Shown here one piece after another: positions 1 to 33,187 of a stretch of DNA of 33,187 nucleotides. Where the stretch lies: positions 1 to 33,187 of the forward strand of contig JABDKN010000300.1 of the NCBI GenBank assembly GCA_013002205.1. The letters run 5' to 3'. The stretch comes from Granulosicoccus sp. (GTDB taxonomy: Bacteria > Pseudomonadota > Gammaproteobacteria > Granulosicoccales > Granulosicoccaceae). A model generated the notes under the pieces. It was given only the letters and a program-made list of their open reading frames with translations. It was not told where the DNA came from and searched no databases. How positions within the stretch are numbered: the stretch's first letter is position 1; every line of letters begins with the position of its first letter. The position numbers and the translations under genes are program-made.

Positions 1-90
1 ATTCGAGTCCGAAGAACAGGCACCCAGGGCCAGGGCCAACAGAACAGGCATCAGCAGGCCGCTCTGGCGAATCATCGTTTTCTTAATCAT
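1..90 (-). CDS. Lipoprotein, N-terminal fragment (cut by window edge)
   Basis: Reading leftward from an ATG at 90 gives 30 codons that run off the window. The peptide begins MIKK, has a hydrophobic stretch, and ends in a lipobox (LALGAC) with the lipidated Cys at residue 25, followed by Ser-Ser-Asp-Ser. This is a type II signal peptide, so the product should be a lipid-anchored envelope protein. An alternative ATG lies at 75 (residue 6) and would leave a shorter N-region. Neither start has a strong Shine-Dalgarno. The functional part lies outside the window, so no role can be assigned. It is on the same strand as the catabolic operon that ends at 291, but about 200 bases separate them, so I treat it as independent. 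Confidence 0.7.
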   Translation of the reverse strand, partial: MIKKTMIRQSGLLMPVLLALALGACSSDSN

Positions 91-230
91 ATATATGTCG
101 GTCTGGCCTCAGGCCACTATAAAAGAATGCCGCCTTTGTACTCGGGGCGCATCAGCAGAGTCAAGGAAGTCTGCCCGGTAATACGGAAATACATGAACTG
201 TCACGGGTTTTACCAGCCAGGGCAGCGAAC

Positions 231-281
231 CCAGCAAGGGCCGTGAACCCATCCAGGACCGTGGACCAGCAAGGGCCGTGA
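231..281. repeat. Two 16-bp direct repeats, 35 bp apart
   Basis: The 16-mer CCAGCAAGGGCCGTGA occurs at 231-246 and again at 266-281. The pair lies in the non-coding gap just beyond the stop of the hydroxynicotinate-reductase homologue. A related but diverged unit (ATCCAGGACCGTGGA) sits between them. It may be a remnant of a short tandem duplication or a protein-binding site; nothing seen distinguishes these. Confidence 0.6.
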
Positions 282-290
282 CGACGAGAC

Positions 291-1808
291 TTACACGCCC
301 CAGGCAAAGTGTCGAGTATGCCCCGGCCAGGCCAAAGAGTTCGCTACAGTTTCGCAACGTTCGATATTTTCTGCAACATCCTGCAGAGAACGTATGTGCT
401 CGACGTGCCCGCCCAGGCGCACGTAGTCAGCCCTTCGCAGGGTGAATTCGATCGGCGCGACGAGCGCCGGCGTGGGTACATAACCAAACGCGTTGCGCGG
501 CATTTGCATGACATCCGCCATTACCGTAATACCACCGCCAGGCCAGACGTAGGCAGGCGCTCCACCGCAGGACACATAGGTCAATGACTGGCGTACAGAG
601 TGCGTGAGGGCAACCGGGTTTTCCGTGACACCGGCTCGCAGGGAACCGCCTGCCCCTCCCATGAACAATACCGAGCAGAGCGACGGTTCGCAATTTTCCG
701 CAATGCGTTCAACCGAGCCACGCAAGGTCTCCGGCAAGGGCGCGGGCACAGGTTTCAGTGCCTCGTCCAGGACGAAATACGCCCACTGCTCCCCGGTCGT
801 GGAGACCATCAGCAAACGCAACCCGGCATAGGCATCAGCCGGCTTGAATTCATCCAGAATACTCAAAGGGTCCTGAATGTCGGTGCCACCCCAACCCGAT
901 CCAGGACTGGCCACCTGAAAATAGCGCCCCGGCGTCGAGCGTCGACCCCTGATGCGGATACCGGTTGCCGGCAACCCCAGAAGCTTGCCAGCCTGATGCT
1001 CAGACAGCACACCGGTTATATGATCATCGACGACAACGACCTCGTCGACATGTGAGGCCCATTGCCGGGCAAACATGCCGATGGTCGCCGATCCACACCC
1101 GACCCGCATCAGTTTTTCCCGAACGCCATCGACCACCGGCGCCATTCCTGCCTGTACGGTAAGCGCCGCACCATCGTCAATAGTCATGTCAACTGCATCA
1201 CGGTTGCATAGCGCCAGCAATGCCTCGCAGGTGATACGACCCTCTTTTCTAGTCCCGCCGGTCAGGTGATTGACCCCGCCCAGCGAGAGCATCTGCGAGC
1301 CGTACTCGCCCGTCATCACATGACCGATGGCCTCTCCCCGGACTCTGACCGTTGCCTGCTCCGGTCCGATATGACGGTCGGTGTCGATCTTTACCTTGGT
1401 GCCGCAGTAGCTGAATATGCCTTCAGTGACGACCGTCACCATGTCAACGTCAGCGTATTGCTGACTGACGATAAAAGGGGCAGGCTTGTAATCCGGGTAG
1501 GTTGTACCGGCGCCAATTGCCGTAACGAATGTCTGCCGACCACCCAGAATATTACCATCCCAGGCCGGGGGCAGATCCCCAGTCGATTCCGGCGGTTCCT
1601 CCCCTGCAAGAAGAAAGGGTACAGCCATCGCCTCTTCACCCTCGGCACGCTGCAAAATGGTAAACGGGTCGACGCGAACCAGTTCACCACCCTCGTTGGC
1701 ATACCGATCACACGCCCCGCTTCGACCCTCCTTGATGTAGCACAGTACCGGGCATGCATCACACCGGATCTTGCCCCCTTCATCCTGTTCAACCGTGAAT
1801 CTGACCAT
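291..1808 (-). CDS. 6-hydroxynicotinate reductase homologue (ferredoxin-dependent ring reductase)
   Basis: The 505-residue protein resembles E. barkeri 6-hydroxynicotinate reductase (Hnr), an iron-sulfur enzyme that reduces 6-hydroxynicotinate to 1,4,5,6-tetrahydro-6-oxonicotinate with reduced ferredoxin. The length fits the roughly 55-kDa subunit reported there. Visible features are an N-terminal cluster motif (C16-x2-C19-x3-C23-x9-C33), several further conserved Cys, and Gly-rich stretches near residues 385-395 and 420. It starts 2 nt after the stop of the upstream molybdenum subunit, with GGGGAG about 10 nt before the ATG, so it is the last gene of the leftward operon and translationally linked to the hydroxylase. 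No ferredoxin gene is present, so the electron donor must come from elsewhere. Family assignment is good; the true substrate could be another pyridone carboxylate. Confidence 0.82.
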   Translation of the reverse strand: MVRFTVEQDEGGKIRCDACPVLCYIKEGRSGACDRYANEGGELVRVDPFTILQRAEGEEAMAVPFLLAGEEPPESTGDLPPAWDGNILGGRQTFVTAIGAGTTYPDYKPAPFIVSQQYADVDMVTVVTEGIFSYCGTKVKIDTDRHIGPEQATVRVRGEAIGHVMTGEYGSQMLSLGGVNHLTGGTRKEGRITCEALLALCNRDAVDMTIDDGAALTVQAGMAPVVDGVREKLMRVGCGSATIGMFARQWASHVDEVVVVDDHITGVLSEHQAGKLLGLPATGIRIRGRRSTPGRYFQVASPGSGWGGTDIQDPLSILDEFKPADAYAGLRLLMVSTTGEQWAYFVLDEALKPVPAPLPETLRGSVERIAENCEPSLCSVLFMGGAGGSLRAGVTENPVALTHSVRQSLTYVSCGGAPAYVWPGGGITVMADVMQMPRNAFGYVPTPALVAPIEFTLRRADYVRLGGHVEHIRSLQDVAENIERCETVANSLAWPGHTRHFAWGV

Positions 1809-1810
1809 GA

Positions 1811-4648
1811 TCAGTTGGCTCCCCGGCCCGTGTTGATGGCCGACAGTATTCTTTCCGGTGTCGCCGGTACTGACCGGATACGAGCGCCGGATGCATGAGC
1901 GATAGCATTGAGTACCGCTGGTGCGGTTGGAATCAGTACGTGTTCTCCCAGTCCCTTGGCGCCGAATGGACCATGCGGATCCGGCACTTCCACGATCACA
2001 GTGTCAACGGGCGGAATATCGCCTATGGTGGGGATGAGATAATCGTGCAGATTTTCCGTGCGTGCAGGAATGAACTCCTCCATCAACGCAAGCCCGACCC
2101 CCTGGGCAACACCACCGTGTATCTGCCCTTCGACAAGATTCGGATTGATTGCACGGCCCACGTCATGGGCAGCGGTCACGCGATCGAGGGTGACTGTCCC
2201 CAGCCTGGTGTCGACATCCAGCGATACCATCTGTGCAGCATATCCGTACAGTGCATAGGGTTCACCCTGGCCATTTTCGTCCAAGGGCCTGGTTGGCGGA
2301 TCGTAGGACCCTTCAGCCATGAAGACGTAACCCAGATCATTTGCCGGCAGGTCAGACAGGCTGATCGATGCCGTGTCGGGCTGATCGCGATTGACGGTGA
2401 GCGAGGCACCGGCAATTTCCAACTGCGTTATCGTGGTGCAGTTGGTATGCCTGGCAATCATTGCGCGCAGTGCCAGCGCGGACAGGCGGGCGGCATTCCC
2501 GGAGACGAAGGTCTGCCGGGATGCCGAGGTCTTGCCGGCATCGGGCGTCAGAGTCGAATCCGGATCTATCAGGGTGATCGCCTCCACGGGCACACCCAGA
2601 GTGTCAGCAAATATCTGCGCAATCACGGTGTTGGAACCCTGTCCGATATCCACGGCCCCCTGGTGCAGACAGACTACACCGTCGGCACGAATGCCCGAGC
2701 GGATAGTGGATGGATTGGGCAACGATGTGTTGCCACAGCCATACCAGCCACTGGCAAGCCCGACCCCGCGACGCAGCGGCGAGCCACTGGCGCGAGCGCT
2801 TTCGTTGAACTGGCCGGCGTCACGCAAGGCCTGTTGCCAGGGTATCCGGAGTGCATCCAGGCAGGCGCGAATACCCACGGAAGACTCGAATCGCTGACCG
2901 GTGACGGTGCGTTGGCCGTTGTCCAGCGCATTGAGAAACCGGAACTCGAGTCTGTCCATACCGGATGCCTCAGCGAGTTCATCGAACAGCGACTCCTGGG
3001 CAATGGCTGCCTGAGGCACGCCAAAACCGCGAAATGCCCCCGCCGGTGCACTGTGTGTGTAGACACCGACGGTGCGCGCAGAATAGTCAGGCGTGTAGTA
3101 AGGTCCGGATGCGTGTATGGGCACACGGTTGGCCACGGTCGGGCCCCAGGATGCGTAGGCGCCGGTATTGAATACACCGTCAAAGCGAAATCCGCACACC
3201 CGACCTGCCTCGTCAATACCGATTTCAACCTGCATATGCGCGGGATGTCGCTTGGTCGTTGACTGCATGGACTCCTGCCGGGTGAAGGCAATGCGCACAG
3301 GCACTCCGAGCTTCCACGCGGCCAGGGCCACGTAGGGTTGAAACGACAGATCGAGCTTGGAGCCGAATCCACCCCCTACCGAGCTCGGAACGATGCGCAG
3401 GGCAGACGGCTCCATGTCCATGATCCGTGCAAGACTGTCCCGGTTCATGTAAGGCGCCTGGGTACAGCCGTGTATCTCCAGTGTGTCTCCCACGCGACGG
3501 GCAAAACCGGCTTCAGGCTCGATATAGGCGTGCTCGATGAACCCGGTGGTAAAGGTTGCGCTGACACGACTGACGGCTCTCTCAAGGGATGCAGTGGCAT
3601 CGCCGCACTGCACCCTGCCTTCGCACAGGACATTGCGGGCAGCGTGCTCATGTAACTGGCATGCGCCATCCTGCTGAGCCTCGAAAGGATCCAGTAATGC
3701 TGGAAGCTCGTTCCACACGATGGGAAAGTCCTCTGGCAACAGCGCCTCGACCTTGTCGGCACAGCCGATGATCGCGGCCACCACTTCACCCCTGAAACGG
3801 GTATGACGCTGGGCAAATACAGGCTGGTCGATGAACGGCGGGATGACACCGAAGCGATTCTCACCGGGAATGTCACTGGCACTCAGTACGCAATCGATGC
3901 CCGGATGCTGTTCGACGAAGGCCTGCAGGTCACCGAGTTCAAAGCTGGCGTGATGATAGGGCGAGCGCAGCAACCTGCACAACCGGGCATCGGCAGGCGC
4001 GACGTCGTCACCGAAGGTATCCGTTCCCGACACCTTCGGCCAGCCATCCAGCCGGGTTATCGACACGCCCACGGAAGGCTGCGCGGCGCTCTGCTGCGCC
4101 CGAATCGCGGGTGGCCCGTCTGCCAGTGGTGACTGCATGGATTGGGTAGCCTGCATGACGGCGCGGATTATCTTGCGATAGCCGGTACATCGACAGAGCA
4201 CGCCACCCAGTGCATCCTTCACCGCTTGTTCCGAAGGCTGCGGCGACTGTCTCAGCAGGGCAACGGCCGCGATCAGCATGCCCGGTGTGCAGATGCCACA
4301 CTGCGCCGCCCCGCAGCTCAGAAACGAACGTTGCAGTTGTTGCATCAGTTCATCTGACGCACCCAGGCCGCGCAGGGTGTCAACCTGCTTGCCGGCAACC
4401 TGACCGACGGCAGTCAGGCAGGCACACACGGCCTTGCCATCGACCAGTACCGTACAGGCACCGCAATCGCCCGCATTGCAGCCGATCTTCACATCGCGCT
4501 GATCACAGTGATCGCGCAGCACAGAGGACAGCCGCTGAGCAGGTGAACCACAGGCGTCGACCTGCGCACCGTTACAGGTAAAGCGTATCGGCTGCGCAGC
4601 CCCGATGGAAGGCGTGGACTCGAACAGGGATGGTTCCAACGGCGTCAC
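1811..4648 (-). CDS. Fused [2Fe-2S]/molybdenum subunit of a xanthine dehydrogenase-family hydroxylase (nicotinate dehydrogenase-like)
   Basis: The 945-residue protein joins two normally separate subunits. Residues about 20-165 hold two [2Fe-2S] clusters: a plant-type set C57, C62, C65, C77 and a second set C117, C120, C152, C154. From about residue 195 it is a molybdopterin-cytosine-dinucleotide hydroxylase domain with GGGFGSK, AFRGFGVPQ and, near the C-terminus, GAKGLGE with the probable catalytic Glu902. Such enzymes insert a water-derived oxygen next to a ring nitrogen. The next genes encode a hydroxynicotinate-reductase homologue (2 nt away) and the FAD subunit (4-nt overlap), so C6 hydroxylation of a pyridine carboxylate is the likely role. 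The layout resembles E. coli XdhD with separate YgfM, not the four-subunit E. barkeri nicotinate dehydrogenase. No XdhC-type insertion chaperone is in the window. Confidence 0.85.
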   Translation of the reverse strand: MTPLEPSLFESTPSIGAAQPIRFTCNGAQVDACGSPAQRLSSVLRDHCDQRDVKIGCNAGDCGACTVLVDGKAVCACLTAVGQVAGKQVDTLRGLGASDELMQQLQRSFLSCGAAQCGICTPGMLIAAVALLRQSPQPSEQAVKDALGGVLCRCTGYRKIIRAVMQATQSMQSPLADGPPAIRAQQSAAQPSVGVSITRLDGWPKVSGTDTFGDDVAPADARLCRLLRSPYHHASFELGDLQAFVEQHPGIDCVLSASDIPGENRFGVIPPFIDQPVFAQRHTRFRGEVVAAIIGCADKVEALLPEDFPIVWNELPALLDPFEAQQDGACQLHEHAARNVLCEGRVQCGDATASLERAVSRVSATFTTGFIEHAYIEPEAGFARRVGDTLEIHGCTQAPYMNRDSLARIMDMEPSALRIVPSSVGGGFGSKLDLSFQPYVALAAWKLGVPVRIAFTRQESMQSTTKRHPAHMQVEIGIDEAGRVCGFRFDGVFNTGAYASWGPTVANRVPIHASGPYYTPDYSARTVGVYTHSAPAGAFRGFGVPQAAIAQESLFDELAEASGMDRLEFRFLNALDNGQRTVTGQRFESSVGIRACLDALRIPWQQALRDAGQFNESARASGSPLRRGVGLASGWYGCGNTSLPNPSTIRSGIRADGVVCLHQGAVDIGQGSNTVIAQIFADTLGVPVEAITLIDPDSTLTPDAGKTSASRQTFVSGNAARLSALALRAMIARHTNCTTITQLEIAGASLTVNRDQPDTASISLSDLPANDLGYVFMAEGSYDPPTRPLDENGQGEPYALYGYAAQMVSLDVDTRLGTVTLDRVTAAHDVGRAINPNLVEGQIHGGVAQGVGLALMEEFIPARTENLHDYLIPTIGDIPPVDTVIVEVPDPHGPFGAKGLGEHVLIPTAPAVLNAIAHASGARIRSVPATPERILSAINTGRGAN

Positions 4649-5535
4649 GTGTCAACCTCGGTGTCATCGCATTGAGCAGGCTGTCGCCTTCCGTGCAGCA
4701 AGGTGTGCAAGCCAGAGGCGAGCAATCGGCCGATCATCTGCCCGGCCGCGATCAGGCGATAGTCCGCCGACCCGCGGACATCACTGAGCGGATTCAACCC
4801 GGACAGTAGTGCGGGTGTCACCAGCGACACCAGATCATCCTGGATGGATTGACCCAGCAAAACGTGTTCAAGCTTGCGCAAGCGCGTGGCCACCGCTGAG
4901 CACGCACCCACCGAAATGCGCACCGAGACCAGTCTGTCCTGTTCATCCGCTTCCAGCGTGATGCAGGCCATGACGATGGAGATGACCAGGTAGCGCCGTG
5001 CTCCGAGTTTACTGAATCCACTGATTGCATGGTCACTGATCGACGGCACGTTTATGGCGATCATCAGCTCATCGCTGGCCAGTGCAGTGGATCGGGGTGC
5101 AAGTATGAACTGATCCAGCGGCAGAATGCGAGTGCCGCGAACCGATGCAAGTTCTACCGAGGCATCCAGGCACAGCAATGGCGGCACGCCATCGGCAGCC
5201 GGAGATGCATTGCACAGGTTTCCTGCCAGTGTTGCAGCATTCTGGATCTGCACCGAGCCTACTTCCCGGGCGGCTGCCTTCAATCCGTCAAAGGCAGGAG
5301 GCAGTGGCTCGTTGAGGATATCAGTCCAGGTGCTGAGTGCTCCGAAACGCCATCCACCAGCAGTTTTCTCCACCCCCTGCAACCCTGCGATTCGGGTGAC
5401 ATCCAGCACGCGATCCGGTGCAGGCGCATCGCGCAGGGCAGGATAGAAATCGGTACCCCCGGCAAGAACCGGAATCGCCGATCGAGAGAGCTCTTCCAGT
5501 GCTGAGGAAAGCGAACGTAACTGACGATTACTCAA
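4645..5535 (-). CDS. FAD-binding subunit of the molybdenum hydroxylase (CoxM/XdhB family)
   Basis: The 296-residue protein carries the FAD_binding_5 signatures LAGGTDFYP (residues 24-32) and TLAGNLCNASPAADG (near 102-116), which hold the flavin diphosphate and ring. It should pass electrons from the [2Fe-2S] clusters of the fused subunit to an external acceptor. Its stop overlaps the start of that subunit by 4 nt (ATGA), so the two are made together in near-equal amounts. The only plausible start is TTG at 5535, with AGGTGG just upstream; no ATG gives a full N-terminus, and conserved sequence begins within about 20 residues. An 80-nt gap with a small hairpin separates it from the upstream LivF gene. 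Confidence 0.83.
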   Translation of the reverse strand: MSNRQLRSLSSALEELSRSAIPVLAGGTDFYPALRDAPAPDRVLDVTRIAGLQGVEKTAGGWRFGALSTWTDILNEPLPPAFDGLKAAAREVGSVQIQNAATLAGNLCNASPAADGVPPLLCLDASVELASVRGTRILPLDQFILAPRSTALASDELMIAINVPSISDHAISGFSKLGARRYLVISIVMACITLEADEQDRLVSVRISVGACSAVATRLRKLEHVLLGQSIQDDLVSLVTPALLSGLNPLSDVRGSADYRLIAAGQMIGRLLASGLHTLLHGRRQPAQCDDTEVDT

Positions 5536-5585
5536 GTTGCCACCTGCTCACTGGCTGCAATCTCCAGGCGGACAGGCGCAGAACA

Positions 5586-5599
5586 GTGGGCCTTCCCAC
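5586..5599 (-). other. Small intercistronic hairpin
   Basis: GTGGG and CCCAC form a 5-bp stem around a 4-nt loop in the 80-nt gap between the LivF stop and the FAD-subunit start. No U-run follows, so it is more likely an mRNA stability or processing element than a terminator. Confidence 0.35.
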
Positions 5600-5615
5600 C
5601 GGGAGAGGTAGCGAT

Positions 5616-6317
5616 TCAAACCGACAGATAGGCATCACGAATCTCCGGCTGCGCTTCCAGCTCGGCGAAGCTGCCATCGTACTTCTTCAAGCCGCCTTCG
5701 ATGATAACCGCCCGGTCCGATACGATTCTGGCAAAGTGAAGATTCTGCTCGGACAGCAGCACCGGCAAGCCTTCAGCCTTGAGTTTCAGGATTGTCTGCG
5801 CCATCTGTTCGACGATCACCGGTGCGATTCCTTCACTGGGTTCATCCAGCAGCAGCAGCCTGGGATTGCCCATGAGGGTCCGGGCAATCGACAGCATCTG
5901 CTGCTCACCGCCGGACAGGGCTTTGCCGCGATTGTTGCGGCGCTCGGCCAGATTCGGAAACAGGTCAAAGAGTATTTCCTCTGTCCATTCGAACACACCC
6001 TCCCGCGGCGGCTGCCTGCCTACTTCCAGGTTTTCACTGATGGTCAGGTCGGTAAAGATACGTCGCTCCTCCGGCACATAACCGATACCCAGCTTGGCTA
6101 CTCGATGCGTTGGCAACCGGGTCAGGGACTCTCCCTGAAAACTCACGCTGCCACTGTCCGGCCTGACCAGTTGCATGATCGTTTTCACCGTGGTGGTCTT
6201 GCCGGCTCCGTTTCTGCCCAGCAGGGAGACGACTTCCCCTGCCTGAATGGAAAAGCTCAGATCGCGCAGAATATGCGCCTTGCCGTAGAAGCTGTTCACT
6301 CCCGACAGTTCAAGCAT
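5616..6317 (-). CDS. ABC transporter ATP-binding protein, LivF type
   Basis: The 233-residue protein is one of two ATPases of a branched-chain-amino-acid-type (HAAT family) importer. It shows Walker A GRNGAGKTT (residues 34-42), the ABC signature LSGGEQQ, Walker B LLLLDEP and an H-loop replaced by the family's EQN segment. The frame is open upstream, but ATG at 6317 gives the classic LivF N-terminus (MLELSGVN), has GAG 8 nt upstream, and overlaps the LivG stop by 8 nt. A second ATG two codons earlier (6323) is possible. In this operon the importer most likely takes up the catabolic substrate rather than amino acids. Confidence 0.88.
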   Translation of the reverse strand: MLELSGVNSFYGKAHILRDLSFSIQAGEVVSLLGRNGAGKTTTVKTIMQLVRPDSGSVSFQGESLTRLPTHRVAKLGIGYVPEERRIFTDLTISENLEVGRQPPREGVFEWTEEILFDLFPNLAERRNNRGKALSGGEQQMLSIARTLMGNPRLLLLDEPSEGIAPVIVEQMAQTILKLKAEGLPVLLSEQNLHFARIVSDRAVIIEGGLKKYDGSFAELEAQPEIRDAYLSV

Positions 6318-7098
6318 GCCCATCACTCGCTGCGAAAACACTGCCACCACCCAGGTAGACTTCCTGTACCAACGGGTCGTTACGAATCTCTTCGACTGAT
6401 CCATTGGCAATGAGTTCGCCTCGATTGAGTACCATGATCCGGTGAGCGTGTGTGAAGACCACGTCCATGTCGTGTTCGGTGAACAGCACACTGACGTTTC
6501 GTTCACTGACGATATCGGCGGTCAGCTGCATCAATCCAATACGTTCTCTGGGCGCCATGCCGGCCGTGGGTTCGTCCATCAGCAGCAGGGTCGGTTCGTG
6601 ACACAAGGCGATCGCCAGCTCCAGGCGCTTCAGATCGCCATAGGCCAGAATCGCACAGGCACGTTCTGCCTGCTCCGGCATGCCCACCAGTTCCAGCAAT
6701 CGCATGGCCTGATCCCGATACAGGTGAGTGGCGTAGGGACGTAGGGAATACAGCCGTCGGTGATGTGAGATCAGTGCCATCTGGATGTTCTCGATGACGG
6801 TCATGGACTGATAGGTACCGGTAATCTGGAAGGTGCGTCCGACACCTTTGCGCCAGATACGTCTCGGCTGTCGACCGGTAATCTTCTCACCGTGCAGATA
6901 GACGTTACCGCGCGTGGGTTTCAATTGCCCCATCAGCATGTTGAAGCAGGTGGTCTTGCCCGCACCGTTAGGTCCGATCAAGGCAAGCAGTTCTCCCCTG
7001 GCTACCTCGAAGCTGACATCGTTGAGCGCGTGGATACCACCGAAGGATTTGCTCAGATCGATGACCGACAGCACTGCGGTGTCCTCGTTTCCCGTCAT
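6310..7098 (-). CDS. ABC transporter ATP-binding protein, LivG type
   Basis: The 262-residue protein is the second ATPase of the importer. Walker A GPNGAGKTT lies near residues 42-50, followed by the LivG-typical segment GRTFQITGTYQSMTVIEN, Walker B LLLMDEPTAG and H-loop FTEHDMD. The ABC signature is unusual: LAYGDLKRLELA instead of the common LSYGEQRRLEIA, which keeps the central Gly but changes flanking residues. It overlaps the permease stop by 4 nt (ATGA) and the LivF start by 8 nt, so the permease and both ATPases are translationally coupled. It should pair with LivF under the fused permease. Confidence 0.9.
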   Translation of the reverse strand: MTGNEDTAVLSVIDLSKSFGGIHALNDVSFEVARGELLALIGPNGAGKTTCFNMLMGQLKPTRGNVYLHGEKITGRQPRRIWRKGVGRTFQITGTYQSMTVIENIQMALISHHRRLYSLRPYATHLYRDQAMRLLELVGMPEQAERACAILAYGDLKRLELAIALCHEPTLLLMDEPTAGMAPRERIGLMQLTADIVSERNVSVLFTEHDMDVVFTHAHRIMVLNRGELIANGSVEEIRNDPLVQEVYLGGGSVFAASDGHA

Positions 7099-8972
7099 TG
7101 ACGGCTCTCCGCAGCGACAGTCTCAGGCTCACTGGGTTGGCGGTAACGATCAAACAGTTTGCGAAAGCTGCCGACGATGCCATACGGTGCCAGCACGACT
7201 ACCGCGATAATCAGCAGACCCAGGGCCAGTCGCCAGTATTCGAAGCGTGTCAGGTAGTCCTTGACCAGTTCAAGCGTTGCCGCACCCACCACACCGCCCG
7301 AGAGGGTCTTGACCCCACCCAGGAATACCACGATCAATCCATCGAAGGATTTGGCGATTTCCATCTCGTTGGGAAAGACACTGCCTTTGGAAAACACGAA
7401 CAGAGCACCGGCAACTCCGGCCATGGCACCGGCCAGGGTGAAGGCCATCCACTGTATGCGCTTGGTGTTGATGCCTGTGGCCTCAGCCTGTCGCTGCGAA
7501 TCCCGGGACGCCCGCAGCGCGTAACCAAACGGTGAATGCGCAATGTGCCGCAGCAGAATGATACCGCCCACCCCGACGATCGCCGTGAAATAGAAATAGC
7601 TGTTGGCTTCGGACAGCCAACCGGCGGGCCAGACGTCGACCAGGCCATCATCGCCTCCGGTGAATTCGTCCCACTGAAACACCAGCGACCAGAGCAATTG
7701 AGCCATGGCAAGTGTCAGCATCGCGAAATAGACGCCAGTCAGACGCAGACATAGCCAGCCGATGATAACCGCCAGTAGCCCGGCTCCCAGAGGTGCCAAC
7801 AGAAACGCCAGTTCCATCGGTGCCTCAGCATGAATGACCAGCAAACCGGCAACATAGGCACCACCACCAAAGAAGGCTGCGTGACCGAACGAGACCAGCC
7901 CGCCCAGCCCGAGCAGAAAATGCAGGCTGGCCGCAAACAGACAGAATATGATGATGTCCGTGATGAGTATCACCAGAAAGTGAGAACCGGTCATGGGTAA
8001 GGCAAGCAGCAGCACCAGCAGCACACCCACCATCATTCGGGCACGACCACTGGCAGGCTTGATGGGTCGCTCCGGCTCTCCGACCTGACCATGTTCGCCG
8101 ACCACCTCTTCGCGTCCGAGCAACCCGTAAGGGCGTATCGTCAGCACGACTGCCATGACGACGAACATCAATACCAGTGTGCTTTGAGGCAGATAGGACA
8201 CCCCGAATACGTTCAGCACGGAGATGAGCACGGCCGCGATGTAGGCTCCGGGCAACGAGCCCATGCCGCCTATGACCACCACCACGAATATCGCCGCCAG
8301 GATATTGAAGTCCATGAGCAGATCCGCTCCGCCCTTGGGTAATTGAATGGCACCTCCCAGACCAGCCATACCGGCTCCGAGAAAAAATACGCCGGTGAAC
8401 AACCAGGCCTGGTTGACACCCAGTGCAGCGACCATTTCCCTGTCCTGCGTAGCCGCTCTGACCAGTACACCGAGTCGCGTCCTGGAGATCAGGTACCACA
8501 GCGCAAACAGGACAAAGGGTGTCAGGGCGATCAGTGCAAGATCATAAGTGGGCACCGGTTCGTCCATGATGCGTACGATGCCTTTCAGCCCAGGAGCCCG
8601 CGGGCCGAGTACATCTTCGGCCCCCCAGATCATCAGCGTCAGATCCTGAATCACCAGGATGACGCCGAAGGTTGCCACGAGCTGGAAAAGTTCCGGCGCT
8701 CTGTAGACAGGCCTGAGTACCAGCATCTCGACGATCACACCGATGAGTCCGACGATCAGGCCGGTCAACAGCACCGATGCCCAGAATCCGACGGCACCGG
8801 GCAACACCTGCATCAATGAATACCCGACAAATGCCCCCAGCATGTAGAACGAACCGTGGGCGAAATTGACGATGCGGGTGACACCGAAAATAAGCGACAG
8901 GCCTGAGGCCACCAGGAACAAGGTGGCAGCGTTGGCCAGCCCGGTCAGAAGCTGGGCGATGAACAGTCCCAT
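7095..8972 (-). CDS. Fused LivH-LivM permease of the ABC importer
   Basis: The 625-residue membrane protein combines both permease halves of a Liv-type importer. Residues 1 to about 290 look like LivH (N-terminal LTGLANAATLFLVASGLSL and a SGLSLIFGVTRIVNFAHG-type motif). After a short hydrophilic linker near 290-310, the remainder looks like LivM (GGLVSFGHAAFFGGGAYV, then SLRASRDS-like coupling segment ALRASRDSQRQAEATG). Each half has many hydrophobic segments. LivH and LivM are usually separate, so fusion fixes a 1:1 ratio. The ATG at 8972 has no clear Shine-Dalgarno and lies 2 nt after one arm of an 8-bp inverted repeat (8975-9024), so its translation may be held down relative to the binding-protein gene upstream. 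Confidence 0.87.
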   Translation of the reverse strand: MGLFIAQLLTGLANAATLFLVASGLSLIFGVTRIVNFAHGSFYMLGAFVGYSLMQVLPGAVGFWASVLLTGLIVGLIGVIVEMLVLRPVYRAPELFQLVATFGVILVIQDLTLMIWGAEDVLGPRAPGLKGIVRIMDEPVPTYDLALIALTPFVLFALWYLISRTRLGVLVRAATQDREMVAALGVNQAWLFTGVFFLGAGMAGLGGAIQLPKGGADLLMDFNILAAIFVVVVIGGMGSLPGAYIAAVLISVLNVFGVSYLPQSTLVLMFVVMAVVLTIRPYGLLGREEVVGEHGQVGEPERPIKPASGRARMMVGVLLVLLLALPMTGSHFLVILITDIIIFCLFAASLHFLLGLGGLVSFGHAAFFGGGAYVAGLLVIHAEAPMELAFLLAPLGAGLLAVIIGWLCLRLTGVYFAMLTLAMAQLLWSLVFQWDEFTGGDDGLVDVWPAGWLSEANSYFYFTAIVGVGGIILLRHIAHSPFGYALRASRDSQRQAEATGINTKRIQWMAFTLAGAMAGVAGALFVFSKGSVFPNEMEIAKSFDGLIVVFLGGVKTLSGGVVGAATLELVKDYLTRFEYWRLALGLLIIAVVVLAPYGIVGSFRKLFDRYRQPSEPETVAAESRQ

Positions 8973-8974
8973 GC

Positions 8975-9024
8975 GGCAAGTCTAGATAAGTTGGTCAATT
9001 CGAGGGGATATCACCTGACTTGCC
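8975..9024 (-). promoter_or_regulatory. Inverted repeat covering the LivHM translation start region
   Basis: On the transcribed (minus) strand GGCAAGTC (9024-9017) can pair with GACTTGCC (8982-8975), an 8-bp perfect stem around a 34-nt loop. The downstream arm ends 2 nt before the permease ATG. It sits between the solute-binding-protein stop and the permease start, where many importers place a hairpin that keeps binding protein in excess of permease. There is no U-run, so translational masking or RNA stabilisation fits better than termination. Confidence 0.5.
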
Positions 9025-9035
9025 TGCGTACCGGA

Positions 9036-10259
9036 TCATTGACTGGCGGGGCGCATACGGGCGACCTCTTCATCGGACGGAAGATAGTTGGCGCCATCGC
9101 GGTAGGTCCAGTCCACCATGACCCCGCCACCGTCCCGTACGGTGGTGGTGCCGACGAATGCGCCCATGGTCGACTGGTGATCCTGTTCGCGGTAGGTAAT
9201 GAGGCCGACCGGTGTGTCCACTTCAAGACCAATGAATGCCTGGCGCAGTTTTTCAGTCTCGAGCGATCCTGCCCGACCGATGGCCGCGGCGATCGACTGC
9301 GCAGTCATGTACCCCACCAGTGACCCGATCTTGGGGCTTTCGTCGTAGGCCGCCAGATAGGCGTCGACGAATACCCTGTTGGGCCCATCCTCGAAGTCAT
9401 ACCAGGGGTAGCCGGTGACTACCCAGCCTTCGGGCGCCTCATCTGCCAATGGTTCCAGGTACTCCGGCTCACCGGTGAGCAGGCCATACACCTGACGACC
9501 CTCGAAAAGACCGCGGGTCGTACCCTCCCGGACAAACTTGGCCAGATCACCGCCGAAGGTCACGTTATAGATGGCATCGGGCTTGGCCCGTTCCAGCGCC
9601 TGTACTTCTGCACCTGCGTCGATCTTGAACACCGCAGGCCATTGCTCGGTAACGAACTCCACCTCGGGCTTCAGGGCCAGCAGGGCTTTCTTGAAGGCCG
9701 CCACTGCGTCCTTGCCATAGGCGTAGTTGGGTGCAATGGTGGCGTACTTGATCGCATCTGTCTTTGCCGCCTGCTCTGCGAGCATGGCGGCCTGCATGTA
9801 AGTGGACGAACGAAGTCGAAACGTGTAGTCGTTGCCCTTCTCCCAGACCAGGCCATCGGCCAGAGGTTCTGCGGCCAGGTAGATCACCTTCTTCTCGGCG
9901 GCAAACGAGGACAGCGCAAGACCGACGTTACTCAGGATGGAGCCGGTGATCATGGCTACCTCTTCGCGATTGACCAGTTCTTCGGCAATCTTGATGGCCT
10001 CACCCGGCTTGCCCTGATCATCCCGGTAGATGAATTCCAGCGGCTGGCCGATGACCCCACCCGCTTCGTTGATTTCAGACAGCGCCAGCTCCACACCGTT
10101 CTTGTAGGGCTCGGCAAACGCGGCCATGCGCTTGTAATGATTGATCTCGCCAATCCTGATGGCATCTGCCGCCATGGCCGTGGTGCTGATCCCGACAAGT
10201 ACGGATACCGCCAGGCTTGCCACAGTCGAGATCATTGCCAGCTTGCTCGATTCTTTCAT
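9036..10259 (-). CDS. Periplasmic solute-binding protein of the Liv-type importer
   Basis: The 407-residue protein has a Sec signal peptide (charged start MKESSK, hydrophobic core, probable cleavage after TTAMA at residue 31) and then the family opening ADAIRIGEI. The mature protein has the Peripla_BP_6 pattern: NGVELALSEINEAGGVIGQPLEF near residues 54-76 and an S-x-N-V-G-LALSSFAAEKKV segment near 108-125. It should capture the substrate in the periplasm and deliver it to the LivH-LivM permease. Start choice is firm: GGAGAG lies a few nt before the ATG. It is preceded by a 96-nt gap after the Rieske gene that contains a stable UUCG hairpin. The ligand cannot be read from sequence; this family also binds aromatic acids. 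Confidence 0.9.
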   Translation of the reverse strand: MKESSKLAMISTVASLAVSVLVGISTTAMAADAIRIGEINHYKRMAAFAEPYKNGVELALSEINEAGGVIGQPLEFIYRDDQGKPGEAIKIAEELVNREEVAMITGSILSNVGLALSSFAAEKKVIYLAAEPLADGLVWEKGNDYTFRLRSSTYMQAAMLAEQAAKTDAIKYATIAPNYAYGKDAVAAFKKALLALKPEVEFVTEQWPAVFKIDAGAEVQALERAKPDAIYNVTFGGDLAKFVREGTTRGLFEGRQVYGLLTGEPEYLEPLADEAPEGWVVTGYPWYDFEDGPNRVFVDAYLAAYDESPKIGSLVGYMTAQSIAAAIGRAGSLETEKLRQAFIGLEVDTPVGLITYREQDHQSTMGAFVGTTTVRDGGGVMVDWTYRDGANYLPSDEEVARMRPASQ

Positions 10260-10309
10260 TTTATCTCTCCGCTGGCCTCGAAATGCACCTGGCCATGTAG
10301 TCGGTGCCG

Positions 10310-10323
10310 GACCGCGAACGGTC
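10310..10323 (-). other. UUCG-tetraloop hairpin between Rieske and binding-protein genes
   Basis: In the leftward transcript the sequence reads GACCG-UUCG-CGGUC, a 5-bp stem with a stable tetraloop, between the Rieske stop (10356) and the binding-protein start (10259). It could protect the binding-protein message or mark an RNA processing point. No terminator U-tract follows. Confidence 0.45.
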
Positions 10324-10355
10324 TCGACACGGGATGAAATCCTGACGCAACTCGG

Positions 10356-11378
10356 TCAGGCAATTTCAGATTCAATCAGGGATTGTATACGTCGTCTGTA
10401 CACTGCGGGTCCCTTGTCTATGGCCAGCCGGATCGGTCGCCGTGGTTGCGGCCGTTTTTCCGCCTCGTCGATCGCCTGCAGGATGGCCTTGTCCTCATCG
10501 AACGCAGTGCGGAACAATGCATCCATCTGTGTTGAGGCCTGCTCATCGCCCAGTGCAGCATTGCGCAGGTGCATCCAGCGGTCAATGGTGTAGTGCTCAT
10601 TGACGGGTGTCAGAAAATGCAGGGCAAAAATCCGCACCCCCTCATCTCGCTGATCTTCAACCAGCCCAGCCGCTACATCCGCACTCCCGAAATCGATCAC
10701 GGCCGTACACGGAAGATGCAGGTAATAGTAATGCCAACGATCCACGTTGCCGGAAAAACCACCAAACTTCTGGAAAAAGCCGACTGGCGGTGCATTCCTG
10801 ATCCAGCGCCAGGCCACCAGTACCTCACCATCGGTATCCACCTGTACCGGCACATCCTCACTGGCGGCGTTTCCCAGGGTTGTCGGGTGAACGAAACTCA
10901 CGTGCGCCGGGTCCACCAGGTTTTCCGCCACATTCAGGTAATGGGATTGCAGGTGCAGCGCATCACCCTGATGTGCATGCCACGCCGGGCTGCCAAACTG
11001 CGGCAGATCGAAAATGTCATCGATGCTGGCCTTGCCAGGGTCACCCATCCAGACAAAGACGATATTATTTTTTTCGTGGACAGGGTAAGCCGAGACATAG
11101 GCTGTCGACGGAATGTTGTCCTGACCCGGGATACGCACGCATTGCCCCGCGGCGTTGAAGGTCATGCCGTGATACCCGCACTGGACATCATCTCCCACCC
11201 GCTTGCCTCTGGACAGCGGCAACAGGCGATGGGGACAGCGATCCTCCAGCGCTATCACCTTGCCGACAGAATTGCGGTACATGACCAGCGCCTGCTCGAT
11301 AATGACCACGGGTGTCAGTGCCTGCGAGAATTCTGCAGACCATCCGGCAACGTACCAGGCGTTTCTGACATAGCTCAT
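10356..11378 (-). CDS. Rieske non-haem iron oxygenase, VanA-type (demethylase-like)
   Basis: The 340-residue protein has an N-terminal Rieske centre, C48-x-H50 and C67-x2-H70 (CPHR and CGYHG), and a C-terminal mononuclear iron domain with D156-x2-H159-x4-H164 (DPAHVSFVH) and an acidic segment AFDEDKAIL near residue 300. This layout is that of vanillate O-demethylase-type oxygenases, which often remove O- or N-methyl groups or hydroxylate rings using O2. No reductase or ferredoxin partner is encoded nearby. It overlaps the preceding DUF1185 gene by 4 nt. In a pyridine-carboxylate island an N-demethylating role on a methylated substrate is attractive, but direct hydroxylation is equally possible; the substrate is unknown. 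It shows the pathway needs oxygen even though the ring-opening steps are reductive. Confidence 0.85.
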   Translation of the reverse strand: MSYVRNAWYVAGWSAEFSQALTPVVIIEQALVMYRNSVGKVIALEDRCPHRLLPLSRGKRVGDDVQCGYHGMTFNAAGQCVRIPGQDNIPSTAYVSAYPVHEKNNIVFVWMGDPGKASIDDIFDLPQFGSPAWHAHQGDALHLQSHYLNVAENLVDPAHVSFVHPTTLGNAASEDVPVQVDTDGEVLVAWRWIRNAPPVGFFQKFGGFSGNVDRWHYYYLHLPCTAVIDFGSADVAAGLVEDQRDEGVRIFALHFLTPVNEHYTIDRWMHLRNAALGDEQASTQMDALFRTAFDEDKAILQAIDEAEKRPQPRRPIRLAIDKGPAVYRRRIQSLIESEIA

Positions 11379-11962
11379 CTGAGTCCATCCCTGCCTTCGG
11401 CTGCTTCGTGAGTCAAACCACCCACCCTGGGCAAGGGCCTGCCTGAATCGGTGACGGCCACCGCGACCATGATTTCATCGGCCCGCGGGGCATCATTCAC
11501 GCAAACCTCCATGCCATCGAAATGTGAGCGCACATACGCTGCATCCTTGTGCCCCAATGGTATATCCAGGACCTGCCCCATCGAACCCATCTTCTTGCTC
11601 GATGCCACCAGGGCTGCACCCTTGTGTACCGCTGCACGCAGTGGCTTGCCCAGGCGCGGGTGCAGGATGGCCGCCGCGTGTTCGAGTTCACCGTTTTCTC
11701 CCACCATGGCTGCTTTCCCGTAGCTTTGCGCCTGCGAGGGCTCGATGCCCAGCATCTTCACACATCGTTCACCGAGCAGGGCTCCCATCTCTTCGCCGAT
11801 GACCATCAGCGCTTCGAGATCCTCGACGTAACGCGACGCGTATGGGTTCTCGATGACAGCGACCGCGGCGGCCCGGCGGGTCGGCGGATCGATGCTCAGT
11901 CCCATCTCACGGTGAGTCTCATCCATGAAAGTGACCAGCTTGCGGATTCGTGCTGTCGTCAT
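11375..11962 (-). CDS. DUF1185 (AA_synth family, PF06684) protein, copy A
   Basis: The 195-residue protein belongs to the DUF1185/AA_synth family, known structurally as a chorismate-mutase-like fold but without an established reaction. Family stretches seen are AVIENPYASRYVEDL (near 35-49), YGKAAMVGENGELEHAAA, ASSKKMGSMGQVLDIPLGHK and the well-conserved YVRSHFDGMEV...ND block. It is clearly paralogous to the gene at 12902-13483; both share the YVRSHFD block and end EGRDGLR. It overlaps its neighbours by 4 nt on both sides, so it is tightly coupled to the UPF0280 and Rieske genes. The 'amino acid synthesis' label is historical; here it more likely handles a pathway intermediate or forms a hetero-oligomer with copy B. 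Confidence 0.8.
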   Translation of the reverse strand: MTTARIRKLVTFMDETHREMGLSIDPPTRRAAAVAVIENPYASRYVEDLEALMVIGEEMGALLGERCVKMLGIEPSQAQSYGKAAMVGENGELEHAAAILHPRLGKPLRAAVHKGAALVASSKKMGSMGQVLDIPLGHKDAAYVRSHFDGMEVCVNDAPRADEIMVAVAVTDSGRPLPRVGGLTHEAAEGRDGLR

Positions 11963-12915
11963 GTTCCTATTCCCGGCAAGTGGGCTGGAGGAGTATCGGC
12001 AGGCCTGCCGACGATGGCTGTCTGGTCCTGCAGTGTCAGGTAGGCACCGGCTATCAGCCCGCGGTCGAGCAATCGGCGCGCTGCCAGTATGCCAGCGCGC
12101 AGCGCCTGATCTTTTTCTGCGGCGGACAGAGCGGCCACTGCCACCGTAACGGGTCGATCACCCAGGTCGGAGTCCGCTGCCAGCGAACACGCGGGAATCC
12201 GTTCGATCTTTTCCGGGGCATGCACATTCGTGGCATTGGCAATGAGTGTGGCCGCTACATCCGCCTCAGCCGATGTGCGGGCAATGACGGTGACTGCATC
12301 TGCAATGCCCAGGGAATGGCTGCGACCCTGCCAACCGCTGGTGGCGACACCGTTGAGTCCGTCACCTGCCTGTAGCGTAATGACATCCGGATGCCGGACT
12401 GAGGCCGGCGACGCGCAGATACCAATGCGATACGAGGTACCGGCCGACAGAAACAGCGCGATGTCACCACCGTTGTTGACCTGTGCCCGCTCTATCTGCC
12501 GGCCGTCCAGTAACGCAGCCAGTATGTGGTCGGCAACTGCACCTGCCACGGCAATCATCGGTGTCACGGTCTCGTGGCGGCAGGGCGCAGCGGCGGCAAA
12601 CATCCGCCTGGCTACACCTCCTCGAAATTCCGCGGCCATGCTGCCGGGGAGCAGAGGCCGCCTCAACAGCGCAAGCTGACTGGTCAGAGTCTCCAGAACG
12701 CTTGCAAAGGCACTACCTGCCTGACGGTAGGCTGCCTGCACTTCCTGCAATTTCCCTTCGGCATGGATGATCAGATCGATGGGGCCGTGCTGCAGATGCA
12801 GACGATCACTGGCGTGCCGATCACGGATTACGTCGACCCTGTGCCCCGCCTGACTGCCGGCGCACAGCAACCAGGCCTGGGGCCCGGTGTCGCGAGCGGC
12901 TTCAGCGCAAGCCAT
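11959..12915 (-). CDS. UPF0280 family protein (ApbE-like fold), function unknown
   Basis: The 318-residue protein shows the UPF0280 hallmarks: DLIIHAEGKLQEV near residues 47-59, PMIAVAGAVADHI near 119-131, VNNGGDIALFL near 145-155, then ATSGWQGRSHSLGIADAVTV and ATLIANAT. The family is distantly related to ApbE flavin transferases, but no reaction is established. The N-terminal 35 or so residues and a C-terminal extension of about 70 residues make it longer than typical members (around 250). It overlaps copy A by 4 nt and copy B by 14 nt, so the three genes form a DUF1185-UPF0280-DUF1185 cassette. ATG at 12915 is chosen for that overlap; a GTG at codon 27 is an alternative. Confidence 0.78.
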   Translation of the reverse strand: MACAEAARDTGPQAWLLCAGSQAGHRVDVIRDRHASDRLHLQHGPIDLIIHAEGKLQEVQAAYRQAGSAFASVLETLTSQLALLRRPLLPGSMAAEFRGGVARRMFAAAAPCRHETVTPMIAVAGAVADHILAALLDGRQIERAQVNNGGDIALFLSAGTSYRIGICASPASVRHPDVITLQAGDGLNGVATSGWQGRSHSLGIADAVTVIARTSAEADVAATLIANATNVHAPEKIERIPACSLAADSDLGDRPVTVAVAALSAAEKDQALRAGILAARRLLDRGLIAGAYLTLQDQTAIVGRPADTPPAHLPGIGT

Positions 12916-13483
12916 CCCTACCTTCTATGGCATCAGCCTGCAAGCCGCCCACGCGCGCGTGGATACGCGGCCCGGATGTCATGACCAGGACCAGCAACAA
13001 TTCGTGCGCGCGGGGCGAATCATTGATGCCCACTTCCATGGCATCGAAGTGACTGCGCACATAGGACGCATTGATATGCGTGATGGGTACATCGAGTCGT
13101 GTTCCCGGGGCACCCACCTTCTTGGTCGAAGGCACGATTGCCCTGGCGTCACCAAGCAGTTCACGCATGGCATACCCACCCGGCACATGCCAGAGTGCAC
13201 CGTGCTCGATCTCCCCGGCACTACCGACGATCGCACCCTTACCATATCCCTGCACCCGATCGGCACCGCCAAGTACGTCGACAAGACGTCCGGCCATCTG
13301 CAGTCCGAGCGGCTTCAGATCGTCCATGAACCCTTCGATGTCCGCCACGTAGCGACCCGCAAAAGGATTGTGGATGACCGCCAGGGCAGCAGCACGAACC
13401 AGTGGATCGGGTGCCGGACTGCCACCTTCGTGGAAGATTTCCTCGACACTCAATCCCATCTTGCGGATGACAACATCGTGCAT
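12902..13483 (-). CDS. DUF1185 (AA_synth family) protein, copy B; first gene of the leftward operon
   Basis: This is the paralogue of the DUF1185 gene at 11375-11962 and the first gene of the operon. The open frame reaches further upstream to 13708, but ATG at 13483 matches the length of copy A (193 versus 195 residues), has GGAG 10 nt upstream, and lies downstream of a good promoter (13599-13626). Conserved stretches are AVIHNPFAGRYVADIEGF, QGYGKGAIVGSAGEIEHGA, STKKVGAPGTRLDVPITHI and YVRSHFDAMEV, ending EGRDGLR. It overlaps the UPF0280 gene by 14 nt. The two copies have diverged well beyond a recent duplication, so they may form a hetero-oligomer. Function is unknown. Confidence 0.8.
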   Translation of the reverse strand: MHDVVIRKMGLSVEEIFHEGGSPAPDPLVRAAALAVIHNPFAGRYVADIEGFMDDLKPLGLQMAGRLVDVLGGADRVQGYGKGAIVGSAGEIEHGALWHVPGGYAMRELLGDARAIVPSTKKVGAPGTRLDVPITHINASYVRSHFDAMEVGINDSPRAHELLLVLVMTSGPRIHARVGGLQADAIEGRDGLR

Positions 13484-13500
13484 TACAAAAACACTCCACT

Positions 13501-13514
13501 GGCCGGAACCGGCC
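13501..13514. promoter_or_regulatory. Palindrome GGCCGG-AA-CCGGCC in the operon leader
   Basis: Six-base arms surround AA, 17 bp upstream of the copy B DUF1185 start and within its expected mRNA leader. It could be an operator; the short spacer disfavours an RNA hairpin. Confidence 0.4.
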
Positions 13515-13549
13515 TGACCGGCATGCGGTGTTGATCCACGCTTTACGAA

Positions 13550-13585
13550 ACGGCTTGCCGGCAGGTATTCTCGTCGACAAGCCGT
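13550..13585. promoter_or_regulatory. 8-bp inverted repeat just downstream of the leftward promoter
   Basis: ACGGCTTG (13550-13557) and CAAGCCGT (13578-13585) are perfect inverted arms separated by 20 bp. They start about 7 bp downstream of the transcription start expected from the promoter at 13599-13626. That position suits a repressor operator or a leader hairpin in the leftward mRNA. It also lies in the shared control region of the divergent enamidase gene. Confidence 0.45.
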
Positions 13586-13598
13586 GCGTGTGCGAACA

Positions 13599-13626
13599 GT
13601 TATACCGTATCCTTGCGGAAGGTCAA
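13599..13626 (-). promoter_or_regulatory. Sigma-70-type promoter for the leftward catabolic operon
   Basis: Read leftward, TTGACC (13626-13621) and TATAAC (13604-13599) are separated by 16 nt, close to the sigma-70 consensus. The predicted start near 13592 gives a leader of about 110 nt before the first gene at 13483. This is the best promoter match found for the catabolic island. Confidence 0.55.
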
Positions 13627-13737
13627 GCGTACCGATGCGGACGAACGGCGTCGCCCATGCACCATGCTGACCAACACGGGCGGTCAGGAAATCGGGCAGC
13701 GCTGTCATTTTTCAATGGCACGCCAGAGGCAGGCATC

Positions 13738-14916
13738 ATGGCAGACACTCGGCAAAAACTGGTCATTCGTCATATCGGTCGAATCCTCTCCGGCAAGCTC
13801 GAATCACCACTGCTCGAGGGTGATTGCCTGGTAGCCATCGATGGGCGAATCAGTGCGATAGGTCATGCACGGCAGATGGATACCGATCAGGCAGACGTCA
13901 CCATCGACGCTGCCGATACCTGGCTCGCACCCGGATTGATCGACAGTCATGTTCATCCGGTCATCGGAGACTACACACCACGGCAGCAACAGATCCACTG
14001 GATTGATTCCTGCCTGCACGGCGGGGTGACCACCATGATCTCGGCTGGCGAGGTCCATGTGCCGGGCAGGCCTAAAGACATCGTGGGTCTCAAGGCCATG
14101 GCCATTGCCTCACAGCGCTGGTACGAGAACTTCCGTCCATCCGGTGTCAAAATGCATGCGGGAGCACCGGTGCTGGAAGAAGGCATGCTGGAGAGCGACT
14201 TCAGGGATCTGGCCGAGGCAGGAGTGAAATTGCTCGGGGAGGTGGGCCTGGGATCGGTCAAGGCCGGAGAAACGGCCGCGCAGATGGTCAAATGGGCCAG
14301 AAAGTACGGCATTCAGTCCACCATTCATACCGGTGGTCCCTCGATACCGGGTTCAGGCCTGATCGACAAGGACATCGTGCTGGAGGCGGACGCGGACATC
14401 ATCGGTCATATCAACGGTGGCCACACCGCCTTGCCTGACGATCAGATACGCTGCCTGTGCGAAGGGTGTCGGCGCGGTATCGAGATCGTCCACAACGGCA
14501 ATGAGCGTGCTGGCCTGCTGGCCATGCGCACGGCCTTCGAGATCGAGCAGTCAGAACGTGTCATTCTCGGCACCGACTCACCCGCAGGTTCCGGTGTGCA
14601 ACCACTGGGAATACTGCGCCTGATCGCCATGCTCTCAAGCCTTGGCGATGTCCCAGCCGAGATAGCCTTTTGCTTCGCAACCGGCAATACGGCACGGATG
14701 CGCAAGCTGGATACAGGCATCATCGAAGTGGGAAAAGCTGCCGATTTCGTCATTCTGGATCAGGCGCAGCATTCGCCGGGGGCTGATATGCTGGACAGTA
14801 TCCGGCAGGGCAATCTGCCGGGCATCGGCATGACCATCATCGATGGCAAGGTCACCTCCACCCGCAGTCGTAATACGCCACCGGCCGCCCGATTGCCTTC
14901 CATCGTGGACACCTGA
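13738..14916 (+). CDS. Enamidase-type amidohydrolase (ring-opening hydrolase)
   Basis: The 392-residue protein is an amidohydrolase-superfamily enzyme close in length and motif order to E. barkeri enamidase (about 385 residues), which opens 1,4,5,6-tetrahydro-6-oxonicotinate to 2-formylglutarate and ammonia. Metal-site residues seen are H71-x-H73 (DSHVHP), Glu168 (GEVGLG) as probable bridging ligand in place of the usual carboxylated Lys, H197 (IHTGG), H224/H229 (IGHINGGHT) and D280 (GTDSPAG). The frame is open 70 codons upstream, but ATG at 13738 has AGAGG 8 nt before it and gives the normal length. It is divergent from the operon carrying the ring hydroxylase and reductase, which make its presumed substrate. 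Relatives include other cyclic-amide hydrolases, so exact substrate is inferred from context. Confidence 0.83.
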   Translation: MADTRQKLVIRHIGRILSGKLESPLLEGDCLVAIDGRISAIGHARQMDTDQADVTIDAADTWLAPGLIDSHVHPVIGDYTPRQQQIHWIDSCLHGGVTTMISAGEVHVPGRPKDIVGLKAMAIASQRWYENFRPSGVKMHAGAPVLEEGMLESDFRDLAEAGVKLLGEVGLGSVKAGETAAQMVKWARKYGIQSTIHTGGPSIPGSGLIDKDIVLEADADIIGHINGGHTALPDDQIRCLCEGCRRGIEIVHNGNERAGLLAMRTAFEIEQSERVILGTDSPAGSGVQPLGILRLIAMLSSLGDVPAEIAFCFATGNTARMRKLDTGIIEVGKAADFVILDQAQHSPGADMLDSIRQGNLPGIGMTIIDGKVTSTRSRNTPPAARLPSIVDT

Positions 14917-14937
14917 GCACAGCGACAGACACCTACC

Positions 14938-14979
14938 TATACTACAGTGACAGACAACCACCTCTGCCAGTGAACTGGC
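14938..14979 (+). promoter_or_regulatory. Possible -10 box and dyad before the TatD-family gene
   Basis: The 93-nt gap between enamidase and the TatD-family gene contains TATACT at 14938-14943 without a good -35, and a dyad GCCAGT-GA-ACTGGC at 14966-14979. They may give the second gene an internal promoter or operator. Evidence is weak. Confidence 0.25.
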
Positions 14980-15009
14980 GGAGTGTCATCACGGGACTGC
15001 GGACTTGCC

Positions 15010-15936
15010 ATGATGTTCATCGATCCTCATGCACACATGATCTCACGTACCACCGAGGACTACCAGGCGATGGCCGCCTCGGGAGTGGTGGCAGTCATCG
15101 AGCCTGCCTTCTGGCTCGGTCAGCCACGCACCAGTGTCGGCAGTTACATCGACTATCTGTCCTCGATACTCGGATTCGAATGCTTCCGGGCTGGCCAGTT
15201 CGGTATCCGCCATTACTGCACCATCGGGCTCAACTCCAAGGAAGCCAATAACGAAGAACTGGCAGAGGCCGTGATGGATATACTGCCGCGTTTTGCGCTC
15301 AAGGAGGGGGTGGTAGCCATCGGCGAGATCGGTTACGACGAGCAGACCGAACTGGAAGATCGATATTTCCGGCAACAGCTGGAGCTGGCCAAAGAGCTGG
15401 AACTACCCGTCATGATACACACACCGCACCGTGACAAGAAAAGAGGCACCAGTCGTTCGATGGACGTCTGTGTCGAACACGGCATGGATCCGTCCATGGT
15501 GGTGATCGACCACAACAATGAAGAAACTGTTCGTGAAGTGCTGGATCGCGGATTCCATGCGGCATTCTCCATCTATCCGTCCACCAAGATGGGTAATGAA
15601 AGAATGGTCGGCATCCTGGCAGAGTATGGTGCAGAGCGCATCATCGTCGACTCCGCCTGTGACTGGGGAATTTCTGAGCCGCTGGGTGTTGCCAAAACTG
15701 CAAGACTGGCACTTGAGCGTGGCATACCCGAAGAAAGCGTTCGCCTGGCTTGCTACCAGAACGCACTGGACGCCTATTCCCAGAGCGGGCAGATGAAAGA
15801 AAGTGACTGGCTGGACCCGGTTCCCATCGATCAGCGAACCGTCTATGAAGGCAACAGCATTCTGCGCGGAGGGCGTGAACCACTGGTGCAGAATCAGCAG
15901 CCCTCACGCGACCCTGACCATCTGATTATCGAGTAA
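15010..15936 (+). CDS. TatD-family metal-dependent hydrolase
   Basis: The 308-residue TIM-barrel protein has the TatD metal-site order: H7-x-H9 (DPHAHM), E106 (GEIGYDE), H137 (IHTPHRDK), H168 (VIDHNNEE) and D214 (IVDSACDWG). It belongs to the COG1099-like branch, which as far as I recall also contains EboB, rather than to housekeeping TatD DNases. ATG at 15010 is chosen because conserved sequence starts at once; a second ATG follows directly and a longer frame begins at 14983. It is 93 nt downstream of the enamidase gene on the same strand. A role hydrolysing a ring-opening product or a side product is plausible but not shown. Its last 11 nt overlap the end of larB on the other strand. Confidence 0.8.
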   Translation: MMFIDPHAHMISRTTEDYQAMAASGVVAVIEPAFWLGQPRTSVGSYIDYLSSILGFECFRAGQFGIRHYCTIGLNSKEANNEELAEAVMDILPRFALKEGVVAIGEIGYDEQTELEDRYFRQQLELAKELELPVMIHTPHRDKKRGTSRSMDVCVEHGMDPSMVVIDHNNEETVREVLDRGFHAAFSIYPSTKMGNERMVGILAEYGAERIIVDSACDWGISEPLGVAKTARLALERGIPEESVRLACYQNALDAYSQSGQMKESDWLDPVPIDQRTVYEGNSILRGGREPLVQNQQPSRDPDHLIIE

Positions 15937-16591
15937 TTGCAGCGCCAAGCATCTTGACGGCCAGGGCAGCAGCACCAAAACCGTTATCGATATTGACCAC
16001 CGCGATACCCGGCGAGCAGCTGCTCAGCGCAGAGCCAAGTGCCACATGCCCGCCTTCGCCGACGCCGTAACCGACCGATACCGGGACGGCAATGACAGGC
16101 GCCGGAACCAGCCCTGCCAGAACGCTGAACAGGGCGCCTTCCATGCCCGCAACAGCGACGATCACGGAATAGGCAGATAATTCATCGGCCAGCTCTGTCA
16201 ATCGCCACAGGCCGGCGACACCGACATCTACATATCGCCGTGAATCCTCGCCCAGATACAGCAGGCTCTGCTCGATTTCAGTCACTACCGGCATATCCGA
16301 GGTGCCTGCCGCAACGATTGCCACGCGCGCGTGCGTACCCATCGTCAGCGGCTCCTCTCCGATAAACACCGTGCACGATTGCTCGTGAACATGCACCTTG
16401 CCCGGCAGATGCATCGCCAGTGCACGAGCCTTGTCGGCACTCACACGTGTCATGAAGAGCGTGTTACTGCGCGCGATGTGCTGCTCGGCTATATCCATCA
16501 ACTGCTGTGCACACTTGCTCTCGGCAAATACGACTTCGGGAATACCTGCGCGAGCGGATCGATGCCAGTCGATGCGTACATCATCCGTCAC
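15926..16591 (-). CDS. larB: LarB, NaAD carboxylase/hydrolase of nickel-pincer-nucleotide synthesis
   Basis: The 221-residue protein matches LarB, which carboxylates the pyridinium ring of nicotinic acid adenine dinucleotide at C5 and releases AMP, the first step of NPN cofactor synthesis. Its PurE-like C-terminal core is clear: VAVAGMEGALFSVLAGL, PVIAVPVSVGYGVGEGG, and SCSPGIAVVNIDNGFGA, where Cys192 corresponds to the Cys that forms the pyridinium adduct in characterised LarB. The N-terminal R-x-G-x-PEVVFAESK motif is present. An ATG ten codons upstream (16621) is possible, but GTG at 16591 has a perfect GGAGG 6 nt before it and fits the family start. It overlaps larE by 11 nt and is last in the operon. 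Its 3' end overlaps the convergent TatD-family gene. Confidence 0.9.
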   Translation of the reverse strand: MTDDVRIDWHRSARAGIPEVVFAESKCAQQLMDIAEQHIARSNTLFMTRVSADKARALAMHLPGKVHVHEQSCTVFIGEEPLTMGTHARVAIVAAGTSDMPVVTEIEQSLLYLGEDSRRYVDVGVAGLWRLTELADELSAYSVIVAVAGMEGALFSVLAGLVPAPVIAVPVSVGYGVGEGGHVALGSALSSCSPGIAVVNIDNGFGAAALAVKMLGAAITR

Positions 16592-17435
16592 GTGTATCCT
16601 CCGATTCGTGCAGGAAGGCACTGCCGCGACGATAGACTGAAAATTCCGCCAGTTCTCGTCCGTCGGCGGCGATCATGTTCTCCACCTCCCTGCACACGGC
16701 ACTCCAGCGATCCACGTTTGCACGCTTGATCGCATCCGCCACCTCGATACGTATCCCGGCTGCGGTAACTCTGCAACGCAGGTCACCCGGGCCCAGGACG
16801 TCGGTCATATAGCGTTCCACACGGTGCAGGAACACCAGGTCATCCACGCTGATTGCAAGCCCGGTTTCCACCCGGCTGGACAGGCAGGGCTGTGCCGGCA
16901 AACTCGCGACACTGCCCAGCTGCTGATGCCGGGCCAGGGCACGTACCGTCCGCTTGTCGATGGACGCCTCTATCAACGGATGCACCACCGATTTCTCATG
17001 CGCTGCCACCAGGCCTGGCCGATAATCACCAAGATCGTCCAGATTCGCGCCGCTGGCAATCGGGCCGTCCCAGACATCACGCAGCCGTGCGTACAGATTG
17101 CTCTTGCAGTAATAGCAGCGATTTACCGGGTTACCGAGGTAACGCTGATCGGCGAATTCACCGGCATCAACGAGTTTCAGGGGCCAGCCGAGTCGCCGGG
17201 CATAGCCCTCCACCCGCTCACTGGCGTCACTGGGAACAGCCGGTGATCGGGCATGAACCAGCAACAGTTTATCGCCTAATACAGCATAAGCCACCGAGGC
17301 CAGGGTCATGCTGTCCACCCCACCACTGACGGCCACCGCAAGCCGCGGGTAACGGGACAGGATTGCATTGAGCCGGGCAAGAGCATCCGCCAGTGCCACT
17401 GCCGAAATGGTGTCGGTATCCGCAGCAGGACTCAT
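16581..17435 (-). CDS. larE: LarE, ATP-dependent sulfur transferase of NPN synthesis
   Basis: The 284-residue protein is a PP-loop ATPase with SGGVDS at residues 37-42, which adenylates a substrate carboxylate before sulfur transfer. LarE converts the dicarboxylated nicotinate nucleotide to the dithiocarboxylate that binds nickel. In Lactobacillus the sulfur is taken from one Cys of LarE itself (single use). Here three family-positioned Cys are visible: C107-x2-C110 (NRCYYCKSN) and C184 (AQPCLSSR). That pattern matches LarE proteins reported to carry a [4Fe-4S] cluster and act catalytically. It overlaps larC by 4 nt (ATGA) and larB by 11 nt. Assignment is strong from motif and from the complete larABCE neighbourhood. 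Confidence 0.92.
   Translation of the reverse strand: MSPAADTDTISAVALADALARLNAILSRYPRLAVAVSGGVDSMTLASVAYAVLGDKLLLVHARSPAVPSDASERVEGYARRLGWPLKLVDAGEFADQRYLGNPVNRCYYCKSNLYARLRDVWDGPIASGANLDDLGDYRPGLVAAHEKSVVHPLIEASIDKRTVRALARHQQLGSVASLPAQPCLSSRVETGLAISVDDLVFLHRVERYMTDVLGPGDLRCRVTAAGIRIEVADAIKRANVDRWSAVCREVENMIAADGRELAEFSVYRRGSAFLHESEDTRDG
16598..16602 (-). promoter_or_regulatory. Ribosome binding site that fixes the larB GTG start
   Basis: On the minus strand GGAGG is followed by ATACAC and then GTG at 16591. The site lies inside the larE coding end, so larB translation is coupled to larE. The upstream ATG at 16621 has no comparable site. Confidence 0.75.
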
Positions 17436-18703
17436 GATTCAAAACGCTCCCGAAGCCGACTTGCCTCCTTGCGCCGGGCAGCCAGACCCGGCAGGTCAGC
17501 CAGGTCATCACTCTCCACCTTGGCAGACACGGCACCCGAAGGGCGCGTCACCGACTTGACTCCGGCACTGCCGTGTTCGCCGTCAACCGTCTGCTGTCGC
17601 CTTTCCAGCGTACGCCGGTGTATGAGCTGGATACGTATGCCCAGAGTCGTGGTCTCCTCCAGGCAACAGGTGCTTACCGCAGATTCAGCGTCCGGATGGC
17701 ACAGTACATTCACCGTGAACACGGGACGCCCCTTCTTTCCCATGGCCAGGTGAAAACCGGCATCCAGCACACCCGGGTTGCAACGAATGAGATCCAGTGA
17801 TACCGACAATTCTTCCGGAGTCATGTCATCGATGTCAAAGCTCAACTCGATCACAGCATCGACGATCTGCCCCATTACCGGCAGTGGTCTGTATGGAAAC
17901 TGCTGAACCGATTCGCTGGAGATCCCAACCTTTTCAAGTAACAGGCAGCGCAATACATTGGGCCGTTGCTGCAGCTCGCGCTGACCCGCCCCGCAGCCTA
18001 CCGACGACAGGCAACCCTCCGGAGGGTGAATCGAATGCGCCATCTCGCCGCCGCTGATACCCAGTACGTGCCGCACGATGGCAGCACCGGTCGGTGTTAC
18101 CCGCTCTCCAGGTTCGCCGTCATCGCGGACATTGAGCCCCTTCAGCAGCCACGCAGTCGCAGGTGCTGGAACCGGCAGGAGACCATGAGCGGTCTTCACC
18201 AGCCCTGAGCCGAGTGGCAGGGCAGCACAACTCCAGCCCGAGATGCCAGCCCGCTCTATGACGCTGGCAGCCGCGACCACATCAACAATGGAATCCCAGT
18301 CGGCAATTTCATGAAAGTGCACCTGTTCGACATCGACACCGTGCACGTAAGCCTCTGCTTCGGCGATGCTGAGAAGGATCGATTGCGCACGCTGCTTCAC
18401 ATCATCCTGTAAAGCGCTGGCTGCCAGCCAGGCTTGCAGATCCCGGTATTTGCCCGTCCGCTGCGCCAGCGGATCAGTCAATGCAACCTGCAGGCGCTTG
18501 ACCGACAGTCCCTTGCACAGTCCCGGCACCAGCGCGACATTGACGTGCTGCATCACACCGCAGTCCTGCAGATCATCGAGGCAGGATGTCACACACTCCG
18601 GCAGCAGATCGAGCATGGCCGCCACGAACATATCGCCGGCTACCCCACCAACAGGCTCCAGATGAATATGTCGCGACACGGTGTGTTTATCGGGCGCCTT
18701 CAC
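17432..18703 (-). CDS. larC: LarC, nickel insertion cyclometallase of NPN synthesis
   Basis: The 423-residue protein matches LarC, which inserts nickel into the dithiocarboxylated nucleotide in a CTP-dependent reaction to finish the NPN cofactor. Visible signatures are HLEPVGGVAGDM near residues 14-25, VHFHEIADWDSIVDVVAA near 129-146, RVTPTGAAIVRHV near 201-213, and the C-terminal half with DDMTPEELSVSLDLI and MGKKGRPVFTVNVLC. It is a single uninterrupted frame, unlike lactobacilli where larC is made by a programmed frameshift across larC1 and larC2. The start is GTG at 18703 with only a weak Shine-Dalgarno. It lies 47 nt after larA and overlaps larE by 4 nt. Confidence 0.92.
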   Translation of the reverse strand: MKAPDKHTVSRHIHLEPVGGVAGDMFVAAMLDLLPECVTSCLDDLQDCGVMQHVNVALVPGLCKGLSVKRLQVALTDPLAQRTGKYRDLQAWLAASALQDDVKQRAQSILLSIAEAEAYVHGVDVEQVHFHEIADWDSIVDVVAAASVIERAGISGWSCAALPLGSGLVKTAHGLLPVPAPATAWLLKGLNVRDDGEPGERVTPTGAAIVRHVLGISGGEMAHSIHPPEGCLSSVGCGAGQRELQQRPNVLRCLLLEKVGISSESVQQFPYRPLPVMGQIVDAVIELSFDIDDMTPEELSVSLDLIRCNPGVLDAGFHLAMGKKGRPVFTVNVLCHPDAESAVSTCCLEETTTLGIRIQLIHRRTLERRQQTVDGEHGSAGVKSVTRPSGAVSAKVESDDLADLPGLAARRKEASRLRERFES

Positions 18704-18750
18704 TACCGGACACGCCGAGCGACACCCTGTGCGGAAGGGACCATGGCGCC

Positions 18751-20052
18751 CTACCCGGCAACCGGCTTGAACAGGGGTACCACATAGGGCCCTTCAGGGA
18801 TGATCGCAACGGCTGTGTCTCCGTGCTCAGCCATACTGTCAGCAACGGCCGCACCGAGATCACTGATGTGCCCCACGCCAGTCAATGCACGGTCCTCATC
18901 CGACAGACCAGTCGTATAGAGACTGACCGAACCGGCACGCATGGGCTTCAATTGCATTTCGGTCTGCCATTCGTCCACATCGGCAAGGGATTTGGCCAGT
19001 AAGGTATTTAGAAAAGCCTGCGGTCCCATCGATACGAGTCGAGCCTGCGCCTGGCGATAATGCGGCGATCCTATGCCTTCGGCACACTCGGAAGCGATGA
19101 TCAGGTTACCGCCGGGTTCAAGTATGTCCAAGGGTGTCACCATGCCCTTGACCGTCTGGTAGTACGTCTGGTCCAGCGGATAACCAGCTGACGAGGTAAT
19201 TACCGTGTGGAACCGGCGACCAACGGGGATCTCGGTAAAACCCCGAATGAAATCGACGGCTGCCAGGTGACTGGCGATGACCTCGCCAAAGGTGGCATGC
19301 ACAAGTCGACGCTGTTCATCGATGATGGTATTCAGCGCATACACATTACCCAGCATCCTGACGATTTCCAACTGCTCCTCGTGCAAGGGATTGTGCTGCA
19401 GATTGCACTGCGTGGCCGCCGGGTCTTCCATGAAACGCGCACTGTGAAATGTCCGAATGGTCTCGTGATGCGCCACGCCCGGGGCAATTACCTTGCGACC
19501 TCCGGAATAGCCCGCCATGAAGTGTGGCTCTACCAGACCGGTGGCAATTCGCAGATCCGCCTCGACAAATCGCCGATTCAGCTTTACCGGTGTACCACGT
19601 GTGGCCGTTACACCAAGATCGACATGGTCATCCTCTCGCTGCGCAAAGTGATTGCGTACCTTGACCGTGTCGAGTACCCAGGGATCACCGACCAGTTCGG
19701 CCAGTTCATCTCCCTCATTGGGTCGATGCAGTCCAGTGGCTACCAGTACGCAAATGGCGTCGGCAGGTATGCCATTGTCCATCAGCGTTCTGATCATCGG
19801 CTGCAGGAAAACATGATTGGGCACCGGCCGGGTGATGTCACAGATGAGAATGCATGCACTGCGACAACCCTTGCACAAGCGGTCCAGCGTGTCGCATCCG
19901 ACCGGGTTGGACAAAGCCTGGCTCAGCACATCTGCAGCTGGGGCCGAAACGGGAAAAGCCGGTTTGTTGATGACCGTCGCCTGAGTGTCTGCCGGCAATT
20001 CGAACGACAGCGTTCCTCGCCCGTAAAGCAGTTTGACCGTCCGTTCACTCAT
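18751..20052 (-). CDS. larA: LarA-family nickel-pincer-nucleotide enzyme (hydroxyacid racemase/epimerase family)
   Basis: The 433-residue protein keeps the LarA active site: R75 (DITRPVPN), H109 (TGLHRP), H177 and K187 (EPHFMAGYSGGRK; the Lys tethers the NPN cofactor), H203 (RTFHSARF), and Q295 with K302 (DQTYYQTVKG). Lactobacillus LarA has 424 residues with matching positions within a few residues. Such enzymes interconvert hydroxyacid stereoisomers by hydride transfer to the cofactor. ATG at 20052 is chosen because AGGAG precedes it by about 10 nt and it fits the family length; the longer frame starts with TTG at 20097. It lies 41 nt after a beta-hydroxyacid dehydrogenase gene in a catabolic island, so its natural substrate is probably not lactate but a pathway hydroxyacid. 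The substrate is unknown. Confidence 0.88.
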   Translation of the reverse strand: MSERTVKLLYGRGTLSFELPADTQATVINKPAFPVSAPAADVLSQALSNPVGCDTLDRLCKGCRSACILICDITRPVPNHVFLQPMIRTLMDNGIPADAICVLVATGLHRPNEGDELAELVGDPWVLDTVKVRNHFAQREDDHVDLGVTATRGTPVKLNRRFVEADLRIATGLVEPHFMAGYSGGRKVIAPGVAHHETIRTFHSARFMEDPAATQCNLQHNPLHEEQLEIVRMLGNVYALNTIIDEQRRLVHATFGEVIASHLAAVDFIRGFTEIPVGRRFHTVITSSAGYPLDQTYYQTVKGMVTPLDILEPGGNLIIASECAEGIGSPHYRQAQARLVSMGPQAFLNTLLAKSLADVDEWQTEMQLKPMRAGSVSLYTTGLSDEDRALTGVGHISDLGAAVADSMAEHGDTAVAIIPEGPYVVPLFKPVAG

Positions 20053-20093
20053 GGAACTGTTGCTCCTGTGTAAGCCGCGGCCTGAGGTGCCAT

Positions 20094-20972
20094 TCAATCC
20101 TTCTGAAAATGTCGCAAGCGCCTGATCAGGCTGGAGGTATCCCAGCGACCACCACCCATCTGCTGTACTTCAGCATAGAACTGATCAACCAACGCGGTGA
20201 CTGGCAAGGCAACGTTGATCTGTTTGGCCGCATCCAGCGCAATGCCCAGGTCCTTGCGCATCCAGTCCACTGCGAATCCGTAATCGAACTTGTCATCCAC
20301 CATCGTTTCCGCACGGTTGCTCAGTTGCCAGGATCCACCGGCGCCCTTGGCAACCAGAGTGGCCATCTGCTTGGCGTCGAGGCCCGACTTTTCTGCAAAA
20401 TTGATAGCCTCGGACATGCCCTGAACCAGGCCGGCTATACAGATTTGATTGCACATCTTGGTGATCTGTCCGGAACCTGTGCCACCAAAATGTTCGATGG
20501 CCTTGGCATAGACATCCATCACCGGCCGAGCCCGTTCGAAGTCCGTCTCCGGACCACCACACATGATGGCAAGCTGACCACTCTCGGCACCAGCCTGGCC
20601 ACCAGAGACCGGTGCATCGACAAAGCCGATACCTGATTTGGCCCCGGTTTCTGCCAGCTCGCGCGCCACTTGTGCCGACGCCGTCGTGTGATCGATAAAG
20701 ACACTGCCTTTTGCCATTCCGGCAAAGGCTCCCTGCTCGCCGATGACCACGGATCGCAAATCGTCATCGTTGCCCACACAGGCGAGCACGAACTCGGCGC
20801 CCTGCGCCGCCTCCCGGGGAGTGGCGGCCGCTGTTCCCCCGTACTCGCCAATCCACCGCTGGGCCTTTTCGGCCGTTCGGTTGTAGACAGTCACCGAGTG
20901 CCCTGCCTTTTGTAGAAATCCTGCCATGGGAAAACCCATGACGCCCAGCCCCAGAAACGCAACCTTTGCCAT
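20094..20972 (-). CDS. Beta-hydroxyacid dehydrogenase, 2-(hydroxymethyl)glutarate dehydrogenase-like
   Basis: The 292-residue protein has an N-terminal Rossmann motif (FLGLGVMGFPMAGFL, residues 6-20), N31-R32-T33 at the end of strand two, which favours NADPH, the substrate motif DAPVSGGQAGAESG (119-132) and catalytic K172 with N175 (GSGQITKMCNQ). The family includes 3-hydroxyisobutyrate dehydrogenase, tartronate semialdehyde reductase and E. barkeri Hgd, which reduces 2-formylglutarate to 2-(hydroxymethyl)glutarate. Sequence alone cannot separate these. The enamidase-type gene nearby would make 2-formylglutarate, so the Hgd role is favoured. It is the first gene of the hgd-larA-larC-larE-larB operon, with GAGG shortly before the ATG, and lies 148 nt downstream of the LysR gene. 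Confidence 0.82.
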   Translation of the reverse strand: MAKVAFLGLGVMGFPMAGFLQKAGHSVTVYNRTAEKAQRWIGEYGGTAAATPREAAQGAEFVLACVGNDDDLRSVVIGEQGAFAGMAKGSVFIDHTTASAQVARELAETGAKSGIGFVDAPVSGGQAGAESGQLAIMCGGPETDFERARPVMDVYAKAIEHFGGTGSGQITKMCNQICIAGLVQGMSEAINFAEKSGLDAKQMATLVAKGAGGSWQLSNRAETMVDDKFDYGFAVDWMRKDLGIALDAAKQINVALPVTALVDQFYAEVQQMGGGRWDTSSLIRRLRHFQKD

Positions 20973-20999
20973 GTGGCCTCATTCCGTATCGATAAAGCC

Positions 21000-21015
21000 C
21001 AATGGTAACTCATTG
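21000..21015. promoter_or_regulatory. Dyad CAATG-N6-CATTG upstream of the dehydrogenase gene
   Basis: Five-base arms flank GTAACT, with 27 bp between the dyad and the dehydrogenase start at 20972. Size and position fit a LysR-type or other dimeric regulator site controlling the dehydrogenase-lar operon. No convincing -35/-10 pair was found around it. Confidence 0.35.
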
Positions 21016-21120
21016 ATTAAGGATGCACAGGGGTCATGCGCAGTGCCATGGCCATTTCACGCAGGTGGTTGCAACAGGGAACTCTTCCATCGCCCGAGCA
21101 CCCGATCCAGTCTATCCAGT

Positions 21121-21945
21121 CTAAAGATCCACGAATCGCTGCACACAGTCGTTCAACCACCGGGTACAGGCAGCCAGACGCGGCGTTCCATCCAGCTCCG
21201 GCTGGGAAATCTGAATCAGCTCCCGAAACCAGGGCGGCTGATGCGTCTGCACCAGGACAAGCTGCGATTCCCGTAATCCGACACCCAAAGGCAGTACACA
21301 CTGTCCCAGCCCGGACCTGACACATGACAGGAGAGTCTCGGGACTGTCCACCGAGATGCGTAACGGACCATTGTCGTTGCGCTCACTCACGTAATCATTG
21401 GCGACTGATCCACTGGCCATGAACAGGCCAAGCTGAAGACGTCCGAGCGGCGAGACCACTACTGTAGGCGGGGTGATGCTTTCGTACGATTCAGCTGAAG
21501 AATCCGCAGCAAAGCACACCGCAACGTCGGCGTCACTCTTCGGCGAGTTCCTGTTCAACGAGATCAGTTCACACGACAGATCGGGATATTGGTCCAGCAG
21601 CAGGCTCAGTCCCGGCACCAGCATCCTGTTCATGAGGATCGGTTCACAGGCAATGCGCAGCGTGCCGTAAACCCGCGTTCTGGACTCGGACAACTCAGCC
21701 TGCGCTTCATCGAGCTCACCCTTCACACGCTCCAGACGCATGATGAGTCGTTGACAGGTCTCGGTTGCTACCCAACCCGTTGAGCGCCGCGTGAACAATC
21801 GGGATTCCAGGTATTGTTCGGTCTGTGCAAGTCGTCGGGACACGGTCGTCTCATTGACTCCGAGAAACGCGGCTGCGCCGGACAGGGTTTCGCAGCGATG
21901 AAGAGCCAGAACGTACTGAAAGTTATCCCAACGGAAAGCCTGCAT
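21121..21945 (-). CDS. LysR-family transcriptional regulator
   Basis: The 274-residue protein has an N-terminal winged helix-turn-helix (about residues 4-62; GAAAFLGVNETTVSRRLAQTEQYLESRLF is the recognition region) followed by a linker helix and the LysR effector-binding domain, which begins near RVYGTLRIACEP. The frame is open a further 13 codons to 21984, but ATG at 21945 places the HTH at the usual distance from the start. It lies directly upstream of the dehydrogenase-lar operon in the same direction and is the only regulator in the window, so it probably controls part of the catabolic island. Its own upstream region is rich in ATGCA-type palindromes. The inducer is unknown. Confidence 0.85.
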   Translation of the reverse strand: MQAFRWDNFQYVLALHRCETLSGAAAFLGVNETTVSRRLAQTEQYLESRLFTRRSTGWVATETCQRLIMRLERVKGELDEAQAELSESRTRVYGTLRIACEPILMNRMLVPGLSLLLDQYPDLSCELISLNRNSPKSDADVAVCFAADSSAESYESITPPTVVVSPLGRLQLGLFMASGSVANDYVSERNDNGPLRISVDSPETLLSCVRSGLGQCVLPLGVGLRESQLVLVQTHQPPWFRELIQISQPELDGTPRLAACTRWLNDCVQRFVDL

Positions 21946-22331
21946 GCTCAGCCTGCCTGCATGCATGCAGCAGCTACCCTGCACGAATGCATAACTGTGC
22001 TGCCTGCCTGGACGGGCATCGCAACACGTTGAACGAGCGACTCATTCTTTCCATGTATGCATTGATGCATGAACATTGCGTTGATCTCCTGCATGTATGC
22101 AGGTATCGGCAGCAGCAGTATCAACTGCACAGTTGCATAACCGGATGTAACCTGTGCTGAGGTTACGCGCGGCCACAAAGACCACACAGAGTGCGCGTGC
22201 CGCTCTTGCATTATAAATAACACGCAATCGACTTCAGATTGTGCCAAGCAGTCGGGATATCTTTCGTGTCAGAACAGGTAGGCTTCCCCGGCTGTCGTCT
22301 TACCTCATCCGTGTAACTACTTAACTGTTCT
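21946..22331. promoter_or_regulatory. Palindrome-rich control region upstream of the LysR gene
   Basis: This 386-bp non-coding stretch separates the leftward LysR gene from a rightward small gene. It contains CTGCATGCATGCAG (21957-21970), ATGCAT (21987-21992), ATGCAT twice (22057-22062, 22065-22070), CCTGCAT-GT-ATGCAGG (22088-22103), CAACTG-CA-CAGTTG (22122-22135) and GTAACC-N8-GGTTAC (22147-22166). A perfect leftward -10 (TATAAT, 22215-22210) lacks a good -35, as expected for an activator-dependent promoter. Repeated TGCAT half-sites suggest a multi-site operator. No coding frame here looks real. Confidence 0.5.
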
Positions 22332-22658
22332 ATGTCCCAGAATAACGATCAGGCATTGGAGAGCGCACTTATCGAATTGATCGACACCGAACTGGCACTC
22401 ATGGAGTCATTCTGCCTCCCGGAATTCCCCTGCGATCTCTCCACCACAATTGCCATGCGCATGTCGCGATCAGTGGTGTCGGCAATCTGTCGGCTTCGCT
22501 TCGTCCACAGAGAAGATGGAAGTGCCACGGTTCCCGCCAGACTGACGGAAGTACTGGTCAATGCGCAGGCGCAACTTGACGATCTGAACAGGGTGTACCA
22601 GTCGAGGCTGGCGATGCTGCCGAAGGATCATCCTGCGCGGCAGACCTGGGCTGCCTGA
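22332..22658 (+). CDS. Small protein of unknown function
   Basis: The 108-residue frame starts with ATG at 22332 without a clear Shine-Dalgarno. The product is hydrophilic and probably helical, acidic at the N-terminus (ALIELIDTELALMESF), with three Cys (28, 34, 53), a basic middle (RMSRSVVSAICRLRFVHR) and a C-terminal heptad-like helix. It has no signal peptide or membrane segment. I do not recognise a family. It is divergent from the LysR gene across the palindrome-rich region and ends convergently with the Tat-exported small protein gene. It could be real or a chance frame; unremarkable codon use and lack of a better frame favour real. Confidence 0.5.
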   Translation: MSQNNDQALESALIELIDTELALMESFCLPEFPCDLSTTIAMRMSRSVVSAICRLRFVHREDGSATVPARLTEVLVNAQAQLDDLNRVYQSRLAMLPKDHPARQTWAA

Positions 22659-22676
22659 ACCTGCGCGGGTGAACTC

Positions 22677-22693
22677 ACGGCTCGTTCAGCCGT
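22677..22693. terminator. Hairpin between convergent genes, possible weak terminator
   Basis: ACGGCT-CGTTC-AGCCGT forms a perfect 6-bp stem with a 5-nt loop, directly after the stop of the leftward Tat-protein gene and 19 nt after the rightward small gene. Neither side has a U-run, so intrinsic termination would be weak. Confidence 0.4.
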
Positions 22694-22981
22694 TCATCCG
22701 GCCTTGATTCTGGCGACCTTGACTCCGCCGGTGCGTTCCGGCTGATGCTGGGAGATAATGTTCTTGCTCTGACAGCCTTTGGGATCAGCACTTTCCCCCG
22801 CGTCCTGATCGGTCGCACTCTGACTCTGCTGCCTACCCCGATCGCAGTCAGCCGCCTGTGCCTGCCTATGGGCGACCACTGCACCGCCGACCAGTAAGAA
22901 ACCTGCACCAGCTCTCATGAACTGTCGCCTGCTGCAACGGTCTGTGACGACGACGGAATCGGTCTGTGGTTTTCTGGACAT
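22694..22981 (-). CDS. Small Tat-exported protein of unknown function
   Basis: The 95-residue protein has a twin-arginine signal: S-R-R-Q-F-M-R near residues 17-23, hydrophobic core AGAGFLLVGGAVVA, and probable cleavage after RQAQA (about residue 43). The mature part is only about 52 residues, hydrophilic, with two Cys (one 3 residues into the mature chain, one about 25 further on) and a basic C-terminus. Tat export of so small a protein suggests folding or cofactor binding before export, or that it travels with a partner. GGAG lies 9 nt before the ATG. The promoter region contains two palindromes. I do not recognise a family; the length and Cys pattern do not fit a HiPIP. Confidence 0.65.
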   Translation of the reverse strand: MSRKPQTDSVVVTDRCSRRQFMRAGAGFLLVGGAVVAHRQAQAADCDRGRQQSQSATDQDAGESADPKGCQSKNIISQHQPERTGGVKVARIKAG

Positions 22982-22995
22982 GGTCTCAAACTCCG

Positions 22996-23036
22996 CAAGC
23001 GTACGCTTGTCCTTGCAGCGGTCAACTTACTGCAAG
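22996..23036. promoter_or_regulatory. Two palindromes upstream of the Tat-exported small protein gene
   Basis: CAAGCGTACGCTTG (22996-23009) is a perfect 14-bp palindrome ending 15 bp before the start codon. CTTGCAG (23012-23018) and CTGCAAG (23030-23036) form a second dyad with an 11-bp spacer. A leftward TTGACG-N17-TAAGTT pair lies just upstream. The arrangement suggests a regulated promoter with operators over the leader. Confidence 0.4.
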
Positions 23037-23071
23037 CAGAGGAAAGCGTCAATGATGTCATTTTTTTGACT

Positions 23072-24277
23072 CTACACATCGTCGAGCTCTATGAGATTTG
23101 CTCGCCATAACCGATCGCACAGAGCCAGTTGTTGATCTTCACTCAATCCATCCCAGTCACCGACGACCATCCTCTGCCGTTGCAGGAGCTGATCGAGTGC
23201 ATTTCCCAGTGGATCCGGGAATTCAAGCACCTGACCGGGAAGTCGATAGCGAACAGTGGATCCCTGTCGCTGCGCTGTGCACTGATCGGCCTCTTTCAAG
23301 CTGATGACACTGCGAGTGCAGAATGCCGGCATCTCACCGGCCAGACTGCCTGCACATTGCTGGGCGCTGTCCAGCGCAATGTCGTCCAGCAGACTGCAAA
23401 CCGCCTCCAGCTGGTCTTCCAGGCGGAACGAGGGAGACGACAGCAAGACATCCATCGACCTCGGCGTTGCAGCTGCCGATGCTACGGGTCCGTCCGCATC
23501 GAGCCATGCGGGAGGATTCCACAGACTGCACCGATATCGCGGATCCCTGTGAGTCAGCCGATCAGCCATCTCCAGCAGCGTGTCACGCAGCGTCAGCGCG
23601 TAGACGCCCAGTGTGATGTGCAGCGACGCCTCGTCTCGAGCTACGGCGTCGTGCATGATCCCTCTGGGAATGTACAGCGTATCTCCAGCCTGCACGGTGA
23701 TACTCTCCGTCAGTTCACCCGCCTTATGACGCTCCGGGTCAAAGGATTCATGATCGTACGGTAGCACCACCCCTCCCGCGTAAAAATTGAACGTCTTGCT
23801 GCCCTGAACCTGCAGGATGAAGACGTCATGCGAGTCATAATGGGCATCGAATCCCTGACTCTCAGCGGGTGACAGATACAGATTTGTCTGGCAACGCAAC
23901 TGCAGCGCACATTGCACACGACGCCTGAAATCGGCCAGGCTGGTGATCAGTCGTTGCGCCTGGGATATGACGATCGTAGCACCGTCACGATACTGCTCTG
24001 CCAGGCGCAACGGAATGATGGTGTCGGCCCCGTCTGCGTAGCTGGAGAGCGCGACCGGGGCTTGTCGGCGTATGAGCTGAACCGCTGGATACCGAAGCTC
24101 CTGGGTAGAGAGCAAAGATTCAATCTGCGCCAGTTGTAATACATGGGAAAAATGTCGGGGATCATTCCTGCCAATGTGTATGGGAGTCTGCTCCCAATAT
24201 TGCCGGAAAAAGTCAGTGGCACTGATCGGGGCCAGAATCAACGACAGGTCAGATACGGCACGGGCGGACATGGACAC
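23072..24277 (-). CDS. JmjC/cupin-4 2-oxoglutarate-dependent oxygenase
   Basis: The 401-residue protein belongs to the cupin-4/JmjC group that includes ribosomal-protein and other protein hydroxylases (YcfD/RoxA-like). The iron site is seen as H146-x-D148 (AHYDSHDVFILQV) and a distal H209 (LYIPRGIMHDA); the Lys in QVQGSKTFNFY near 161 fits 2-oxoglutarate binding. The N-terminal segment (DFFRQYWEQTPIHIG) is also typical. It uses Fe(II), O2 and 2-oxoglutarate to hydroxylate a side chain, probably on a protein. The start is GTG at 24277, with GGAG upstream; ATG at 24271 is an alternative. The target is unknown and neighbours give no hint. Confidence 0.82.
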   Translation of the reverse strand: MSMSARAVSDLSLILAPISATDFFRQYWEQTPIHIGRNDPRHFSHVLQLAQIESLLSTQELRYPAVQLIRRQAPVALSSYADGADTIIPLRLAEQYRDGATIVISQAQRLITSLADFRRRVQCALQLRCQTNLYLSPAESQGFDAHYDSHDVFILQVQGSKTFNFYAGGVVLPYDHESFDPERHKAGELTESITVQAGDTLYIPRGIMHDAVARDEASLHITLGVYALTLRDTLLEMADRLTHRDPRYRCSLWNPPAWLDADGPVASAAATPRSMDVLLSSPSFRLEDQLEAVCSLLDDIALDSAQQCAGSLAGEMPAFCTRSVISLKEADQCTAQRQGSTVRYRLPGQVLEFPDPLGNALDQLLQRQRMVVGDWDGLSEDQQLALCDRLWRANLIELDDV

Positions 24278-24579
24278 TGTTTCACTGTCTCCAGAGACTT
24301 GATCGACACGCTGTCATCATACAGATCGGCAAAACACAGCACGAGCCAGGCTCTGTGCTGGTAAGAAATTGTCAGTGAACGTGGTAGTGAATCTGCTGGA
24401 GAATACAGACTCGACACGGCAGAGCCCTGGACATCAGAATCGAAATCATACGTCAGGGCTTTCAACTCTTCATGGTGCAGACGTTTCCGGAAAATCTGTG
24501 AAGCTAGTCGAAAGTCTGATTGCAATGCTAACCTCAAAGTGCTAACTCTGCTCGTCTATCTTGTCACGAGGATCTCATC
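24278..24579. other. Divergent intergenic region, JmjC oxygenase / SoxC-like gene
   Basis: This 302-bp gap must hold both promoters. I see two direct copies of TGCTAAC (24526-24532 and 24540-24546), 14 bp apart, and a good ribosome site (GAGGAT, 24568-24573) before the SoxC-like gene. No convincing -35/-10 pair was found for either direction. Confidence 0.4.
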
Positions 24580-25863
24580 ATGGAACCTGGATCAGCGAAC
24601 AGGATAGAACATGCAGCTGGAAACGGGTTGCTCAATCGTCGCGCCTTTGTGCAAAAAAGCATAGTCTGGCTGAGTGCGACGGCCGCAGGTTCCTCAATGG
24701 CGGCAACGACAGGTGACAGTGCACCAGACTGGATGAAAACGCCTGGCGCACCGTTTCGTGGCTACGGGCAGCCATCTCCATACACGGAATCTGCACAACG
24801 CAAACATCTACAACCGTACGGTGAAATGGCTCCTGGATCAGGCGCATCCGTAACACCACTTCAAGACTTGCACGGTGTCATCACACCCAACGGATTGCAT
24901 TTTGAACGTAGTCATAATGGCGTGCCTGCTATTGATCCCGAGGAACACGAGTTAATTGTCCATGGGATGGTGGGGCAAGCGCTCAAGTTCAGTTACAACG
25001 ATTTACTGCGCTATCCAACTGTGACTCGAACTTGCTTCATTGAATGCAGTGGTAATGGACTTTTCAACAGCAACCTGGTTTCACAACCCATGCAGCTGCC
25101 GGTTGGTCATTTACACGGTGTCATGTCCACTGCAGAGTGGACCGGCGTTCCGCTATCGATACTGCTGGATGAGGCGGGTATGGTCACCAATGCTAAATGG
25201 CTGCTGGCCGAGGGTGCAGATGCTGCTGGAATGAGCCGCAGTATTCCTGTCAGCAAGGCGATGGATGACACGATGATTGCGCTGTTCCAGAATGGAGAAC
25301 CGATTCGGCCAGAGCAGGGCTACCCAATGAGACTTCTACTACCTGGTTTCGAAGGCAATACGCACGTAAAGTGGTTACGCCGAATCAAAGTCACCGACGC
25401 ACCAACCTACACCAAAGATGAAACCTCGAAATACTCGGATCTTTTACCTGACGGCACGGCAAATTTATTTTCGTTGAAGATGGGCGTCAAATCTGCAATC
25501 ACTCGCCCCGCACTTCCTTACAAAATGGCAGGTAAGGGATTCTATGAAGTCTCCGGATTAGCCTGGTCCGGACACGGATCTGTGACACGCGTAGAGGTGT
25601 CTGCCGACACTGGTAGGAGTTGGTCAGACGCCGAACTTTCAGCACCAATTCTGCCCATGAGCCCGGTGCGTTTCAGAGTACCCTGGCACTGGGACGGATC
25701 ACCCAGTGTGCTGATGAGCCGTGCCCATGATGACCAGGGCAATATCCAGATGCCTCGCAGTGAATGGTCTGCCAAATATGCGGTGGGGCATCTGTATCAC
25801 AACAACTCTATACAGGCCTGGGGCATTGCAACCGATGGGGAGATCTCAAATGTCTGGAGCTAG
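24580..25863 (+). CDS. SoxC-like sulfite/sulfane dehydrogenase, molybdenum subunit
   Basis: The 427-residue protein is a sulfite-oxidase-family molybdoenzyme of the SoxC/SorA type. A Tat signal (LNRRAFVQKS near residues 18-27) directs it to the periplasm. C156 in FIECSGNGLFNSN is the molybdenum-ligating Cys, and VGHLHGVMSTAEWTGVPL follows as in the family. A C-terminal dimerisation domain begins near residue 310 (KSAITRPA). It oxidises sulfite or a protein-bound sulfane sulfur and passes electrons to a cytochrome c, encoded directly downstream with a 14-nt overlap. No other sox genes (XYZAB) are present, so it may be a stand-alone sulfite dehydrogenase rather than part of a thiosulfate-oxidising complex. 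Confidence 0.85.
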   Translation: MEPGSANRIEHAAGNGLLNRRAFVQKSIVWLSATAAGSSMAATTGDSAPDWMKTPGAPFRGYGQPSPYTESAQRKHLQPYGEMAPGSGASVTPLQDLHGVITPNGLHFERSHNGVPAIDPEEHELIVHGMVGQALKFSYNDLLRYPTVTRTCFIECSGNGLFNSNLVSQPMQLPVGHLHGVMSTAEWTGVPLSILLDEAGMVTNAKWLLAEGADAAGMSRSIPVSKAMDDTMIALFQNGEPIRPEQGYPMRLLLPGFEGNTHVKWLRRIKVTDAPTYTKDETSKYSDLLPDGTANLFSLKMGVKSAITRPALPYKMAGKGFYEVSGLAWSGHGSVTRVEVSADTGRSWSDAELSAPILPMSPVRFRVPWHWDGSPSVLMSRAHDDQGNIQMPRSEWSAKYAVGHLYHNNSIQAWGIATDGEISNVWS

Positions 25864-26380
25864 AATGTTGATGATTGCCATTAGTCTGTACGTGACATCG
25901 GTGCAGGCAGCGGAAGTATCTCCCGGGCTTGGCCAATCGATCGACAGCGAGGAGGTAAGTTCCGTCGATATCAGCATCGATCCCAGGGGCGAAAACCTAC
26001 CGGCCGGTTCAGGTACTGCAGTATCAGGTGCCACCGTTTACGCTGACAAATGTGCCGCGTGCCATGGCACAGACGCAAACGGGGGTGACGGTCTTGCAGA
26101 CTCCCTGGTGGGTGGTATTGGCACTCTTGCCACCGAAAAACCAGTGAAAACCGTGATCAGCTATTGGCCGTACGCAACCACGCTGTTCGACTACACACGA
26201 AGGGCCATGCCGCTTGACGCACCGATGACACTGACTGACGAGGAGGTGTACGCCGTGAGCGCCTACCTACTGTTCCTGGGCGGCGTCATTGAAGAAACAC
26301 ATGAATTAAATGCGCAATCCTTGCGGGAGGTTCAGATGCCGAATCGCGATGGATTTCAGAGCGTGTGGCCCGATATGTAG
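25850..26380 (+). CDS. Monohaem cytochrome c, partner of the SoxC-like dehydrogenase (SoxD/SorB-like)
   Basis: The 176-residue protein has a Sec signal (MSGARMLMIAISLYVTSVQA) and one haem site, C68-A-A-C71-H72, with M120 (RRAMPL) as likely axial ligand. Start ATG 25850 lies inside the end of the SoxC-like gene with GGGGAG 7 nt upstream; ATG 25865 with GGAG at 5 nt is an alternative with a shorter N-region. The overlap links it to the dehydrogenase as its electron acceptor. Paracoccus SoxD is dihaem and about twice this size, so this is a short single-haem form closer to SorB in haem number. A larger open frame beginning at 25721 lies within the SoxC-like gene and is not used. Confidence 0.82.
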   Translation: MSGARMLMIAISLYVTSVQAAEVSPGLGQSIDSEEVSSVDISIDPRGENLPAGSGTAVSGATVYADKCAACHGTDANGGDGLADSLVGGIGTLATEKPVKTVISYWPYATTLFDYTRRAMPLDAPMTLTDEEVYAVSAYLLFLGGVIEETHELNAQSLREVQMPNRDGFQSVWPDM

Positions 26381-26723
26381 CCTGTTTTCTGAAGAGGCAC
26401 TGGTAAAGGCGGTGTCCGTTTACGCAAACGAGTTCTCCCAGTCCCTATCGGAGGACATCGTTACCTGCTGACGAATAAGCCGGCAGAAATCTGCTCTGTT
26501 CGAGGTCAACCCGGAACTGGCTCGAAATCGAACATTGTCTTACCTTAACTGCAAGTAACAGCAATCGGCGACGCTGCACGAACAGCACTCTGTCAGCGAC
26601 TTCCCTTTCCGCTTCAGGTAGCGAAGCTTGAGATGGGTAATTTTTACAGGACAGGGATTCAAACAGAACGGGCAACGCCTCAAGGCATACAATTCCCGCT
26701 GGTCAGACTACTGGAGAACTGCC
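26381..26723. other. Intergenic region after the SoxC-like/cytochrome pair
   Basis: This 343-bp stretch holds no convincing gene. A small hairpin, CGTTT-ACGC-AAACG (26417-26430), lies shortly after the cytochrome stop but has no U-run. A possible -10 (TACAAT, 26688-26693) precedes the PLDc_N gene without a clear -35. Confidence 0.4.
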
Positions 26724-26903
26724 GTGCGACTTGAAGTATCAGGCTTTCTGGGTTTCATATTTCTGCTGATTGCCATCTGGGCTATCGTCAAGATCATCAA
26801 TAGCACCGCGACAACCGGGAAGAAAATACTCTGGATACTGTTCATCCTGTTCCTGCCCGTCATAGGCCTGATAGTGTGGTTCTTCTTCGGTCCGAAGGGC
26901 TGA
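26724..26903 (+). CDS. Small PLDc_N-domain membrane protein
   Basis: The 59-residue product has two hydrophobic helices (about residues 7-25 and 36-54) separated by a short polar loop with TTGKK, and ends FFFGPKG. This is the PLDc_N pattern (PF13396), found as free small proteins and at the N-terminus of cardiolipin synthases. GTG at 26724 is chosen because GGAG lies 7 nt upstream and the protein then starts just before the first helix; the frame is open upstream to 26628. It should be an inner-membrane protein of unknown function. It ends convergently 34 nt from fumC. Confidence 0.75.
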   Translation: MRLEVSGFLGFIFLLIAIWAIVKIINSTATTGKKILWILFILFLPVIGLIVWFFFGPKG

Positions 26904-26937
26904 CGTATCGTGACGCCGGAGCTCCATGGCAGCCCGA

Positions 26938-28356
26938 TCAACCTGGTTCTGTCATGCGCCTGGGATCCATCAGGCGCTCGTAGTCGGTGTCTGAAATGAA
27001 GCCCTGCGATATCGCCTCATGACGCAACGATGTTCGATTGGCATGCGCCATCTTGGCCACGGTGGCAGCTTTGTCATAACCGATCAATGGCACAAGCGCA
27101 GTAACCAGCATCAGTGATCGATGCAGATCCTCGTCGATTGTCTCGGTATTCGCCTCTATGCCCGTGACACAACGGCGAGTAAATGAATCGATGACATCTG
27201 CCAGCAGCTGAGCGGACTCGAGCATCATCCGGGCCATCAGAGGCTTGTACGCAATCAACTCAAACTGGCCCTGATTGCCGGCCAGCGTCATCGCGGCGTT
27301 ATTTCCGTGCACCTGAACGCACACTTGCGTGACGGCTTCGCACTGAGTCGGGTTCACCTTTCCGGGCATGATGGATGAACCAGGCTCGTTGGCGGGCAAC
27401 AGAAGCTCACCGAGACCCGCACGTGGACCCGATGCCAGATAGCGGATGTCATTGGCAATCTTGAAGCAGGCAACTGCCAGCGTGTTCAGCGCCGCGTGCA
27501 CATCCACCAGTGAGTCATGGGCGGCCTGGGCGGCAAACTTGTTGGGCGCTGTGACAAATGGCAGACCCGTCAGTTCGGCGATGCGCATGGCAATCTTCTC
27601 GGCAAACCCCGCTGGTGTATTCAATCCGGTGCCCACTGCAGTTCCACCCTGGGCAATTTCGTATAGGCCCGGCAGGCTTCGCAAAATCCGCTGCCTGCCC
27701 GAATCAATTTGTGCAGCGTAACCGGAGAACACCTGACCCAGGCGTATCGGGGTTGCATCCTGTAGATGGGTACGGCCCACCTTTACGATTTCGTCCCAGG
27801 CAATCGCCTTCTGTTGCAGGGCATGATGGAAATACTCAATGGCTGGAAGCAGACTGTTCACTATGACCAACGCACTGGCGATATGGATTGCCGTCGGAAA
27901 CGTATCATTCGAGGACTGACTCATATTCACATGATCGTTTGGATGCACCGGAAAGCGATCTCCCCGGTTGCCTCCCATCAACTCATTCGCGCGATTGGAA
28001 ATCACTTCGTTGACGTTCATGTTCGAATGAGTTCCAGATCCTGTTTGCCACACGGGTAGTGGGAAATGATCATCCAGCTCCCCGCGCAAAACCTCTCGGG
28101 ATGCGGTGCAAATCGCTTGCGCCAGGGATTCTTCCAGCAGACCCAACTCACGATTCGTCTCGCAGGCAGCCAGCTTGATCGTACCCAGTGCATGCACCAG
28201 TTCGATGGGCATTCGCTGCTTGCCTATCGGGAAATTCTGCAGACATCGTTGTGTCTGCGCACCCCAGTAGCGAGTCGCCTCTATCCGCACCAACCCCAGT
28301 GAATCGCTCTCCTGCCGGGTATCGACGGACACTGTGTCATTATCCGGATGTGCCAT
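26938..28356 (-). CDS. fumC: Class II fumarate hydratase
   Basis: The 472-residue protein is a class II (iron-free, homotetrameric) fumarase converting fumarate and water to L-malate in the citric acid cycle. Motifs seen are GSGTHSNMN (106-114), HPNDHVNMSQSSND (138-151), H197 in GRTHLQDATP (catalytic dyad His), and the signature GSSIMPGKVNP with S327, K333 and N335. Numbering is offset by 9 from E. coli FumC (H188, S318, K324). Start ATG 28356 has a full AGGAGG seven nt upstream (28364-28369). Aspartase and argininosuccinate lyase are related, but the motif set fits FumC. It lies downstream of a lipoprotein gene with a 310-bp gap, so it probably has its own promoter. Confidence 0.93.
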   Translation of the reverse strand: MAHPDNDTVSVDTRQESDSLGLVRIEATRYWGAQTQRCLQNFPIGKQRMPIELVHALGTIKLAACETNRELGLLEESLAQAICTASREVLRGELDDHFPLPVWQTGSGTHSNMNVNEVISNRANELMGGNRGDRFPVHPNDHVNMSQSSNDTFPTAIHIASALVIVNSLLPAIEYFHHALQQKAIAWDEIVKVGRTHLQDATPIRLGQVFSGYAAQIDSGRQRILRSLPGLYEIAQGGTAVGTGLNTPAGFAEKIAMRIAELTGLPFVTAPNKFAAQAAHDSLVDVHAALNTLAVACFKIANDIRYLASGPRAGLGELLLPANEPGSSIMPGKVNPTQCEAVTQVCVQVHGNNAAMTLAGNQGQFELIAYKPLMARMMLESAQLLADVIDSFTRRCVTGIEANTETIDEDLHRSLMLVTALVPLIGYDKAATVAKMAHANRTSLRHEAISQGFISDTDYERLMDPRRMTEPG

Positions 28357-28666
28357 TGTTCACCCTCCTCTGCAGCCATTCTGACACCGGCTCCAGGGAA
28401 CGAACCCGGTTTCAAGCTGACAGTATTACAAAAAGTGCCATGGATGACATTGTCAGGTACGAAACGACAGGCACCGGACTCACGGCAGGCCTGGCCAACA
28501 GGATAAGGTGCCTTCTCATACAGAATAGATACGGCACCCTGTAGCAACAGAGGCAGGAGATCGATACTTCCTGGACAGAGAATCCAGAATGCGATGACAA
28601 GCTGGAAGCGGTGAAGTTCGGGCCTGGAGCTGAAATAAACTCCACCGCTTCCCTGGCATTGTCGTT
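28357..28666. other. Intergenic region between the lipoprotein gene and fumC
   Basis: This 310-bp gap holds a strong inverted repeat next to the lipoprotein stop (28604-28652, listed separately). A leftward TAATAC (28428-28423) could be the -10 of fumC, but no good -35 is at the right distance. Short open frames here look like chance. Confidence 0.4.
28604..28652 (-). terminator. 10-bp inverted repeat after the lipoprotein gene
   Basis: GGAAGCGGTG (28604-28613) and CACCGCTTCC (28643-28652) are perfect inverted arms with a 29-nt loop that itself holds GGAG/CTCC pairing. It starts 15 nt after the stop of the 797-residue lipoprotein gene. There is no U-tract, so it could be a transcript-stabilising 3' structure or a factor-dependent terminator. 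Confidence 0.45.
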
Positions 28667-31060
28667 CTACTGAATAGTTTTCGAGCGTGTTTCTACAATT
28701 GAAAGCAATGTAGTGAAGGCCGCTTCATTGTAGGTAAGCACCCTGTCGATATGGGCCTGCGCCAATCTCGACCCCATTCGAACAAAGCCGTCGTGTGCAA
28801 TCAGCAACATCGCTGCACCAGTCCTGTCGTCAGTATCGTGATGCAACTGCAAGGGCAACTGGACCTCGATCATCTGTACACCCTGTACTTCGATCAACTT
28901 CCACTCGCTGAAAAGCACGTTGCTGTCTTGTTCGAAGGTGCCAGTCACCTCATCATCAATAACGACAGGCTGTACGTCTACCGAGTCGCCGACCGTGTGC
29001 ACGGTACCGTCCTCGGGCGATAACACGTCGCAGTCCGCACGTTCCAGTGATACGGTTCCATCAGCCGCTGTCGTGTAAGAGGCCGTCCCATCCACTGACG
29101 AAGTGCTCGAGACTGTTCCGTCAGCTGCCGTCGTATAGTCGGGCAGCTCATGAACAATACACTCTCCCTCGAATTTCTCACCGGTTGGCAGGGTGCCGTC
29201 GGGACGGTAGTCAGTACCGGATTCATGCACAGGTAAGCGCCACTCCACCTTGCCACTGCTCGGCAGAGCCCCAGCGGCAGAGACATCAGCATTGAGCATC
29301 ATCAAGGCATCTCGAGAGAATCCACCAGAGAAGGAGGTCAGTTCTACACCCTGCAATGCTGATCGTCGAACAGCATCCAGGGATGTAAGCGGTTCGCTCT
29401 GATTTTCAGTCAACATTCCGACTACATTACAGTTTCCAGCAAACTGTGCGCAAAAATCCTGCTCAGCGACATCATAGGGTCTATGGTTGAACATCACGTA
29501 AGGATGAAATTGCTGCCGTACGCTGATCCTGTGCACAAGTGAATCCGCAGCAAACATATCTTCAGGTTCAACCAGTTCGAACCAGAAAGGGTCGCTGATA
29601 TCGTCCCACAAGTGATGAAGGACGGGGTATCCGCCAAGTTCCTGGGTCGCAGCCTTCAACTGCATCGTACCTTCAGCATTGCTGACTACAGCCGAGCCAT
29701 CCTCGGCAAATTCAACCGCGCCCTCTGGACCTACGGATGTGACCGCATTCCATTGACCGTCCAGCAACGAATAATCTGCAAAGCGTGAATCACTGTCATC
29801 CGCAAGCTCTTCAACCCAGCCGCCATTTTCATTATCCAATACATAGGTCTCGGAAATCAGGGATTCGCCGGAGGCACTGAGTTGTGCATGACCATACATG
29901 GCTTTACACCCGGTCATCTCATAATGGTCACCGATGTCAACCTGACCCTCAACGGAAGAATCATCTTCGAGCCCATCGACAGTCACTACATTGTTCGAGG
30001 GCATATCGACGTCAATTTGCTGATCGACTTGATACTCCATTTGATGATCGGCGTCATGCTGACCATTACAGTCCAGTTCCATCCAGTAAACACCATCGCT
30101 CAGTACTTGCCGAATATCAGCCTGAACGAACTCTGCGCGTTCGCGCACTGCATCGATTCGTTCACCGACATTTTCCTGTAAATCCGTTGGCCGTAAATCC
30201 ACAGCCAGCTGATCAGGATCGAACGCCGTCTCAGGTGTAGAACTGCCTTCAGCAGTTGTGTTTTCTTCGTTTCTGACGATGTCAGCCACCTGCTGTGCAA
30301 TTTGCGGCAGAAGTTCGCGAATCTCACTGCGCACGATATCCCTGATGGCTTGTCGCGTAACACTGTCATCGACATCCTGACTCTGGGCCACCGCAGCAAG
30401 TTCCACCTGGGTTTCAATATCCTTCATCATGCTGGCAACCACACGAGCCGTGTCATGCAGATACCGAAATTGCTCGGCATTGGCATTTCCACCACTTGCG
30501 TTCTCTCCTGCTGCCACGTAGTCCGTAAACAAGCTGACGGACTCATCCTCCAGACCCAGTGTCGATTTGACCGCCCGCTCCGCATCGTCAACGTCTAACG
30601 CCGGGTTGGCCCGCAGCTCCTGCTGAACCAACGTGGTGATCGGACTCAGAAATTCAGGTTTGTTGCCCGGGGCAATGAACACCATCGATTTGCCAACCAC
30701 TGCGCCAGTATCCTCGTCTGTCGCGGTGGCAGGAATATCTGCGACAATGGGTTTATCGTTGGCATCGGCTGGTATTTCCAGATCATAGCTGCCACCATCG
30801 CCGGATAACGCAGATGGTTCATCCGCATCACAGGCATCGTTCTCATTCAGGTCGACACAGACGACGGCACCTTTGATATAGCCATCGGCTACACGACCGG
30901 ATATGGTCACGGAGGCCTCGCCAGCTGCCAGTCCGTCCGTTCCTGATGCGCTTCCGTTAGCCGCACCCATGTCCGGCTCTGAACCAGCCCCTCCACAGGC
31001 GGCGACCAATATTGACAGTGCGACCGGTGACGCCTGTCTAGCAATTCTTCTCAATTTCAC
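28667..31060 (-). CDS. Large lipoprotein with calcium-loop-like N-terminal domain, function unknown
   Basis: The 797-residue product has a lipoprotein signal (lipobox LVAAC, Cys22) followed by a Gly/Ser/Ala linker. Residues about 50-105 look like a carboxypeptidase-regulatory or Cna-type beta-sandwich (ISGRVADGYIKGAVVCVDLN) with an acidic, calcium-loop-like D-L-N-E-N-D-A-C-D-A-D. Residues about 170-280 are probably helical; the rest is acidic and beta-rich. Two related units, YTTAADGTVSS and YTTAADGTVSL, form a short tandem repeat near residues 650-675. GTG at 31060 is chosen: AGGAG (31068-31072) sits 7 nt upstream and the signal peptide begins at once; the frame is open to 31135. It should be a lipid-anchored envelope or surface protein. 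No enzyme motif was recognised. Confidence 0.75.
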   Translation of the reverse strand: MKLRRIARQASPVALSILVAACGGAGSEPDMGAANGSASGTDGLAAGEASVTISGRVADGYIKGAVVCVDLNENDACDADEPSALSGDGGSYDLEIPADANDKPIVADIPATATDEDTGAVVGKSMVFIAPGNKPEFLSPITTLVQQELRANPALDVDDAERAVKSTLGLEDESVSLFTDYVAAGENASGGNANAEQFRYLHDTARVVASMMKDIETQVELAAVAQSQDVDDSVTRQAIRDIVRSEIRELLPQIAQQVADIVRNEENTTAEGSSTPETAFDPDQLAVDLRPTDLQENVGERIDAVRERAEFVQADIRQVLSDGVYWMELDCNGQHDADHQMEYQVDQQIDVDMPSNNVVTVDGLEDDSSVEGQVDIGDHYEMTGCKAMYGHAQLSASGESLISETYVLDNENGGWVEELADDSDSRFADYSLLDGQWNAVTSVGPEGAVEFAEDGSAVVSNAEGTMQLKAATQELGGYPVLHHLWDDISDPFWFELVEPEDMFAADSLVHRISVRQQFHPYVMFNHRPYDVAEQDFCAQFAGNCNVVGMLTENQSEPLTSLDAVRRSALQGVELTSFSGGFSRDALMMLNADVSAAGALPSSGKVEWRLPVHESGTDYRPDGTLPTGEKFEGECIVHELPDYTTAADGTVSSTSSVDGTASYTTAADGTVSLERADCDVLSPEDGTVHTVGDSVDVQPVVIDDEVTGTFEQDSNVLFSEWKLIEVQGVQMIEVQLPLQLHHDTDDRTGAAMLLIAHDGFVRMGSRLAQAHIDRVLTYNEAAFTTLLSIVETRSKTIQ

Positions 31061-31396
31061 TCGTTGACTCCTGTAATTCGACAGATAGATGACGACGTCG
31101 GAGAGAAAACGAAAAAATCGAGCTAATATGGGCACGCAGGCATGCTGCCGCCAGTCAATGCCCGGTTACTCCCCGTCGTTCAGCTGAAATATCGACTGGA
31201 GCACGGTTTTCTTGAGAACAGCATCACTCGACAGGGTAATTTGCAGCCCTGTTGTGCGCTACGAGTCTGCGGCTGCAACTCGTCTGGTTCCAGCTAACAG
31301 CGCTCGCTGCTGTTTTCCCAACATTGAATCGTGATCTGAGCCACAAACAGTTGATGGAGATTCGCAGACAGTTGACCGATCTGTAAGCAACATCAA
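31061..31396. other. Intergenic region with three tandem hairpins
   Basis: This 336-bp gap lies between aroE and the lipoprotein gene, both leftward. It holds ACGAGT-N11-ACTCGT (31261-31283), AACAGC-N7-GCTGTT (31296-31314) and a CAGGG/CCCTG pair nearby. None has a U-run in the leftward direction. The lipoprotein ribosome site is at 31068-31072. No clear promoter was found. Confidence 0.4.
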
Positions 31397-32245
31397 TCAG
31401 GCGCTCGGGGATTTTGCGACGATATCATCGGTAAGCAAGTTTCGCAGCTCGACTGACACTGTCGGTGTCTGTCCGAACCAGTGGCTGAATCCAGGAACGC
31501 CCTGATGGAGCAGCATGCCAAGTCCACCAACCACCGGATGTCCCTTTGCCTTCGCCTCGATTATCAGCGGTGTCTCAAGTGGCACGTACACTATATCGTA
31601 GACGGTGGCAGTAGGCTTCAACGGAGCAAGGTCTATGTCCAGCGGAGGCTGCCCGACCATTCCGAGACTGGTGGTGTTGACCAGTAGATCTGCATCTTCC
31701 AATAATCCAGGTAGTTCATCCAGACTGTGCGCTCTGACATCTCCATCAAAGTACTCCGCCAGTGCCTGGGCCTTTGACTGGGTTCTGTTACACAATGAAA
31801 CCGACAGCCCACGACCGAGCACGCCATGAACCGCTGCCCGTGCTGCACCACCTGCACCGATGATGACCGAATTACGTGCACCGGAATCCCAACCGGGAGC
31901 CAGTTCGTCAAGGTTATCCATGAAACCGATACCGTCAGTGTTTCCCCCAATCAACTGGCCATCGTCCCACCAGATAGTGTTGACAGCTCCCAATGCACGG
32001 GCGTTGCTGTCGATCCGGTCGAGATAGGGGATGACCGCTGACTTGTGCGGAACAGTCACATTGCCACCGACCCATCCGGTCTCCCGGTAATCCGAGAAGA
32101 ACGCATTCAACCGGTCTGGCGCGATATCAAGACGCTCATAAGTTCCCTCGATTCCCATTTTTTTTAACCAGTATCCGTGCAGCAACGGTGAGCGTGAATG
32201 GGCAATGGGATGCCCCATGACAAACGCCCTGGATAATGCACTCAC
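31397..32245 (-). CDS. aroE: Shikimate dehydrogenase
   Basis: The 282-residue protein reduces 3-dehydroshikimate to shikimate with NADPH in aromatic amino acid synthesis. The shikimate site is seen as GHPIAHSRSP (11-20), NVTVPHK with catalytic K68, and GNTDGIG with D104. The nucleotide site has GAGGAARA (130-137) and N153-R-T155, which favours NADPH. C-terminal motifs are VNTTSLGM, YDIVYVP and GGLGMLLHQ. The start is GTG at 32245 with GGGAG 7 nt upstream. A good promoter lies at 32337-32364, overlapped by an FNR/CRP-type dyad. Quinate/shikimate dehydrogenase YdiB is related, but NADPH-type residues and stand-alone position favour AroE. Confidence 0.92.
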   Translation of the reverse strand: MSALSRAFVMGHPIAHSRSPLLHGYWLKKMGIEGTYERLDIAPDRLNAFFSDYRETGWVGGNVTVPHKSAVIPYLDRIDSNARALGAVNTIWWDDGQLIGGNTDGIGFMDNLDELAPGWDSGARNSVIIGAGGAARAAVHGVLGRGLSVSLCNRTQSKAQALAEYFDGDVRAHSLDELPGLLEDADLLVNTTSLGMVGQPPLDIDLAPLKPTATVYDIVYVPLETPLIIEAKAKGHPVVGGLGMLLHQGVPGFSHWFGQTPTVSVELRNLLTDDIVAKSPSA

Positions 32246-32336
32246 GTGTTCGCTCCCAAATGCGCGGTTGGAATTTCAATATCCCGGAACTCCTTCGTCG
32301 TCGTTTGCTGCGACCGAGGATAGTTCCAGAATCACA

Positions 32337-32364
32337 ATTATACGCCGGCAAGCTGCTTGACCAA
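32337..32364 (-). promoter_or_regulatory. Sigma-70-type promoter of aroE
   Basis: Read leftward, TTGGTC (32364-32359) and a perfect TATAAT (32342-32337) are separated by 16 nt. The expected start near 32330 gives a leader of about 85 nt to the GTG at 32245. Confidence 0.55.
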
Positions 32365-32370
32365 AGTCAA
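32357..32370. promoter_or_regulatory. FNR/CRP-family-like dyad TTGAC-N4-GTCAA
   Basis: TTGAC and GTCAA flank CAAA, the spacing of FNR, ANR, DNR and related regulators. It covers the -35 of the aroE promoter, a place where a bound protein would usually repress. The half-site differs from FNR consensus (TTGAT) by one base. Confidence 0.4.
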
Positions 32371-32483
32371 TTCCGGTCAGTGACTTTTATCATGACTGCA
32401 ATGGACCTGACGCCAGAGAGACCAACCTGTCAGTCGCTGGATGATCGCTTTATCTTCACATGCTCAATCTCCATGAGACGCTA

Positions 32484-32498
32484 AACCTCATTGAGGTT
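32484..32498. promoter_or_regulatory. Dyad AACCTC-ATT-GAGGTT
   Basis: Perfect 6-base arms with a 3-base centre lie in the middle of the aroE/cytochrome intergenic region. It could be an operator or a small hairpin; no gene overlaps it. Confidence 0.4.
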
Positions 32499-32628
32499 AA
32501 GTCTGCCTGGAATTCACCTGCGGCTCGTGTTTTCGCCGCGCCTGATCGAGTTGTCAAATCGCCGTTTCACTGGCTCACCGAGTTCAACTGCTTCACACCC
32601 AGGATCTGACCCGGCTGGATCAGTACTT

Positions 32629-32688
32629 TTGAACCCTGCCTTTGATACACATCAATAGTTGAACCCTCAGTTGATGCCAGATTGAACC
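32629..32688. repeat. TTGAACC direct repeats flanking an FNR-type box
   Basis: TTGAACCCT occurs at 32629-32637 and 32659-32667, exactly 30 bp apart, and TTGAACC again at 32682-32688. The first two copies flank the dyad at 32642-32655 almost symmetrically (gaps of 4 and 3 bp). This suggests a composite regulatory site upstream of the cytochrome c gene. Confidence 0.5.
32642..32655. promoter_or_regulatory. FNR/ANR box TTGAT-N4-ATCAA upstream of cytochrome c gene
   Basis: TTGAT-ACAC-ATCAA is an exact match to the FNR/ANR consensus. Its centre is about 103 bp upstream of the cytochrome c start at 32752. A class II position (centre at -41.5) would put the transcript start near 32690, leaving a leader of about 60 nt. 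A clear -10 is not obvious there. Confidence 0.55.
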
Positions 32689-32751
32689 AGAATCCGAAGC
32701 CAGCTCACCAGGTTGTTGTCATAACCTCGTAATCTACAGGAGAACTGATTA

Positions 32752-33187
32752 ATGCAAACGGTGAATTTGAAACATTTGATGCTGACCATCACTGTCATTG
32801 CCAGCACGTATGGTAGTGGTCCGGCTGCCGCCCAGGACTCAATTGATGTACAGGTAGGGCGATTGGCCTATGTGGAGAATTGTGCCGCCTGCCATGGTGT
32901 GGATGCCGCAGGAGACGGACCCCTGTCGAGCGTACTGACGACAAAACCTGCCAATCTGAAAGAGCTTCGTGAGGCAAACGATGGTCGATTTCCACTGGTG
33001 CAGGTATACAGTGTCATCGATGGCCGTGAAGCGGTAAGGGGTCACGGCACACGGGAAATGCCGGTATGGGGTTGGGTGTTCTCGCAGGAGGCACAGAAAC
33101 GGCACCTGCCACCACACTACGGAGGCGATTCAGAGGATCTGGTACAGTCAAGAATCCTGCAACTCGTCTATTATCTGCATTCAATAC
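32752..33187 (+). CDS. Periplasmic monohaem cytochrome c (cut by window edge)
   Basis: Translation from ATG 32752 gives at least 145 residues and runs off the window. AGGAG lies 9 nt upstream. A Sec signal ends with a likely cleavage after GPAAA (about residue 27). One haem site, C44-A-A-C47-H48, follows, and an REMPVWGW segment near residue 103 offers the axial Met. The pattern (haem near the mature N-terminus, Met in a MPxWG motif) resembles small electron-transfer cytochromes of the cytochrome_CBB3/SoxD-like type. An exact FNR-type box upstream suggests control by oxygen or nitrogen oxides. The partner enzyme is not visible. Confidence 0.8.
   Translation, partial: MQTVNLKHLMLTITVIASTYGSGPAAAQDSIDVQVGRLAYVENCAACHGVDAAGDGPLSSVLTTKPANLKELREANDGRFPLVQVYSVIDGREAVRGHGTREMPVWGWVFSQEAQKRHLPPHYGGDSEDLVQSRILQLVYYLHSI

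Follow-up and report, generated by a model that had tools for sequence, protein, structure and literature searches.

Two proposed helper modules in the DUF1185-UPF0280-DUF1185 gene trio of a Granulosicoccus nicotinate locus

At a nicotinate locus of Granulosicoccus sp., a UPF0280 gene overlaps two DUF1185 genes, and the question arises whether the three products form one functional unit. Both are widespread families whose reaction is not known, and both roles can now be tested. The locus was analysed in a DNA stretch of 33,187 nucleotides (the window). At a probability of about one half, the trio is best read as two modules, in which UPF0280 would mature 6-hydroxynicotinate reductase (HNR) and one paralogue, DUF1185b, would serve ring opening or its product. 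This reading is built on the observed gene structure, co-occurrence, UPF0280 fold, clades and associations, and we infer every reaction in it from the associations.

Gene organization

The trio stands first and HNR last in a run of same-strand genes (Table 1). Relatives of the HNR protein annotated "6-hydroxynicotinate reductase" share 64-70% identity with it. HNR, a Mo hydroxylase and a ring-opening hydrolase lie in one place, as in an HNR-type nicotinate reductase cluster. The Ena reading frame is open already from position 13528.

Table 1. Features of the gene run and the divergent enamidase gene in the window
Feature	Position	Strand	Remark
DUF1185a (PF06684 AA_synth, clade A)	12902..13483	-	Bacillus-chorismate-mutase-like fold by homology
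UPF0280/COG2122 protein, ApbE fold	11959..12915	-	proposed HNR maturation partner
DUF1185b (PF06684, clade B)	11375..11962	-	tracks enamidase
Rieske / VanA_C oxygenase alpha subunit	10356..11378	-	profile match
Liv-type substrate-binding protein	9036..10259	-	profile match
Liv-type ABC permease fusion + two ATPases	5616..8972	-	profile match
Xanthine-dehydrogenase-type Mo hydroxylase (probable nicotinate hydroxylase)	1811..5535	-	profile match
Mo hydroxylase FAD subunit	4645-5535	-	part of Mo hydroxylase
Mo hydroxylase fused FeS/Mo subunit	1811-4648	-	part of Mo hydroxylase
6-Hydroxynicotinate reductase (HNR)	291..1808	-	N-terminal CX2CX3CX9C; name from annotated relatives
Enamidase-like amidohydrolase (Ena)	13738..14916	+	divergent from trio; start ATG 13738 suggested by relatives

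The ORF coordinates agree with the overlaps given in the preliminary description: 14 nt between DUF1185a and UPF0280, 4 nt between UPF0280 and DUF1185b, and 4 nt between DUF1185b and the Rieske gene that follows. Among relatives, 29 stretches carry UPF0280 (3 of them cut by contig ends), and 16 of these show the order DUF1185a-UPF0280-DUF1185b. The 14-nt overlap, at script-chosen start codons, recurred in 9 of 17 (the 16 stretches plus one cut stretch). Because order and overlap recur, the arrangement is not due to chance. Residues 1-35 of UPF0280 were poorly predicted and poorly conserved. The exact start of this gene is therefore less certain than the remaining features, as is the 14-nt overlap that depends on it. 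The trio is probably co-transcribed, as two modules.

Eubacterium barkeri ferments nicotinate with a reduction to tetrahydro-oxonicotinate. A bifunctional enamidase then yields 2-formylglutarate (ring-opening steps in PMC9304392). The present system resembles it in these pathway steps. Also among the closest known systems are the nicotinate-degradation clusters that Azorhizobium caulinodans, Bradyrhizobium and strain SG-6C carry (PMC3511419). Compared with these clusters, the order here has the trio at the head, the Rieske gene between, HNR last and lar genes upstream.

Co-occurrence of UPF0280 and HNR

UPF0280 and HNR were each present in 32 of 398 Pseudomonadota genomes, exactly the same 32 (Fisher p-values for genome co-occurrence ignore kinship). 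The two genes were adjacent in 31 of them, 15-549 bp apart; in the gene run of the window they are spaced by 10.2 kb. Among 57 relatives, all 27 genomes with HNR carried UPF0280, as did 26/26 plasmid records with HNR. The sole plasmid record with UPF0280 and no HNR retained a 3' remnant of HNR, cut by IS1071. Elsewhere HNR mostly stands first with UPF0280 directly behind, so the position at the head of the operon, earlier taken to suggest an early or accessory step, says little about the order of action.

Near UPF0280, the 32 HNR genomes had two DUF1185 copies in 8 cases, a single copy in 23 and no copy in 1. The check for co-occurrence elsewhere therefore gave a mixed result: UPF0280 accompanied HNR throughout the sample, whereas the full trio was found in a quarter of it. 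In the genomes examined, UPF0280 tracks HNR, and the trio behaves as two separate helpers, not one functional unit. An accessory part of the trio in the nicotinate route, as first proposed, was upheld. Because HNR loci without nearby DUF1185 exist, the idea that DUF1185 serves HNR was set aside; HNR does not seem to need DUF1185. UPF0280 would be a dedicated maturation or assembly partner of HNR. The strict pairing gives it a single client in aerobic bacteria that are amenable to knock-outs and purification.

Association of DUF1185b with the enamidase

A set of 80 loci was compared, with a codon-position filter for the ORFs of GC-rich loci, since plain clustering gave many antisense frames. 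Four of these loci, L072-L075 from Granulosicoccus, are contigs that also stand in the set of relatives (as L041, L051, L036 and L046), and to this extent the two sets overlap. Ena and a hydantoinase occurred together in none of the 80. DUF1185b was present in 22/22 Ena loci versus 2/23 hydantoinase loci, and DUF1185a in 14/22 versus 15/23, so DUF1185a was rejected as a partner of Ena (no association; Fisher p = 1.0, kinship ignored). DUF1185b tracks Ena; DUF1185a, an optional component, has no such tie. The independent switches behind the link are few, 3 on the HNR tree (40 loci) and 6-7 on the UPF0280 tree (45 loci). DUF1185b without DUF1185a stood beside Ena in 8 of the 80 loci, and also in L054 and L056. 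Twelve of the 80 had DUF1185b with neither Ena nor hydantoinase seen in the stretch.

A DUF1185b-like copy (69-80% identity) was present on each of the 16 plasmids that carry HNR together with an Ena, and DUF1185b was also found in 7 HNR plasmids without Ena at a threshold of E 1e-20. Of nine plasmids with an Ena-like gene but no HNR, five had a DUF1185 gene immediately upstream of it. One of the five belongs to another phylum, and in two a neighbouring gene is annotated as succinate-semialdehyde dehydrogenase; the other four had no DUF1185 annotated beside Ena. Across the 80 loci an aldehyde-dehydrogenase gene family was not Ena-specific (2 Ena loci, 3 hydantoinase loci, 1 other).

DUF1185b would act with Ena where the ring of tetrahydro-oxonicotinate is opened by hydrolysis, or on the compound so formed. 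The role we favour for it is that of an isomerase or decarboxylase on 2-formylglutarate (or its enamine) that would hand a semialdehyde to a dehydrogenase. Where hydantoinase A/B stands in place of Ena, DUF1185b is mostly missing as well, and this swap suggests that DUF1185b is aimed at one chemical step. Databases file DUF1185 under "amino acid synthesis"; the ring-opening association points elsewhere.

There is some chance, though not a large one, that the DUF1185 proteins instead catalyse nothing themselves and activate or scaffold the enamidase or a semialdehyde dehydrogenase. Their model would be TgnF, a DUF1185-type homologue that, according to PMC7913881, is reported to stimulate TgnE-dependent succinic semialdehyde oxidation, and the plasmid neighbourhood of DUF1185 and Ena-like genes would fit. 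However, such an effect was sought for HcdD without success according to the same source (PMC7913881), and the charged residues, strongly conserved in both clades, fit an enzyme.

Fold and possible function of UPF0280

The UPF0280 protein scored 325.7 bits against NF003322 (cut-off 290) and matched DVU1097 (2o34) by profile (E 4.5e-13) and by its predicted model (Z 19.8). That it is ApbE-like was confirmed: the model has the ApbE fold, its matches to structures of ApbE, Ftp and FmnB, with an H257G mutant in the list, reaching Z 13.8-15.9 against Z 7.8 for the next group. It keeps the motifs NGGD, SG and ADxxAT, of which NGG and AD..xT are common to these flavin transferases. By way of this fold, UPF0280 would most likely bind a nucleotide or flavin plus a metal ion and place the HNR cofactor.

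The role of a classical ApbE flavin transferase, which would link FMN to a Ser or Thr of HNR, is unlikely for UPF0280. Fold, motifs and strict pairing would suit that role, and the HNR of E. barkeri reportedly carries a covalently bound flavin. The Pfam ApbE score, however, was 22.5 bits, below the gathering cut-off of 25.6, and the ApbE loop YSHxIDPRTG, whose His257 we take to be the catalytic His, is apparently absent, with no counterpart in a weak alignment (E 0.13) with an ApbE encoded in the same genome. A DxxSGA[ST]-type motif, presumably the target in clients of ApbE flavin transferases, was found in none of 96 HNR sequences. T242 of HNR was rejected as a flavin site, since this position holds T in 48 of 54 sequences but A in the other 6.

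UPF0280 adjoined DUF39 in 6/6 loci, five on the same strand and one convergent, and the DUF39-linked and HNR-linked UPF0280 branches have a common conserved core. A genome search for more DUF39 sequences returned only G365 itself. According to PMC5764234, COG2122 (UPF0280) is required for homocysteine formation in Desulfovibrio; the statement that none of the three proteins has a known reaction thus needs qualifying for UPF0280, which has a genetic role elsewhere. That system shares with ours the UPF0280 family, its fold, the conserved core and the adjacency to one client, but the client here is HNR.

A role in sulfur trafficking, in which UPF0280 would charge HNR with a persulfide or with Fe-S sulfur in the manner proposed for DUF39 (L-ASST) in methanogens, is unlikely. 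The family's place beside DUF39 speaks for it, as does the name given to its member MA1715, a sulfur trafficking protein for L-ASST in PMC12068725, and eight HNR cysteines are kept in at least 95% of 54 sequences. Against it, the positions conserved across the two UPF0280 branches include no cysteine, and nicotinate reduction has no sulfur substrate.

In the two-module reading, the job of UPF0280 on HNR would be of the same kind as one possibly done for DUF39 in homocysteine synthesis, so that the pairing ties in with its open role there. Since HNR and DUF39 lack detectable sequence homology, a shared type of client is conjectural. More tentatively, UPF0280 could be a new class of maturation enzyme, with ApbE fold and rebuilt active site, that gives the same cofactor or modification to the sequence-unrelated, Fe-S-linked, reductive HNR and DUF39, with DUF1185 as an enzyme so far overlooked in the formyl-dicarboxylate (semialdehyde) branch alongside enamidase-type ring opening.

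Comparison of HNR with DUF39

Homology of HNR and DUF39, prompted by the look-alike motifs VDVVTTGTF..C and DMVTVVTEGIF..C, was rejected at the sensitivity used. PF01837 (DUF39) matched none of 20 HNR sequences at E 10. In hmmsearch, HNR scored no better than unrelated ORFs, the first HNR standing at index 101, and hhalign put DUF39 35th of 80 targets, below many column-shuffled controls. HNR had no trustworthy sequence match in the PDB (best E 0.15), nor had the DUF39 catalytic part (one sequence) among the 60 of 128 PDB matches listed, all of which fell on the ferredoxin end. The HNR model (pLDDT 78, pTM 0.67) gave no clear fold match, the best being Z 4.1 to the GcvT C-domain; the lack of a match does not establish a novel fold. 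GCV_T_C of Pfam matched 16/20 HNR weakly (best E 0.00035). Viral contigs held no confirmed relative of DUF39, HNR or DUF1185.

The DUF1185 paralogues

Both DUF1185 proteins matched Pfam AA_synth (PF06684) over their full length (E 3.3e-70 and 1.7e-71; 239.7 and 235.6 bits, cut-off 27). At 45% identity, and in two deep clades, A and B, they are diverged paralogues as first described, and only two DUF1185 were found in the genome. Both keep the residues invariant in the two clades and are apparently intact, anciently diverged proteins. Conserved residues are also common to the structures of BB2672 (3byq) and SPO0826 (2qtp), of the same family. The four-histidine cluster of BB2672 (His93, 98, 144, 174) is complete in DUF1185a (H94, H99, H145, H175); DUF1185b differs in keeping three (H95, H101, H147), with L177 at the fourth position.

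Both paralogues occurred in 25/29 relatives' stretches with any clade-A or clade-B copy; the 80 loci had both in 20, only DUF1185a in 34, only DUF1185b in 16 and neither in 10. A hetero-oligomer of the two, possibly with UPF0280, for one early or accessory step is very improbable: overlapping genes in one run, these joint occurrences and the BB2672 hexamer, a trimer of dimers (PMC2954203), would allow it, but it is not required, given the 60/80 loci without the pair, two copies near UPF0280 in just 8/32 HNR genomes, DUF1185b alone beside Ena, UPF0280 without nearby DUF1185, the clade-invariant residues kept by both, and SPO0826, which is reported to form a hexamer by itself in solution (PMC2954203). 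By an alignment judged by eye, SPO0826 is closest to DUF1185b. DUF1185 also occurs in many other contexts (388 plasmid records).

Organization of the Gene Run

The ORFs and overlaps of the DUF1185a-UPF0280-DUF1185b trio were found as the preliminary description had given them, and the three family assignments were borne out by Pfam and NCBIfam. The trio had been regarded there as one cassette for an early or accessory step. A division into two modules fits better: one pairs UPF0280 with the 6-hydroxynicotinate reductase (HNR), the other DUF1185b with ring opening, and DUF1185a is an optional addition. Between the Rieske gene and HNR, the same strand carries a Liv-type ABC transporter followed by a two-gene Mo hydroxylase. 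No convincing Pfam or NCBIfam match was obtained for HNR, and GCV_T_C was a weak match in 16 of 20 HNR relatives. The name was taken from annotated plasmid relatives with 64-70% identity and from a published cluster (PMC3511419). The cluster type is already known, and two conserved unknowns within it were noted in 2012.

Features of the gene run and its neighbors
Feature	Position	Strand	Basis or remark
HNR	291-1808	-	last gene of same-strand run
Rieske, VanA-type oxygenase	10356-11378	-	inside gene run
DUF1185b	11375-11962	-	ORF call + Pfam
UPF0280	11959-12915	-	ORF call + Pfam/NCBIfam
DUF1185a	12902-13483	-	ORF call + Pfam
Enamidase-like gene (Ena)	ORF open 13528-14916	+	divergent; relatives suggest ATG 13738 as start
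TatD-like metal hydrolase	14983-15936	+	adjoins Ena gene
LarB, LarE, LarC, LarA-like racemase + dehydrogenase	15926-20972	-	

UPF0280 Is Paired with HNR

Among 57 related genomes including its own, HNR was found in 27 and UPF0280 in 30, with UPF0280 present in 27/27 HNR genomes. In the other three (G004, G022, and G032) no HNR was found; completeness of these genomes is 74-84%, and in each the contig with UPF0280 breaks off close to the gene. Across 398 Pseudomonadota genomes, again including its own, both genes occurred in the identical 32, at a distance of 15-549 bp in 31 of them and of 10.2 kb in the window. All 26 plasmid records with HNR were among the 27 with UPF0280. The sole exception, Hydrogenophaga pBPS33-1, has UPF0280 directly after IS1071, and the gap between them matches the HNR 3' end (tblastn E 6e-6), a 5'-truncated remnant. 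A scan with the UPF0280 alignment gave at least 569 loci, of which the best 80, a set in which close kin of the query are overrepresented, were fetched. HNR was seen in 78 of these best 80; of the other two, the L074 stretch stops too soon, and that of L142 yielded none. Among the papers listed in our literature searches, none dealt with UPF0280 together with HNR or mentioned their strict pairing.

A second neighbor of the UPF0280 family is the homocysteine-synthesis protein DUF39 (PF01837), detected in 0/299 Pseudomonadota genomes and in 6/149 genomes of the phylum of the L133 genome, taken as Acidobacteriota. A UPF0280 ORF adjoins the DUF39 gene in all six DUF39 loci, on the same strand in five and convergent in L153. 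Both UPF0280 branches have a conserved core in common (RM, PM..VAG, GGD, S, G.S.S.G..D, AD..AT, N). Sequence and profile comparison detected no homology between HNR and DUF39, and no prior mention of a link between them via UPF0280 was found in the literature search. Homocysteine formation in Desulfovibrio needs DUF39, NIL/ferredoxin, and COG2122, the UPF0280 family (PMC5764234). The statement that the trio has no known reaction thus holds for the reaction itself, but a genetic role is known for UPF0280.

The predicted UPF0280 model (pLDDT 87) matched DVU1097 with Z 19.8 and ApbE-type flavin transferases with Z 13.8-15.9, urate oxidase being far lower at 7.8. Alhapel et al. are said to have described in 2006 an E. 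barkeri HNR with covalent flavin. It is doubtful that UPF0280 is an ApbE-type enzyme, because it scores under the Pfam ApbE cut-off, the catalytic-His loop seems absent in a weak alignment, and none of 96 HNR sequences carries the ApbE target motif.

DUF1185b Follows the Type of Ring Opening

Within 3 kb of UPF0280, 23 of the 32 HNR genomes had one DUF1185 copy, 8 had two, and 1 had none. Anywhere in the genome, DUF1185 was present in 31/32, and 28 more genomes had it without HNR. A tree of 175 sequences placed 85 tips in clade A (support 0.99) and 76 in clade B (support 0.95), leaving 14 outside both. The two clades have 39 positions, many of them charged, in common at ≥95% and differ by four fixed switches; at the position of the fourth histidine, clade B mostly carries Leu (93%). 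Across the 80 loci, 20 had both clades, 34 only A, 16 only B, and 10 neither.

The loci lacking DUF1185 led us to the hydantoinase A/B genes, putative alternative ring-opening genes. Of the 80 fetched stretches, 22 held Ena and 23 held hydantoinase A and/or B (e.g. L109, L117, and L147); none held both, and 35, some of them cut short, held neither. Clade B was present in 22/22 Ena loci but in 2/23 hydantoinase loci (Fisher 7e-11, a value inflated by kinship, since few switches of ring-opening type are needed, 3 on the HNR tree and 7 on the UPF0280 tree). For clade A, the counts were 14/22 and 15/23 (p = 1.0). Among the relatives, 27 stretches hold Ena together with UPF0280, and DUF1185b occurred in 26 of them; the remaining one, L062, lies on a contig that breaks off within UPF0280. 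A DUF1185b-like copy (69-80% identity) accompanied HNR and Ena on 16/16 plasmids. Seven HNR plasmids had a b-like copy (59-75%) with no Ena on record at E 1e-20, and the other three (Pleomorphomonas, Fuscovulum, Methylobacterium) had only an a-like DUF1185 and no Ena. No prior mention of the enamidase/hydantoinase swap was found in the literature search.

Nine more plasmids without HNR carry an Ena-like amidohydrolase (37-44% identity). In five of them (Shinella, Thermomicrobium, Agrobacterium vitis, Mesorhizobium WSM4875, and Mariluticola), DUF1185 lies directly upstream, with spacings that range between a 4-nt overlap and 85 bp; no UPF0280 was found on these five records, and succinate-semialdehyde dehydrogenase is annotated nearby in two. 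In the gene tables of the other four (Prescottella, two Rhodococcus, and Haloarcula), which are incomplete, no DUF1185 is annotated beside the Ena-like gene; Rhodococcus USK13 has one ~23 kb away. Where listed, the DUF1185 proteins of these non-HNR plasmids are about 39-46% identical to DUF1185b. TgnF, a DUF1185-type homologue, is said to stimulate semialdehyde oxidation (PMC7913881). Together with the non-HNR plasmids, this assigns DUF1185 to hydrolytic ring opening or to the step that immediately follows. DUF1185 is proposed to act as an isomerase or decarboxylase on 2-formylglutarate or its enamine. The A. caulinodans route is reported to continue via glutarate (PMC3511419).

Neighboring Genes

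A ferredoxin-NADP-reductase-like gene recurred in 17/80 loci by clustering of the fetched stretches, with one member checked by Pfam (e.g. L096:18108-18968 and relatives); it is annotated at L189:3012-3818, and none was present among 20 window proteins scanned. Its product is a candidate electron donor for HNR. As a guess, the Rieske enzyme of the window could be an N-demethylase of trigonelline, supplying nicotinate. In Sulfitobacter L189, an annotated aromatic ring-hydroxylating dioxygenase alpha gene comes after the cluster. A Rieske gene adjoins the UPF0280 remnant locus of Hydrogenophaga (L191), where repeated units with IS1071 hold UPF0280, MarR, Rieske, reductase, and tricarboxylate-transporter binding-protein genes.

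LarB, LarE, and LarC scored above cut-offs and form a complete nickel-pincer cofactor set. They are accompanied by the LarA-like racemase, whose scores against the LarA models used stayed under the cut-offs. The lar genes overlap a 2-hydroxy-3-oxopropionate/hydroxyisobutyrate-type dehydrogenase gene; the substrate of this set is possibly a 2-(hydroxymethyl)glutarate-type intermediate. The TatD-like gene was seen in 4/40 stretches of relatives.
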